From: Microcaldota archaeon
GTDB taxonomy: Archaea; Micrarchaeota; Micrarchaeia; Burarchaeales; Fermentimicrarchaeaceae
NCBI GenBank assembly: GCA_013425335.1
Contig: JACCLG010000046.1
Location: 1-52,510, forward strand
Direction of reading: 5' to 3'
Length of the DNA stretch: 52,510 nt
Shown here: positions 1 through 52,510 of the stretch, one piece after another
Layout of the letters: the number at the start of each line of letters is the position of its first letter
Numbering within the stretch: the stretch's first letter is position 1
Position numbers and translations under genes: made by a program
Notes under the pieces: model-generated
Told to the model about the DNA's origin: nothing
Seen by the model: only the letters and a program-made list of their open reading frames with translations
Databases searched by the model: none

Positions 1-75
1 TTCCGCTGCTTTGTGGTGCGCCAGAAGCTGAAGTTATACGATATAGATGGTAGATTGCGTGAGAGTGAAAGCTAG
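1..75 (+). CDS. possible 3' end of an upstream gene (partial)
   Basis: Frame 1 is open from the window edge to a TAG at 73-75 and would encode about 24 residues starting FRCFVVRQKLKLYDID. It overlaps the next gene by 29 bases. Too short to identify; it may be chance. Confidence 0.2.
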   Translation, partial: FRCFVVRQKLKLYDIDGRLRESES

Positions 76-904
76 AGACGTAGAAAAATTCGTTGGGAAG
101 TTTCCGATTTGGGTAGAGTACCACATAGAGAGGGTAGTGGATACGCTGGGCGGGATGGATGAGCAGAAACGCGACAGGCTGCTTCTGGAGGAAACTGTCA
201 AGCTTGACAAGTTCTGTGAAATACTCTGCACCACCAACAAGAACCATATTGAAGCGGAAAATGAGGTTTACGGCGACACTAAGCAGTTCTACGCGCTGAT
301 GAAAAGGAAGAAAGAGGTACGCAGGAAATTCTTGGCCAGAATGGAGGAGAAGCGGGAGAAAGAACGGCTTAAGGAAGAAAAAATGCGGGAAGAGCAGGAA
401 AAGCTGAGGAAAGAGATGGAGGAGCCGGATGAGAATTTCCCAGATGAACGTTTTTACCTTGAAAATGACCTGACATACAAGATGAGGGAGAGGCTGATCC
501 AGATTGGCTACAAACGGCTTAAGATCAGCCCATTTGGGACTTCCGGAGCCTCTTATTACTGGGTGCAGACAAGATACAACGAAAGCAAGGAGCACGCGTT
601 CTTCTGCTACCTGATTCAATCAGAGGTTAAAGAAAAAGCCGATAGCACCAGACTGTACGTGAATTACGGGCCAGATGTGGAGTTTGAATACAACGAGAGA
701 ATATACTGCTTTGACGTTGAGACTGGGAAGAACCTTGCAAGAAACAAAGCAATGATTGAACGCAAGTTTTTGAAGTATAAAGAGAGGTATTTCAAATCGT
801 TCATTTTTATTACAAACAAGAGGCTGAAGTACAGGTACTCAAAATACGGAACTGTAGTTACCCGCGCCACTCTGAAGAAGACTTTGGAAGCTATTTTCAG
901 GTAA
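47..904 (+). CDS. hypothetical protein with PD-(D/E)XK-like C-terminal domain
   Basis: A 285-residue soluble protein. Residues about 88-128 are a Lys/Glu/Arg-rich stretch likely to form a coiled coil. The C-terminal third contains PDVEFEYNERIYCFDVETG (about 209-227), a PD followed by a strand with D-x-E, the layout of PD-(D/E)XK nuclease-like folds; the catalytic Lys is replaced by Thr, as in replication-relaxation-type proteins on mobile elements. The ATG follows directly after an in-frame TAG (44-46), so no longer start exists. Role unknown; a DNA-binding or mobilization function is inference from the motif and from the AbiE and integrase neighbours. Confidence 0.75.
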   Translation: MVDCVRVKARDVEKFVGKFPIWVEYHIERVVDTLGGMDEQKRDRLLLEETVKLDKFCEILCTTNKNHIEAENEVYGDTKQFYALMKRKKEVRRKFLARMEEKREKERLKEEKMREEQEKLRKEMEEPDENFPDERFYLENDLTYKMRERLIQIGYKRLKISPFGTSGASYYWVQTRYNESKEHAFFCYLIQSEVKEKADSTRLYVNYGPDVEFEYNERIYCFDVETGKNLARNKAMIERKFLKYKERYFKSFIFITNKRLKYRYSKYGTVVTRATLKKTLEAIFR

Positions 905-956
905 TCCCAGCACAAATAGATTAACATATATATTATATGGAGTGCTGTAGGAGGCA

Positions 957-1019
957 GTGAAACAGCTATTTTTCGATGATTCCCTGAATGAGCGCAAAAC
1001 CTGCGCAAAGAGGAATTAA
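957..1019 (+). CDS. possible 20-residue peptide gene
   Basis: A GTG-initiated ORF encoding MKQLFFDDSLNERKTCAKRN lies behind a perfect AGGAGG (949-954) and a TATA-like tract at about 922-937. It could be a small peptide, or the 5' remnant of a gene lost next to the AbiE module. No family is recognisable. Confidence 0.25.
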   Translation: MKQLFFDDSLNERKTCAKRN

Positions 1020-1104
1020 GGGTGAGAAAACAAGGTTTGAGAATGCATGAAAAAGGCGAATTTTCCGCTTAATTCTACGCTTAAATTTTTCGCAGATTCA
1101 ATTT

Positions 1105-1626
1105 TCAGGCCAATTCCCTGAACTTTTTCCTGTCCGCCTTGATTTGCGAACGCAATGCAAATCTTCCATAAGGGGTCTGCCTTGTCTTGGCGCCAGCTAT
1201 GTTTCCCCGGTGAAATATTATCTCATTGCCGAAAAAGGAGAGGATCCTTGCGATTTTCCTTGCACGCCAAGTCCCCCTTGCAATGTTCTTCTCAGTGCGC
1301 CGTTTTAGGCTTATTTTTCTTGAGATTTTTGGATTTACTATGTGCACGCTTCCGGAAGGCTGCCAATTCAGGCCTAACGCTTCCTCTGCTGTCCTGCAGC
1401 TGAAATAGAACTCATTGCTTTCCAAGAAAAGCGCGACAGCCTGGAACAGGACCTTGAGCGGCTTTTCGATGAACGCGGCCTTCCTTTCCTCCTCCAGAGG
1501 GACGTAGTAAATTCCCTTAAAAGGTGTTGGGAAGAGCTTGAGGGACGAGCACAGCGCCAGAATTTCCTTCTTGCTCAGCCCTTCTGAGCGAAGCTGCGCA
1601 AAACTGACTGCCTGCTTAGGAAGCAT
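1105..1626 (-). CDS. AbiEi-like antitoxin / winged-helix regulator
   Basis: A 173-residue basic protein following, and overlapping by 11 bases, an AbiEii-like nucleotidyltransferase. Its N-terminus (PKQAVSFAQLRSEGLSKKEI) fits a winged helix and is followed by a segment resembling the AbiEi antitoxin body (GIYYVP, then a helical and basic region). I chose the ATG at 1626 because GGTGG lies just upstream; an earlier in-frame ATG exists at 1656. In type IV AbiE systems the antitoxin represses its own operon and counters the toxin without direct binding. The order here is toxin first. Assignment rests on context plus weak motif similarity. Confidence 0.6.
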   Translation of the reverse strand: MLPKQAVSFAQLRSEGLSKKEILALCSSLKLFPTPFKGIYYVPLEEERKAAFIEKPLKVLFQAVALFLESNEFYFSCRTAEEALGLNWQPSGSVHIVNPKISRKISLKRRTEKNIARGTWRARKIARILSFFGNEIIFHRGNIAGAKTRQTPYGRFALRSQIKADRKKFRELA

Positions 1627-2203
1627 CAGAAACCACCTTTTGGAAAGCTGCTGCATCCTCCTGGTTTAGCGCCATAGCGCCTATATCCTCTATGCCCTTT
1701 GGAGGGCCGCTTTTCGTTATCAGCTTTTTCACCATCGCAGAACCGCCTTTCCCCTTCAAAATGCAGAATATGTCAAACAGGTCCCTTGCTTCCTTCCTGT
1801 CAGAGTATGCATCCTGCTTCATCTCTAAAATGTCGCTAAGCGATGCAACCTTTATGCTTATGCCGCTGAACACGTGTTCCTCAATGCACTTGATTTTCCA
1901 CCCTGGTTCAAAAACCTCAACCTTTATGCTTGTGTCCTCGAACTGGATGACGAACTGGTTCTTGAAAGCGCCTGGCATGGTGCGGTAGCCCTTCTTGGAA
2001 AGGCAGCCTTTGAGCTCTTCTTTTAGCTTTATTTCATCGCCAGAGACTGGCACAAAATCCAAATCAACGCTTACGCGGTGTTTCAGGTAGAAAAGGGCAA
2101 GCGCTGTCCCGCCAACAAGGATTAATTTTCCCTGGGCGCATTCGGCAACATCCGGGAGTATCTCCAGCACCTTCTTGTATTTCCTGTTGAATGACTCATT
2201 CAT
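1616..2203 (-). CDS. AbiEii-type nucleotidyltransferase toxin
   Basis: A 195-residue member of the DNA polymerase beta-like nucleotidyltransferase superfamily. GGTALALFYLKHRVSVDLDF (about 32-51) matches the GG[ST]...R.S.DLDF signature of the AbiEii/MNT group, including the two metal-binding Asp. A second element, SDILEMKQDAYSDRKEARDLFD (about 122-143), is typical of the family, where K..A...R...RD..D is conserved. AbiEii enzymes transfer nucleotides to tRNA or other RNA and cause abortive infection. First gene of the pair; TATA box at about 2226-2234 on the minus strand and a large inverted repeat just upstream. Confidence 0.82.
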   Translation of the reverse strand: MNESFNRKYKKVLEILPDVAECAQGKLILVGGTALALFYLKHRVSVDLDFVPVSGDEIKLKEELKGCLSKKGYRTMPGAFKNQFVIQFEDTSIKVEVFEPGWKIKCIEEHVFSGISIKVASLSDILEMKQDAYSDRKEARDLFDIFCILKGKGGSAMVKKLITKSGPPKGIEDIGAMALNQEDAAAFQKVVSDAS

Positions 2204-2244
2204 GGTTGTTTATTGATGCACAAACTATATAAACCTTGTTATTA

Positions 2245-2269
2245 CTAGATTAAATTAAGTTTAATCTAG
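2245..2269. promoter_or_regulatory. 10-bp inverted repeat upstream of AbiE promoter
   Basis: CTAGATTAAA and TTTAATCTAG are separated by 5 bases, a perfect 10+10 match. The repeat lies directly upstream of the minus-strand TATA box (TTTATATA, about 2226-2233) and 42-66 bases before the AbiEii start. Position and symmetry fit an operator for the antitoxin, as known for AbiEi. Confidence 0.65.
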
Positions 2270-2296
2270 ATAAACTTTAGTCGACTGTAAGAAATT

Positions 2297-3493
2297 CTAG
2301 AGTTTTCCGCTCAAGCCGAGCTCGCCTATCCTTCTTACAAGGAAGCCGAGCGTTTCCCGGTCTTTCACGAGCTCGTTAAGAAGCTCATCGCCTTTTCTCC
2401 TCTCGTCCTCAACCTGCATAACGGTTTCAACGTTCAAAACCGCGCCGCACTTGTTGCAGAATTTCGAGGTGGGGGAGTTGGGCTGCTTGCAGCGGTGGCA
2501 GTTTCTGATTTGGATTTTCATTTCCTCCTCCTTCTTTTCTGCCATGTGGTGCATTTTCAGCAAAGTGTCATCCAGATCCCTCCCTGACATGTGCACATAG
2601 ACCGAAGCCATTTCCGAAGACTGCGTCCAGCCAAAATATTCCTTCATCTGGGCCTCTGTCAATTTTGATGCCATGAAAGTCGCTCTTGAATGCCTGAAGA
2701 GATGCGGGTAAACCTTCTTTTTTATGCCTGCCCTTGCCGCAAGATTGCGGATCAAAACATAGACCGAGCGGTATTCCGCTGCCGTATCCTTGTTGTAGAT
2801 ATTGTGGGAACGCGGCGGCCATAAAGACGAGTCCGGCTTTGCGTTTCCGTAGTTGTCCAGCCAGGTGGAAAGCGCAGGCGCAGATGTAATTGCCCTTACT
2901 CTCCTGTCGCCAGTCTTGCCGGTAACTATCAGAATTGCCCCGTACTGGTCAAACGAGACATTCTTAACCTTCAGGGAGAGAAGCTCGCCAATCCGGCAGC
3001 CAGTTTCATACAACAGCAAAACCAGCGCCTTGTCGCGCGGATTGTTTGTTGCCTGGGCCATTTTCAGGACTTCCTCCTCAGTAATGAGCTCTTCCGGCAG
3101 TTTGTGCGCATTGTTTCTCAGCTTCGGTTTCAGCCAGCTTATCTCAGGCGGGAAGGTTTCGTCGTTGCCCTTCATCCACTTGTAGAGTAGCTTCAGGACG
3201 ATCTTGAAGTCGTATTTGGTATACTCCGCGTATTCCTGCCTCTCCAGCTCTCCAACCAGCGCAATGAGATCGTTTTTACTTGCCTGGGCAAAAGGCTTCT
3301 TCAACCAGTGAGCAAGGAACCGCAGGCAATATGCGCACTTCACTACCCGGAGCCTGCTGGAGCCCCTTGCCAGCCTTGCCCTGCAAAAGTCGAGAATGGC
3401 CTGCTTGTTCTCTGGGCAGACCTGCTTATCCTGCTCGACCCGTCTGCAGGCGGCATCGAAGTCCTTCATACTCCTGTGTTGTCTGTCGTCCAT
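2297..3493 (-). CDS. tyrosine recombinase / integrase with C-terminal zinc ribbon
   Basis: A 398-residue site-specific recombinase. An N-terminal SAM-like core-binding domain (about 25-115) precedes the catalytic domain with R167 (ETGCRIGELL), K193 (TGKTG), H264-x-x-R267 (HLFRH) and nucleophile Y299 (SVYVHMSG). The second catalytic His is Trp (FGWTQSS, W289), a substitution known in archaeal members. A C4 zinc ribbon follows (C332, C335, C346, C349). The start is set by AGGAGGAG eight bases upstream. It could be a chromosomal XerA-like enzyme or an integrase of a decayed element; the AbiE neighbours favour the latter. No att site was identified. Confidence 0.9.
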   Translation of the reverse strand: MDDRQHRSMKDFDAACRRVEQDKQVCPENKQAILDFCRARLARGSSRLRVVKCAYCLRFLAHWLKKPFAQASKNDLIALVGELERQEYAEYTKYDFKIVLKLLYKWMKGNDETFPPEISWLKPKLRNNAHKLPEELITEEEVLKMAQATNNPRDKALVLLLYETGCRIGELLSLKVKNVSFDQYGAILIVTGKTGDRRVRAITSAPALSTWLDNYGNAKPDSSLWPPRSHNIYNKDTAAEYRSVYVLIRNLAARAGIKKKVYPHLFRHSRATFMASKLTEAQMKEYFGWTQSSEMASVYVHMSGRDLDDTLLKMHHMAEKKEEEMKIQIRNCHRCKQPNSPTSKFCNKCGAVLNVETVMQVEDERRKGDELLNELVKDRETLGFLVRRIGELGLSGKL

Positions 3494-3530
3494 ATGCCTC
3501 TCCTCCTAGGCAAAGGACTTATTATTGCTT

Positions 3531-3548
3531 AGTGTCTAATCAGACACT
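3531..3548. promoter_or_regulatory. palindrome upstream of integrase
   Basis: AGTGTCT and AGACACT flank a 4-base spacer, a perfect 7+7 inverted repeat 38 bases before the integrase start codon. It may be an operator of the integrase promoter or a stem-loop in its leader. Confidence 0.45.
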
Positions 3549-3565
3549 ATTGTGCTGCTAGTGCG

Positions 3566-3605
3566 GTTCTGCACTCAGGTTCGCTCTGGGCTTACACCCC
3601 CTGCA
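3566..3605. repeat. copy 1 of a degenerate ~40-bp repeat flanking the cold-shock gene
   Basis: This segment resembles 4217-4257 in the same orientation: both contain ACTCA, TTC-CTCT and end in CACCCCCTGCA. Between the two copies lies the cold-shock gene. Similarity is about 70 percent by eye; function unknown. Confidence 0.35.
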
Positions 3606-3765
3606 CCAAGTCTTTTACTAGAGTCTTGCTTTTCTCCTCGTCAAATGTTTCAGACCCACGCATCCTCCGTGCCTTGCTCCCCCTATATTCTATTTTTCTA
3701 ACTTTTTTGCGCTAGGCTAGGGGGATGAATCTTAGAAACGGCATTCTACGGTTTCGCAAACGCTT

Positions 3766-3957
3766 TTAGACTTTTTTTACGCTCTTTGCACGCGGCCCAC
3801 GTTCGCCTGATTCAACATCGTACTCTACAACATCGCCGACCGCGAGCACGGCACCGCCTTGGATCTCCGAGACGTTCACGTACACGTCACTGCCGTCGTC
3901 GCCCGTGATAAATCCAAAACCACGCGCGGTATTAAACATCTTTACTTTTCCTTTCAT
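3766..3957 (-). CDS. cold-shock domain protein (CspA family)
   Basis: A 63-residue single OB-fold protein. RNP1 is ARGFGFIT (about 11-18) and RNP2 is DVYVNVSEI (about 24-32; the usual DVFVHFSAI is altered). The family binds single-stranded RNA and DNA and melts RNA secondary structure. GGTGAT precedes the ATG, and a TATA box (TTTATAAG, about 3999-4006 minus strand) is about 45 bases upstream. CSD proteins are uncommon in archaea apart from mesophilic groups, so acquisition by transfer is possible. Monocistronic. Confidence 0.93.
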   Translation of the reverse strand: MKGKVKMFNTARGFGFITGDDGSDVYVNVSEIQGGAVLAVGDVVEYDVESGERGPRAKSVKKV

Positions 3958-4005
3958 TAGATCACCATCACTTCATACTGCTTTTGAAGCGCATAGCTTA
4001 TAAAA

Positions 4006-4104
4006 TTATCCAATTACTTCAATGTCTTCCCCAACTACGCGTACTTTATATTGTTTTGCTGGTCTATTCGCAGGTCCTCCTACGACTGTGCCAGTTCTGA
4101 CATT
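4006..4104 (-). CDS. possible small protein lacking a standard start codon
   Basis: The minus frame reads NVRTGTVVGGPANRPAKQYK then a strand-like VRVVGEDIEVIG and TAA at 4006-4008, with protein-like composition. There is no ATG, GTG or TTG: the upstream codons are ATC and then a stop. An ATG two bases upstream (4106) is out of frame. A TATA box (TTATAAAA, about 4116-4123) sits where a leaderless start would be expected. Either a frameshift or sequencing error separates ATG from the body, an ATC start is used, or the ORF is not real. Confidence 0.3.
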   Translation of the reverse strand, partial: NVRTGTVVGGPANRPAKQYKVRVVGEDIEVIG

Positions 4105-4216
4105 GATTTATGTCTTTTATAATCATAGGATTCTAGATTGATGTAAGAGTTTGTTAGTAAAGAAACCCAAGAGCGGGGAATTTATTAACTACGGCAGGAG
4201 TCAAGACGAACTCGAG

Positions 4217-4257
4217 GCTTCAGACTCAAGCTTCACTCTTGCTTTGCACCCCCTGCA
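4217..4257. repeat. copy 2 of a degenerate ~40-bp repeat
   Basis: Partner of 3566-3605, ending in the same CACCCCCTGCA. The rest of the 4105-4294 gap is AT-rich and shows no gene. Confidence 0.35.
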
Positions 4258-4294
4258 TTATACTTTTTCTTGAGTGCAGTACAGCAAGATTCTT

Positions 4295-4858
4295 TCAGGC
4301 AGCCGCAAGCATTCTCTTCACTTCCTGCACTCCGAGAGCTGCAGCCCCGCCGCAAAGCGCTGTTGCAAGTTGGATTATCCCAAATGCGGCAATGAATTGC
4401 GCAGGAACAAGGCCAAGAAAGAAAAGCGCGAATGCCGATGCAGAGAGAAGCGCAGTCTTCGCCAATGAGCCAGCAGTGAGAGCCGCCAGGCGGTTCTTTC
4501 TCTCTGAGAACACCAGCTCCTTAACTGCAAATACAAGGATTGCGTTGCCCAGCCAGATGAACGGCAACATGTAAACCAGAGATACTGACAGCGGGCCGAA
4601 CACCATCCCAGCCAGCAGTGCCCCGACGCTGGGAAGGAGTATGACCGGCAGCAGGCGCGCACCGCGAAGGTTGAGTGCTGCAAGCACGAGGGCGCAGTTC
4701 ACCACCGAGCCAACGAGAAGCTGCTCGTGCCCCAGGATGAATGGAAGTGAGAATGCCACAGCTGCGTAAAGAATCATCTCAGCATATTCCTGCGCTTGAG
4801 AAAGCGTATACTCCTGCTTGAAAAATGAATCTGAAATGTAAGAATATTCCCTCTTCAT
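4295..4858 (-). CDS. polytopic membrane protein, ECF S-component-like
   Basis: A 187-residue protein with about six hydrophobic segments after a 25-residue hydrophilic N-terminus (SYISDSFFKQEYTLSQAQEY). Small size, Gly/Ala-rich helices and absence of catalytic motifs resemble S-components of energy-coupling factor transporters, but no substrate signature is visible. It is transcribed divergently from the hydrogenase operon and shares the short promoter region (TATA tract 4887-4900), which suggests a linked role, for example cofactor or metal uptake. That role is inference. Start ATG at 4858 follows GTGAGGCGAGAAT. Confidence 0.7.
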   Translation of the reverse strand: MKREYSYISDSFFKQEYTLSQAQEYAEMILYAAVAFSLPFILGHEQLLVGSVVNCALVLAALNLRGARLLPVILLPSVGALLAGMVFGPLSVSLVYMLPFIWLGNAILVFAVKELVFSERKNRLAALTAGSLAKTALLSASAFALFFLGLVPAQFIAAFGIIQLATALCGGAAALGVQEVKRMLAAA

Positions 4859-4886
4859 ATTCTCGCCTCACTAATTCTATTGTAGG

Positions 4887-4900
4887 TTAAATATATAAGG
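4887..4900. promoter_or_regulatory. bidirectional TATA region between membrane protein and hydC
   Basis: TTAAATATATAAGG reads as an archaeal TATA box in both directions. It is about 30-35 bases before the hydC ATG (4926) and about 35 bases before the divergent membrane-protein ATG (4858), so one AT-rich core probably serves both transcripts. Confidence 0.6.
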
Positions 4901-4925
4901 ATTTTGCGCAAATTATACTGATGGA

Positions 4926-5372
4926 ATGGAAAGGAAAAAAGGCACCAGCTTGCTTATGAATATCCTGCATGAGGAGCAGGACAAGCACGGCTACATCTCC
5001 GAGCAGACTCTCAAGAAAATTTCAGTAGACGAAGGCATACCAATTTCACGGCTTTTCGGGGTTGTCAAGTTCTACACAATGTTCCATACAGAGCCACAGG
5101 GAAAGTATGTTGTTGAAATTTGCGGCTCCCCGTCATGCGTCCTGAATAACGGAGTGCAGCTCGAAAAGTTCCTTGAGAAGGAGATAGGCGTGAGAATAGG
5201 AGAGACTTCCAAAGACGGGATGTTCTCCCTCTACAAAACTTCCTGCATCGGCTGCTGCAACGAGGCTCCGGCAATGCTCATAAACGGCATGCCATACACC
5301 AAGATGACTGTGGGGAGGCTGCAGCTGCTCCTGAAGAAGCTACGTGCAGCTTCAAAAAAGAAAAAGAAGTGA
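4926..5372 (+). CDS. hydC: NuoE-like [2Fe-2S] subunit of NAD-linked hydrogenase (HydC)
   Basis: A 148-residue thioredoxin-fold ferredoxin of the NuoE/24-kDa family. Helical N-terminus (MNILHEEQDKHGYISEQTL) is followed by the cluster ligands C-x4-C (CGSPSC) and C-x3-C (CIGCC before NEAPAM), matching the [2Fe-2S] pattern. It passes electrons between the flavin subunit and the hydrogenase Fe-S chain. First gene of a three-gene operon; the next gene starts 4 bases after its stop. The C-terminus is a Lys-rich tail (AASKKKKK). Full length for the family. Confidence 0.92.
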   Translation: MERKKGTSLLMNILHEEQDKHGYISEQTLKKISVDEGIPISRLFGVVKFYTMFHTEPQGKYVVEICGSPSCVLNNGVQLEKFLEKEIGVRIGETSKDGMFSLYKTSCIGCCNEAPAMLINGMPYTKMTVGRLQLLLKKLRAASKKKKK

Positions 5373-5376
5373 GTTC

Positions 5377-6501
5377 ATGCAGATACTCTGCCAGACAAAC
5401 CTTGATGCGCTTGAGAAGGCGCGCATGCTCGGCTCAAATGGAGTGCTCTCCCTTCTGGAGAAGAAGGGGCTTGAGGGGAGAGGGGGTGCGGCTTTTTCCA
5501 CTGCCAAGAAATGGCAAACCTGCCGCGATACGCCAGCAGATGAGAGGTTCGTGGTGTGCAACGCAGATGAAGGCGAGCCCGGCAGCTTCAAGGACAAGTT
5601 TATCATCAGGTGCAATGCCGAAACTCTTATTGAGGGAATCCTCATTGCGGCTTATACCATCGGGGCTAAGAGGTGCTTCATCTACCTGCGCGGAGAGTAT
5701 GACTACCTGCGCCCAAGGCTTCAGGAGCAGATTGAGGATGTCATTTCACGTGCAAAGATGAAAGGGGTGACCATTGAGATTGTGCGTGGCGCAGGTGCAT
5801 ACATATGTGGCGAGTCCACAGCGCTTGTGCAGTCCATCATGGGCTTCCGCGGGGCTGCAATGTACAAGCCCCCGAACCCGACCAGGCAGGGGCTCTGGGG
5901 CAAGCCGACGCTCATAAACAACGTTGAGACGCTCACATGCGCTGCCCAGGCCGTTCTGTTCGACGACTGGGATGCCAACCTGAGGCTGTTCTCGCTTTCA
6001 GGCAACATCAAAAACCCCGGAGTGTATGAGTTTCCGCTCGGTGTGAAGATGTCCACCGTGCTGGACGTTGCCCGCCCTGAGAAAAAGCTCAAGGCAATGT
6101 CCTTCGGCTGCTTCGGGGGCATAATGCCTGTTGACAAGAGTATGAGCATCACACCAGAAGCAATTTGCAAGGGGGACTGCCAGCAGGGCAACTATAGCAT
6201 AATTTTCATAGATGAAACACACAACATTGTGGACATTGTCTACTCAATTGCGAAATTTTACACCTACGAGTCGTGCGGCAAGTGCACTCCCTGCAGGGAG
6301 GGAACGGTCAGGATGCTCAACCTGCTCAAGAAAATCAGGAGCGGCGAGGGCGAGAAAAAGGATTTGCAGCTCCTGCGCGAGCTTGCAATGCACATACAAG
6401 AAACTTCGCTGTGCGGTTTGGGTGAGAGCTGCGGGAACCACATACTCACAAGCCTGGAGCATTTCTCCAAAGATTACGAGACATACCTTGCGAAGAAGTG
6501 A
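5377..6501 (+). CDS. hydB: NuoF-like FMN/NAD-binding subunit (HydB)
   Basis: A 374-residue flavoprotein of the NuoF/51-kDa family. GRGGAAFSTAKKW and CNADEGEPGSFKDK form the NAD(H)/FMN sites, GAGAYICGESTALVQSIMG continues the Rossmann-like domain, and SCGKCTPCREGT with a later SLCGLG supplies the four ligands of the N3-type [4Fe-4S] cluster. The N-terminal thioredoxin-like and C-terminal ferredoxin extensions of characterised bifurcating HydB proteins are absent. I chose ATG 5377 over an in-frame GTG at 5344, which overlaps hydC. FMN would come from riboflavin; RibK is encoded at 32.3 kb. Confidence 0.92.
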   Translation: MQILCQTNLDALEKARMLGSNGVLSLLEKKGLEGRGGAAFSTAKKWQTCRDTPADERFVVCNADEGEPGSFKDKFIIRCNAETLIEGILIAAYTIGAKRCFIYLRGEYDYLRPRLQEQIEDVISRAKMKGVTIEIVRGAGAYICGESTALVQSIMGFRGAAMYKPPNPTRQGLWGKPTLINNVETLTCAAQAVLFDDWDANLRLFSLSGNIKNPGVYEFPLGVKMSTVLDVARPEKKLKAMSFGCFGGIMPVDKSMSITPEAICKGDCQQGNYSIIFIDETHNIVDIVYSIAKFYTYESCGKCTPCREGTVRMLNLLKKIRSGEGEKKDLQLLRELAMHIQETSLCGLGESCGNHILTSLEHFSKDYETYLAKK

Positions 6502-6505
6502 GAAT

Positions 6506-8170
6506 ATGAAAATAACGCTCAATGGAAAGTCAGTTGAAGTTGACGGGGGCAAGTCGCTCCTTGACATATGCAGGGAGAACGGCATCACCGTGCCGACCCT
6601 CTGCTACCACGCAAGCATTTTCCCAGAGGCGCGCTGCCGCGTCTGTCTTGTGGAGATGGACGGCAAGCTTGTCACTGCATGCTCAACAAAGCCTAGGGAT
6701 GGCGCCTCCATTGTAACAAACTCTGAGAGAATTGTGAAGGCGAGAAAGCTGAACATGGAGCTCATGATGCCAGAGCCTTCCTGCAAGCGCGTGGATGACC
6801 TGGAAGTTTGCGAAATTTACAGCGAGGTCGGGATGAGGAAAGCCAGATTCCCGCAGATAAAGGGGTACAAGCCTGACCTAGGGGCTGCGGTAGTGCGAGA
6901 CGACAACAAATGCATAAACTGCGGAAGGTGCGTGCGCGTGTGCGCAGATGTGCAGGGAGTTTTTGCGATAGACTTTGCGAGCCGCGCTCACAACGAGCAC
7001 ATCACGCCTTACTGGGAGCACCCCCTTGCTGATGTCGCCTGCATACGCTGCGGACAGTGCATACTCAACTGCCCTGTTGGTGCCATTACTGAATGCTCAC
7101 ATATAGAGGGGGTTGTTGCTGCTCTTAACGACAAGGACAAGTATGTGGTGGCTCAGGTTGCCCCTTCAATCCGCGCTGCGCTTGGCGAGCTTTTCGGCAT
7201 GCCTGCAGGCACGCTTGTCACAGGCAAAACTGTTGCCGCTCTTCGCAGGTGCGGGTTTGAGAAGGTGTTTGATGTTGATTTGGGGGCGGACATAACCATA
7301 ATGGAGGAGGCATCCGAACTTCTGAGGAGGGTTGAGAAGGGCGGAGTGCTGCCCATGATAACAACATGCTGCCCCGGCTGGATACTCATGATGGAGTTCT
7401 TCTACCATGACCTCATAAGGAACATGTCAACCTGCAAGTCGCCCCATGAGATGCTGGGCATGCTCATCAAGACTTACTATGCGAAAAAGGCGGGAATTGA
7501 CCCGAAGAAAATTGTGGTGGTTTCAATCATGCCCTGCACAGCTAAGAAGTCCGAGTCCACCCGCCCTGAGATGAAAAGCGGGGTGGATTACGTGCTCACC
7601 ACGCGGGAGCTCGGCAAGCTCATAAAGATGAAGAATATTGACTTTGCCTCCCTGCCTGATGAGGAGTTTGACCCTGCTCTGGGAGTCTCAACCGGCGCTG
7701 GGGTGATTTTCGGCGCGACAGGCGGGGTGATGGAAGCAGCTCTCAGAACTGCGCACAAGTTCGCAACAGGCAGGGAGCTGAAGAACATAGAGTTTTCAGA
7801 AATACGCGGAATGAAAGGCGTGAAGGAAGGCTCCATAACCCTGAAAGGAAAGAAGATAAGGTTCGCCTGTGCCCATGGAGGAGCAAACGCGCGCAGGCTC
7901 ATAGAGCAGAAGGACAAATACCACTTCATAGAGATAATGGCATGCCCGGGCGGTTGCATTGGCGGAGGCGGGCAGCCCATCTACCGCGACCCGGACACCC
8001 TCAGAAAGAGGACTGAAGCAATTTACACTGCAGACCGCAGCTCCAAGCTCCGCAGGTCTCATGAGAACCCAGTTGTGGAGAGGATTTACGAGGAAATGCT
8101 GGGCAAGCCGCTTTCCAAAAAGGCTGAGGAGCTGCTGCACACGCGCTACATGAAAAGGAGCAGATTCTGA
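6506..8170 (+). CDS. hydA: [FeFe]-hydrogenase catalytic subunit (HydA)
   Basis: A 554-residue group A-type [FeFe]-hydrogenase. N-terminal [2Fe-2S] ferredoxin domain (C33, C44, C47, C59), two [4Fe-4S] sites (CINCGRCVRVC 136-146; CIRCGQCILNC 179-189), then the H domain: L1 TTCCPGW (286-292), L2 MPCTAK (342-347), L3 with E476, M478, C480, C484. H-cluster ligands are C289, C344, C480, C484; C288 is the proton-relay Cys. The NuoG-type His/Cys3 cluster motif expected around residues 85-105 is not intact. The C-terminus (NPVVERIYEEMLGKPLS...LLHTRY) is the usual small-subunit-like end. ATG 6506 lies 4 bases after hydB. Cytosolic: no signal peptide. Confidence 0.97.
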   Translation: MKITLNGKSVEVDGGKSLLDICRENGITVPTLCYHASIFPEARCRVCLVEMDGKLVTACSTKPRDGASIVTNSERIVKARKLNMELMMPEPSCKRVDDLEVCEIYSEVGMRKARFPQIKGYKPDLGAAVVRDDNKCINCGRCVRVCADVQGVFAIDFASRAHNEHITPYWEHPLADVACIRCGQCILNCPVGAITECSHIEGVVAALNDKDKYVVAQVAPSIRAALGELFGMPAGTLVTGKTVAALRRCGFEKVFDVDLGADITIMEEASELLRRVEKGGVLPMITTCCPGWILMMEFFYHDLIRNMSTCKSPHEMLGMLIKTYYAKKAGIDPKKIVVVSIMPCTAKKSESTRPEMKSGVDYVLTTRELGKLIKMKNIDFASLPDEEFDPALGVSTGAGVIFGATGGVMEAALRTAHKFATGRELKNIEFSEIRGMKGVKEGSITLKGKKIRFACAHGGANARRLIEQKDKYHFIEIMACPGGCIGGGGQPIYRDPDTLRKRTEAIYTADRSSKLRRSHENPVVERIYEEMLGKPLSKKAEELLHTRYMKRSRF

Positions 8171-8240
8171 GGCAAACTGCCCGGATGCACTCCTGCGCCT
8201 TCTACATAAATTTTTATACCCCATGAATTAATTATATACC

Positions 8241-9962
8241 ATGAGAGCCCGCAGAGCATTCATCTTCACTGCAGATGCTGTACTCGCCTTCTATCTCATA
8301 ACCATCATACTCTCAATCCTCATGCTTCTCAGCTACACCCCTAAGTTATACACCCAGCAGTTCCAGTCCGTTGCAAGGGATACAGTGGTTGCATTAAGCA
8401 CCATCAGGTTGAGGGACGTGTGGGGCAGTCCACAGTACAACTATACCAACAGCCTTCTGTCCGTGCGAAACAACACCTTGACATTATGGCCCATGTTCCT
8501 GAGGACGATTGACCACAGTACTTCAATAGTTTCTGCATACCCCAAATCCAACTATGTATGGTTAACCTATCTAGTTAGCCCCGTGGGGGCAACAACCGGA
8601 GTTCACTCCACACCCGTGTTGTATAACGGCAAGATTATCGCAACGTCCGAAAACGGCATATACGCCTTTGATGAGAATAATGGGACGAGGCTCTGGTTTT
8701 TACCTATATGCTCTGATTCCACCCCTCTTCTATACAACGGTCGCATCTTTGTAGGGTCTCTCAACAGCAGCTTCTACTCGCTTGATGAGATGGGCAATGT
8801 GGTTTGGAATGCCACTCTCGACGGCAGCGTCATATCCTCGCCAATTGCACACAACGGGAAAGTGTTCATGGGTACCGCCAACGGGTCCCTCGTGTCTTTT
8901 GATGTAGAATCCGGATTCAAGAGCTGGTCTTTCAGCACTCCAGGAAACATAACATCGTCACCAATCTTCTATAACGGAAACATAATTATATTCTCCAATG
9001 ATACTTCCAACATGGGTCACCTCTACGCCCTTGACGAATACAGCGGAGCCTTGATGTGGTCATATAACCAGGGGCTCTCTCAACCGATTGACATATTCAC
9101 CCATCCATCTCCAATAGTCTCAAACGACGTCATCTACTACAGCGATGAATGGAAAATCCATGCATTAATCACAACAACGCTATCTGAGCTGAATGGATGG
9201 CCCGTCAATCAAGTTGGCCTCTCATTCACCTCATCTCCAGCGCTTGACAACAATATGCTGTATATCGGCTGCAGCAATGTGAGTAACCTCAAAAAGGGGG
9301 TATGCATCATTAATACGACCTCATCCCAGCCGTTATTATCATTAGTTCTGGCTGATCTTGGCTCTTCTGTGTACTCCACCCCGCTGGTTGTAAATGATTC
9401 GGTAATAACAGCAACTTACGATGGCACTTTGAGGGTGGTGAATAAGTCCGCTCTGCTTTCTGGCACTGTCCAACCCCTCTGGAGCTATACTGCAACGAAA
9501 CCAATATACTCCTCTCCTGCAGTTGTAAATGGCAGGATATACGTAGGAGCGGATGACGGCAATATCTATTCATTCGGGAACTGTTCTCTATGGGATGACA
9601 ATATGTCAGTAATCGACTCCATCGCCGCATTCTGGAGCATAAACAGGACGGACTGCGCGCGGGCAATTGCAAAGGAATTCCTTGACTCGGCAGTGCCGCA
9701 GAACTACGGTTTTGAGCTTGTGATAAAACCTCCTGAGGGGACAGGCCTGCAATGCAGTAGAATCTTTGGGAATTCATGCTACTACTGCAACGGAACAAAC
9801 TCAACAAAGTGGGATTCTATATACACAAATGACTGCGATCAGACCAAGTACCAAAGGCTTTTAATACGAGACAGCAGATATATATCCGGTTTGTTGCGGA
9901 AGAATAGTGGAATATATTACGCCCAAAGCCCAATAGAAGTTGAGCTAAGAGTCTGGAACTGA
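8241..9962 (+). CDS. pilin-like N-terminus fused to PQQ-type beta-propeller, secreted
   Basis: A 573-residue extracytoplasmic protein. The N-terminus MRARRAFIFTADAVLAFYL is short and basic, then hydrophobic, the form of type IV pilin-like proteins in DPANN and other archaea. Residues about 100-450 hold repeated strands such as PVLYNGKIIATSENGIYAFD, ISSPIAHNGKVFMGT and SSPAVVNGRIYVGADDGNIYSF, the PQQ-like propeller pattern. A Cys-rich C-terminal part has at least seven Cys. TATA at about 8209-8220 implies a leaderless ATG. First of three colinear surface genes opposite the pilus machinery; role in adhesion or pilus tip is inference. Confidence 0.8.
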   Translation: MRARRAFIFTADAVLAFYLITIILSILMLLSYTPKLYTQQFQSVARDTVVALSTIRLRDVWGSPQYNYTNSLLSVRNNTLTLWPMFLRTIDHSTSIVSAYPKSNYVWLTYLVSPVGATTGVHSTPVLYNGKIIATSENGIYAFDENNGTRLWFLPICSDSTPLLYNGRIFVGSLNSSFYSLDEMGNVVWNATLDGSVISSPIAHNGKVFMGTANGSLVSFDVESGFKSWSFSTPGNITSSPIFYNGNIIIFSNDTSNMGHLYALDEYSGALMWSYNQGLSQPIDIFTHPSPIVSNDVIYYSDEWKIHALITTTLSELNGWPVNQVGLSFTSSPALDNNMLYIGCSNVSNLKKGVCIINTTSSQPLLSLVLADLGSSVYSTPLVVNDSVITATYDGTLRVVNKSALLSGTVQPLWSYTATKPIYSSPAVVNGRIYVGADDGNIYSFGNCSLWDDNMSVIDSIAAFWSINRTDCARAIAKEFLDSAVPQNYGFELVIKPPEGTGLQCSRIFGNSCYYCNGTNSTKWDSIYTNDCDQTKYQRLLIRDSRYISGLLRKNSGIYYAQSPIEVELRVWN

Positions 9963-9970
9963 GGTATGCC

Positions 9971-10594
9971 ATGAAGAAAAAAGCATTCTTCTTCACTCTT
10001 CTCGTATTCATCTTCTCCTTCCTTGTCCTGATTTCAGTCACGGCCTGGATACGGACCATGGAATCGCTTGAGAAGCAGGATGTTTCTTCAGTAAGGATAA
10101 CGAAGATGAATGAGTTCTCCAACAGGGTCAAGGATGATGCAGTTAGAAGCACACAGCTGACCGGGTTCAACGCCCTGAGGACTGCAGCCACCTACGTTGC
10201 CTCAAACAACCAGAGCAAATTCCTGAATAACTTGAACTGCATTAACAATTTCTGCATTTATGAGCTCATGCACAATGTAACTATAGAGGGAAATTCCAAT
10301 TACACAAACTGGAACGGTGTTAATATCAGCTTCTCAGCGCCTGACCAGATGGGCAACTTCACCCTCCTGACGTGGGATCAGAAGATTACACGGCTTGCAA
10401 ACGCGTCTGATTTCAACATAAGCATCGCAAGAATGGATGTTGCTGTATTCCAGTCCGACCCCTGGAATGTGAAGATAGGCTATAACCTATATTTCAACAT
10501 AAGCGACAGGACGCTGGACTCTGTATTCAGGACGGATATGGTGCCTGTGCTTGTAACAATCCCGATAACCAATTATACATATTCAGGCGGTTGA
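9971..10594 (+). CDS. membrane-anchored pilin-like / minor pilin protein
   Basis: A 207-residue protein with MKKKAFFFTLLVFIFSFLVL, a short basic start and one hydrophobic helix, followed by a helical region (TMESLEKQDVSSVRITKMNEF) and an Asn/Thr/Ser-rich extracellular domain with many N-x-S/T sites. The layout matches minor pilins or PilX-like proteins that follow secreted pseudopilins. It starts 8 bases after the propeller gene and is nearly contiguous with the next gene, so the three are probably one operon. No processing motif can be stated with certainty. Confidence 0.7.
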   Translation: MKKKAFFFTLLVFIFSFLVLISVTAWIRTMESLEKQDVSSVRITKMNEFSNRVKDDAVRSTQLTGFNALRTAATYVASNNQSKFLNNLNCINNFCIYELMHNVTIEGNSNYTNWNGVNISFSAPDQMGNFTLLTWDQKITRLANASDFNISIARMDVAVFQSDPWNVKIGYNLYFNISDRTLDSVFRTDMVPVLVTIPITNYTYSGG

Positions 10595-10595
10595 T

Positions 10596-13500
10596 ATGGG
10601 GGATGAAAGAACTAAAATGAAGAATAGGCATATCCTCGGAGCAGTCCTCTCTCTCATTATGGAACATGCGGGCCCTCTTGGCAGAATGACTTCAGCATTG
10701 TTCTTGATGGTTTTCGTGCTTCTACCCTCCTTACTCTTTGCTCCTTCTTATTCACTGAACTCGACCAGTTCAACTCTTGCGGGAACCCCAGGGGTACATA
10801 ACCTCTACTGGCAGGATAGTGCGGGTTTAAGTGGCTACATCTTCCAGTTCTGCAACGGAACCTGGAATGGAACAGGTTGCGGAGGAGGAGGGGCATCAAA
10901 CTGGGCAGACAGCAGCTGCAGCTACAAGAGACAGCTTAACTTCAGCACAGGATTTGGAACGCAGAACCTCACAAACTTCCCAGTTCTTGTTGTGCTGAGC
11001 TCCTCAAGGATAAACTACTCAAGCACCTCTTCTTCAGACATACGCTTCTATGACTCAGACAACTCCACCCTGCTTTATAAGGAGACAGAGCTGTGGAACT
11101 CCTCAGGCAAAAGCTACATCTGGGTCAAAAAGCTGTCTTTGAACAACAATACTAAGGACTACATCTGGGCGTACTACAACTGCTCCAACACAAATTCAGA
11201 TAGTAAAACTCAGGTATGGGATAGCAATTATACGGCAGTCTACCACAGCAATTCATCCAGTGGTGGAACTCTTGTCGATTCGACAAATAAGTATAACGGT
11301 ACTCAAACAAATACTCCCACAGCAACAACCGGGCAGATAGATGGCGCGATGAATTATGCAGTCAGTTCTCAGCAGTACTATTCAACAAGTATAACACCAG
11401 GAAAAACTTTCACCTGGGAAGTGTGGGCAAATATCTCATCCTATACCACATACCACACCATGATATGCACCTCCAGTACCAACTACCAGCTGTTTGACCA
11501 GAACGGCAGTGCTCTTTCAATATGGACTCCAGAGTCTGGGATGGGCGGCGTTAACGCAGGGGTCACCGGTTTGTCCGCGGGTACCTCGTATTACTTTGTT
11601 GAGGTGCGTGATGGGGACTCCATAACGAACGGATACAAATTCTATAAAAATGGTGCGTTGACAAGCACCCAGTATACCACGGGCACCTGGAGCCCGTCAA
11701 ATACCATAATGATAGCCGATAGGGCGGACTCATTAACTCAAGCTTTTAACGGTGCGCTAGATGAAATACGAATCTCCAGCACAAACCGTTCAGCCTCTTG
11801 GCTAAATGCCACATACCTCACAGGAATGGACCAGCTCATAACTTACGGCTCAGAACAGGCAAAGGGAAGCAGCGGGTGGGTCAACGATTCCTGGGTTGCA
11901 TTCAGCTCCGGTATGTGCTCCACACCGTATACCGCATGCTGGAGCAATGTGACGAAGGTCATCAACTCCACAGGAAATGCGGTAATCGCATGGTGCGTTT
12001 CTACCAACAACACGTTAAACGTCTCGAATGGAACCTCCTGCAGCCCACCTTTCACCTATCTGACTGTCGCACAAACACCAACTCAGCTCAACCAGTCCGC
12101 TTCACCTTCACAACCGCAGCTTTATGGAACTGTCGTCAATTTCATTTGCAACTATTCCAATGCCAGCAATAATGCGCCAATTACGGGCGCAACAGTATAC
12201 GTGAATCTAAACAGCTTTAATTACACAGCAACCTACAACGCAACCACTGGCAATTATACCTACACAAACAGCACTCTCCCGCTGGGAAGTAACACTTGGT
12301 ACTGCATTGCAAATGAAACCGGCTACCAGTCCCAGACTGGCTCCACCCAGACCTACACAATAACGCTCTCATCGAATACCACTATTGTCTCACTAAGCCC
12401 GGCGGATGGATCGGCTGTTACACAGAGAACGGTCAAATTCACCTACAACGTTACATGGGTTGCGTATACGCCAATCAACTGCTCCCTCTGGGATAGTTCG
12501 AGCGGCACATTTAGTTTTGCGTTGTTAAACAGCAGCCGCTTGGTAAATGCCTCTCAGAACAATATCACCAAAACCTACTCGCGGGATTATGATTCAATTA
12601 CGTGGGCTATTCAGTGCTGCGATTCAAGCGGGGCATGCCCCATGTCGTCCCAGCAGATAGTTGCAGTGCACACCTCGAATATTGGCATTTCTGCTTCACC
12701 CCCAAGCCCCCAGTGCATCAATTCACTAGTGTATTTCTACTGCAACTACACTGATGGCAATGGGATTCCGATTCAGAATGCGCTTGTCAATATGAGCTTT
12801 GGTTCAAAAATATACAGCAACGATCCAGCCCTTTTGTTACTTGGATATCCTCCTGTCTACTACAACAGCAGCTTAGGGGAGTACTACTTTTATACCATCA
12901 TCATAAACAGCCAAGGTGATTATCCCTACAACTGCAGCGCATCGCAGAACGGCTATCCTTACAACAGCACGAGCAGCACTTATACGATTAAAGACCTGCT
13001 AAACTCTTCTCTAAGTGTCAACTCCACTCCGGCAACTCCATCGGTTTACGGCACAAGTGTATACTTCAACGGCACCTACACAAATACAAGCGGTGCACAG
13101 CCGATAATCCTAACCAATGCATTGTGCAGCCTGACTATACCCGGTCCGATCACCTACAACAACTTGATTTTTAATACTACAACAAACAGCTATGGGGTTC
13201 TAGTGGACGCGCTTGCGCCCTATGACAACAACTATGTGTTCCAGTGCAGCCAAACATGTTTCCAAACGGCATCCTACCACGGATATTTTTACATGTCCTA
13301 TAGCGGTCTTCCGTTATCCCCAGCTCTCACATTTGAGGATCCTCTCTACTCCACAAAAACCAATGGAACTTCTCATAAACTCATAAGCGCTGCCTCCAGC
13401 AATGACAGTTTTGTCGCAAACATCAGCTATAGCATGAGCGGCTCTGGCTGGGTTTATACAATGGTAACAAAGCCTATAAAAGATAATCCGCAATGCAACG

Positions 13501-14117
13501 AACTCCCCCCTCCCGACTCTTCCAAGATTCTGCTTGTAAAAAACTCAACATACATAGCGGATACATCCCCAACCGGGTGCCCCCAGGTGAACAGCAGCTA
13601 CGCTGGAGTCATATTTGAGGATGATTACTGCGGCAGGATTTCTAACTGCAACCTAGCTTCGCTGCCATACGCATACAACTTCACCTCTCCCATATACAAC
13701 AGCATATCCAATGCTTCCTACGTTCTGCTGAATGGCGATTACCATGTGGTGCAGAACATCTCAAAACTCAGGGAATTCTATCTAAACGGCTACTACCGAG
13801 CCAGCAATTATGCGCCAAGCTTCCTTATGAGGCTGAGCGGGCAATTTACTCAATCCCCGTATGGTATGGAGTCATTTGTTAAAATTAATCAATTTGTAAG
13901 CCCAACGTCTGCCGTTGATTATTACTACTTCAACAGCAGCCTGAATCCATTGACTGTATACAAAATAAAGGGAATGCCAAACTGCGAGAACAAAGCTGCA
14001 TGCAGTCAACCCCCACCTCACTTCTATCTTGACAACGAGATAGCTGTTGCCAACTCAAGCGGAACATACACCCACCTGCAGATATACACCGGTGGTATGA
14101 GTCTTGTTACGCCCTAG
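10596..14117 (+). CDS. large surface protein: DUF2341, LamG-like and Ig-like domains
   Basis: An 1173-residue secreted protein. A hydrophobic segment (TSALFLMVFVLLPSLLFA, about 31-48) is the likely signal sequence. WADSSCSYKRQLNFS to about residue 200 fits DUF2341, which often precedes a concanavalin-like domain; residues about 215-400 (FTWEVWANIS, ALDEIRISSTNRSASWL) fit LamG. Two or three Ig-like units follow (YGTVVNFICNYSNASN; YGTSVYFNGTYTN). Asn/Ser/Thr-rich with many sequons, so probably heavily glycosylated. No C-terminal anchor is visible. Probable adhesin; internal start sites (10617) are possible. Ends 10 bases from the convergent platform gene. Confidence 0.8.
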   Translation: MGDERTKMKNRHILGAVLSLIMEHAGPLGRMTSALFLMVFVLLPSLLFAPSYSLNSTSSTLAGTPGVHNLYWQDSAGLSGYIFQFCNGTWNGTGCGGGGASNWADSSCSYKRQLNFSTGFGTQNLTNFPVLVVLSSSRINYSSTSSSDIRFYDSDNSTLLYKETELWNSSGKSYIWVKKLSLNNNTKDYIWAYYNCSNTNSDSKTQVWDSNYTAVYHSNSSSGGTLVDSTNKYNGTQTNTPTATTGQIDGAMNYAVSSQQYYSTSITPGKTFTWEVWANISSYTTYHTMICTSSTNYQLFDQNGSALSIWTPESGMGGVNAGVTGLSAGTSYYFVEVRDGDSITNGYKFYKNGALTSTQYTTGTWSPSNTIMIADRADSLTQAFNGALDEIRISSTNRSASWLNATYLTGMDQLITYGSEQAKGSSGWVNDSWVAFSSGMCSTPYTACWSNVTKVINSTGNAVIAWCVSTNNTLNVSNGTSCSPPFTYLTVAQTPTQLNQSASPSQPQLYGTVVNFICNYSNASNNAPITGATVYVNLNSFNYTATYNATTGNYTYTNSTLPLGSNTWYCIANETGYQSQTGSTQTYTITLSSNTTIVSLSPADGSAVTQRTVKFTYNVTWVAYTPINCSLWDSSSGTFSFALLNSSRLVNASQNNITKTYSRDYDSITWAIQCCDSSGACPMSSQQIVAVHTSNIGISASPPSPQCINSLVYFYCNYTDGNGIPIQNALVNMSFGSKIYSNDPALLLLGYPPVYYNSSLGEYYFYTIIINSQGDYPYNCSASQNGYPYNSTSSTYTIKDLLNSSLSVNSTPATPSVYGTSVYFNGTYTNTSGAQPIILTNALCSLTIPGPITYNNLIFNTTTNSYGVLVDALAPYDNNYVFQCSQTCFQTASYHGYFYMSYSGLPLSPALTFEDPLYSTKTNGTSHKLISAASSNDSFVANISYSMSGSGWVYTMVTKPIKDNPQCNELPPPDSSKILLVKNSTYIADTSPTGCPQVNSSYAGVIFEDDYCGRISNCNLASLPYAYNFTSPIYNSISNASYVLLNGDYHVVQNISKLREFYLNGYYRASNYAPSFLMRLSGQFTQSPYGMESFVKINQFVSPTSAVDYYYFNSSLNPLTVYKIKGMPNCENKAACSQPPPHFYLDNEIAVANSSGTYTHLQIYTGGMSLVTP

Positions 14118-14127
14118 ATTTACGGCA

Positions 14128-15126
14128 TCATCTTGAGAACAGGGACGCAAACACGAGGCCGAATAGCAAAGTTACTGCAAAAAACACCGCCAGCCCAAGC
14201 CCCACAAAAAATGGAGCATACTTGAAGCCGTTTATCCAAGAGCCGGTATTGATTACCGCAATAATCATTGATGCTGAAAATGTGACAAGTATTGTCGCAA
14301 TAATCGCGAACTTGTAGAAGTCATCTGTCGATACCTTTGGCGGTCTCGGCTGGAGTATTGACGACATCGCCCCAATCTTCGGGAAGCCCTCGGGATTCTG
14401 CTTGTTGATATCGCTCCATATCTTATTTGTGGAGCCTATCAGCTGATAGGAAAGCCCGTATAGCATAGGAGCTCCTATGCAGGATGCAAAAACGATGAAT
14501 ATGACGTACATGAGCATCATCTCAGAAATTTCCTTGTGCAGTATCTGCACCTGCCTCGCATCTGAAGAGCACTTCTCAAGTAGTGTTGCAATCTCACCTC
14601 CGCTGGAACTCTCCTCAATAATCAGGTTGACGGTCCTGTTAAGCTGCCTTGAGTTGAACTTCTTCGCAAGCTTCCTCAGAGCCTGAGTGAATGGCTCCCC
14701 TCCAAATGTCCGCCTTGTCGTATTTGCAACCTCCTCAGAGAGAAGGCCGAACTCGGGCCTTGCGGCAAACCATAAAGCCCTTTCAATTGACATGCCCGCC
14801 CTGACGTTTGCTGCGCATATCTGCAGGAAATCAGGAAGCACTTCTTCTATCTGCTTCTTCCTGTTGTCTATCCTCATCCTCAGCCATACGTAAATTACCA
14901 GAGCATCGAATATCATAACTCCCACTGACACAATCAGAGCAATGTCCGGGAAGGCTCTAACCATGAAAATGAAGGTGGGAATGGGGATTCCCAGCACGGC
15001 GAGTATGACCATTCCCATAAATACCTCTGGCGATATGTCCACCCCGGCCATTGCCAGGACGTCCTCCACCTGCAGTATCCATTCTCTTCTCAGCAACCTT
15101 CCCAATACACCGTATACTTCAGCCAT
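14128..15126 (-). CDS. type II secretion F-domain (TadC/FlaJ-like) membrane platform protein, copy 2
   Basis: A 332-residue integral membrane protein of the GspF/TadC group. N-terminal helices around VILAVLGIPIPTFIFMV and VGVMIFDALVIYVWL, a cytosolic domain with DFLQICAANVRAGMSIERAL and SSSGGEIATLLEKC (the T2SSF motif), then helices MMLMYVIFIVFASCIGAPML, two further hydrophobic segments and the C-terminus. The ATG at 15126 is preceded by GAGGT, making the in-frame start at 15147 less likely. It would form the platform moved by the ATPase at 16.8-18.3 kb. Last gene of the operon. Confidence 0.9.
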   Translation of the reverse strand: MAEVYGVLGRLLRREWILQVEDVLAMAGVDISPEVFMGMVILAVLGIPIPTFIFMVRAFPDIALIVSVGVMIFDALVIYVWLRMRIDNRKKQIEEVLPDFLQICAANVRAGMSIERALWFAARPEFGLLSEEVANTTRRTFGGEPFTQALRKLAKKFNSRQLNRTVNLIIEESSSGGEIATLLEKCSSDARQVQILHKEISEMMLMYVIFIVFASCIGAPMLYGLSYQLIGSTNKIWSDINKQNPEGFPKIGAMSSILQPRPPKVSTDDFYKFAIIATILVTFSASMIIAVINTGSWINGFKYAPFFVGLGLAVFFAVTLLFGLVFASLFSR

Positions 15127-15136
15127 GCTTCTTACC

Positions 15137-16069
15137 TCATATATCAAAGTTCGGTCTTGAAGACCTCAGTATTGTCATGAAGGCATACTGCATCAATGCA
15201 AGGAACACCAGCACGATAGTGAGAGTCCCGAAATCAACATCAAAGCTTACGAACGAGCTCAGTATCACTCCAATTGCAACCCCGAGCGAAGGCAGGATTA
15301 TCGCAAACAGCATGTAGAACATGGCAATCGGGTTGAGCTTCTGCCCGTACCTCTTTATCTCTATTATCTGCTCCTGGGAAATCTGGTTCAGGGCGCTCTC
15401 CAGCCCAGTCCCTATATCAGAGCCGGACCTCAGGGACATGAGCACCTGCAGTATTATTCTCCTGAACGAAGGCGCCTTGTTCGACTCGTAGGCCTGCTGC
15501 AGCGCTATTTCCGCAGGAATCCCGCTGTCCACCCTCTCCACTATCTTCTGGAATTCCTTGCTTGTAGCCCCGTAATCCTTCCTGACTCCTACAAGCGCAT
15601 TGAAGAGCGGGGCTCCTGACTTCAGCGCTATGAGCATATCCCTGCCTGCAAACAGTGAATCCCTATCAACCTCTCTTGCCTTCTGGCTTATCTTGACATC
15701 AATCGCCCCAATCCCCATGATGAAGAAAACGAAGAACAGCACTGGCGATATGAGCACAACCAGCAGCCATGGGAACTGGAAAACGGATGCAAGCATTGCG
15801 AGCACTATGGTGAATATTATCATCATGACGAAGGCATTTAAAAGCGTCCTTGTGGCGAAGTCCCTAGGGTCGATATCCATGTCCGCCATCTCAAGCTTCC
15901 TCGGCAAATCCGGGAATTGCTTGACAACAACGCCAATGATTCTCTTGTCCCATCCAACACGAGCCCTGCGCCCCTCGGCTCTAGTTGCCGGCAGTTGCGG
16001 CTCCTTTTTCTGCGCGATAATCTTTTCCAGCGCCTGCTTCACTTCCTCCTTTTTTTCTGACTCGCCCAT
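15137..16069 (-). CDS. type II secretion F-domain (TadB/FlaJ-like) membrane platform protein, copy 1
   Basis: A 310-residue paralogue of the downstream protein with the same layout: two N-terminal helices (VMMIIFTIVLAMLASVF; LLVVLISPVLFFVFFIMGIG), a cytosolic domain with LFAGRDMLIALKSGAPLFNAL and LRSGSDIGTGLESALNQIS (T2SSF motif), and helices near the C-terminus. A charged N-terminal tail precedes. ATG 16069 has GGTGAG nine bases before it, overlapping the stop of the upstream gene; the longer start at 16102 lacks this. Two separate F-domain proteins resemble the Tad arrangement rather than the single long FlaJ of archaella. Confidence 0.9.
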   Translation of the reverse strand: MGESEKKEEVKQALEKIIAQKKEPQLPATRAEGRRARVGWDKRIIGVVVKQFPDLPRKLEMADMDIDPRDFATRTLLNAFVMMIIFTIVLAMLASVFQFPWLLVVLISPVLFFVFFIMGIGAIDVKISQKAREVDRDSLFAGRDMLIALKSGAPLFNALVGVRKDYGATSKEFQKIVERVDSGIPAEIALQQAYESNKAPSFRRIILQVLMSLRSGSDIGTGLESALNQISQEQIIEIKRYGQKLNPIAMFYMLFAIILPSLGVAIGVILSSFVSFDVDFGTLTIVLVFLALMQYAFMTILRSSRPNFDI

Positions 16070-16076
16070 TCTCAAC

Positions 16077-16790
16077 TCACCCGCTTTCAAGTAAATCTTC
16101 AATGTCCTTCTTCATCTTCCTTATCCTCTCCTGCTTCTCCCTCTCCTCCTTCTTCATGGTTATCTTCTTGAAATTCTCGCTGAGCTCCTTTATCTCCTCA
16201 GCTTTAGCCTCATCAATCACAGGCTTCTCTTCACCCGTGGCTATATTCATCTCAGCTGCCTGCCTTGGCCTCTCAGGCTCGGCTTTTGGCTTACCAAGGA
16301 CGAACTGCTTCTCTCTCGGCGCCTCTGGGGCCTGCCTTGCATCATTTGAGACTTCTATGACGCGTTTCTTCTCTGGAATGTTCAACATGAGGTTGGCAAA
16401 CTTCTCTTTCATGCTCTCCAGTTTCCTTTCCTCCTCCTCTATCTCTTGCTCGCTCCTTTCCAGAACCTCAACCTTCTCCTGCGGTATCCTCTCAAGCTCC
16501 TTCTCGCTGAGAATCCTCCGCCCGGCCATCTTCTCAGCCTTCTCCTCCTTCTCAATTCTCGCAGCCTTCCTTCCCACGCTTTCTATTTCCTCAGCACTCT
16601 TGAGGGCAGATTCGTATGAATCTATAGAAACATTCTCAACATCAGAATACTCAAAAACAGCACCGCCTGGAAATACCTTCGCTCCAGTTGGTATTGCCTC
16701 TCTCTCAAGCCTCCTTGCCTCGCTGGATGCTTTCAGGAAAGCCGCATCCACATTCTCTGTCACACCCTTGTCATCCGTCTCACTTGCCAT
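16077..16790 (-). CDS. charged coiled-coil protein of pilus operon
   Basis: A 237-residue, Glu/Lys/Arg-rich protein with no membrane segment. Segments such as EKELERIPQEKVEVLERSEQ and ENFKKITMKKEEREKQERIR predict coiled coil; a Pro-rich linker (about 145-180) divides them. It lies between the secretion ATPase (11-base overlap) and the first platform protein, so it is probably translated with them. No known pilus component fits; a cytosolic adaptor between ATPase and membrane platform is inference. Confidence 0.7.
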   Translation of the reverse strand: MASETDDKGVTENVDAAFLKASSEARRLEREAIPTGAKVFPGGAVFEYSDVENVSIDSYESALKSAEEIESVGRKAARIEKEEKAEKMAGRRILSEKELERIPQEKVEVLERSEQEIEEEERKLESMKEKFANLMLNIPEKKRVIEVSNDARQAPEAPREKQFVLGKPKAEPERPRQAAEMNIATGEEKPVIDEAKAEEIKELSENFKKITMKKEEREKQERIRKMKKDIEDLLESG

Positions 16791-18297
16791 ACAACCCCAG
16801 CTCCTCGCTCCAAGGCTCGTCCCTGTTTACAATTTCCATCATCTCTCCAGAATTCCTGTAGTACCGCGATACAACCAAACCCACATTATCCACGTCTCTT
16901 ATCTGGTTCTTCAGAATCCACTTCAGCACCTTGGTTTTCTCTGCTATGTCATCAACTATCTCCTTCCTAGTCATACCTGCGTAGAGGGAGAGCGTGTCCG
17001 CAAGCACGCTCAGCTCGTTTATCTCCTTTATTGCGTCAGTCTTCAAATCCCACCTTGCTATGATGTTGATGTCCCCTCCTTTTAATATTTCAGCAAACTC
17101 CAGCATCCTCCTTATGCCAAGCCTCCTGTGCCTGAACTGAACAATAATCCCGGCAAGTGCATCCAGCATGCTCTTTGGAATGTTGATTGGCGGGTTGGTC
17201 AGCCTTGTCACCGTGTCGCCTGCATTGTCCGCGTGCAGTGTTGCGTAAACAGAATGGCCGGTGTGCATTGCCTCAAAAAGAACCTCGGCCTCCTTCTGCC
17301 TCCTTATCTCCCCCACTATTATCCTGTCGGGCCTCTGCCTCAGGGCGTTCACCAGCAAATCCAGCATTGTCACCTCTCCCTTGCCCTCGGGGTTTGGCTG
17401 CCTTGTGAGCATGGGCACCCACTGCATGTGCTTCGGCAGCGTCAGCTCCGATGTATCCTCTATGGTGATTATCCTGTGGTTGGGTGGTATAAAGCATGAG
17501 ATTGAGTTCAGAAAGGATGTCTTTCCGGAAGCGGTTCCTCCCGAGACGAGCAGGGACAACTCATTCTGCATGCACATCCATATGAGGGAAGCAGCCTCTG
17601 GGCTTATGGAATTCCTCTCAAGCACCGCAGTGATTGTCCAGGGGTTCTTTGAGAACTTTCTTATGGTTATGGTATTGCCGCACACTGAAATGGGGTGCAG
17701 CGTTGCATTTACCCTTGACCCGTCCGTAAGCGTTGCGTCCATGAGTGGGTTGAGAACTGTTATCTGCTTGCCTATCCTTCTGCCTATGCTGGCTGCGTAT
17801 TCATATATTGTCTCCTCATCCTTGAGGTTGAGGTTTGTCTTGCACCACCCGTGCTTCTTGTGGAACACCCATACAGGCTCGGATGCCCCGTTGACTACTA
17901 CCTCCTCAAGGTTCTCATCATGAATCGGAGTCTCCAAATCCCCCAAGCCGAGCATATTCTGGACAAGGTATGCCGCAAGCAGCTTCTTGGCATCATCGGA
18001 AATCGTCAGGAAATGCTTGTCCAGCAGCTTCATGGCCTTCTCTTCGAACTTCTTCCTTACCTGGTCTATGAGCTTCGGGTTCATGAGCTCGTCAGCGTCA
18101 AGCTTCACATCGGTTATGAGCTCCCCTCGCAGTGTATTAAGCACTATCTTTGTCCCTTCCCCCAGGCCTCGCACTCCAATTTCGTAAAAGGGGACAAAAT
18201 CCTTCTTTGTCTGGCTTATCTTCACTGTAACTGGTATATCGCCTGCCAAAAAGCTGTACTCCTCAATGGTCCCCTCACTAGCTTCCTGGTCGCTCAA
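16780..18297 (-). CDS. type II/IV secretion ATPase (TadA/FlaI/GspE-like)
   Basis: A 505-residue hexameric traffic ATPase. An N-terminal domain (1-125) precedes the core: GGTASGKTS Walker A (253-261), ITIEDT Asp box (277-282), RIIVGEIR Walker B (325-332) and GHSVYATLHADN His box (348-359), all intact. It powers assembly of a type IV pilus-like filament through the two platform proteins downstream. The start is TTG at 18297, with GGTGAT three bases upstream and no ATG nearby. A TATA-like GTTTATAT lies about 30 bases upstream, so an internal promoter is possible. Confidence 0.95.
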   Translation of the reverse strand: MSDQEASEGTIEEYSFLAGDIPVTVKISQTKKDFVPFYEIGVRGLGEGTKIVLNTLRGELITDVKLDADELMNPKLIDQVRKKFEEKAMKLLDKHFLTISDDAKKLLAAYLVQNMLGLGDLETPIHDENLEEVVVNGASEPVWVFHKKHGWCKTNLNLKDEETIYEYAASIGRRIGKQITVLNPLMDATLTDGSRVNATLHPISVCGNTITIRKFSKNPWTITAVLERNSISPEAASLIWMCMQNELSLLVSGGTASGKTSFLNSISCFIPPNHRIITIEDTSELTLPKHMQWVPMLTRQPNPEGKGEVTMLDLLVNALRQRPDRIIVGEIRRQKEAEVLFEAMHTGHSVYATLHADNAGDTVTRLTNPPINIPKSMLDALAGIIVQFRHRRLGIRRMLEFAEILKGGDINIIARWDLKTDAIKEINELSVLADTLSLYAGMTRKEIVDDIAEKTKVLKWILKNQIRDVDNVGLVVSRYYRNSGEMMEIVNRDEPWSEELGLYGK

Positions 18298-18336
18298 CTA
18301 ATCACCACATAATAATCTTTTGCGGGGAATATAAAC

Positions 18337-19566
18337 TTATCCACTGATCTTTCCCAACATGCTGAGGAACTTGATATACTCCCTCTCAAAATCCAGTATG
18401 TCCTCCTCGCTTCTCTTTACCTCCTCCTCGCACTCCTTGGCCTCAGCAAATAGCTTTACTAGGTCAGACCTTGGCCGGACTTTAAACCTTTGAATCCTTC
18501 GTGAGATGTTCCTAAGCTTATCCCACAGCAGCATTTTCACTTCCTCAAGGGACTGCAGCTCGCCCTCGGCCTCATCCTTGTACCTAACCCTCTCCTCGTA
18601 CTTCTGTATTATTTTGTGCAGCTCATCCAGCCCAACCCTGGCCTCTTTCCTGCTATTCTCAAGCTTGCCGTAGAGCTCCCTTTCAACCTTCTCTGAAACC
18701 GTGGTATCTGCCGAGTAAGTTTTATCCTTTATCCTTCTAAGCTCTTTACAGTTCCTCTCAATGGAACGAGTGAAATCCCCCCAAAGCTTGTTGATTTCCG
18801 AGCATTTGCCCCTTATTTCGTCACTCATCACGCCAGCCTGCTTTACAACCTCTTCGCTCGGCTCCTTCTGAGCGACTTCAACAGTGACTTTCGGCTCAGC
18901 AACTTTCTCTGGTTCCTCTTTTTTGACCAGAGGTTTCTCTACAACTTCCTCCTTCCTGCCGAAGCTCTCTTCAATAATTTCCTTCTCTCTTGCAACATGA
19001 GGCTCAGCAACTTTCTCTGGTTCCTCTTTTTTGACCAGAGGTTTCTCTGCAACTTCCTCCTTCCTGCCCGGAGTTTTTGGGATAGCTATCTTTATCTTTC
19101 CAAGCCCCTTCAAACTTTCTTCAACAGACTTTGTAAAATCCCCAAACAGCTTATTAACTTCCAGGCGTTTCTTTGTTTCATCACTCACTCCACCAATCTG
19201 CTTCCTAAGCCCCTCAGCAACCTTCTCTACTTCCTCTTTTTTGATAAGTCCCTCAATTTCCTCCCTGCTGACCCTAAGTTCCGCAATTTTCTTCTCTAAT
19301 TTCTCTTTTTTACTAGGAGCCTTCTTAGCAGCCGCTTCCTTCTTCACTGTATGCGTTTCCTCCTCCTTTTCCATATGCATAGCTTCCTTCTTCTCAGCAA
19401 CTTTCTCCTCTTTTTTACTGGGAATTTTTTGTGTAACATCATCTTTCTTGCTAAGGACTTTCTGAACAAGCTCCTCTTTCTTACTTAATTTTTTCTGCCC
19501 AACCTCCTCACTTTTGCTCTGGCGTTTTTCAGCTTCCTCCTTACTGCCTAGCTTTTTCTTGGTCAT
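18337..19566 (-). CDS. long Lys/Glu-rich coiled-coil protein with internal repeats
   Basis: A 409-residue hydrophilic protein. The N-terminal 95 residues are degenerate KK-x-S-KKEE units (KLSKKEELVQK, VLSKKDDVTQK, IPSKKEE). Two longer units are duplicated: NKLFGDFTKSVEESLKGL and NKLWGDFTRSIERNCKEL, and twice KPLVKKEEPEKVAEP. The C-terminal 150 residues predict long coiled coil. The gene overlaps the upstream winged-helix gene by 4 bases (ATGA) and precedes the ATPase. Not a known pilus part; a cytosolic scaffold is inferred from composition and context. Confidence 0.75.
   Translation of the reverse strand: MTKKKLGSKEEAEKRQSKSEEVGQKKLSKKEELVQKVLSKKDDVTQKIPSKKEEKVAEKKEAMHMEKEEETHTVKKEAAAKKAPSKKEKLEKKIAELRVSREEIEGLIKKEEVEKVAEGLRKQIGGVSDETKKRLEVNKLFGDFTKSVEESLKGLGKIKIAIPKTPGRKEEVAEKPLVKKEEPEKVAEPHVAREKEIIEESFGRKEEVVEKPLVKKEEPEKVAEPKVTVEVAQKEPSEEVVKQAGVMSDEIRGKCSEINKLWGDFTRSIERNCKELRRIKDKTYSADTTVSEKVERELYGKLENSRKEARVGLDELHKIIQKYEERVRYKDEAEGELQSLEEVKMLLWDKLRNISRRIQRFKVRPRSDLVKLFAEAKECEEEVKRSEEDILDFEREYIKFLSMLGKISG
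18893..19068. repeat. 68-bp near-perfect direct repeat inside coiled-coil gene
   Basis: 18893-18960 and 19001-19068 differ at one base in 68, spaced by 108 bases. They encode the duplicated KPLVKKEEPEKVAEP segments. Such identity implies recent duplication or ongoing homogenisation and a site prone to length change. Confidence 0.85.
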
Positions 19567-20180
19567 TTCTTTCCACTCTTTGCAGCTTCACCCTTCTGGA
19601 CTTCTGAGCAGATTTTTATGCTGTTCTGCAGTTCCTCGCCCATCTTCTGCAGTTTTTCGAGCTTCTTCTCGCTCTCCTCGACTCCTTTTTTAAGAGCATC
19701 AACATCCGAGACAAACTTCTCATTGCTGGACCTGCACCTGAAACACATCTCTTCATACTGCCTCTCAAGCTCATCCAGCTCCCTCACTCTCTGCCTCGCG
19801 GCTGCCATCTTGTTCTCAAAGAGCTTTGATACGCCCACGAATTCATCCCTCATATCGTCAAGTTCCTTCCCAACCCTCTCAAGTCTCTTTACCTGCGTTT
19901 CAACCTCCCTGGACATGGTCACCTGCATATCCGCTATGTCCTTCGCCCTCTTCTGCAATTCAACCTTCTCTGTGCCCTGCGATGTGATGTAGACTTTGGT
20001 AAACTGGTAATCTATCTTGACAATGCCCTCCTTCTCCAGCACCTTCGCCCACTCCTCCAAAATGCCCTGTGAAATTCCCAGCTCAACGGCCGCATCCCTC
20101 AGCTCAATTCTTCCCCTGTCGCGCACCAGCTTCATGAGACCGTCAACACCGGTGCTTAGGATTACGTCGTCATTAACCAT
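19563..20180 (-). CDS. winged-helix plus coiled-coil protein heading pilus operon
   Basis: A 205-residue protein. Residues about 10-65 (GLMKLVRDRGRIELRDAAVELGISQGILEEWAKVLEKEGIVKI) form a winged-helix domain of the same kind as those in the divergent genes at 20.3-22.1 kb; residues about 75-200 are continuous coiled coil with one CFRC pair. First gene of a six-gene minus-strand operon ending with the second platform protein. Either a regulator or, given the coiled coil, a structural cytosolic part; inference only. A TATA-like TTTATTAA is about 25 bases upstream. Confidence 0.72.
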   Translation of the reverse strand: MVNDDVILSTGVDGLMKLVRDRGRIELRDAAVELGISQGILEEWAKVLEKEGIVKIDYQFTKVYITSQGTEKVELQKRAKDIADMQVTMSREVETQVKRLERVGKELDDMRDEFVGVSKLFENKMAAARQRVRELDELERQYEEMCFRCRSSNEKFVSDVDALKKGVEESEKKLEKLQKMGEELQNSIKICSEVQKGEAAKSGKK

Positions 20181-20262
20181 GTATGGATTTTCACTGTTAA
20201 TTATTAATAAAGGTTTAGGTATAATACCTCTAATATACGTCTAATGGGTAGCAGGTGGGAAA

Positions 20263-20538
20263 ATGGGAGAAGAGCTATTGGGAATTATACCGGTAAAGGA
20301 GGACCTTGGCGTAGTTGAAAGGTTCAAAATTGAGAAGATACTGTACGAGAAGTTCAAGGATGATGCAATCAAGGTCTACCTGTCTATAGACTCAAAGAAG
20401 AATGCAGAGGAGATAAAAACCGAGACTGAAATTCCGGAAGCGAAGTTTTTGGAGATGCTGGACTTCATGGAGAAGTCGAAGTTGATCCAGCTCAAAACAA
20501 TCTTTGAAATTGAGGTTAATAAAAAAGACAAGCGCTGA
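20263..20538 (+). CDS. small single winged-helix protein
   Basis: A 91-residue protein with one module, LYEKFKDDAIKVYLSIDSKKNAEEIKTETEIPEAKFLEMLDFMEKSKLI, matching the repeated units of the next gene (24 bases downstream). GGTGGG precedes the ATG. Divergent from the pilus operon across an 82-base promoter region. Likely works with the larger repeat protein; target unknown. Confidence 0.7.
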   Translation: MGEELLGIIPVKEDLGVVERFKIEKILYEKFKDDAIKVYLSIDSKKNAEEIKTETEIPEAKFLEMLDFMEKSKLIQLKTIFEIEVNKKDKR

Positions 20539-20562
20539 TTTACCTTTTAGAAGTGGTTTGGG

Positions 20563-22059
20563 ATGGATAAGGATTCTCTCAAAAAGATACTTGAAAAGAA
20601 GCCCGAGGGGCCAATTGACAGGTACATGCATGAGAAGGACCTGTCGGATAAGTACGGGAACGAGGGAATTAGGATATACCTGCTTATGGACGGCCAGACC
20701 AGCGCTGAGGAGATAATGAAAAAAGTCGGCGTGGAGGAGAACAGGTTCATAGAAATCATCAATTATATTGAGAGCAATGGCATGCTAGAGACTGGAGAGC
20801 CGGTTTCCAAGCCTGCCGAGGTGCCAGCCCCCCCTCCCAAACCGCGCGAGGAGCCTGTCAAGCCTGTGGAGGAGTTCCCTCTCGCGAAGCCAAAGTTAGA
20901 GGTTCCATCAATTCCGCTGGTGAAGACAGAAGATGTTAATTTTAAAGAGGAGGAAACTCCGAAAGTGAATGAGCTGCCACTTGAGAAACCAAAAGAGGAG
21001 ATACCCTCCATCCCTCTGCTGAAGACTGAAGGAATTGTCGAGGCAGAGGAGAAGAGTTCAGCGCTCAAGGCGCTTGTCACTAGTGAAAAGCCCACGGAAG
21101 AGCCAGCCCAGCCCGCTCCAAGACAGAAAGCATACGGCAAGCCGCGCATCCCAAAAACCCCGCTTGAGAAGAAGCTCTATGCCAAATTCGGGGATGACGG
21201 GCTTTATGCGTATTCACTCATTGACGAGTTCAAAACTCCAAGGGAGATAGTGAAGCAGAGTGGGATGAGCGAGGAGCGGCTTAAGGAGATAATTGGATTC
21301 ATGAAGGATGAGGGCATAATAAAGCTTGAGAGGCCTCTCATTGCTCCGGTTGAGGCAATTCTTGCCGAGGAGAAGCCCACCCCTGAAAAACCCCAGGTGC
21401 AGCCTCCCAAGCAGGTCACTCCTTACCGCGCTCCGACTATTATAATCCCTCTGCAGCCGAAGTCGGCGCCTGCTCAAGCAAAGCCTGCTGAAACTTCCGC
21501 ACCGTCAAAGCCTGTTGTAGCCCAGCCAGTAAAACAAGTTGAGAAACCCGAGCCAAAAGCGTTGAAACCGCTTCCACTCAACAGGGAAGAGATATGCGTG
21601 CCGACTGCAGTTCCCATGAAACTTGTCAACAAGCTGAGGCTTGAGGGAGAGCTGCTCAGAAGATACGGAAACGAGGGCTCCAAGGTGCTCTCTCACATGA
21701 ACGGGAAGAAAGTCAATGTAAAAATTATGAAAGAGCTTAGGATGAGCCCGGCGAAGTTTGACGAAATAGCGTCATTCCTGCTCGATGGTGGAGCAATAAA
21801 GATTCAGTGCCTTACTCCTGACAACGTGAGGGAGCTTTACGGGGAGGAGGGGCTCTCCATATACAACAAATACGGAAGGGACGGCATTCTGCTCTACGAG
21901 TTCATAGACAAGAAATCAAGCCTGAAGGATATAGTAAAGATGAGCGGCATAGAGCCCAGGCTCGCAGTTGAGATATTCGCCTTCATACACAAGGTGCTGG
22001 GCCTTGACATACCCATAGACACGGAATTGCTCTACAAGCAGCTTGGAATAAAGCCGTAG
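20563..22059 (+). CDS. protein with four winged-helix-like repeats and Pro-rich linkers
   Basis: A 498-residue protein. Four modules of about 50 residues each begin with a Y/F-G-x-[ED]-G motif: DKYGNEGIRIYLLMDGQTSA (about 25), AKFGDDGLYAYSLIDEFKTP (about 205), RRYGNEGSKVLSHMNGKKVN (about 365) and NKYGRDGILLYEFIDKKSSL (about 430). Each ends in an [FY]I/FM-x2-[DGN]G-like hydrophobic helix, as in winged helices. Between modules 1 and 2 and between 2 and 3 lie Pro/Lys/Glu-rich tethers with repeated EEIPSIPL-like motifs. Sits between pilus genes and smc. May be a multivalent scaffold rather than a DNA regulator; inference. Confidence 0.75.
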   Translation: MDKDSLKKILEKKPEGPIDRYMHEKDLSDKYGNEGIRIYLLMDGQTSAEEIMKKVGVEENRFIEIINYIESNGMLETGEPVSKPAEVPAPPPKPREEPVKPVEEFPLAKPKLEVPSIPLVKTEDVNFKEEETPKVNELPLEKPKEEIPSIPLLKTEGIVEAEEKSSALKALVTSEKPTEEPAQPAPRQKAYGKPRIPKTPLEKKLYAKFGDDGLYAYSLIDEFKTPREIVKQSGMSEERLKEIIGFMKDEGIIKLERPLIAPVEAILAEEKPTPEKPQVQPPKQVTPYRAPTIIIPLQPKSAPAQAKPAETSAPSKPVVAQPVKQVEKPEPKALKPLPLNREEICVPTAVPMKLVNKLRLEGELLRRYGNEGSKVLSHMNGKKVNVKIMKELRMSPAKFDEIASFLLDGGAIKIQCLTPDNVRELYGEEGLSIYNKYGRDGILLYEFIDKKSSLKDIVKMSGIEPRLAVEIFAFIHKVLGLDIPIDTELLYKQLGIKP

Positions 22060-22088
22060 GATTGACGGAAACCTACCCCTCCCCAACC

Positions 22089-22096
22089 TTTATAAG
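22089..22096 (+). promoter_or_regulatory. TATA box of smc
   Basis: TTTATAAG lies 70 bases upstream of the smc ATG and just after the preceding gene, so smc has its own promoter and a leader of about 45 bases containing GGGGAG. Confidence 0.55.
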
Positions 22097-22165
22097 TATT
22101 GGAAGCAAAAAAATAGTGGCGATCAGGCAGAGGATGAAAAAACAGCAAAACATTCTGGGGAGCCC

Positions 22166-25100
22166 ATGGTTTACATAGAGAGAATCAAACTGAAGAGATT
22201 CAAGTCGTTCAAGTTCGCAGACATACCTCTCTCAAAGGGTTTTGTGTGCCTAGTCGGGCCCAACGGCTCTGGCAAGTCCAACGTATGCGACGCGATACGC
22301 TTTGCTCTGGGCGAGAACAGCTTCAAGTCCCTCAGGGCGAAGAAAGTTGCGGATTTGATAACCCGCGGCTCTGAGAAGGCTGAGATATACCTGCAGTTTG
22401 ACGGTGAGAAGAAGCACGAGCTGAAGAGGGCGATAAGGAATGACGGTAAAACCCTCTACAAGCTTGACGGGAAGAGGCTGACGCGAACAGATGTCCTTGA
22501 CGAGCTCTCCCGCATGGGCATAAGCGCAGGAGAACACAATGTGATAGCCCAGGGTGAAGTTGAGAGGATTGTGGACATCAACCCCAAGGAGAGGAGGGAG
22601 ATAATTGACGGCGTTGCAGGCATCTCCGAGTTCGAGGAGAAGAAGAAGGAGGCGCTTGCAGAGCTTGCCAAGGTTGAGCAGAAGATAAACGACGCCACGA
22701 TTGTTCTGAAGGAGAGGGAGGGCTTCCTCACAGAGCTGGAGAAGGACAAGAATGACGCCTTGAGATACAATGAGATAAACGCGGGCTTGAGGAAGTACCA
22801 GGGTTCCCTGCTTTTCATTGAGCTGAAGAAAGTTGAAAAGGAGTTCACACGGGCAACAAACAAGTATCTGGAGCTGAAGGGCCAGGAGGAGGAAGTCAAC
22901 AAGAAGGTTGTTGAAATTGATGCTAAGATAAAGGAGCTTGAGAACCAGAAGAACGGCATAACCCAGCAGATAAATGAAAAAGCAGAGAGGGAGAAGAACT
23001 CCCTTTTCAGCGAGGTTGAGCAGCTAAAAACTTCAATAAATTTGGCCTTGGGCAGCAAGGAGCAGAAGGAAAGGGAAGTTGAGAGGATAAAGCAGAGGAT
23101 AGGCTCTTTGGAGAACGAGAAAATATCGCTCAACGCGAAAATGATTCAGCTCGCGCAGGACTCAGCTGGGGTGAAAGAGAGAATATCCGATGTTGAGGGG
23201 CAGATTCTTGCATTCCTGAATGAGAGGGACAGGGCTTCCAAGGAGTCGGCTTTGGGCAGCAAATTCTACGAGGCAAAGCTGAAATCAAACAATTTACTTA
23301 AACAGCTTGAGGAGAGAAGGGAGAGGGTAAGAAAGCTTGAACTCGATGTTGAGAAGCTCGCCAGCAAGAAGAGTTTCGCCGAGATGGAGCTCAAGAGACT
23401 GGAATCCCAGGCTCCTGCAGAGAAAACTGAGAGGGAGAGCGAGATATCCCAGGATGCGGAGGAGCTGAGGAAAGCCAGCAAGGAAATAGATTCGCAGCTC
23501 AGCTCTCTTTTCGAGAAGGAGAAGGAGCTCAACCAGAAGCTCCCCACAACCGAGAAGATGCTGCTTGAGGTGAAGGAGAAGCATGTCAGCATAGCGAGCA
23601 AGCTGCAATTCCTGAAAGAGCTTCCCGAGAACCAGGGAGTGAGAGCCCTGCTCGACCTTAAGAAGAACGGCATGCTCCCAGGAGTATACGGAACTGTTGG
23701 AGAGCTGTGCAAATTTGATGACGAGTATGCAACTGCAATAGAGGCTGCGGCGGGCCACAGGATGAACTACCTTATTGTGGAGGATGTGGATACTGCGGCA
23801 AAAGCAATAGAATACCTGAAGAAAACGAAGGCAGGCAGGTGCACATTCATACCTCTTGACATCAATGCCCGCTTCATAACTGATGAGCAGAGGGCTTTGA
23901 GCAAGAAAGAGGGTTCCCGTGGCTTCCTGCTCGAGGTTGTGAGCTTCGACTCCAAATACTCCAATGTCTTCCAGTTTGTTTTCGGTGACACGCTTCTCAT
24001 TGACAGTATAGAGCGCGGAAAGAGGGTTGGAATTGGAAAAGCCCGCATGGTTACATTGGAGGGAGATTTGCTTGAGTCTTCCGGAGCCATAACTGGAGGG
24101 ATTTTGAAAAGGGTCTCCTCTCATGCAAAGGAGAGGGCAGAGGTTGAAAGACTTAACTCGGAGCTAGAAGCCCTCAAAGCTGAGAGGGATGGAATTGTGA
24201 ACTCTCTCTACTCCCTGAGGGAGGATATGAGCAAGAAGAGAAGGGAGAAGAGCGAGCTTGAGGTTAAGCTGAAGGGGTTTGAGCTGGAGCTTGCGCACAT
24301 TGCAGAGACAAGGAGCAAGGAGAGGAAGGGCAAGGAGACCTATGAGGCGAATCTTGCTTTACTAAGGCAGGAGATAGAAAGAAGCTCCAAAGAACTCTCA
24401 GAGAGGCAGGCGGACATTGAGAAGCTGAACTCAGAGATTGCAGAGCTCCAAAAAGCAAATGAGGATTCTCTGAAGCAGATAGACGCGGAGAAGGAGGAGC
24501 AGTTCAACAGGAAGATGCAGGAGTTCGAGAAGCAGCTCAACGGCTTCAACTCGACAAAGGCATCCCACGAAGCTGAACTGGCAAAATGCACAGCGGAGCT
24601 TGACGTGATGAGGAAGAGAGCGCAGAGCATTGACGATGAATGCGAGCCGCTCAGGAAGGATTTGAACGCCCTGAAGAGCGATGTGAAGGAGCTGGAGTCA
24701 TCCTTGGCTTCAAACAACAAGCTGTACGAAGAGAAAAGCGCGAAGATAAAGCACATCAGCAGCGAGCTGGAGAGATTGTTTGAAGAGAGGAACGTGATGG
24801 ACAGGCAGATTGAGGCGCTTGCTCTTGAGAAGGGCAAGAGCAGCTTCAACTACGAAAAATTCTTCAAGGATTTGACAAGGTACGAGATTATGAAATCCAA
24901 CCTTGAGACAAGGCTGGCGGACTTGAAGACTGAAAGCGCCTCTTACAATGATATAGAGCAGGTTGAAGGCGCAAAGGAGGATATTGAGGCAAAGATATCT
25001 GAGGGTGAGCAGCAGCTTGCAGCCCTCGGTAATGTCAACCTGAAAGCTCCTCAGGAGTATGATGAGAGAGTAAAGGAGATGAAGGAAGTCAAGGAGAAGA

Positions 25101-25618
25101 GCGAGAAGCTTGCCGAGGAGAGGAAGGCTGTGCAGAGCATGATTGATGAGATTGAGACGAAGAAGTCGGCAATATTCATGGAAACATTTGAAGTTGTGAG
25201 GGAGAACTTCGTGAAGCTCTATGGCTATGCCTTCAAGACAGGGGAGGGCGACCTTGTGCTGCAGAACCCCGAAGCACCTCTGGAGAGCGGTCTGCAGATT
25301 CAGCTGAAGACGGAGAAGGGGGAGCTGCAGTTCATTGAGTCCAAGTCAGGAGGGGAAAAGTCTCTGTTAACTCTGATGTTCATATTCGCAATCCAGATGT
25401 ACAAGCCTGCTCCATTCTACCTCCTGGATGAAGCGGATGCATCCCTCGACAAGGAGAACAGCCTGAAGCTCTCCCAGCTCCTCAAGGAGCTTTCCAAGAA
25501 TACGCAGTTCATTGTTGTGACCCATAATGATGCAGTTTTAACATCTGCGGATACGGCAATTGGAGTTACAAGGACAAAGGAAGGCTCAAAGATTGTGGGA
25601 GTGCAGTTCAACACGTAA
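22166..25618 (+). CDS. smc: chromosome segregation protein SMC
   Basis: An 1150-residue SMC ATPase. Head-N has GPNGSGKSN Walker A (about 32-40); two long coiled coils flank a hinge (about 490-660, NQGVRALLDLKKNGMLPGVYG to the SSGAITGG region); head-C has SGGEKSLLTLMFIFA signature and FYLLDEADASLDKEN Walker B, with DEADASLD for the usual DEVDAALD. It organises and separates chromosomes as a dimer, usually with ScpA/ScpB; those are not in this window. The ATG at 22166 follows GGGGAG. Length and architecture are normal for archaeal SMC. Confidence 0.98.
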   Translation: MVYIERIKLKRFKSFKFADIPLSKGFVCLVGPNGSGKSNVCDAIRFALGENSFKSLRAKKVADLITRGSEKAEIYLQFDGEKKHELKRAIRNDGKTLYKLDGKRLTRTDVLDELSRMGISAGEHNVIAQGEVERIVDINPKERREIIDGVAGISEFEEKKKEALAELAKVEQKINDATIVLKEREGFLTELEKDKNDALRYNEINAGLRKYQGSLLFIELKKVEKEFTRATNKYLELKGQEEEVNKKVVEIDAKIKELENQKNGITQQINEKAEREKNSLFSEVEQLKTSINLALGSKEQKEREVERIKQRIGSLENEKISLNAKMIQLAQDSAGVKERISDVEGQILAFLNERDRASKESALGSKFYEAKLKSNNLLKQLEERRERVRKLELDVEKLASKKSFAEMELKRLESQAPAEKTERESEISQDAEELRKASKEIDSQLSSLFEKEKELNQKLPTTEKMLLEVKEKHVSIASKLQFLKELPENQGVRALLDLKKNGMLPGVYGTVGELCKFDDEYATAIEAAAGHRMNYLIVEDVDTAAKAIEYLKKTKAGRCTFIPLDINARFITDEQRALSKKEGSRGFLLEVVSFDSKYSNVFQFVFGDTLLIDSIERGKRVGIGKARMVTLEGDLLESSGAITGGILKRVSSHAKERAEVERLNSELEALKAERDGIVNSLYSLREDMSKKRREKSELEVKLKGFELELAHIAETRSKERKGKETYEANLALLRQEIERSSKELSERQADIEKLNSEIAELQKANEDSLKQIDAEKEEQFNRKMQEFEKQLNGFNSTKASHEAELAKCTAELDVMRKRAQSIDDECEPLRKDLNALKSDVKELESSLASNNKLYEEKSAKIKHISSELERLFEERNVMDRQIEALALEKGKSSFNYEKFFKDLTRYEIMKSNLETRLADLKTESASYNDIEQVEGAKEDIEAKISEGEQQLAALGNVNLKAPQEYDERVKEMKEVKEKSEKLAEERKAVQSMIDEIETKKSAIFMETFEVVRENFVKLYGYAFKTGEGDLVLQNPEAPLESGLQIQLKTEKGELQFIESKSGGEKSLLTLMFIFAIQMYKPAPFYLLDEADASLDKENSLKLSQLLKELSKNTQFIVVTHNDAVLTSADTAIGVTRTKEGSKIVGVQFNT

Positions 25619-25678
25619 CTAATTATAAAATTTAGTAAGCAGCTTGTTAATTTCATAGAATTAGATTTGGGGTGATGG

Positions 25679-25705
25679 CAACATGTGGGGCAAAACCCCA
25701 CATGT
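25679..25705 (+). terminator. strong stem-loop after smc
   Basis: AACATGTGGGG and CCCCACATGTT form a perfect 11-bp stem with a 5-base loop, 61 bases after the smc stop. No T-run follows; instead GGAGGTG and an ATG (25718) follow, so it may be an mRNA-end structure or a leader hairpin of a lost gene. Confidence 0.45.
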
Positions 25706-25773
25706 TGGAGGTGAACTTATGGCCGAACCACCCCTTTTTATACAAAGAGATTTATATGGTCGTCTTGCCAGCA

Positions 25774-26145
25774 TCACTTCGCAAAGTAATAAACCCTCCT
25801 CCCAGCCTGCTTCTTCTCCAGCAGTCCCTGGGAATGCAGTCTGTTCAGCCTTGCGCTTGCAGCATTCTTCCCCCTGTAGTTGAATGCCCTCTGCAAATCC
25901 TCAGCGCATGCCTTTCCGTTCTTCTTCACAAACTCAATTATCCTCTCGTCAACATCACCAAGTATATCATCGGAAACTTCCTTGCCCAGCTCCCTCTCAA
26001 TCCCATCAAGCCTTTTCTCAATAGTGCCAAGCCTCTCGGAAATCTGTCCCAGGAGCTCCATCTCGGTTGTTTCCTTGATTTTTCTAAGTATTGTGGTTGT
26101 TTCCACGCTCCTTTTGTCAAGCTCCTTTACCTCCACGTCTGACAT
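25774..26145 (-). CDS. winged-helix transcriptional regulator
   Basis: A 123-residue protein: an N-terminal helical stretch with heptads (LLGQISERLGTIEKRLDGIE, about 30-60) and a C-terminal winged helix (ERIIEFVKKNGKACAEDLQRAFNYRGKNAASARLNRLHSQGLLEKKQAGRRVYYF). ATG 26145 is favoured because GGAGGGAG precedes it; an in-frame TTG two codons earlier is less likely. A perfect palindrome with a half-site lies between its TATA box and start, which indicates negative autoregulation. Target beyond itself unknown. Confidence 0.82.
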   Translation of the reverse strand: MSDVEVKELDKRSVETTTILRKIKETTEMELLGQISERLGTIEKRLDGIERELGKEVSDDILGDVDERIIEFVKKNGKACAEDLQRAFNYRGKNAASARLNRLHSQGLLEKKQAGRRVYYFAK

Positions 26146-26187
26146 TGGCAACTCCCTCCTGAGAGTATCATGACTAAAGCTGGTTTA

Positions 26188-26208
26188 AATCATGACTGTG
26201 TCATGATT
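26188..26208. promoter_or_regulatory. palindromic operator plus half-site of winged-helix gene
   Basis: AATCATGAC and GTCATGATT are separated by TGT (perfect 9+9). A half-site ATCATGAC recurs at 26167-26174, 22 bases away, two helical turns. On the minus strand the TATA box (TTTATATA, about 26221-26228) is just upstream, so a bound protein would block initiation. Confidence 0.75.
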
Positions 26209-26336
26209 AGAAAAGAAGAGGTATATAAACCTTGTGTTCTATCGTAAGATTAGTTTTCATATTTCAAATTTCAAAATTTCTCCGAAGTAGAATAAAAGCA
26301 TGCAAGATATTTAAATGGCTTCTGCCAAATCAAATC

Positions 26337-26888
26337 ATGAGCTTAACTGTGACAGAGGCTTTGAAGGAGATGCTCGTTGCACTCATGACAAATGAGCTCT
26401 CCCAGCTCAAGAAGATAAGCGACAGGTGCATCAGCTCATTCGCTCTGGGGGATGAGTCCGACCTGCTAGATGTTGCAATAATCTCCTATGTGCTTGCAAA
26501 GGTTCTTGAGAAGCCGCGCTACTGGGACAGAAAAATAAAGAAGGAGTTTGTTGAGAAGGTTGAGGAGAGCCTGCATAACGCAGTTGCATCCATTGATGAG
26601 AACAGGCTTGAAGACATGAGGGCGTACCTCAAATCCATCAGTGATGACCTGAAAGGCTTCGACACTGAGGACAGGAGGTATGTGAGTAGCCTTTTCCACA
26701 AGGCAAAGCTCAGGTCCGCCTCCTATTTATACGCACAGGGGTTCTCCCTGAGCAATGCAATTGAGCTCACGGGCACGAACAAGAGCGATGTGCTCAACTA
26801 CTCTGGGCAGACCCTGATGCACGACCGGGTTGGCAAAACAAAATCAATTGAGGAGAGGCTTAAAAATGTCAGGAAACTATTCCAGTGA
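26337..26888 (+). CDS. helical protein with C-terminal HTH-like segment
   Basis: A 183-residue all-helical protein of a type seen beside PIN-like genes in archaea; I cannot name the family. The C-terminal part (SYLYAQGFSLSNAIELTGTNKSDVLNYSGQT) resembles a helix-turn-helix. ATG 26337 sits about 27 bases after a TATA box (ATATTTAAAT, about 26307-26316), with no ribosome site, so it is probably leaderless; a longer upstream frame is unlikely. Overlaps the PIN-like gene by 23 bases and is probably co-transcribed with it and the nuclease. Confidence 0.7.
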   Translation: MSLTVTEALKEMLVALMTNELSQLKKISDRCISSFALGDESDLLDVAIISYVLAKVLEKPRYWDRKIKKEFVEKVEESLHNAVASIDENRLEDMRAYLKSISDDLKGFDTEDRRYVSSLFHKAKLRSASYLYAQGFSLSNAIELTGTNKSDVLNYSGQTLMHDRVGKTKSIEERLKNVRKLFQ

Positions 26889-27567
26889 AATACCGCAGGA
26901 CTCAATAGTCTGCGACTCTAGCTCCCTGCTATCCTTGTCTGACTCCTGCCTTCTCTGGCTGCTCTCGGATATTGTGGAGAGTTTCAAAGGCCACTTCCTA
27001 ATAACAAAAGCAGTGGAATATGAATCCGTGACGCACCCGCTTGAAATGAAATCCCACACCCTTGGCGCGGTGAGAGTTAAGAAGATGCTGCTTGATAGTG
27101 TGATAAAGGTTGTTGAAACTACAAACTCCAGAGCTCTCACCTCAGAGCTATCATCCCTGGGCAACAGCGTATTCTCCATCGGCGGAAGACCCCTGAAGCT
27201 CATCCATGAGGGTGAGACTGAAAGCCTTGCAGTGGCCATAGACCTCAACCTGCGTAACATACTCATAGACGAGAGAACAACAAGGATGCTCATTGAGGCT
27301 CCATTTGAGATGAAGGCTCACATGGAGGATGAATTTCAGAAGAAGATAGAAGTGAGCCAGAAGAACCTTGACAGGTTCCTTGAAATGACAGGGAAGCTCA
27401 ACCTGTTCCGAAGCGCAGAGATAGCAATGATAGGATACGAGAAAGGTTTATTCAAGGACTACACGGGAATGGAGAAGCGTGCAATAGAAGCCGCCCTCTA
27501 CGGGCTGAAGTTTGCAGGCTGCGGCATAAGCTTCAGCGAGATTGAGGAGTACTGCCGATCTATCTGA
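26866..27567 (+). CDS. PIN-like domain protein with C-terminal extension
   Basis: A 233-residue protein. IVCDSSSLLSLSD near the N-terminus supplies the first acidic PIN residue; HEGETESLAVAIDLNLRNILIDERTTRML gives the central E-x-E and the terminal D-E, the usual PIN RNase layout. About 90 extra residues follow (helical, unknown). The ATG at 26866 is chosen from GGAG upstream. Pairing with a small helical HTH-like gene resembles VapBC logic, but the partner and lengths are not typical, so an RNA-processing role is equally possible. Confidence 0.72.
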   Translation: MSGNYSSEIPQDSIVCDSSSLLSLSDSCLLWLLSDIVESFKGHFLITKAVEYESVTHPLEMKSHTLGAVRVKKMLLDSVIKVVETTNSRALTSELSSLGNSVFSIGGRPLKLIHEGETESLAVAIDLNLRNILIDERTTRMLIEAPFEMKAHMEDEFQKKIEVSQKNLDRFLEMTGKLNLFRSAEIAMIGYEKGLFKDYTGMEKRAIEAALYGLKFAGCGISFSEIEEYCRSI

Positions 27568-27581
27568 AGCAAGGTGATACC

Positions 27582-28265
27582 ACGGAACAGAGTTCCCTTA
27601 ATGAATTCTCCGAGAAGGAGAAGAGAAATTTCGTAGAGATACTTGTTGACGAGAAGGAGAGCAGGGGCGCCATTGCCGATATGCTGAAGGAGCTTGGGGC
27701 AGTTGTCAGGATAAAAACCCTCCCTGTTGGGGATTTCATAATATCCGATAGGGCTGTTATTGAGAGAAAGACTCGGAGCGATTTTGAGAGCTCAATAATC
27801 GACGGGAGGCTTTTCAAGCAGGCAGAAAACATGGTTGACAATTTTGAGAAATGCATAGTGATAATCGAGGGCGAGGGCTTTGAGGAGAGGGTGAACAGGA
27901 ACGCACTGCTTGGCGCCATATCTTCTCTTATACTTGATTACGGAATTCCAGTCTTCTTCACCAAGAACCTGGAGGGAACCGCGGAAATGATATTCGCCCT
28001 TGCGAAGAGGGAGCAGCTTGGCAAGGAAGCTGTTGTGAGGCTAAAGGGAAACAAAAAAGTTCACACAATGGCGCAGCAGCAGAGGATGATTGTAGAATGC
28101 CTGCCGGGGGTGGGCCCAAAGCTCGCAGTTGCACTTCTTAAAAAATTCAAAACAATCGAGAACATTGCAAAGGCAAATGAAAAGGAGCTGACTGAAGTGG
28201 AGAAGATAGGAAAGAAGAAGGCGAAATTCATAAAAAGAGCTTTGAGCGAGGAGTTCTGCGAGTAG
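27582..28265 (+). CDS. XPF/Hef-type ERCC4 nuclease with helix-hairpin-helix domain
   Basis: A 227-residue structure-specific endonuclease if begun at ACG 27582. ERCC4 domain: VEILVDEKES (18-27), GDFIISDRAVIERKTRSD (50-67, the GDx..ERKxxxD core), then C-terminal tandem HhH (VECLPGVGPKLAVALLKKFKTIENI; ELTEVEKIGKKKAKFIKRAL). It cuts branched DNA in repair. The first canonical ATG (27681) would delete VDEKE, part of the active site; upstream, GGTGAT is followed five bases later by ACG, where ATG is expected, and no ATG, GTG or TTG exists in frame. Helicase part of Hef is absent, as in short archaeal XPF. Confidence 0.9.
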   Translation, partial: TEQSSLNEFSEKEKRNFVEILVDEKESRGAIADMLKELGAVVRIKTLPVGDFIISDRAVIERKTRSDFESSIIDGRLFKQAENMVDNFEKCIVIIEGEGFEERVNRNALLGAISSLILDYGIPVFFTKNLEGTAEMIFALAKREQLGKEAVVRLKGNKKVHTMAQQQRMIVECLPGVGPKLAVALLKKFKTIENIAKANEKELTEVEKIGKKKAKFIKRALSEEFCE

Positions 28266-28267
28266 GC

Positions 28268-28759
28268 TCACTTTTCAAGAGCCAGCATTGCAATCTTCTC
28301 AAGAAGCAGCTCCTCAAGGGGGTAGCATCCGCAGGCATTTTCACTTATGCCGAAGCTGTGGGTTATCCTGCTTGCCTTTTCCCTGCTCATCCTAAGCAGC
28401 GTCATATCAGGCTCTGCCCCCAGGTCTCTGAGCACTTCCTTCTCCTTCCCTTTTTGTACAAGGAACACAACTCTCCTCGCATCTTTCACCCCAACCTTCT
28501 TCACAGCCTCCTCAATTCGCCTTGTCCCAGCAGCCCAGAGCAGGAGCTCGCTCTCAATCTTCTTTGCTATACCCCTCTTCTCAGCAAAAGCCTTAAAAGC
28601 ATGGTGAGCTGAAAATATAAGATGGTTTTCGGAGAGAACCATGTCAGGGTCGAACGCCTGGATGACGGCTCTTCTCCTCTCAGAAACTTCCTTCATTCTG
28701 GAGAGAAGCTCCTCAACATCCTCAAACTTCGTCCTTGCCGGCACAACTCTGAATTCCAT
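28268..28759 (-). CDS. cgi121: KEOPS complex subunit Cgi121
   Basis: A 163-residue protein with the Cgi121/TPRKB hallmarks: ILSENHLIFSAHHAF-like segment (VLSENHLIFSAHHAFKAF), SELLLWAAGTRRIEEAVKKVGV, and a C-terminal EELLLEKIAMLAL. It binds Bud32 and tRNA 3' ends for the t6A37 modification. ATG 28759 follows a TATA box (minus strand TTTATATAAG, 28778-28787) by about 25 bases, a leaderless start; the longer frame to 28837 is not needed. Divergent from rps8e; other KEOPS genes are not here. Confidence 0.92.
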   Translation of the reverse strand: MEFRVVPARTKFEDVEELLSRMKEVSERRRAVIQAFDPDMVLSENHLIFSAHHAFKAFAEKRGIAKKIESELLLWAAGTRRIEEAVKKVGVKDARRVVFLVQKGKEKEVLRDLGAEPDMTLLRMSREKASRITHSFGISENACGCYPLEELLLEKIAMLALEK

Positions 28760-28777
28760 GGAGAAATATTCAACAAA

Positions 28778-28787
28778 CTTATATAAA
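28778..28787 (-). promoter_or_regulatory. TATA box of cgi121
   Basis: Minus-strand TTTATATAAG lies about 24 bases before the Cgi121 ATG. For the divergent rps8e gene it is too near the start codon (14 bases), so rps8e must use another signal. Confidence 0.6.
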
Positions 28788-28800
28788 AAGGAGGTTTCAT

Positions 28801-29184
28801 ATGGAGCAGTTTCACGGAAAGCCAAAGAGAAAGACAAGCGGGAGCGGCAAGAAGCAGAGGAAGTTCAGGGACAAGCGCCTGCACGAGATGGGCGGGCCAT
28901 TTGCCAGCACCAAGGTTGATGAGAAGGATGAGGTCAAGCTTGATAGAACCAGGGGCAGCAACATCAAGGTGAGGCTCATGCGGGCTGCATTTGCAAACAT
29001 AACAACTCCGGAAGGGATGAAGAAGGCCAAGATTAAATCCGTTGCCGAATCTCCTGACAACAGGCACCACGCCAGGATGAACATAATAACCAAGGGGGCA
29101 GTAATAGAGACGGAAATTGGCAAGGCAAGAGTGACAAGCAGGCCAGGGCAGCACGGGGTTGTGAATGCCATTCTTCTGAAGTAG
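28801..29184 (+). CDS. rps8e: 30S ribosomal protein S8e
   Basis: A 127-residue basic protein of the archaeal/eukaryal S8e family: HGKPKRKTSGSGKKQRKFRDKRLHEMG at the N-terminus, VRLMRAAFANIT, TKGAVIETEIGKARVTSRPGQHGVVNAIL at the C-terminus. Part of the small subunit; no bacterial counterpart, so it supports an archaeal source. GGAGGT five bases before the ATG. Monocistronic with its own start region. Confidence 0.97.
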   Translation: MEQFHGKPKRKTSGSGKKQRKFRDKRLHEMGGPFASTKVDEKDEVKLDRTRGSNIKVRLMRAAFANITTPEGMKKAKIKSVAESPDNRHHARMNIITKGAVIETEIGKARVTSRPGQHGVVNAILLK

Positions 29185-29220
29185 CTTCCTTTTTAAATTT
29201 TAAACTGCATAGAAATAGGC

Positions 29221-31173
29221 ATGCATAAACTGGAAAAGGACTTCTGCCATTTCGGTGATGAGCAGCTCCGGCTGAAGGAGCATCTTGAAGGCCTCGGAAA
29301 GGAGAAAATTGTGTGGGAGAGCTTCAGGACTGTCGACACCATCTCACCAGTATTTAAGGGAAAAGCCCCTGCGCTTTCCGTTGAGCTTATGTTCAATGCA
29401 GATAAAACCCTAAAAGAGGTAAAAATAGTCGACAGGGTGAAATCAATGACTGCAAAGTATGACAGTTCCGGAAAGCTTATAATGGACGAATGGCTTCTGA
29501 AGCACCCGGAATGCGCTGAAACTGCAAAGGTTTACGAGCAGAGACTCAATGCCCTGCTGACATACACCCGTACAATCCAAAAGCTACCTGCGTCTGAACC
29601 CCAAAAACAGGTTCAAAAGCCTTCCATAGTTGAGTCTCCAAAGCAGGCATTCCAGCCGCATGCCATAAAGACAGAAATTCCCATTCCTGCCTCCCAGCAG
29701 GAGGTAACAAGGCGGGTCAGGCATTTTACCGGCAAGATGGGCAGACCCTTCTTCACTCCGGAGCAGATTGAGATAAGAAACAAGGAGATAGATGCTTTCT
29801 GCGAAGAGAAAGGCATTGATTTCGAGAACCATCCTTCTCTCCATAATCTAGCTCTGAAAAACCTTAAGAGAATAGTCGCATTATGTGAAGAGAAGCACAT
29901 GCCATTCGCCCCCTACCGCAGCTTCCTTTCCTATCCATTCAACAGTTTCAGAGGCAACCTCCAAGCCCTTGAAGAACACGGAGTTGACCCAGTAAAATTT
30001 GCATATGCGCTTGTATTCCCCACGCAAAACCTCTCAGACAACTTGAAAACCTGCGCTGAGCAGGGGAGAGATGCTGTGGAAGAAGCCTTGGTTCCGCACC
30101 TCAGCATGAACTCTGAAAAATTCAGGGAGTTCCTAAATACCTACGTGCCTCCGGAACACCTGAACCCAGAAGAGAGGGAGAAAAAGGTCATTGCAATACT
30201 CGTGAAAAACGGCATGGAGGAGAAAGATATCAAGGACTACACAAAGAAAAAAGCCCCAGAAACAGTTGGGAGGATAATAGAAATATGCGACAGGCATCAT
30301 TTTAACTGGAAAGCCCATCAGATTGTCTTTTCATATGCTCCCGGTACTCTCAACTCAAACCTCGATGCATGTGCATCCCATAATATAAGCCCTGTCCGCC
30401 TTAACGTGCTAAAATACCTCATGCTTCCAACTGAGAGGTTCAATAAAGCGCTGGATGACGCAATCTCGCAGGGTGTGTTGCCGAGGTATGCCCTCCCAGC
30501 AGATAGGGAGAATGCAATTGTCCAGATGATAGTGGAAAAAGGAATGGATGAAAAAGAAATAAAGGACTATGTCAAGAAAAGCCATCCTAAGACAGTTAAG
30601 AAGATAATAGAGGCATGTGAGGAAAATGGATTCGACTGGAAAAAGCACCAGATTGTTTTCACGTTTGCCCCGAATACACTGCTTCTGAATCTCCGCTCAT
30701 GCACGTCCAACAATATTGACCCCGTAAAATTCGAGCTTATAACCGACCTTACTCTCCCCAATGAAAGATTCAACAGCAGGCTGAGGGAAATAATTGAGAA
30801 AGGCGTCCAACCGAAACTTCTGTCAGAGGAGGAGAAGAGGAGCAAAATCCTCGAGATAATGGCAAGGGAGGGCTTGAGCGAAAATGAGGTAAACAACTAT
30901 ACCAAGAAAAAACCCCCAGAAACAGTTGAGAGGATAATAGAAATATGCGACAGGCATCATTTTGACTGGAAAGCCCATCAGATTATTTTTGCATGTGGTC
31001 ATAATATTTTGGAATCCAACCTGAGCTTGTGTGACTTCAACAATGTAGACCCGGTAAAGTTCGGCGTAATCTCAAGGCTGACCCTCTCGCGCGATGACTT
31101 CAAGGATTATCTGAAAGTTCTCATGGCTCAGAGAGGGCTGGAATTCAAAGAGCTCCCGCCTCAATCACAGTAA
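29221..31173 (+). CDS. helical protein with tandem 110-residue repeats
   Basis: A 650-residue soluble protein. After an N-terminal part (about 1-165) come repeat units exactly 110 residues apart: PETVGRIIEICDRHHFNWKAHQIVF, PKTVKKIIEACEENGFDWKKHQIVF, PETVERIIEICDRHHFDWKAHQIIF, plus a diverged one (KNLKRIVALCEEKHMPFAPYRSFL). Each unit contains SNL-x2-C-x3-N-[IV]-x-PV and LP-x-[ED]-RFN motifs and a GM-[DE]-E-[KN]-[ED]-[IV]-[KN]-[DN]-Y segment. All predicted helical, like solenoids that bind nucleic acid or protein. No known family is recognisable. Copies 1 and 3 are nearly identical in DNA (see findings). Confidence 0.82.
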   Translation: MHKLEKDFCHFGDEQLRLKEHLEGLGKEKIVWESFRTVDTISPVFKGKAPALSVELMFNADKTLKEVKIVDRVKSMTAKYDSSGKLIMDEWLLKHPECAETAKVYEQRLNALLTYTRTIQKLPASEPQKQVQKPSIVESPKQAFQPHAIKTEIPIPASQQEVTRRVRHFTGKMGRPFFTPEQIEIRNKEIDAFCEEKGIDFENHPSLHNLALKNLKRIVALCEEKHMPFAPYRSFLSYPFNSFRGNLQALEEHGVDPVKFAYALVFPTQNLSDNLKTCAEQGRDAVEEALVPHLSMNSEKFREFLNTYVPPEHLNPEEREKKVIAILVKNGMEEKDIKDYTKKKAPETVGRIIEICDRHHFNWKAHQIVFSYAPGTLNSNLDACASHNISPVRLNVLKYLMLPTERFNKALDDAISQGVLPRYALPADRENAIVQMIVEKGMDEKEIKDYVKKSHPKTVKKIIEACEENGFDWKKHQIVFTFAPNTLLLNLRSCTSNNIDPVKFELITDLTLPNERFNSRLREIIEKGVQPKLLSEEEKRSKILEIMAREGLSENEVNNYTKKKPPETVERIIEICDRHHFDWKAHQIIFACGHNILESNLSLCDFNNVDPVKFGVISRLTLSRDDFKDYLKVLMAQRGLEFKELPPQSQ

Positions 31174-31203
31174 ATTTTTATACCTAGATGCTGATACATA
31201 CTC

Positions 31204-31836
31204 ATGGAAGCAGTTGAGACATTTGAGCCTGCCGTTATTGAGAAAAAAACAAGGGAGAGGTGCGAGACAAACTTCTGGAAGGCTGCCTCCCAGAAGCTCC
31301 ACTCTCTTGGCAATTCTCTCAAAAACTACTCCAGAGACGTTGTTGAGCCAAAAATAAGGAGCTGCGATGAGCTTCTCAAGAAGTCGTCTGACGAGCTCGA
31401 AATACTCAAAGACATCATAGCGAGGATAACCAAGCTCTTCAAAAGGGTGAGCCCCAAGGAAGATGAATGGATGCTCAAATCCTCATTTGAAATCAGGGAC
31501 AGGCGCTCGGAGCTCACTGAGCTTAAAACAAACCTTGAGAAGACTGCGGAGAACATAGAGAGCGTCGCATACTGGTCCTCTGTTCGGGCAAATGACCGGT
31601 CAAACTCCCAGGCCGAGGTCTCCCTGAAGATGCTGCTTGACAAGAATGCAAATTTGCAGGAGTGGGTGGACTTCGGCATAGGATTGAAGACTCCGTCTGG
31701 GAAAATCGTGGGCAGCTCCTGGCAAGGCTTGAGCCTCGGCTATCCTGCAATAAGAACCTCATTTGAGAAAGCGGTTGGGGCAAAGAGAACTATAGCGTCA
31801 ACATTGGTGGAGAGACTAACAAAGGGTATGCTATAG
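31204..31836 (+). CDS. hypothetical helical protein
   Basis: A 210-residue mostly helical protein without membrane segments or recognisable motifs; a coiled-coil stretch runs from about 45 to 125 (EPKIRSCDELLKKSSDELEI onward). TATA-like TTTTTATACC lies about 30 bases upstream of the ATG, so it has its own start. Same strand and only 30 bases after the 110-residue-repeat gene, so a functional link is possible. I do not recognise it. Confidence 0.65.
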   Translation: MEAVETFEPAVIEKKTRERCETNFWKAASQKLHSLGNSLKNYSRDVVEPKIRSCDELLKKSSDELEILKDIIARITKLFKRVSPKEDEWMLKSSFEIRDRRSELTELKTNLEKTAENIESVAYWSSVRANDRSNSQAEVSLKMLLDKNANLQEWVDFGIGLKTPSGKIVGSSWQGLSLGYPAIRTSFEKAVGAKRTIASTLVERLTKGML

Positions 31837-31842
31837 CAGTTG

Positions 31843-31885
31843 AAAAAGCAGAAAAAGAAAAAAATAAGAAAAAAAGAAAGTTGTC
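31843..31885 (-). terminator. T-rich terminator tract of TRAM gene
   Basis: The minus strand has several runs of 5-7 T within about 40 bases, just after the convergent TRAM gene stop at 31897. Oligo-T tracts terminate archaeal RNA polymerase. Confidence 0.6.
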
Positions 31886-31896
31886 AATCTATTCTT

Positions 31897-32136
31897 CTAA
31901 ACAATTGGAGCTTCGCCGGCTTCACCGACCTTCTCTGCAATTGCGCAGGTTCTCTTCACGTCGGTTATTTTCACCTTAATCTTCTCTCCAACCTTAGCGT
32001 TCGGGACAAATATAACAAATCCCTCAACCTTTGCAATTCCATCCCCTTTGGATGCAACTGCCTCTATTGTTATTTCCCTCTCTTCCCCAACCTGAACAGG
32101 TTTAGGGCCAAAATCGGGTCTTCTTCCAAATTCCAT
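31897..32136 (-). CDS. TRAM-domain RNA-binding protein
   Basis: A 79-residue protein consisting of one TRAM domain: VGEEREITIEAVASKGDGIAKVEGFVIFVPNAKVGEKIKVKITDVKRTCAIAEKV. It carries the GDGIA and FVPN motifs. Single-TRAM proteins in archaea act as RNA chaperones much as bacterial cold-shock proteins do. TATA (TTTATAAA, about 32248-32255) is far upstream, giving an 85-90-base leader with a 12-base direct repeat, unusual among its mostly leaderless neighbours. Monocistronic. Confidence 0.93.
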   Translation of the reverse strand: MEFGRRPDFGPKPVQVGEEREITIEAVASKGDGIAKVEGFVIFVPNAKVGEKIKVKITDVKRTCAIAEKVGEAGEAPIV

Positions 32137-32168
32137 ACTTTACACCTCTTCTTTTAAACGTCAGAAAG

Positions 32169-32219
32169 AGCTTTCCTTCCTCTCTGCTTTCAGCAGTCAG
32201 ACAGTACAGCTTTCCTTCC
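32169..32219 (-). promoter_or_regulatory. leader direct repeats before TRAM gene
   Basis: AGCTTTCCTTCC occurs at 32169-32180 and 32208-32219 on the plus strand, that is GGAAGGAAAGCT twice in the TRAM mRNA leader, 39 bases apart, around a small CTGC/GCAG stem. Possibly autoregulatory binding sites. Confidence 0.4.
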
Positions 32220-32290
32220 GTTGATAAGCTATTATATGCATTGGTAAGTTTATAAATATATCAGTGGGAAGGCCCTTACCTCGGGGCGTC

Positions 32291-32953
32291 TCACCTGCGG
32301 GTCGCAGAATTCAGCAGCTCTATGTTCACCCTGCTTCCGTCCTTAAGCTTGAGCTTTTCCCTCAGGTTGTGTTGCGAGACAATCTCAATGATATCCGAGC
32401 TGTAGTGCGACCTTTCGGGGAGCACAAGAGCCCCCCTCACTTTGCCGTTTATCAGCACTGGGAAGCATTTAACTTTTCCCAAAACTCGATTGCCAATGCT
32501 GAACCCGTCAACAGTAATTCCTTTCATCCTGTTGAGCATCAGCTTCTTGTTCCTGTCCTCCATCACAACATTGAGGGTTCCCCTGTAAGGAGTGAAGCCC
32601 AGCTTTTTCCTGAACTGCCTCGCATAGTGAGGGAGCGAAAGGTAATACCTGCCGTCCTTCAGGCCGGACACCACAGTCCCAAAGAGCTTGACTGGAAACT
32701 CCTTTTCAAATGAGCTCTTCATCACAAAATAAACTCTCATTAGCTCATCCAGCGCCTTGCTCGTCAGCCAGATGCTGGAATGCCCCCTCTCCACAAACCC
32801 CGCCCTCTCAAGCTGTATAACCCACCTCGAGATGCTCTGCTGGGAGATGCCAAGCTCCCTCGCAATATCGTTTGTTGTAGCAAAAACTTTGTCAGTGCCC
32901 CCTCCTGCCCTTAACAGCAAAAGAAGCAAATCAAGATGTGTCTTCTTCATCAT
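32291..32953 (-). CDS. ribK: CTP-dependent riboflavin kinase with N-terminal winged helix
   Basis: A 220-residue archaeal RibK. Residues 1-85 are a winged helix (DIARELGISQQSISRWVIQLERAGFVER); residues 90-215 are the kinase: LFGTVVSGLKDGRYYLSLPHYARQF, GFTPYRGTLNVV (with the conserved T-P-[FY]-x-GT-[LF]-N), ALVLPERSHYSSDIIEIVS and LREKLKLKDGSRV. It makes FMN from riboflavin using CTP. The fused HTH suggests autoregulation or sensing of flavin. Start is one of two adjacent ATGs (32953 or 32950). FMN would serve HydB. Confidence 0.93.
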   Translation of the reverse strand: MMKKTHLDLLLLLLRAGGGTDKVFATTNDIARELGISQQSISRWVIQLERAGFVERGHSSIWLTSKALDELMRVYFVMKSSFEKEFPVKLFGTVVSGLKDGRYYLSLPHYARQFRKKLGFTPYRGTLNVVMEDRNKKLMLNRMKGITVDGFSIGNRVLGKVKCFPVLINGKVRGALVLPERSHYSSDIIEIVSQHNLREKLKLKDGSRVNIELLNSATRR

Positions 32954-32999
32954 CTAAACTACCTCAATATGCTGGCGGAGGCAGTTCACTTGCCCGCGG

Positions 33000-33323
33000 T
33001 TACTTTTTTTGTTTATGGCTGAACCACATTGCGTATAGCGTGGTAATCTCAACTAGTATGAATAGGAGCGAGACGTTTATTGATACCAGAGAAACGAGCA
33101 TGGCTCTCGATATGTCCACATCGCTTACCGCACCAGGCTTGAGCAGCACGAACGGGTTGGCAAGCGCCATAACATAGAGCGTTGTAGCCACCGGAAATAG
33201 CACGAAAAGTATCTGCATCCAGTATGCCTTTATGCTCCACGATAGAAACTTATATTCATCAGGCATCATATCACCCAAGATTAGTTGTATTCCGGTGTAT
33301 ATTAAGCTTGCTATGCAGGCCAT
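33000..33323 (-). CDS. small integral membrane protein
   Basis: A 107-residue protein with about three hydrophobic segments: ACIASLIYTGIQLIL, YWMQILFVLFPVATTLYVMAL, and ISRAMLVSLVSINVSLLFILVE plus IT-TLYAMW. Family unknown. ATG 33323 lies about 25 bases after a TATA-like AATAAATAT on the minus strand; a shorter start at 33269 or 33266 has GGTGAT just before it. Divergent from the beta-CASP gene; adjacent, but not fused, to RibK. Confidence 0.6.
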   Translation of the reverse strand: MACIASLIYTGIQLILGDMMPDEYKFLSWSIKAYWMQILFVLFPVATTLYVMALANPFVLLKPGAVSDVDISRAMLVSLVSINVSLLFILVEITTLYAMWFSHKQKK

Positions 33324-33375
33324 CTCCAATGCTTTCCATGCGCAGATATTTATTCAACATACACAAAATTGAATC

Positions 33376-34359
33376 ATGCGACTGGATGCTGCAATGAATC
33401 TTGAAATGGGGGAAACTTCCATCTCCCTTGACGGATGCGGAAGGGCAAACTGCTTTGTTTCGCATGCGCACTCAGACCATGTCGCAGCCCTCAGGGCAGG
33501 AGGGAAGAGCATACTTGCATCCGATGAGACGCTCGCCCTGGCCGGCTACTCGGATAAAGTCTCCCCTTTGAAACTGGACGGAGTGAGCATAAAACTTCTC
33601 AACTCAGGCCACATACTGGGCTCAAGGCAGCTCAGGGCTGAGCTGGACGGGGAAAGTTTTGTCTACACTGGCGACTTCAAGCTTCACGACTCGCTTACAA
33701 CAAAGGGCGCTGAAGTTGAGAAATGCGACGTCCTTCTCATTGAGAGCACTTATGGATCACCGGAGATGGTTTTTCCCGAGAGGGATTTTGTATACTCCTG
33801 TATGGCGAAGTGGGTGAGGAGCAACCTTGAGAGAGGAGCCATAGTAATGCTTGGCGGCTACTCAATAGGAAAAGCGCAGGAGCTCGTGAAGCTCGCAAAC
33901 CAATATCTTGGGATATCACCGGTTGTCGAGTCTAACATTGAAAAAGCATGCTCTGTTTATGAAAAATTCGGGGTCAAGCTTGACAGGATACCTGTGAGGA
34001 CAGATGAGGCAGAGGAAGTACTGAAGCACGAGTTCCTTTCCATTGTAACCCCGTCTTCTGCCAGCAGGAGCTTCTGCGGCAAGCTCGAGGGGATATACAA
34101 CAGGAAAGTTGTCTGCGCTGTTGCCAGCGGCTGGGCGCTGAGGTATGCCTATTCCGCGGACAGGGCGTTTCCGCTGAGCGACCATGCCGATTTCAACCAG
34201 CTGATTGAATATGTCGAGAGGAGCTCCCCTAGGAAAATATACTGCACCCACGGAGAGACTGTGAGGCTTGCCAGCGAGCTCAGGAGGAGAGGCTACGACG
34301 CAAAAACAATCAGCAAGGCGTCCCAGATGACGCTCGATGAATTCTCGGAGGGGGACTGA
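33376..34359 (+). CDS. beta-CASP metallo-beta-lactamase RNase
   Basis: A 327-residue MBL-fold hydrolase. HAHSDH (about 30-35), SGHILGS (about 77-83), YTGDF (about 97-101), ESTYG, then the beta-CASP part with SDHADFNQL and CTHGE, giving the Zn-binding His/Asp set. Related to exonucleases of RNA 3'-end processing (COG1236). It is shorter than aCPSF/RNase J and lacks KH domains. TATA ATATTTATT centred 26 bases upstream of the ATG, so leaderless. The MBL motifs alone leave nuclease versus other hydrolase open. Confidence 0.9.
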   Translation: MRLDAAMNLEMGETSISLDGCGRANCFVSHAHSDHVAALRAGGKSILASDETLALAGYSDKVSPLKLDGVSIKLLNSGHILGSRQLRAELDGESFVYTGDFKLHDSLTTKGAEVEKCDVLLIESTYGSPEMVFPERDFVYSCMAKWVRSNLERGAIVMLGGYSIGKAQELVKLANQYLGISPVVESNIEKACSVYEKFGVKLDRIPVRTDEAEEVLKHEFLSIVTPSSASRSFCGKLEGIYNRKVVCAVASGWALRYAYSADRAFPLSDHADFNQLIEYVERSSPRKIYCTHGETVRLASELRRRGYDAKTISKASQMTLDEFSEGD

Positions 34360-34400
34360 TGCTGGCAATAATTTAATATACCTCATACTCAAATAGATTT

Positions 34401-34410
34401 GGGGGGGGGG
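34401..34410 (+). repeat. G10 homopolymer in leader of double-ACT gene
   Basis: Ten consecutive G occur 6 bases before the ATG at 34416, where the ribosome site should be. TATA (TTAATATA) is about 30 bases upstream. The tract would pair with the anti-Shine-Dalgarno and could change length by slippage. Confidence 0.8.
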
Positions 34411-34415
34411 ATAAA

Positions 34416-34817
34416 ATGAAGGAACTAACGATTTTCGCTGAAGACAGGGTTGGCCTTCTGGCCAAAATTTCGAATAGACTGAGTGAGAAGAAAATCAATA
34501 TAGATTACATATCTGGTGAGAGCATAGGCGGCACAGCAGTTTTGCACATCGTTGTGAAGGACGGGGAAAAGGTGAAGAAGATACTGGAGGAGGCCGGCTT
34601 TCTCACGGCGCTTTCCGATGTGCTGGTTCTGAAGCTCAAGGACAGGCCTGGGGAGATGGGAACTGTTGCGGCAATACTAGCTTTCAAGGGAGTGAACATA
34701 AGAAGCGTGTACAGCCTTGAGAAGAAGGGCAATGAGGGAATATTCGCATTCAAGGTGGATGACATAAAGAAGGCAAAAGAAGCTGTAAAGAGCTATGTTT
34801 ATACAAAGATGGGCTGA
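34416..34817 (+). CDS. double ACT-domain protein
   Basis: A 133-residue protein made of two ACT domains: ELTIFAEDRVGLLAKISNRLSEKKINIDYISGE (about 3-65) and VLVLKLKDRPGEMGTVAAILAFKGVNIRSVYSLEK (about 68-130). Each has the beta-alpha-beta-beta-alpha-beta start typical of amino-acid-binding regulatory domains. No catalytic domain is attached. It may bind an amino acid and control an enzyme or regulator. The leader carries a G10 run. Monocistronic. Confidence 0.9.
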   Translation: MKELTIFAEDRVGLLAKISNRLSEKKINIDYISGESIGGTAVLHIVVKDGEKVKKILEEAGFLTALSDVLVLKLKDRPGEMGTVAAILAFKGVNIRSVYSLEKKGNEGIFAFKVDDIKKAKEAVKSYVYTKMG

Positions 34818-34871
34818 GCAATAATTCCTTGTTGTTTGTATTTCAGTTAGTTGTCAGACCAGGCTTCTTAA

Positions 34872-34944
34872 TAGCCCCGGTCGGATTCGAACCGGCGTGT
34901 GGAGCTCCAGAGGCTCCCATCCTTGACCACTAGATGACGGGGCT
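34872..34944 (-). tRNA. tRNA-Gln (anticodon CTG)
   Basis: The minus strand folds as a cloverleaf: acceptor AGCCCCG pairs with CGGGGCT (7/7), anticodon stem GGAGC/GCTCC with loop CTCTGGA (U33, anticodon CTG), T-arm GCCGG-TTCGAAT-CCGAC with one C-A mismatch, discriminator A. No intron; CCA is not encoded. A1-U72 agrees with archaeal tRNA-Gln. Its 5' end overlaps the stop end of the 34930-36009 ORF by 15 bases. Confidence 0.95.
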
Positions 34945-36009
34945 GCGAGTAGGTTTAGTCCCCTCTTCCTTTAAACCTTTTTCCCCAAGCTCATAATCTT
35001 TTGGGAAGTAGATGAAGTTTGAGGCAAACAGCCCGCTCATCACATCCCCTCCTCCCTGCGGTATTCCAAAAGTGAGCTCCTCGCTTTGGGATACGGGCTC
35101 CTTCACGCATGGAAACTTCGAGCGGAAATGCATCTCAAGCAGGTCTGAATTCTCCCCATAACCTATGAATGTTACTCTGAATATTGCGTCGTTTGTGAGC
35201 CTGGCGTTGTCGCACATTGCAACTATGGTGCGCGCTATGTACTCCCTTTTCACGTCAAATTTTTTCGGCGGCACTGCAACTGTTGTCTCCTCATAGACTG
35301 CACCCTTGTCCAAATCCCTCACAGGAGTTGTTGTGAACTGACTGGAAAGTGCATTGCCCAGCAGCACCAGCAGCGAAACCTTCTTCTCCTTCTTCACAAC
35401 CCCCCCGGTCCGCCCGTAGGTGATTTCCTTCTCGTAGAATGCGCGCTCCTTCTCAAGCTCTGCCTCGGATGCAGGAACGAAGGACACCAGCATTTTTGTC
35501 TTCTCTCCTTTCATTGCGTTGTAGATGTCCGCAAGCCTCTCCGGGTCGTAGTACATTCTTGCCTGGCTTGCCGGTGAGCGTTCTCCCGCTTCCCTGTAAT
35601 CCATAATGTGCTCGGGAAGCGGAAATGCGATGTACTTCCACAGGGTTTTCGGGTCTATCTCCTCATCCAGGCACTCGCTGAGATACTCGAACCCCAACCC
35701 CCCAGCCCCCTCGAATATGCTCTCAACCACCCTTCTCCCAGCCCCGAGAGTCACCATGTAGATTTTCTCTTCTTCAAAATCATACAGTATTGAGAAGGGT
35801 GTGCCCTTGAGTTTCCTCGTGAAAATGGCAGGAACATTGAATTCACTCTTGACTTTGTGGAGCATGAAGAGATGGTATCCTGAAACAACATGGCTTGACT
35901 TGCCTCTCCTGAAAGTTATGTCAAACCCGTCCTTCCCCATTCTAATGCTGCTCTCGTTGTTGCTGGGCTTGTCTGTCCCAATAACCAAGCCGGACGGATC
36001 GAATTTCAT
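34930..36009 (-). CDS. hypothetical soluble protein whose 3' end runs into tRNA-Gln
   Basis: A 359-residue protein with no membrane segment or recognised domain. The N-terminal half is strand-rich (VIGTDKPSNNESSIRMGKDGFDITFRRGK), then an acidic/helical part (ERAFYEKEITYGRTGGVVKK) and a C-terminal domain (REYIARTIVAMCDNARLTND). The stop codon lies inside the tRNA 5' half, 15 bases in, so transcripts of gene and tRNA must be cut apart. Function unknown; possibly lineage-specific. Confidence 0.7.
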   Translation of the reverse strand: MKFDPSGLVIGTDKPSNNESSIRMGKDGFDITFRRGKSSHVVSGYHLFMLHKVKSEFNVPAIFTRKLKGTPFSILYDFEEEKIYMVTLGAGRRVVESIFEGAGGLGFEYLSECLDEEIDPKTLWKYIAFPLPEHIMDYREAGERSPASQARMYYDPERLADIYNAMKGEKTKMLVSFVPASEAELEKERAFYEKEITYGRTGGVVKKEKKVSLLVLLGNALSSQFTTTPVRDLDKGAVYEETTVAVPPKKFDVKREYIARTIVAMCDNARLTNDAIFRVTFIGYGENSDLLEMHFRSKFPCVKEPVSQSEELTFGIPQGGGDVMSGLFASNFIYFPKDYELGEKGLKEEGTKPTRSPVI

Positions 36010-36080
36010 GACTAATTTCTGCCTTTCACTATTTAAAAGACTTCAGATACTTATTTATATAACTGTGAAAAAATAACTTC

Positions 36081-37106
36081 ATGAAAAAAATACTACTCGT
36101 ATTTGCTCTCCTGCTCCTTGCAGGATGCCTATGCCCTTACTTGCTGGGTGGCAGCAAGGATGTGCTTGAACTGGTGCCAAAATCCGCGAACGTTGTACTA
36201 ATAGTCAGACCCTCTGCAATTCTCAACGACTCGGACCTGTCCTCGCTATACAATTACGGGGGCACGGCATACAACAAACAGCGTATTGAGACGACCACAG
36301 GCATAGACCCAACAAAGATTGACAGGATTGTGCTCTTCACGGAGGTTAACTCCCTCAAATCTACAGACAACTCTTACGGGGCGTTCATCGCACGCGGCAC
36401 AATGGACAAGAACACTGTTCTGGACAAAATGAGAGTGGATAATTACGTAACCCAGCTTAGCTACGGAGGCCAGGATCTCTACGAGATAAGCTCAAAGCAG
36501 TCGCCCGGCGATGTTTCATATTTCTCCTTCCTTGACAGCAGTACTCTTGTGGGGGGGACAAAAGAAGCTGTGGAGGATTCCATTGACACCAACGCCGGGA
36601 AGATGGACAGCGTGAAAACCAGGCAGAACCTCAGCCAAATCTACGATGCGCTTGACAAGAACTCACTCATCATCCTCCTCATGGATATACCTCAGCAGAT
36701 GAAGAGGGAGATAAGCCAGAGCCTGAGCTCCCAGCCCAATTTCCAGGCACTTTCGCAAATTGACTGCATTGGGCTCTCGGCTGTTAAAAACAGCAAAAAT
36801 ATAAACATCAAAATGCTCGTCACTGCTGACGACGCTTCCTCGGCAACCGATGTATCCGATGCGTTCGACAAGGGTCTCTCGACTCTCAAAGGAGTTGCTC
36901 CGGCAGGGAGCACAATTGAGACTATTGCGAATAAATTGAGTGTTGATGCAAAGGGAGTCACCGTCACGGTAAACCTCCAAACAACATCTAACGAGCTGAA
37001 CAGCCTAATTGGTGAGCTCTCTTCGCTCGGCGGGGCCAATTCCCAGGGAGGGACTGGAGCAGGCGATAATGGGTCAAGCATCCAAGGAATCATCCTGCCT
37101 GGGTAG
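36081..37106 (+). CDS. secreted lipoprotein of unknown function
   Basis: A 341-residue protein with a lipoprotein signal: KKILLVFALLLLAGC, lipobox LLAGC with Cys16. The rest is a mixed alpha/beta exported domain (DRIVLFTEVNSL; VSYFSFLDSSTLVGGTKEAV), reminiscent of DUF3352-like proteins, and ends in a Gly/Ser/Asn-rich tail. TATA (TTTATATAA) 36054-36062 gives a leaderless ATG. Lipid anchoring in archaea is inferred from the lipobox only. Partner genes unknown. Confidence 0.75.
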   Translation: MKKILLVFALLLLAGCLCPYLLGGSKDVLELVPKSANVVLIVRPSAILNDSDLSSLYNYGGTAYNKQRIETTTGIDPTKIDRIVLFTEVNSLKSTDNSYGAFIARGTMDKNTVLDKMRVDNYVTQLSYGGQDLYEISSKQSPGDVSYFSFLDSSTLVGGTKEAVEDSIDTNAGKMDSVKTRQNLSQIYDALDKNSLIILLMDIPQQMKREISQSLSSQPNFQALSQIDCIGLSAVKNSKNINIKMLVTADDASSATDVSDAFDKGLSTLKGVAPAGSTIETIANKLSVDAKGVTVTVNLQTTSNELNSLIGELSSLGGANSQGGTGAGDNGSSIQGIILPG

Positions 37107-37112
37107 CCAGCG

Positions 37113-37529
37113 TTATATATCCAGCAGCACCCTTATTGTGAGCTTGCCGTTTCCCTCAACCTTTATGAGGTGGTGGGTGACTGCCTTTATGTTCGTCTTA
37201 ACCTTCCCGCTCTCCCACCTGCCTCCATGGACTTTTCCCCTTATGCTGAAAACTCCGTCTTTCTGAGCAAACCTCTCAACCTCAAACCTCTTTGGAAGCA
37301 CTTCATTTATCTCGCTCTCCGAGAGGATTGTTGAAAGCGTGAAGACAGTGAGTTTCTCCAGGCTGTCTGCATGCTCCTCAACACTGAAGCTTTTCTCTTT
37401 CTTGAGTTTTTTGGTATCGCACATGACGCCGAACATTGCTTCTGCCGCATTCTGAAGAGCTTCCTCAAAGTTCTTCCCATAGGCCTCGAAAAGCACGTCT
37501 GCAGTATGCTCAAGAAAGCGGTATTTCAT
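37113..37529 (-). CDS. archease
   Basis: A 138-residue archease: KYRFLEHTADVLFEAYGKNFEEALQNAAEAMFGVM at the N-terminus with the conserved HTAD, and a C-terminal IKAVTHHLIKVEGNGKLTIRVLLDI. Archease activates the RtcB RNA ligase used in tRNA splicing and repair. ATG 37529 follows the ApgM stop by 9 bases, so the two are one operon; RtcB is not in the window. Longer frame to 37631 lies inside apgM and is not used. Confidence 0.95.
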   Translation of the reverse strand: MKYRFLEHTADVLFEAYGKNFEEALQNAAEAMFGVMCDTKKLKKEKSFSVEEHADSLEKLTVFTLSTILSESEINEVLPKRFEVERFAQKDGVFSIRGKVHGGRWESGKVKTNIKAVTHHLIKVEGNGKLTIRVLLDI

Positions 37530-37537
37530 CAACTCAT

Positions 37538-38752
37538 CTAGGAGCCGAAAATCTTTGACTTGCCTGTGTAGCTCAGTATGAGCGGCATCACATCCAAACC
37601 CCTTATATGCCCGAGCCCGCCTGCCATGCACGCTATCTCGTCAAACTTCCTCACGCTGTCCACCCTCACTCCCTCCCCGTATATTACTATTGGGAGCGGG
37701 TCTGCCGAGTGGTTCTTCAACGCGCATGGAGTGCTGTGGTCACCTGTCAGCACGATGTATGCACCGGTTTTCATGAGGTAGCCCACCATCTTGTCTATTT
37801 TCTCAATCATCTTTATTTTCCCATTAACATCCCCGTCGTGGCTGAAATTGTCTGTTGCCTTCACATGTATGAAAACAAAATCGCAGTCGCTCAGAGCGCT
37901 TTTGGCAGCGCTTGCCTTTGCCATGAGGTCAGTGTCCGCAGTCCCTGTTGCGCCCTTCACATCAATAACCTCCATCCCGACAGCCCTCGCAACTCCCTTG
38001 TAGAGCGCGCCTCCTGCCACGCAGGCGCTCTTTATCCCGAATTTCTCCTGCAGCGTGTCCAAACGTGAGTATGCGCCAGCCCCCCTTGCCAAAACTATGT
38101 TGGCAGGAGGCTTCTCCTTCTTCTCCCTCTCAATGTTGATTGGATGCTCCCTCAGAACCTCGTTTGAAAGAGCGGTGAACCTGTTGAGTATGAAGGAAGT
38201 CCTTTTGGCCTCCATTGTGCCGTCAAGAGGCTTTGATTTCAGCACAGCCATTCCTGCCTCATGCGGGTCTACATCAGAGACATTCCTGGAAAGGCCTTCC
38301 CCCCTCAGCACAAGGACGCCCCTGTGCTCTGTGGTTGCCTTGAAGACAATCTCGGTGCTGTCCACCTTCTGGCCGTTGAGCTCCTTGGCAAGCTCTGGAC
38401 CAACCCCGCTTATCCTCCCAGCCCTCCTGTCAGTGACAATCATCCTGTAGTCAACCGTTGCGAAGTTGCACCTGAATGCAATGTCTCCCTCCTCAAGCTC
38501 CAAGCCGGCGCCGAGAGCCTCGTATACGCCTCTCCCTTGGTAGAGTGTGTAAGGGTCATAGCTGAAAAGGGCCAGATGCGCCGTATCGCTGCCAGGGGTT
38601 ATGCCCTGCCCTATTGTGTGCATAAGTCCTGTTATGCCCTTTGATGCAAGGGCATTCATGTTGGGCCTCCTTGCCCTCTGGAGTGGGGTTTTTCCCTTAA
38701 TTTGTCTGTCGCCGAGCCCGTCGCATACCATCAAAATAGCCTTTCCAACCAT
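37538..38752 (-). CDS. apgM: 2,3-bisphosphoglycerate-independent phosphoglycerate mutase (archaeal ApgM)
   Basis: A 404-residue metalloenzyme of the alkaline phosphatase superfamily that interconverts 3- and 2-phosphoglycerate. ILMVCDGLGDRQIKGKTPLQ binds metal; PGSDTAHLALFSYDP contains the active Ser; DCDFVFIHVKATDNFSHDGD and VLTGDHSTPC are the C-terminal metal sites. Start ATG 38752 has GGTGG seven bases before it, better than the ORF start at 38788. First gene of an operon with archease. Confidence 0.95.
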   Translation of the reverse strand: MVGKAILMVCDGLGDRQIKGKTPLQRARRPNMNALASKGITGLMHTIGQGITPGSDTAHLALFSYDPYTLYQGRGVYEALGAGLELEEGDIAFRCNFATVDYRMIVTDRRAGRISGVGPELAKELNGQKVDSTEIVFKATTEHRGVLVLRGEGLSRNVSDVDPHEAGMAVLKSKPLDGTMEAKRTSFILNRFTALSNEVLREHPINIEREKKEKPPANIVLARGAGAYSRLDTLQEKFGIKSACVAGGALYKGVARAVGMEVIDVKGATGTADTDLMAKASAAKSALSDCDFVFIHVKATDNFSHDGDVNGKIKMIEKIDKMVGYLMKTGAYIVLTGDHSTPCALKNHSADPLPIVIYGEGVRVDSVRKFDEIACMAGGLGHIRGLDVMPLILSYTGKSKIFGS

Positions 38753-38811
38753 AAAACCACCAACAAGTAGTAATTCGAAGTGAAACAATATAAAGATTGT
38801 TCGTAAAAATC

Positions 38812-40581
38812 ATGTTAATGCGAGTCAGCACTGGTCTTCTGGTAAAGATTATTGTAATAGCCGTAATTCTGGCTTTCGTCTTCTTCACAGTGACGCAGAG
38901 GGAATTTCCCAACTGGATTGGGGAGATAAGCAAAAACCCTGAAACGCCAAAGCTGCCATACTACATCTTCAGGACAATGCTGAGGATGATTGCGGCCTAT
39001 ATACTCGTCGTGATTTTCGGCCTTTCCTACGGGATAATCGCAGGCACATACGAGAGGCCAAGGAAGGTGATGATGCCCCTCCTTGACATACTGCAGTCCA
39101 TACCTGTCCTGGGCTACCTGCCTGCAGCCATACTATTCTTTGTTAACGTGTTTCCCGGGGAGCTGGGAGTTGAAATCGCATCCATACTCCTCATCTTCAC
39201 AGGAGAGGCCTGGGCTGTCACCTTCGGGATATTCGGGGCTGTGAGAAACCTGCCCGAGGACCTGAAGACAGTGGGCAAGGCCTTCGGTCTCGGAGGAGTT
39301 GAATACTACAGGAAGTTCCTCCTTCCCTGTATATTTCCTGCCTTCATAACAGGCAGCATACTGGCCTGGGGAGGCGGCTGGTACTTCCTGGTTGCCTGCG
39401 AGTTCATGACCTTTGGAGGCAGGCTCTACACACTTCCAGGGGTGGGCTACTACCTTGCCAATGCGGTCTATGTGCAGCACAGCATCGTATCCGCAATTTT
39501 CGGCCTTATCATTTTCATCCTGCTCATCTTCTCCATAGACAAGCTTGTGTGGACTCCTCTCATGGACTACTCGGAGAAATTCAAGGTTCAGACAGTTGAG
39601 CATGAGCAGTCCTACGCGCAGACTCATTCACTGTTCGTGAATTCATTTCGTTTTGTGGTGCATACCTTCGATGATGTGTGGGAGGGCATCTGCACAATGC
39701 CAATCTTCAAGAAACTCTCCCATGCGCTCAAGCCACCCAGGATTGTATTCAACCTGCAGGTGCCGCAGATAAATGTCAACCCCAGGAGGATGAGGCTCCG
39801 CAATCTTCTGCTTTCCATATTCCTCTTCTCGCTTGTCATGTACTTCCTCGGGCTGTTTGTTGCCGCCTCTGTCCAAAAACCGCTTGCAAATTTGGAGCTC
39901 TCCTTCCAAAACCACCCAGAGGCATACTCCATACCATTTATCACAGTAAGCTCGATACTGAGGATATTTGTTGCCTATGTAATCGCCCTTGTCTGGACCC
40001 TCGCAGCAGCCGTCATCATCACAAGGAGCAAAACCCTTTCACGGTTATTCCTGCCGCTTTTCGACATAGGGCAGTCAATACCTGCATTGGCTCTCTTCCC
40101 TTTCATAGTTATAGTGGTCTTCAAGTATTTCGGGACAGGCGAACTCGGAGTGGAGATTGCCTCGGTGATTCTGCTTCTCACAGGAACGCAGTGGTATCTG
40201 CTCTTCAACATCATAGGTGCCATAAAGCACATACCCGGAGATGTTATTGAGGCTGCCAACTCCTTTGGAATAAAGGACTGGAAGTTCGTGAGGTATGTCA
40301 TTCTCCCTGCAATATTCCCAGGCATAGTTGTCGGGAGCATACAGGCGTGGGGAGGCGCGTGGAATGCAACCATAGTGAGCGAGTACATCAACTACGGGGG
40401 GCAGATATACTCCGTGAACGGGCTTGGGGCTTTCATAAGCCGGGCCACAGGAGAGTGGGGGGACCCCTGGCTCATCACCATTGCCATAGCAACCATGTCG
40501 CTCACAATAATACTCCTCAACCGCTTCGTGTGGAGCTACCTCTTTGGAAAGGCAGAAAGATATAAATTTGAGATGACTTAA
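38812..40581 (+). CDS. ABC transporter, duplicated permease (NitT/TauT type)
   Basis: A 589-residue membrane protein containing two BPD_transp_1 domains in one chain (about 40-240 and 360-570). Both carry EAA loops: GAVRNLPEDLKTVGKAFGL and GAIKHIPGDVIEAANSFGI, followed by PCIFPAFITGSILAWG and PAIFPGIVVGSIQAWG. This is the COG4986 layout, a full permease dimer in one polypeptide, for anions such as sulfonate, nitrate or bicarbonate; substrate unknown. TATA (AATATAAAG) about 22 bases before ATG 38812 (38818 also possible). No binding protein is adjacent. Confidence 0.9.
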   Translation: MLMRVSTGLLVKIIVIAVILAFVFFTVTQREFPNWIGEISKNPETPKLPYYIFRTMLRMIAAYILVVIFGLSYGIIAGTYERPRKVMMPLLDILQSIPVLGYLPAAILFFVNVFPGELGVEIASILLIFTGEAWAVTFGIFGAVRNLPEDLKTVGKAFGLGGVEYYRKFLLPCIFPAFITGSILAWGGGWYFLVACEFMTFGGRLYTLPGVGYYLANAVYVQHSIVSAIFGLIIFILLIFSIDKLVWTPLMDYSEKFKVQTVEHEQSYAQTHSLFVNSFRFVVHTFDDVWEGICTMPIFKKLSHALKPPRIVFNLQVPQINVNPRRMRLRNLLLSIFLFSLVMYFLGLFVAASVQKPLANLELSFQNHPEAYSIPFITVSSILRIFVAYVIALVWTLAAAVIITRSKTLSRLFLPLFDIGQSIPALALFPFIVIVVFKYFGTGELGVEIASVILLLTGTQWYLLFNIIGAIKHIPGDVIEAANSFGIKDWKFVRYVILPAIFPGIVVGSIQAWGGAWNATIVSEYINYGGQIYSVNGLGAFISRATGEWGDPWLITIAIATMSLTIILLNRFVWSYLFGKAERYKFEMT

Positions 40582-40596
40582 ACCTAGAGTGGAAAC

Positions 40597-41364
40597 ATGG
40601 CTCCGATACTAAGCGTACAGAACCTCAGCAAATCCTTCACGCAGGACGGGGGCAAGATGAAGGTTCTCAACAACATCACCTTTGACGTTCAGGAGCATGA
40701 GTTCATCTGCATTGTGGGGCAGAGCGGCTGCGGCAAGTCAACCCTTCTCAGGATAATTGCAGGCCTGGACAAGCCGACCTCTGGGGATGTGCTCTTCAAG
40801 GGCGAGCCAATAGACGGGCCCGACCCTCGCAGGGCGACCATGATATTCCAGACGTTTGCTCTTTTCCCGTGGCTCGATGTGCGCGAGAATGTGGAGCTGG
40901 CGCTTGAAGTCCTAGGGATGCCGAAAATAAAGAGGCATGCGATTGCGAGCCACTACCTGCGAATCAACGAACTTGAGAAATTCCAGAACTCCTACCCCTC
41001 CGAGCTTTCAGGAGGGATGAAGCAAAGAGTGGGCATCGCCCGGGCTTTGGCAGTTGAGCCTGAGATACTCCTCATGGACGAGCCCTTCTCAGCTCTTGAT
41101 GCTCTCACAGCGCAGACTCTGAGGAACGATGTGCTTGATATATGGAGGGACACCAGAATACCTACGAACACCTTCCTCATGATAACTCATCTTATTGAAG
41201 AAGCGGTGTTCATGGCAGACAGGGTGATTGTGCTCTCAAAAAGGCCTGCCAAAGTAATAGGCGACATACCAATAGACATACCGAGGCCAAGGACACAGCA
41301 TGAAAGGGACCCTGCCTTCTATGAGATATCGGACAGGATAAAGAAGCTCATAATGGCGGAATAG
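40597..41364 (+). CDS. ABC transporter ATP-binding protein (NitT/TauT type)
   Basis: A 255-residue ATPase: Walker A GQSGCGKST (about 43-51), Q-loop TFALFPW, signature LSGGMKQR, Walker B LLMDEPFSALD, and H-loop THLIEEA. It is 15 bases after the fused permease and drives it. Close to TauB/SsuB by motif; the substrate cannot be read. The TAG stop abuts the stop of the convergent Cys-rich gene with no spacer. Confidence 0.95.
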   Translation: MAPILSVQNLSKSFTQDGGKMKVLNNITFDVQEHEFICIVGQSGCGKSTLLRIIAGLDKPTSGDVLFKGEPIDGPDPRRATMIFQTFALFPWLDVRENVELALEVLGMPKIKRHAIASHYLRINELEKFQNSYPSELSGGMKQRVGIARALAVEPEILLMDEPFSALDALTAQTLRNDVLDIWRDTRIPTNTFLMITHLIEEAVFMADRVIVLSKRPAKVIGDIPIDIPRPRTQHERDPAFYEISDRIKKLIMAE

Positions 41365-42378
41365 CTACCTGCACCTTCTTGTATCCAAATTGCATGACGA
41401 GCCTGGGCAATTCCAGTCGCCCTGGCACTGCGTGTTCAAAAGTGATACGCAGGTATACAGCTCGGCATCGCCTGGCACCAGGTCGCACCTCTGGGTTGAG
41501 GAGCAGTCAGCATCGCTGGCGCACATTCCCGCCCTTGTGACGCACTGGTGGCTGCTGCACGTCTGCCACCCTCCGCACTCGCTGTCAAGGTTGCACATGC
41601 CCTCCCTTGTCATGCATATGTGGTTGGCAGGGTCGCAAACCTGCCAGCTCTGGCAGTCCCTCGTGTCTGTGCAGTTACCTCTGTTTGCCTTGCAGAGCAA
41701 AGCCTGCTGGTCGCACGTCTGCCAGCTCTGGCAGTATGAGTCGTTTATGCAGTATCCTGCCATGAGGGCGCATTTGTGGTCTGACCCGCACGTGAATCTT
41801 GGGTCGCAGTCATAGTTGCTGTTGCAGAACCCAGCCTTTGCATTGCAGAAGTGGGTAGTGGCGTTGCATATTTCCCATCTCTGGCACTCGGAATCCTCCA
41901 TGCAGTAGCCGATATTTGCAGCGCAGAGATGCGTCTCGTTGTTGCAGTTCTGCCAGTTGGCGCAGTCATAGTCGTCTGAGCAGAAGTCAGCCTTTGCAAT
42001 GCAGATGTGCTTTGTCAGGTCGCACTCCTCCCAGCGGTTGCAGACTGCGTCGTCATCGCACCTGCCCGTGAGCGGGCTGCATTTCTGTGTTGAATTGTCG
42101 CAGAACTGCCAGTCCCTACAGTCATAATTGTCAAGGCAGTAGCCGCCCTTGTACGCGCATTTGTGGGTAGTCAAATCGCAGCCTTTCTTGGGGTCTGTGC
42201 AACCTGCGTCTGCAATGCAGTAGCCAGTCCCGGTGACGCACTTGCTTGTCTTTGTGTCGCACACCTGCCAGCTCGAGCAGTCCTTGTCCTGGGCGCATGT
42301 TTTTGCCGGAGTCTGCAGGCATCCGAAAATAGCGAGTGAAACCATTAGCAGAAGAACAATCATGATAGTGTTTCTCAT
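41365..42378 (-). CDS. lipoprotein with twelve cysteine-rich tandem repeats
   Basis: A 337-residue secreted protein. Signal: RNTIMIVLLLMVSLAIFGC with a GC lipobox. Then about 12 units of 24-31 residues with four Cys each, consensus [YF]C-x3-x-[DE]C-x2-WQ-x-CD-x3-HxC-x-A-x-G: for example YCMEDSECQRWEIC and NCTDTRDCQSWQVC. Roughly 48 Cys in total; disulfide-bonded modules such as EB- or Dickkopf-like domains are suggested by pattern only. GGAGTGATGGG precedes ATG 42378. Convergent with the ABC operon. Cell-surface role likely. Confidence 0.8.
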   Translation of the reverse strand: MRNTIMIVLLLMVSLAIFGCLQTPAKTCAQDKDCSSWQVCDTKTSKCVTGTGYCIADAGCTDPKKGCDLTTHKCAYKGGYCLDNYDCRDWQFCDNSTQKCSPLTGRCDDDAVCNRWEECDLTKHICIAKADFCSDDYDCANWQNCNNETHLCAANIGYCMEDSECQRWEICNATTHFCNAKAGFCNSNYDCDPRFTCGSDHKCALMAGYCINDSYCQSWQTCDQQALLCKANRGNCTDTRDCQSWQVCDPANHICMTREGMCNLDSECGGWQTCSSHQCVTRAGMCASDADCSSTQRCDLVPGDAELYTCVSLLNTQCQGDWNCPGSSCNLDTRRCR

Positions 42379-42504
42379 CCCATCACTCCTTGGTACACTT
42401 CTAAAATTATTGCTCAATTTTGATTTATAAAGGTTATGTCTCTACCTGTCAGATACGTTATTTAAGCAGGGAATTTGCCAACCATGCCGGGAGGAAAACC
42501 GTAA

Positions 42505-42570
42505 ATGCGGAAGGTATACGACTTGCAAGGTAAATGCTTAAAAGGCGGAAATGAGCAAATTAATGGGTGA
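42505..42570 (+). CDS. possible 21-residue leader ORF
   Basis: An ATG preceded by GGAGG (42490-42494) opens a frame ending in a TGA (42568-42570) that overlaps the ATG at 42570 of the next frame. It lies in a roughly 90-base leader after TATA (TTATTTAAG, about 42458-42466). Could couple translation; low support. Confidence 0.25.
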   Translation: MRKVYDLQGKCLKGGNEQING

Positions 42571-42575
42571 TGTTT

Positions 42576-43268
42576 ATGGGCGACAATGTGGGAGGTTCCT
42601 CAGGAGGAGAAGTAGGGGATGGGATTAGAGCTACTAGGGAGCCAGTAGCACTGAAAACAAAGGAAGAGAAGCCGATGATGCTCGGAAAGATGAAGGTTGA
42701 GTTTGTTGATTCTGCAGGCTTGAAGAAACAACATGATTTTGATATTGTTGGATGGCGAGCGGACCTACTGGGTAAAGAAGAGAGAGTGGTCATGGGAAAG
42801 AGGACAGCTGGAAGCTTCTTAAGGGATACCGGATTACACCCCGGGGGAAAGAATTTAAAGGAGAGGGTATACGCAAATGAGTCGGTGCTGCTGGCTACTC
42901 CAACACTTCAAGGTAAACTGACTAATGATGAAATTTCAAAAAAAACACTGGGAGTAGGATTTAGATATGTGTATGAAACTGACGATAAAAATGCCGTCAA
43001 TTCAGCTGACTTATTGTCATCGTATCAGGTGAATATAGCACTCAAGCTGGGAGAGGACGGGAAGTTCCAACGTCCTTCTTCTGTGAAACTATCCTATGAC
43101 TCTGGCGGCCGAACAATAGACCTTGATAGAATCCAGGAGCTGGTGGATGAAATCAACAAGCTTTTCAAGGAATCGGCTGAAATCAGGGCATGGTTCAAGA
43201 AAGATACGGGGCTGGAATGGGGAGTCAAGGGAAACACTGAAGAATTCAAAAAGCACAGCCAGAAATAA
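42576..43268 (+). CDS. hypothetical island protein
   Basis: A 230-residue soluble protein, Gly-rich at the start (GDNVGGSSGGEVGDGI), with an alternating strand body (KMKVEFVDSAGLKKQHDFDIVGW; QVNIALKLGEDGKFQRPSSVKL) and helical C-terminus. No family is recognisable. ATG 42576 is preceded by GGGTGATGTTT; two earlier starts overlap this site. Followed by two hairpins and a toxin-antitoxin pair. Codon use looks less GC-rich than the housekeeping genes. Confidence 0.6.
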   Translation: MGDNVGGSSGGEVGDGIRATREPVALKTKEEKPMMLGKMKVEFVDSAGLKKQHDFDIVGWRADLLGKEERVVMGKRTAGSFLRDTGLHPGGKNLKERVYANESVLLATPTLQGKLTNDEISKKTLGVGFRYVYETDDKNAVNSADLLSSYQVNIALKLGEDGKFQRPSSVKLSYDSGGRTIDLDRIQELVDEINKLFKESAEIRAWFKKDTGLEWGVKGNTEEFKKHSQK

Positions 43269-43293
43269 GCTGCCCCGAAGCAGGAAGGTAGAG

Positions 43294-43343
43294 GAAACCT
43301 GCAGGGTTTCTCTTGGGAGGTTATAAGGAACCGTGAGGTTCCT
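43294..43343 (+). terminator. two tandem stem-loops
   Basis: GAAACC/GGTTTC (loop TGCAG, 43294-43310) and AGGAACC/GGTTCCT (loop GTGA, 43326-43343), each followed by TCTTG. The two stems share GR-AACC/GGTTYC with compensating base changes. They lie between the 42576 gene and the TA operon and may terminate the former. Confidence 0.6.
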
Positions 43344-43372
43344 CTTGAGGCAGAAAGGCTTATATACCTAAT

Positions 43373-43388
43373 TATAGATAATTCTATA
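43373..43388. promoter_or_regulatory. TA operon operator (inverted repeat)
   Basis: TATAGA and TCTATA flank 4 bases, 12 bases before the antitoxin ATG, with TATA (CTTATATA) at about 43359-43366 just upstream. Fits a site for the antitoxin. Confidence 0.6.
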
Positions 43389-43399
43389 GGTGGTTATAG

Positions 43400-43639
43400 A
43401 TGAACTATACAAGTATTCAAATCTCTCCGGAAACGAGGGCAAAGCTGGGCAAGTTCAAGGAGTACACAAGGGAGACCTACGACGAAGTGCTGAACAAGCT
43501 CATGTCTATTGTGGAACTCGCAAGGGATGAGGGAAAGCTCAGCGATGAAACACTTCAGGACATCGCGGAAGCCAAGAAGCAGTATGCCAGCGGGAAAACA
43601 TTCTCAACCAAGGAAGTGCTGGAGAAGCTCGGTGTCTAG
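43400..43639 (+). CDS. RelB/VapB-like antitoxin
   Basis: A 79-residue antitoxin: NYTSIQISPETRAKLGKFKEYTRETYDEVLNKLM is a ribbon-helix-helix start, then an acidic helical tail (LSDETLQDIAEAKKQYASGKTFSTKEVLEKLG) that wraps the toxin. Abuts the toxin (stop TAG followed directly by ATG). Operator palindrome just upstream. The toxin family suggests a RelBE-type pair. Confidence 0.85.
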   Translation: MNYTSIQISPETRAKLGKFKEYTRETYDEVLNKLMSIVELARDEGKLSDETLQDIAEAKKQYASGKTFSTKEVLEKLGV

Positions 43640-43891
43640 ATGACTTACGAACTTGTCTGGACGCCAAAATCACTCCAGAGGCTGAGGGAGCTCGACAGGA
43701 AAACTGCCCTCCGCATTGCGGAGAAGCTCGAGGGGGCAAAGGAGTTCCCGCACCATTTCTTCATAAAGCTGGCCGATGCCGATTCCTGGAGGATGCGCAT
43801 CGGGGACTACAGGGTGATATGCTTCATTGAGGATAAGGAGAGGAAGCTTGTCGTGGAAACGCTGGGGCACAGGAAGAAAATCTACAAATGA
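43640..43891 (+). CDS. RelE/ParE-family toxin
   Basis: An 83-residue RelE-fold protein: YELVWTPKSLQRLRELDRKTALRIAEKLEGAK, then DSWRMRIGDYRVICFIEDKERKLVVETLGHRKKIYK. It retains the strand motif R-x-GDYRV and the C-terminal GHR-K-Y, the common archaeal RelE form, which cleaves mRNA on the ribosome. The gene directly follows the antitoxin with no gap. Confidence 0.88.
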   Translation: MTYELVWTPKSLQRLRELDRKTALRIAEKLEGAKEFPHHFFIKLADADSWRMRIGDYRVICFIEDKERKLVVETLGHRKKIYK

Positions 43892-43911
43892 GCAGGCGGC
43901 AGGGGGTGGAG

Positions 43912-43927
43912 GGAACCGCCAGGTTCC
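43912..43927 (+). terminator. stem-loop after toxin gene
   Basis: GGAACC/GGTTCC with loop GCCA, followed by TCTTTT, 20 bases after the toxin stop. Same stem sequence as the hairpins before the operon; a plausible terminator. Confidence 0.6.
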
Positions 43928-44048
43928 TCTTTTGGGCAATCCCGAGCCATCCAGTCTTTTCAGGTGATGCAGAGCTATTTAAAGAGTGAAAGACAAAACA
44001 TCAATGCCAATGAAGACAGCATACGAGGCAATTATAATCTAAGAGTTG

Positions 44049-44543
44049 ATGCTCATGGCGCATGGAGCCGAGGTACCTTATTGGATTTATGCACCGCACA
44101 CGGAGAAAAAGGAACTGGTGCTGGTTGCAGGGCAGAATTTCAAGGATGCTATCGTCACAAAGCGGGCGGACGGGACTTGGAAGGGGAGCGGCCTTTATGA
44201 GAGGGAAGAGGCCGGCCTCAAGGTGCCAATTGAAATTCGCATAAGCTACGAGAAGAAGCTTTCCGAGAAGCACGGTGCGGTAAGGGTTGTAGTGGAATTC
44301 AAGGATGAGAAATACGGGAAACTGGACAAATTCGACCTGACCTTCAGGGAGGGGGGGCTGCCGAGGCGCTGGAAGCTGGAAACGCCGCATGAAACTCCTC
44401 TGGGTGAAGCGGTGAAGACGCCCGAGTGGGAGCGGATGCTGAAGGGCTTTTTGGAATACGATACCGCAGGGGAATGGCTGAAGATGAGGAAAAAGGAGCT
44501 TCTTGACGGGAAAATCATCTCACAAGGCCTCAGGCGGGAGTGA
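44049..44543 (+). CDS. hypothetical island protein
   Basis: A 164-residue soluble protein, partly strand-rich (YWIYAPHTEKKELVLVAGQN, AVRVVVEFKDEKYGKLDKFDL) with a helical C-terminus (EWERMLKGFLEYDTAGEWLKM). No family is recognised. Start uncertain among TTG 44046, ATG 44049 and ATG 44055. Its promoter (CTATTTAA, about 43974-43981) resembles those at 42458 and 44560. Could be a third party of the neighbouring TA genes. Confidence 0.55.
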   Translation: MLMAHGAEVPYWIYAPHTEKKELVLVAGQNFKDAIVTKRADGTWKGSGLYEREEAGLKVPIEIRISYEKKLSEKHGAVRVVVEFKDEKYGKLDKFDLTFREGGLPRRWKLETPHETPLGEAVKTPEWERMLKGFLEYDTAGEWLKMRKKELLDGKIISQGLRRE

Positions 44544-44617
44544 ACTGCGTATGCCTATTTAAGCGGGGAATTCGCAATATTAATGCCGATGACGACATGA
44601 ACAACCACTGATACAAC

Positions 44618-44701
44618 ATGATGAGGTCAACAGCGTCCGAGGCCTTGTTGATTTTACGACGGAGAATTACATTAATACCGAGGATACGCTGACCTCATCA
44701 T
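44618..44701. repeat. 12-bp inverted repeat enclosing repeat copy A
   Basis: ATGATGAGGTCA (44618-44629) and TGACCTCATCAT (44690-44701) match perfectly and enclose 60 bases. The right arm is followed by CTTTTTAAG. Either an RNA hairpin with terminator or a small mobile element. Confidence 0.55.
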
Positions 44702-44723
44702 CTTTTTAAGATTGCTTTGACTT
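44630..44723. repeat. island repeat copy A (diverged)
   Basis: Shares ACAGCGTCCGAGGC, a central TTTTACGACG/GAGAATTA segment and a distal TTTAAGATTGCTTTG with copies B and C, but its middle is longer and diverged. Lies between the 44049 gene and the convergent radical SAM operon; no gene is seen at 44544-44749. Confidence 0.6.
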
Positions 44724-44749
44724 TATGTAACTCCGTACCGTCTTTTCAT

Positions 44750-44875
44750 CTATTCAAAAGAAGGAAGAGCGAATTCCTCTCTTGCTTTAAGAATTTCTCT
44801 AAAATCTTTCTTGCTCACTCCAAGCTTCATTTCCGCAAGTTCCTCCGCAACACTAAACTCCACCTTCTCAAGCAA
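44750..44875 (-). CDS. possible 41-residue protein after radical SAM gene
   Basis: Minus frame begins TTG CTT GAG two bases after the HemN-like stop and encodes a charged helical peptide (LEKVEFSVAEELAEMKLG; KKDFREILKAREEFALPSFE), ending TAG. Protein-like composition suggests a real small gene or the 3' remnant of a larger one. No ribosome site is seen before the TTG. Confidence 0.4.
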   Translation of the reverse strand: MLEKVEFSVAEELAEMKLGVSKKDFREILKAREEFALPSFE

Positions 44876-44877
44876 TA

Positions 44878-46149
44878 TTATGTCTGTTTGGGACTTTCGT
44901 ATTTCTGAATCAACAGCTCATATTCTGGTGAGAAAAACGTCCTAACAACCTCGAATGCATGGACCCTTCCTTCGAATGTGAGTGCGAGTCTATCGGATGT
45001 CGCCTCAACGTATCCCTTCCTTTCGAGTTTGCAAATTTGATTTTGAAAAACAATCTCCATTGGCATTCCAAACATTGATTCGAATACTTTGTTGTCCACC
45101 TGCAGGAATAGCAGCTGCTTTGCGACATATCTCACCATCCGTTCATGCGCGGTAAGCTTTTTCCCAAGTTCTACCGGCATTTTTCCGTCTGCGAGCAGCT
45201 CCAGATATCGCGCGGATGCCTTTACATTACGGTACACGAATCCGTCATAGTAGGAGAACGCTCCGGCCCCGAGCCCTATCACAGAGTGCCCTGCCACATA
45301 GAGCCCATACCTGTTCTCATGCCTCCTCACGCACGCCTGGTCTATCGAATAGCGCGAAAAGCCGTTTTTTGAAATCGCCTCATCCGTTATTTCAATCATC
45401 CGCCTCAAATCATCAAGTAGCGGCATTCGCCCGACCCGCCCTTCATTAACATGGCGGTAGAGCGGCAAGACTGGAACCAGGTCAAGGGCGTATATGCTCA
45501 AGTGCTGCGCGCCGGTAGAAAAGAAAACTGCGATGTCGTTCTCCCACGCGGTTGTCGTTTGTCCCGGGCGGGCGTAAAGCAGGTCAACGTTCACGTCCAG
45601 CCCCCCCGATTGCGCCATCGAAATTGCTGTTTTTGCCTGGGTCGAGGTGTGCGAACACCCGAGCGAGCGCAGCCCTTCAGGTTCAAAAGTTTGCACCCCA
45701 AAGCTTACGCGTGAAACGCCCATTTTGGCGAGACCGCCTAAAAACGCCTCGCTCGCTGAACTTGGGTTCGCCTCAACGGTTATCTGACAGTCTTCTGAGA
45801 AGTCAAATGTCTTCCTGGCATTGTCGATTAGTCCTTGGATGGATGAGACTGGGAGAAGGGAAGGCGTTCCGCCCCCGACGTACACGCATTCTATGCGCGC
45901 GGAAGAATGCCTCCGGCTATTTGCAACTAGCCTCATTTCTTTTTCAACGCCCTTCACATAAGCTTCAAGATGCTCTTTCCCCTTGGGGATTTCCTTGGTA
46001 AATGGGCAGTAATAGCAGAAGCGGCTGCAGAAAGGTATGTTTATGTATAACGCCGTATGGGTCGGCCCGCTAATGTCTTCCCATCCGGCCCTCGGCAAGG
46101 CCGGCGGATAATCATAGAACCTCCCAATGCTCGTTGTCATTCGTTTCAT
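44878..46149 (-). CDS. HemN/HemW-like radical SAM enzyme
   Basis: A 423-residue radical SAM protein. CSRFCYYC (C-x3-C-x2-C, about 42-49) binds the [4Fe-4S]-SAM cluster; YVGGGTPSLL, VEANPSS, VSFGVQTFEPEGLRSLG and NVDLLYARPGQT are HemN-family motifs; IGLGAGAFSYYDG and a C-terminal HemN_C-type helical domain follow. The family includes coproporphyrinogen dehydrogenase, HemW and several heme- or peptide-modifying enzymes; motifs here do not separate them. Starts at ATG 46149 (or 46140), TATA TTTATTTAAG upstream. A 15-residue ORF lies 65 bases upstream. Divergent from the ACT-type gene. Confidence 0.88.
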   Translation of the reverse strand: MKRMTTSIGRFYDYPPALPRAGWEDISGPTHTALYINIPFCSRFCYYCPFTKEIPKGKEHLEAYVKGVEKEMRLVANSRRHSSARIECVYVGGGTPSLLPVSSIQGLIDNARKTFDFSEDCQITVEANPSSASEAFLGGLAKMGVSRVSFGVQTFEPEGLRSLGCSHTSTQAKTAISMAQSGGLDVNVDLLYARPGQTTTAWENDIAVFFSTGAQHLSIYALDLVPVLPLYRHVNEGRVGRMPLLDDLRRMIEITDEAISKNGFSRYSIDQACVRRHENRYGLYVAGHSVIGLGAGAFSYYDGFVYRNVKASARYLELLADGKMPVELGKKLTAHERMVRYVAKQLLFLQVDNKVFESMFGMPMEIVFQNQICKLERKGYVEATSDRLALTFEGRVHAFEVVRTFFSPEYELLIQKYESPKQT

Positions 46150-46213
46150 CCCAGTTAATTTCTTAAATAAAAAACAAAGAAAGAAGCGAGAAAGACTGTC
46201 CTCTCCGCTATCC

Positions 46214-46261
46214 TTAACCCATGAAATGGACTAGCTCCACTTTGATTCCATCATATTCCAT
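46214..46261 (-). CDS. possible 15-residue peptide gene
   Basis: MEYDGIKVELVHFMG is encoded behind a perfect GGAGGTG (6 bases before ATG), upstream of the radical SAM gene on the same strand. May be a leader peptide, a peptide substrate or a chance ORF; the strong ribosome site is the only evidence. Confidence 0.35.
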   Translation of the reverse strand: MEYDGIKVELVHFMG

Positions 46262-46423
46262 CGTTTTCACCTCCGATAAATTTTTTTCGGACTAGAGCCC
46301 AAAGAAAGGCATGACGGGATGCTTGTTCCGCCATGCGACATTTTCTACTGGCCCGAATGGGATATGTTTATAAATGCCAATTATATAATTATTATGCATA
46401 AAATAAAGCAAATTTAATTAGAA

Positions 46424-47095
46424 ATGATTAAAATGAAGCAAACAAGCGCCGCTGTGAGAGAGGCTGTAGGGCGGCATCCGCTCATACGGAGAGCAATGGC
46501 TGCGCGAATCCTCAACTACTCGGCCGCCGCGCGCGCCATCCGGAAAGAGGTGGAATCGCTTGTCGGCAGGGATGCCGAAGCATCCGCGATTGTATCCGCC
46601 CTCGCAAGGATGGAATCTGAAGACGCGCCAAGGGCAGAGAAGTTAGAGATCCGCCAGCTGCTTCTCAAGTCGGGCCTGTCGGATATCGCGCTCAGGAGGA
46701 ACGAAAGGACGATAACTCTTGTAGAATCTACCCGACAAAAGACCGATTTCGGCGCCGGCGAGACTCTGATAGAAACACTTGGGGACCACGAGATAAACGT
46801 GGTTACAGAAGAACGGATTGCAGGGGAGCTGCTCAGGAATGTGTCGGAAAAAGATGTCCTCAGACATTATGAGCGAGTGTGCGAGCTGTGCATTTACATA
46901 ACTGAGAACATGTCGAGAGTACCAGGCGTTTTCGCCGCCATAACGCTCCACCTGGCGGCAAACGACATAAACGTTCTCGAATGCTTCTCAACACTCACTG
47001 AGTTCTCTGTCGTCGTCGAGCAGGAGGATGCCCAGCGAGCTTATGCCGCCCTGCAGGAGCTCGTCGCTGAGTCTTCGAAGGCGAGAAAACGATGA
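46424..47095 (+). CDS. ACT-domain protein, regulator-like
   Basis: A 223-residue protein: N-terminal helical part (VREAVGRHPLIRRAMAARILNYSAAARAIRKEV, HTH-like), a middle strand/turn part (ALRRNERTITLVES), and a C-terminal ACT domain (LCIYITENMSRVPGVFAAITLHLAANDINVLECFSTLTEFSVVVE). Archaeal proteins of this type are treated as amino-acid-responsive regulators. TATA (TTTATAAAT, about 46368-46376) is about 50 bases upstream. GC-rich codons differ from the AT-rich island neighbours. Confidence 0.75.
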   Translation: MIKMKQTSAAVREAVGRHPLIRRAMAARILNYSAAARAIRKEVESLVGRDAEASAIVSALARMESEDAPRAEKLEIRQLLLKSGLSDIALRRNERTITLVESTRQKTDFGAGETLIETLGDHEINVVTEERIAGELLRNVSEKDVLRHYERVCELCIYITENMSRVPGVFAAITLHLAANDINVLECFSTLTEFSVVVEQEDAQRAYAALQELVAESSKARKR

Positions 47096-47225
47096 GGTTT
47101 TTCTGCGGGGGGTGCCAGTCGATTCGCCGATTTCTCGGTCGGAGCAAATAGTTTAATATTTAACAAGCTAAATAGTACTCAGGAAAGTGTGCCTTGTGAC
47201 TGAGGTTATCAACGCGATAAGGTCT

Positions 47226-47290
47226 ACAGCGTCCGAGGCAAAACGAATTCTACGACGTAAAATTAGACTAATTTAAGATTGTTTTGGCTT
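47226..47290. repeat. island repeat copy B
   Basis: About 63 bases matching copy C with only 6 differences: ACAGCGTCCGAGGC, then AAATTAGACTAATTTAAG, and TTTTGG at the end. It flanks the GNAT gene at its 3' side, 10 bases from the stop. Confidence 0.85.
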
Positions 47291-47299
47291 GAGAATTAC

Positions 47300-47836
47300 T
47301 TAAAGCATCTTTGTATAAAGATACTCCGTTTTTTTGAATCCAACGTGCTCAAGCAAGGCTTGCATTGCAGTCTCTCTTGTGCTGCAGTATGCGGATGCTA
47401 CCCCTTCAGTTTTGCACTCCTCAAGCACTATCTCTAGGGCCTTGCTGCCTATCCTATTCCGCTTTAGCTCTGGTTTCTCTCCGAGCTCGTTTTTCTCCTC
47501 TCCCTTTTTCCCAACTGGGTAGAAGTCTTCAATCATAACAGTCCTATCATCGTCTTTCAAGCCGCAGCCGGTAAAGATATCATGCAGCCTAGAGGCTCGG
47601 AGATCGCCAATCCTCCTGTGCCGCACAGTTACGTACCCTATCTTCTCTTCCTCATCAGAGCCCGGTCGCGTCAGGAAAACATCATATTTTGCTTCTCTCC
47701 TTTCCCAATTCTCCGCATCACTCCGCCCGAAGAAAGCGTTTCTAGTTATCATCAGAGGACTCTCGGCAACTCTCAACTGTATGGTTCCAGCTTTCGTTTC
47801 CTTCTTTTCCATTGGTTCTTCCTTAACCCAAGCCAT
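47300..47836 (-). CDS. GNAT-family N-acetyltransferase
   Basis: A 178-residue protein with the GNAT C-terminal half: NRIGSKALEIVLEECKTEGVASAYCST and ETAMQALLEHVGFKKTEYLY. The middle motif A (R/Q-x-x-G-x-G/A) is partly degenerate. Substrate unknown. Flanked on both sides by repeat copies B and C, so it looks like a mobile cassette. Upstream, TATTTAAGCTTG to ATG nearly duplicates the 51255 gene promoter. Confidence 0.78.
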   Translation of the reverse strand: MAWVKEEPMEKKETKAGTIQLRVAESPLMITRNAFFGRSDAENWERREAKYDVFLTRPGSDEEEKIGYVTVRHRRIGDLRASRLHDIFTGCGLKDDDRTVMIEDFYPVGKKGEEKNELGEKPELKRNRIGSKALEIVLEECKTEGVASAYCSTRETAMQALLEHVGFKKTEYLYTKML

Positions 47837-47870
47837 GCCTAAATTATGCCTCTTTTGATATTTAAGCTTG

Positions 47871-47933
47871 ACAGCGTCCGAGGCGAAACGACTTTTACGA
47901 AGTAAAATTAGACTAATTTAAGCTTGCTTTGGG
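47871..47933. repeat. island repeat copy C
   Basis: Same element as copy B, 645 bases away and in the same orientation, with a central hairpin TTTTAC-GAA-GTAAAA. It is immediately upstream of the GNAT promoter. Confidence 0.85.
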
Positions 47934-47992
47934 GCAGGCGGGAGGTGGAATTATGATTATTGCTCCCGGACCTGTTACGCACCTTCTTCCTC

Positions 47993-48166
47993 TTATAATC
48001 CCAGCTTTACCAATAAGCTCTTTTGGTAGTCCTTGCCTATTTTCTTATTAACTCGTTCTATATTCTCATCAAAGCAATTCCTACACAGAAAAAATGTAGC
48101 ACTTGAACTAACTTTCCTATCCTCAATACGGCAACTTGCTTCCTTTCCACACTCATAACATTTCAT
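47993..48166 (-). CDS. 57-residue zinc-ribbon protein
   Basis: Encodes MKCYECGKEASCRIEDRKVS followed by FFLCRNCFDENIERVNKK, giving C-x2-C and C-x2-C (residues 3, 6, 28, 31), a zinc ribbon. A strong GGGGGTGAG lies 6 bases upstream, and its ATG directly follows the stop of a 20-codon ORF. Role unknown; small zinc ribbons often accompany island regulators. Confidence 0.6.
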   Translation of the reverse strand: MKCYECGKEASCRIEDRKVSSSATFFLCRNCFDENIERVNKKIGKDYQKSLLVKLGL

Positions 48167-48229
48167 CTATCTCACCCCCTCTTCATCTAAATCCTTAATT
48201 CTATCTAACTCGCCTAACAACTCTCCCAT
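48167..48229 (-). CDS. 20-residue ORF before zinc-ribbon gene
   Basis: MGELLGELDRIKDLDEEGVR, with GGGTGGGTGA directly before the ATG and a TATA-like CTTAGTATA about 35 bases upstream. Its stop TAG touches the next ATG, so translation may be coupled. Confidence 0.4.
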   Translation of the reverse strand: MGELLGELDRIKDLDEEGVR

Positions 48230-48263
48230 TCACCCACCCAGAAGTAGTTAGCATTCTGAGTAT

Positions 48264-48282
48264 ACTAAGATTGCTTTGGCTT
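48264..48282 (-). promoter_or_regulatory. island promoter motif, copy D
   Basis: Minus strand GAAGCCAAAGCAATCTTAG has the recurrent CAAAGCAA[GT]CTTA motif. It is about 35 bases before the 20-codon ORF, right for a BRE/TATA promoter. Confidence 0.5.
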
Positions 48283-48350
48283 CTTTTTCTTCTCTGCATT
48301 TTTCTCAATTTATCATAAGTCCAAACGATGAAGCAAGAAATAGGGCATAG

Positions 48351-48440
48351 TTACCTACGTCTCCCACCAAACCTCCTACTTTCCGCTCTTTTCGCTCGTT
48401 TCTCCATCCTTCTTTTTCTTTGTTTGGAAAAGCAACTCAT
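48351..48440 (-). CDS. 29-residue very basic peptide gene
   Basis: Encodes a peptide starting MSCFSKQRKRRMEK and ending FGGRRR with about 14 Arg/Lys. GGTGATATA precedes the ATG, and the promoter motif of copy E is about 33 bases upstream. Might bind RNA, or be a chance ORF; the spacing of signals argues for a gene. Confidence 0.4.
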   Translation of the reverse strand: MSCFSKQRKRRMEKRAKRAESRRFGGRRR

Positions 48441-48472
48441 TATATCACCACATAATAATTTGAACTGAGAGT

Positions 48473-48492
48473 ATTAAGCTTGCTTTGACTTC
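48473..48492 (-). promoter_or_regulatory. island promoter motif, copy E
   Basis: Minus strand GAAGTCAAAGCAAGCTTAAT carries the motif; it overlaps the last codons of the 48474-49082 methyltransferase and faces the 29-residue gene. Confidence 0.5.
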
Positions 48493-49082
48493 TCAGCAAT
48501 AAAGACCCAGTCATTTTTACTGCGTCCCTCACCAAGTGAAATGATTTTGGATAATCTATCATCAAGTAAAATGAATCCAGCATTTTTGAGTCGGTTTCTC
48601 ACTTCTTCTACCTCCTTGTCAGTGAATAAGCTTTCAAGTACCGCAACCCCATTAGGTTTGAGAGCTCTATATATCTCATTTATCATTGTTTTTTGTTCAT
48701 CTCTCCCGAATTGTAGGTCCAATACAAAATGACAAGTCGCTGCATCAAAGGTCCTATCTTTGACTGGGATTTTATTCCCTTCCCCTAAAAGGAGATGTAT
48801 ATTTTCAATCTTCCCAGCTTTAATTTTGTTTTTTAATATCCCAAGCGATACTTCAGAAAAATCCACACCAGTAACATCAAAACCTTCCTTTGCTAGGAAA
48901 ATTGAGTTTCTACCGCCTCCGCAACCAATATCAATTACATTTCTGACTCCGTGTTCCTTAAGAAGAGAGATAAGTTCTGCACCAGTTTTTCTTGGTGGCC
49001 TTTCAGCTTGATCTTTAGCATATTTAACCCATTCTGAGGACTCACGCATGAATTTATCTTTTTCAAGGACTTTTAGAGCCAT
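48474..49082 (-). CDS. class I SAM-dependent methyltransferase
   Basis: A 202-residue methyltransferase: VIDIGCGGGRNSIFLAKEGFDVTGVDFSE (motif I and post-I), DAATCHFVLDLQFG (motif II region), RALKPNGVAVLES (motif III region). Resembles TehB/UbiE-like small-molecule methyltransferases; substrate unknown. TATA GTTTAAATAG about 28 bases upstream, leaderless-like. AT-rich codons mark it as likely transferred in. Confidence 0.9.
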   Translation of the reverse strand: MALKVLEKDKFMRESSEWVKYAKDQAERPPRKTGAELISLLKEHGVRNVIDIGCGGGRNSIFLAKEGFDVTGVDFSEVSLGILKNKIKAGKIENIHLLLGEGNKIPVKDRTFDAATCHFVLDLQFGRDEQKTMINEIYRALKPNGVAVLESLFTDKEVEEVRNRLKNAGFILLDDRLSKIISLGEGRSKNDWVFIAEKSKQA

Positions 49083-49184
49083 GCTTATATTATATCAGTT
49101 TTGCTATTTAAACCCCAAAGAAACCGAGTCTGCTTCATTTAAACTTTTAAGAAAAGTTTAATCAAAATAACCCTGTTGAAAAAG

Positions 49185-50222
49185 TCACCGGGAAACATCC
49201 TCCCAGGCATTCTTTATAGCGTTGTAAAACTTCTTCGCATAAGCCCGGCCAGCAGTCAGGAAATCCTCAAGAGCGCTGGAGAACCTCTTCTCTGAGAGAT
49301 AAAGAATGCCCCTCGCCATATGAACTGAAATGAAATCCGGGTTCAGCTCAAGAGCCTTGGTGTAGTCTTCAATAGCCTTCCTGTATTCGTATTTTCGTTT
49401 GTAAGAATCCCCGAGCTGGCCTTTCCGGGAGTAAGCATTCGCCCTGTTCGCATATACATCGGCATCATTCGGATTCTGCTGGATAGACATTGTATACTCA
49501 AAGATGGCGCCGTCATAGTCCCATTCACGGGCACAAGCAAGACCTTTAGAAGCATAGGCAATCGCGTCAATGACCCTCGGGTCGGAAGTTTCGGAGTATA
49601 CCCTGGGGTATATCTTGTGTAGCTCCTTAAGAGGGTAATACGCTGCAAAATCCTTAACGGTTGTCTCGAAGTAGAAATCCTCCGTAGCGACAAGTGCATG
49701 GCTAGGGACTATGACCATCTTGACCGGTATGCCCAGCTCCTTTGCGACATCAAAGACAAGCGTGGAGGAATTATCGCAGTCCCACAAATTCTTGTCAAGC
49801 GACTCAGACAGCAAGCCGAACTTGTTAGTTCCATAGCTCATATTGACATTGCCGTAGATTACACCCCAAACCCCAGTTATGAAGTCCTCCTGCATCTGCT
49901 TCTTGCCTTTTTCTGAAAGCCCCTCGTAACCTGCAATCTCATCCTTGAGTATGTCCGCAATGGAGCCGACCAGATTGAGGTACTGCTTCACGTATGTTTC
50001 ACGCTTGCTATGAAAACCGAACCCCAGCTCTATATTAATCCTCATTTCCCCGGCATATTCATTAGTTCCGAAGCGCATTTTGTGCTGAGGCGCTTCCTTC
50101 ATCCTGACTTCCAGAAATGGGGCTACAGAAGGTTTTTCCTCCTTCTCACCCCTTCTGAATAAATCCCTGAATCTATGCAGGGGTGACTCCTCTTCTGGCT
50201 TTTTTGCAGTAGCTTCTACCAT
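49185..50222 (-). CDS. transglutaminase-like domain plus TPR repeats
   Basis: A 345-residue protein. LWDCDNSSTLVFDVAKELGIPVKMVIVPSHALV (about 147-180) shows the Cys and His of a transglutaminase/SirB1-like core; the later Asp cannot be fixed. Residues about 225-325 are TPR repeats (WDYDGAIFEYTMSIQQNPNDADVYANRANAY; YRKAIEDYTKALELNPDFISV). A protein-binding or processing role is likely; membrane segments are absent. Start ATG 50222; TATA CTTAAAAAAG about 35 bases upstream. Confidence 0.75.
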   Translation of the reverse strand: MVEATAKKPEEESPLHRFRDLFRRGEKEEKPSVAPFLEVRMKEAPQHKMRFGTNEYAGEMRINIELGFGFHSKRETYVKQYLNLVGSIADILKDEIAGYEGLSEKGKKQMQEDFITGVWGVIYGNVNMSYGTNKFGLLSESLDKNLWDCDNSSTLVFDVAKELGIPVKMVIVPSHALVATEDFYFETTVKDFAAYYPLKELHKIYPRVYSETSDPRVIDAIAYASKGLACAREWDYDGAIFEYTMSIQQNPNDADVYANRANAYSRKGQLGDSYKRKYEYRKAIEDYTKALELNPDFISVHMARGILYLSEKRFSSALEDFLTAGRAYAKKFYNAIKNAWEDVSR

Positions 50223-50286
50223 AACAAACTCTGATTATTGCTCATTTTCCCTTTTTTAAGCTTCTTAGAGATAGCTCCCAATCCGA

Positions 50287-51255
50287 CTACTCTTTAATGA
50301 TTTTTTTAGCAACTTTCTGAAATTCGTCAGCCGCATCTTTCTTTTCTTTCTCGATTTTCTCCAGCTCATTAAGGATTTCCCAGAACCTCTTGCTTTTTAT
50401 GAGCGATTGGAAACTATCCTTAAAAGTTTTCTCGCATTCTCCAATTAGCTCTTCCCCAACCTCGCCTGTTTTGGTGAAAGCCGCAACAAAAAAAGGCTGA
50501 TTCTCCACAGCATTCCCGCTGTAATCACTCCAAAGTTTCATAACATCGCGGTTGAGCTTAAATTTCTCTACATTTCTCACTTCCAGTGGAATCCCTCTCA
50601 TTTCCTCAACCGGATACGCGGAAATCGCCCTGGCAAACCCTCCGATTACCAGCACGCCGTCTTGCTTCAGTAGTTTTGTCGCCTCGAGAATATTGAGCTT
50701 ATCGGTTGATGACATCATGGCGTTGAGAAGTACATGAATCTTAAACTCTTCTGACTCCCTGATTTTTCCGAACTCTTTCACGCTAAATCCCTTTTCAAAA
50801 GATTTGCCGTACTTTGCAAAGAAACGGTAATAAAAGCCCACAACCGCATTTGGCGAATTCAGCAGAACAGCTGCATCCGCACCAGCAACCGGCACACTTG
50901 ACATATCACCGATAACCCTGAACTTCTCGCCTTTTCCCTCTTTATCAAGGCGATGGAAATCCTTGGATTTCCCAAGCTGCTCCCTGCTCAAATCAACAAC
51001 AACATAATTGAATTCCTTCTTTGCTACCTTCTCAACAACATCTTTAAGTCTTCCTCGTCCACCTGCTATATCGACAATTGTGATTGGTTCTTTACTTTCA
51101 TTAATCATCTCCGCGAGCCCTGAGACTGAAACTGCTTTCTCATAAAACTTATCCATAAGGGGGCTGCTCGAAACCTTCTCATGGAATGAGGTAGGGTAAA
51201 AATTCTGGAACCTTGCCAGGACCTTACCTTCTTCTGGTTCGAGTAACCTGTACAT
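50287..51255 (-). CDS. SAM methyltransferase-like protein
   Basis: A 322-residue protein with TIVDIAGGRGRLKDVVE (motif I), NYVVVDLSREQLGKSKDF (post-I acidic), and DAAVLLNSPNAVV. GGR-GR in place of G-x-G-x-G is within family range. The C-terminal 80 residues are charged and helical (EKIEKEKKDAADEFQKV). Target unknown. The leader and promoter nearly duplicate those of the GNAT gene (35 of 37 bases). Confidence 0.75.
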   Translation of the reverse strand: MYRLLEPEEGKVLARFQNFYPTSFHEKVSSSPLMDKFYEKAVSVSGLAEMINESKEPITIVDIAGGRGRLKDVVEKVAKKEFNYVVVDLSREQLGKSKDFHRLDKEGKGEKFRVIGDMSSVPVAGADAAVLLNSPNAVVGFYYRFFAKYGKSFEKGFSVKEFGKIRESEEFKIHVLLNAMMSSTDKLNILEATKLLKQDGVLVIGGFARAISAYPVEEMRGIPLEVRNVEKFKLNRDVMKLWSDYSGNAVENQPFFVAAFTKTGEVGEELIGECEKTFKDSFQSLIKSKRFWEILNELEKIEKEKKDAADEFQKVAKKIIKE

Positions 51256-51347
51256 GCCTAAATTATGCCTCTTTTTCTATTTAAGCTTGCTTTGTTTTTT
51301 TTATTTTTGAATGAGTACTTAAGTCCACTAGAGATAGCTTATCGGTT

Positions 51348-51365
51348 ATGTAACCATGGTTACAT
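51348..51365. repeat. 18-bp palindrome, copy 1
   Basis: ATGTAACCATGGTTACAT is a perfect palindrome about 110 bases before the HTH gene of the following TA pair. The core 16 bases recur exactly at 52157-52172. Confidence 0.85.
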
Positions 51366-51459
51366 CTCTCTCAGGCACTTTTTGAGGTTCTTATAGCAGG
51401 AAGTATTATAAATATATACTTATATAAACTTATACACATAAAGCTCGTATGGTGATAGG

Positions 51460-51744
51460 ATGACAACCCTTTCAAAAACCCTTTACAGGGATGATGTGCT
51501 GCATTACCCTAATTTGAAAACCGTTCTATTGGTGGAGGATTTGCTGAAAAACGCAGATAAAGCAATCTCCAGGGAAGAGATAAAGAGAATCCTGGGAGGC
51601 AGGGTCATGCACCAGACGCTCAATGTGATACTGAAATACCTGGAATACAGCGGAAAGATAGTTGTCAGCAGAAAAGGAATCGTCTGGATATACAACCCAA
51701 GCAGGAAGCTGGCGGAAGCAATAGAAAAAGGAGTGGAACATTGA
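51460..51744 (+). CDS. winged-helix antitoxin-like protein
   Basis: A 94-residue winged-helix protein: TVLLVEDLLKNADKAISREEIKRILGGRVMHQTLNVILKYLEYSGKIVVSRKGIVWIY. It precedes a RelE-like gene with a 4-base overlap, the usual place of an antitoxin. GGTGATAGG before the ATG; TATA (CTTATATAA) about 35-40 bases upstream. Confidence 0.78.
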   Translation: MTTLSKTLYRDDVLHYPNLKTVLLVEDLLKNADKAISREEIKRILGGRVMHQTLNVILKYLEYSGKIVVSRKGIVWIYNPSRKLAEAIEKGVEH

Positions 51745-52109
51745 GGCAGGTTAGGGTTATTTTTGAAGCGGAAACCGACAAGGCTTACAGGGAATTGGTT
51801 AAAATTGCTGCCGAGGAAAAGAGAAACGGGCTGGAGAACTCTGACAACCAGAGACTTCTAAAGTCAATAGACAACAAGGTGGAAAGACTGAAACTGGACC
51901 CGACTGCAGGGGATCAGCTGCCTGCCAGGCTATTCCCAAAAGAATATGCGGAGAAATACAAGATAAACAACCTGTGGAAGATAGACCTGGTGGATTTCTG
52001 GAGGATGCTGTATACGCTGAGGGGAGACAGGGTCGAAGTGGTCTGTCTTATACTCGGGTACATGTCCCATCCGGAATATGACAAGAAGTTTGGGTACAGG
52101 AAGAAGTGA
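51741..52109 (+). CDS. RelE-like toxin
   Basis: A 122-residue protein. VRVIFEAETDKAYRELVKIAA and LKLDPTAGDQLPARLFPKEYAEKYKINNLWKIDLVDFWRMLYTLRGDRVEVVCLILGYMSHPEYDKKFG contain the RelE-like strands (WRMLYTL, ILGYMSH). The start is TTG at 51741 overlapping the HTH stop (TTGA). Same gene order as RelBE. C-terminus DKKFGYRK is typical of archaeal members. Confidence 0.78.
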   Translation: MRQVRVIFEAETDKAYRELVKIAAEEKRNGLENSDNQRLLKSIDNKVERLKLDPTAGDQLPARLFPKEYAEKYKINNLWKIDLVDFWRMLYTLRGDRVEVVCLILGYMSHPEYDKKFGYRKK

Positions 52110-52156
52110 TTGAATCAATGACTAATGCTCCCAAGAGTTTCAATTCAAAAGGTCTT

Positions 52157-52172
52157 TGTAACCATGGTTACA
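52157..52172. repeat. 16-bp palindrome, copy 2
   Basis: TGTAACCATGGTTACA, identical to the core of copy 1, 48 bases after the toxin stop and before the convergent RNase gene end. The two copies bracket the TA pair. Confidence 0.85.
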
Positions 52173-52188
52173 TTCTGCTCTGCTGTAT

Positions 52189-52510
52189 CTACCTTCGCCT
52201 ATGTTTCCAGTTGCGCGAGCCTTTTCCCCCAGACCTCTTTTGGCGTTTGCCCTTCCATCCGGCCACCTCGAAGTCTATGAACCCCTTGTTCGGATTCAGG
52301 TTTATGAGCCTCACCATCACCTTCTGGCCCACCCGGAGGCCTCTCACTCCGCGCATCACGCGTCCTTCAGCCGGCGGTGCAATGAGCCGCACGTATGTGC
52401 CATGGTCAGAGACTCCTGTGACTATGCTGTTGAATGACTGGCCTATCTTTCCTGAAAGGACGAATGCCGCCTCAGCCTTCTCCATGAACCTTTCCACCTT
52501 CTTTGATGCC
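52189..52510 (-). CDS. 3' end of RNase R/II-family (RNB) exoribonuclease (partial)
   Basis: The frame is open to the window edge (ASKKVERFMEKAEAAFVLSGKIG...). The C-terminus holds an S1-type RNA-binding domain: FNSIVTGVSDHGTYVRLIAPPAEGRV, GVRGLRVGQKVMVRLINLNPNKGFIDFE, then a basic tail (GWKGKRQKRSGGKG). This pattern matches the end of archaeal RNB exoribonucleases. The catalytic domain lies outside. Confidence 0.75.
   Translation of the reverse strand, partial: ASKKVERFMEKAEAAFVLSGKIGQSFNSIVTGVSDHGTYVRLIAPPAEGRVMRGVRGLRVGQKVMVRLINLNPNKGFIDFEVAGWKGKRQKRSGGKGSRNWKHRRR

Follow-up and report, generated by a model that had tools for sequence, protein, structure and literature searches.

The means by which DPANN archaea attach to their hosts are not settled, with pili as prime suspects, and beyond the archaellum little is known of the cytosolic proteins that partner archaeal pilus ATPases. 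In cluster 2 DPANN and Undinarchaeota, Hamm et al. (2024; PMC11291902) described two conserved loci encoding CpaF, TadC, and coiled-coil proteins, and likened the latter to the sigma-1 attachment protein of reovirus. The main text of that paper describes neither a winged helix nor a fusion with the ATPase and does not cover Micrarchaeota. In an earlier survey, the list of cytoplasmic proteins includes a halobacterial coiled-coil protein, arCOG07564, and names no ATPase partner that combines a winged helix with a coiled coil (Makarova 2016; PMC4858521).

Here, a pilus locus from a Micrarchaeota genome is examined within a window of 52,510 nucleotides, the whole stretch of DNA that was analysed (contig JACCLG010000046.1 of assembly GCA_013425335.1). 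A preliminary description had taken the locus for a candidate undescribed system whose partners match no known component. The first of these claims is too strong, given the coiled-coil proteins already reported beside CpaF and TadC in cluster 2 DPANN (PMC11291902); the second holds for Pfam and NCBIfam but not for the literature, in which coiled-coil proteins of DPANN pilus loci already appear. New in this analysis are the assignment of a winged-helix (wH) domain, the inclusion of Micrarchaeota, and another interpretation of the function; full-text searches of the open-access literature turned up no earlier account of the winged helix, of the fusions, or of the parts seen in Micrarchaeota. The locus probably encodes an archaeal type IV pilus machine of DPANN type, whose assembly ATPase would work with, and bind, a dedicated cytosolic winged-helix partner.

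Layout of the operon and its neighbours

The eight open reading frames described earlier are all present, in position as well as in order, and their ends overlap or nearly touch. Six of them form an operon on the minus strand (20180–14128) that encodes, in this order, a winged-helix/coiled-coil protein (wHcc), a K/E-rich protein, a T2SSE ATPase, a charged protein, and two T2SSF platform proteins. The wHcc (19563–20180; 205 aa, with an N-terminal winged helix and a coiled coil) is the proposed ATPase partner, and its stop codon is overlapped by the start of the gene for the K/E-rich protein (18337–19566; 409 aa). These are followed by the type IV pilus assembly ATPase (T2SSE/CpaF/FlaI-like; 16780–18297; 505 aa), the charged protein (16077–16790; 237 aa), and the platform proteins TadC1 (15137–16102; 321 aa from a TTG codon, with a later true start possible) and TadC2 (14128–15147; 339 aa from a TTG codon). 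Divergent from the operon, on the plus strand, lie genes for a protein with a single winged-helix module (20263–20538; 91 aa) and for one with four (20563–22059; 498 aa; modules at residues ~12–80, 196–260, 340–418, and 417–490); the 82 bp between the two transcription units (20181–20262) presumably hold both promoters. Convergent with the operon, the plus-strand genes at 8241–14117 encode a membrane-anchored PQQ-type beta-propeller protein with an N-terminal hydrophobic helix (8241–9962), which is a candidate pilus-associated surface protein, a pilin-like protein of 207 aa that also begins with a hydrophobic helix (9971–10594), and a surface protein of 1173 aa with a DUF2341 domain (10596–14117), which is a candidate adhesin. 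These genes are kept beside the operon in sibling genomes. A functional tie to a neighbouring SMC gene was dropped; among the neighbourhoods examined, that adjacency is confined to this genus. Gene calls are mechanical, with uncertain starts, and the data derive from MAGs.

The secretion ATPase and the two F-domain platforms were identified correctly at the outset (Pfam T2SSE, 3e-39; T2SSF, 1e-13 and 5e-15), and together they are an ordinary archaeal type IV pilus core. The partner proteins in the operon had no Pfam match above cut-off, and NCBIfam models named only the ATPase superfamily, in each case below the cut-off of the model. The source genome, of 1.0 Mb in 55 contigs, encodes six T2SSE ATPases and ten T2SSF domains, and the named loci nearest to the ATPase of the window belong to Candidatus Micrarchaeota, e.g., Ca. 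Micrarchaeum sp. A_DKE. Across the neighbourhoods examined, the order wHcc–ATPase–insert–TadC1–TadC2 is held over many families of the class, and this class-wide conservation of the gene set indicates that the open reading frames are not chance occurrences.

The K/E-rich protein had been regarded as a repeat-rich partner; the K/E repeats are real, but the protein is unlikely to be an independent partner. From profile comparison, its conserved core (residues ~229–409, about 180 residues) appears to correspond to the C-terminal half of wHcc, detached and enlarged by K/E repeats, the remainder of the protein being an expansion with an internal duplication. The core matched the C-terminal half of unsplit Micrarchaeota wHcc at 64.5% and 78.8%, as compared with 0.2–34% for five control coils in the same comparison, whereas most pairwise alignments between the 409-aa protein and fused wHcc scored no better than SMC coiled-coil controls. 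In three siblings the second protein measures 189, 222, and 386 aa, and the 409 aa in the window reflect K/E-repeat expansion. Thus, wHcc is apparently split in this genus into a wHcc of about 200 aa and a second gene. One group of Woesearchaeota is similarly split, with a wH protein of ~150 aa followed by a coil or TPR gene and then by the ATPase.

The 237-aa protein had been called a coiled-coil protein as well; it is charged and of low complexity, and a crude composition test gave no long coiled coil. Its gene lies between those for the ATPase and TadC1 in 47 Micrarchaeota loci, whereas the latter two are directly adjacent in 54 other loci, among which are paralogous loci from the genome of the window. 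The family is thus a Micrarchaeota-specific insert, defined by its position, and its profile recovered Micrarchaeum-type members absent from the training set. An N-terminal two-helix pattern is conserved in the family but visible only in the alignment and the HMM; when a two-fold helix motif was sought with a regular expression, there was no excess over shuffled sequences (0.11 versus 0.08), so that conservation of the pattern is claimed here and not a proven repeat.

Linkage of the winged helix with the pilus ATPase

The fold proposed for wHcc, with a winged helix at the N-terminus and long helices after it, was recovered for the family in an AlphaFold2 model (27 sequences) of a close relative of 391 residues. 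A confident winged helix, with pLDDT mostly 85–93, is followed in that model by helices of 137, 119, and 45 residues, with low confidence in the middle of the coil. From this model, wHcc is predicted to be a winged helix mounted on a long helical hairpin. A strongly hydrophobic segment is absent from 92 of 98 wHcc sequences. When the wHcc profile was searched against PDB sequences, every match was to a generic coiled coil (e.g., myosin), and these matches were disregarded.

A wHcc is present in 50 of 60 relatives, and a T2SSE ATPase lies directly downstream on the same strand for 57 of 85 wHcc matches. To extend this beyond the class, a wH profile built from Micrarchaeota sequences alone was applied to 79 named loci picked by ATPase similarity. 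Among the 72 named DPANN loci with enough upstream sequence, the winged helix was found upstream of the ATPase in 65 and fused to it in 1 (66/72), a rate that is valid for the part of the ATPase tree from which the loci were taken, since they were selected by likeness to the wHcc-linked ATPase. The conservation of the neighbourhood across DPANN genomes that the preliminary description had put forward as a check was therefore observed, and positive loci include Woesearchaeota, Nanoarchaeota, Aenigmatarchaeota, and Diapherotrites. No winged helix was detectable in 6 of the 72 testable loci, nor in three haloarchaeal pilus loci, which were the only non-DPANN sample; likewise, wHcc had no match in one nanohaloarchaeal genome, and none was found in a search of plasmids. 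Within the window's genome, two of the six ATPases are accompanied by a separate wH and two carry a fused one, while the two most divergent (C11 and C52) had no wH match.

Partners scattered without the ATPase, or a match to FlaC/D/E, had been named beforehand as evidence against the proposed system. No FlaC/D/E match was found, and scattering was found in part: 28 of the 85 wHcc matches lie away from any ATPase, including a second paralog that has a ribosomal L10e-type gene as its neighbour and copies next to RNA polymerase genes. The wHcc-like family is not exclusively pilus-bound.

The winged helix has been fused to the N-terminus of the ATPase at least twice. A Woesearchaeota genome encodes wH and ATPase in a single protein of 596 aa, an N-terminal wH is present in two ATPases of the window's genome, those on contigs C47 and C18, and a sibling genome holds two further fusions that lay outside the training set (E-values of 1.4e-9 and 3e-11). 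In a quick ATPase tree, with SH-aLRT support only, the fusions fall in two separate clades among separate-gene forms. The long coil is missing from all fused forms, which suggests that the winged helix is the motor-facing part of the protein.

The divergent genes do encode one and four copies of the same wH module, as had been claimed (hhalign probability of 94–99.5%). The four-module protein is modelled as wH beads on disordered linkers, with the last two modules contiguous, and its first two modules are related to the winged helix of wHcc (hhalign, 94%). Of 147 genomes of the class, 68 encode this wH-repeat family, and several entire families of the class gave no match. Where both are near, the wH-repeat gene stands head to head with wHcc; in a few genomes the two are unlinked.

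A probable dedicated motor partner and competing explanations

These observations bear on the claim that the partners form a cytosolic layer of control or scaffolding. A layer tied to the ATPase is upheld by synteny, by the fusions, and by the general lack of a membrane segment; its novelty is reduced by a core that is an ordinary pilus and by a coiled-coil partner that has already been published. The wHcc may accordingly be viewed as a putative scaffold or regulator that would bind the pilus ATPase. In such a machine, the winged helix would dock on the hexameric ATPase at its N-terminal side, and the long helical hairpin, which would be one chain in most relatives and two in this genus (19563–20180 and the end of 18337–19566), would extend into the cytosol, where it would serve the motor as a ring, anchor, or switch. 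The 237-aa protein (16077–16790) of Micrarchaeota would bridge ATPase and platform, and in part of this group the one- and four-module proteins could take part in the same contacts, either as multivalent adaptors or as competitors. Such a machine would yield regulated assembly of a surface filament, plausibly for attachment to a host cell. A bolder version, offered tentatively and with considerable doubt, is a DPANN-wide layer of wH modules controlling type IV pilus motors, in which wHcc or fused wH would be an obligate ATPase subunit and the free single- and multi-module proteins of Micrarchaeota would compete for or bridge the same sites, as a clutch that times filament building.

An unlikely alternative in function is that wHcc, like the wH-repeat proteins, binds DNA and controls the pilus operon in the manner of Lrs14, TrmB, or Sul12a, with synteny reflecting co-regulation. 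The top Foldseek matches of the winged helix are DNA-binding regulators of MarR/ArsR type (none below an E-value of 0.001), a divergent arrangement is typical of autoregulators, and many regulators occur in archaeal pilus loci according to Makarova (2016; PMC4858521). There are also weak matches to TrmB and one to the chromatin protein Sul12a, but these fall below curated cut-offs (27 bits against 150 for Sul12a). Against this reading, the winged helix has been fused to the ATPase twice, and regulators of this type do not usually have hairpins that run to hundreds of residues. Further, helix 3 of the winged helix is acidic in 59–80% of sequences at four positions and has a Trp in 86 of 102. 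With its conserved Glu and Trp this helix is unlike a typical DNA-reading helix, a feature of composition that argues for contact with protein over DNA. Less likely still is a layer that works like the cytosolic FlaC/D/E ring of the archaellum, a motor switch or scaffold, whether by analogy or through very distant homology. The NCBIfam model that best fits the ATPase is that of archaellum FlaI, and the topology, a cytosolic partner beside ATPase and platform, is the same; against this, the operon is without a FlaH-like gene, and the partners have no Pfam match to FlaC or FlaD/E at an E-value of 0.1. FlaC/D/E are not known to have a winged helix. As a statement of how the layer works, this reading overlaps with that of a dedicated motor partner.

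It is highly improbable that the coiled-coil proteins serve as attachment fibres on the cell surface in the way of reovirus sigma-1, as was put forward for cluster 2 DPANN. For coiled-coil proteins of CpaF/TadC loci, Hamm et al. (2024; PMC11291902) report such a structural likeness and detection in the proteome. However, coiled-coil likeness in fold searches is non-specific, the identity of those proteins (PMC11291902) with wHcc is deduced, wHcc begins with a winged helix and mostly (92 of 98 sequences) lacks any strongly hydrophobic segment, and the same winged helix is elsewhere fused to a cytosolic ATPase. If wHcc is a dedicated partner of the motor, coiled-coil proteins proposed as attachment fibres would be reread as intracellular and seated on that motor. 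The wH protein is therefore a candidate for an overlooked motor component that is directly testable, and a near-universal dedicated subunit would provide a DPANN marker for pilus loci and a concrete protein pair to solve.

Comparison with known systems

With archaeal type IV pilus assembly systems, the locus shares a T2SSE ATPase and a T2SSF platform in one operon, with pilin-like genes adjacent; compared with those surveyed by Makarova (2016; PMC4858521), the platform here consists of two single-domain proteins. The bacterial Tad pilus (CpaF/TadA, TadB, TadC, TadZ) is similar in having one ATPase with two separate T2SSF proteins downstream of it, yet no TadZ-like gene occurs in the operon and the ATPase scores 193.3 bits against the TadA family model, for which the cut-off is 373.15. 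The archaellum motor (FlaI, FlaH, FlaC/D/E) likewise pairs a FlaI-like ATPase with cytosolic partners. FlaI is the nearest NCBIfam model (1e-90, below cut-off), with 304.9 bits against an equivalog cut-off of 550. The closest solved relative of the ATPase is Archaeoglobus fulgidus GspE2 (PDB 2OAP/2OAQ; 4.5e-74 over residues 86–484), which, at 511 aa, leaves no room for the extra N-terminal winged helix of the ~600-aa fused forms. The coiled-coil proteins of Hamm et al. (2024; PMC11291902), which include NAR1_03220 and NAR1_01690, share with this locus a long coiled-coil protein beside CpaF and TadC. In Woesearchaeota and Nanoarchaeota, loci with a long coiled coil beside the ATPase mostly encode wHcc, or else a coil gene between wH and ATPase. 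From this position in the locus, wHcc and the coiled-coil proteins already described (PMC11291902) are probably members of the same protein family.

Genes flanking the pilus operon

Directly after the gene for four winged-helix modules (the wH-repeat gene) lies a full-length SMC gene (22166-25618), an adjacency that, among the fetched loci, is restricted to the window's genus. On the other side of the operon, adjoining the pilin-like genes, 8241-9962 encodes a protein that has a hydrophobic helix at its N-terminus and contains a PQQ-type beta-propeller, possibly a pilus-associated protein bearing the propeller.

Variants and paralogs at related loci

At two loci (L078 and L079), the position of the winged-helix/coiled-coil protein (wHcc) upstream of the ATPase is occupied by a very long, low-complexity protein rich in Pro, Lys, and Ala. 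One locus of Woesearchaeota type has TPR repeats encoded in the coil gene sited between the winged-helix gene and the ATPase (L139:7128-8951). Several Micrarchaeota carry a second paralog resembling wHcc, about 550-670 aa long (L156:6329-8266, L161:7644-9647, and L162:3245-4990), that adjoins a ribosomal L10e/L16-type protein gene and is distant from any pilus ATPase; a search of the window's genome found no paralog of this ribosomal-neighbour type. That genome has a divergent T2SSE ATPase locus in two very similar copies (L059 and L060, on contigs C11 and C52), whose ATPases were placed outside the wH-linked clade in the ATPase tree.

Putative toxin-antitoxin and hydrogenase genes

An AbiEii nucleotidyltransferase (match at 5e-15) and a neighbouring gene that is AbiEi-like by eye (together 1105-2203) probably form a type IV toxin-antitoxin pair. 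NuoE-like and NuoF-like genes are accompanied in 4926-8170 by a gene for a 652-aa protein that, on visual inspection, resembles the catalytic subunit of iron-only hydrogenases, and the three may possibly encode an NADH-linked [FeFe] hydrogenase in an archaeon.
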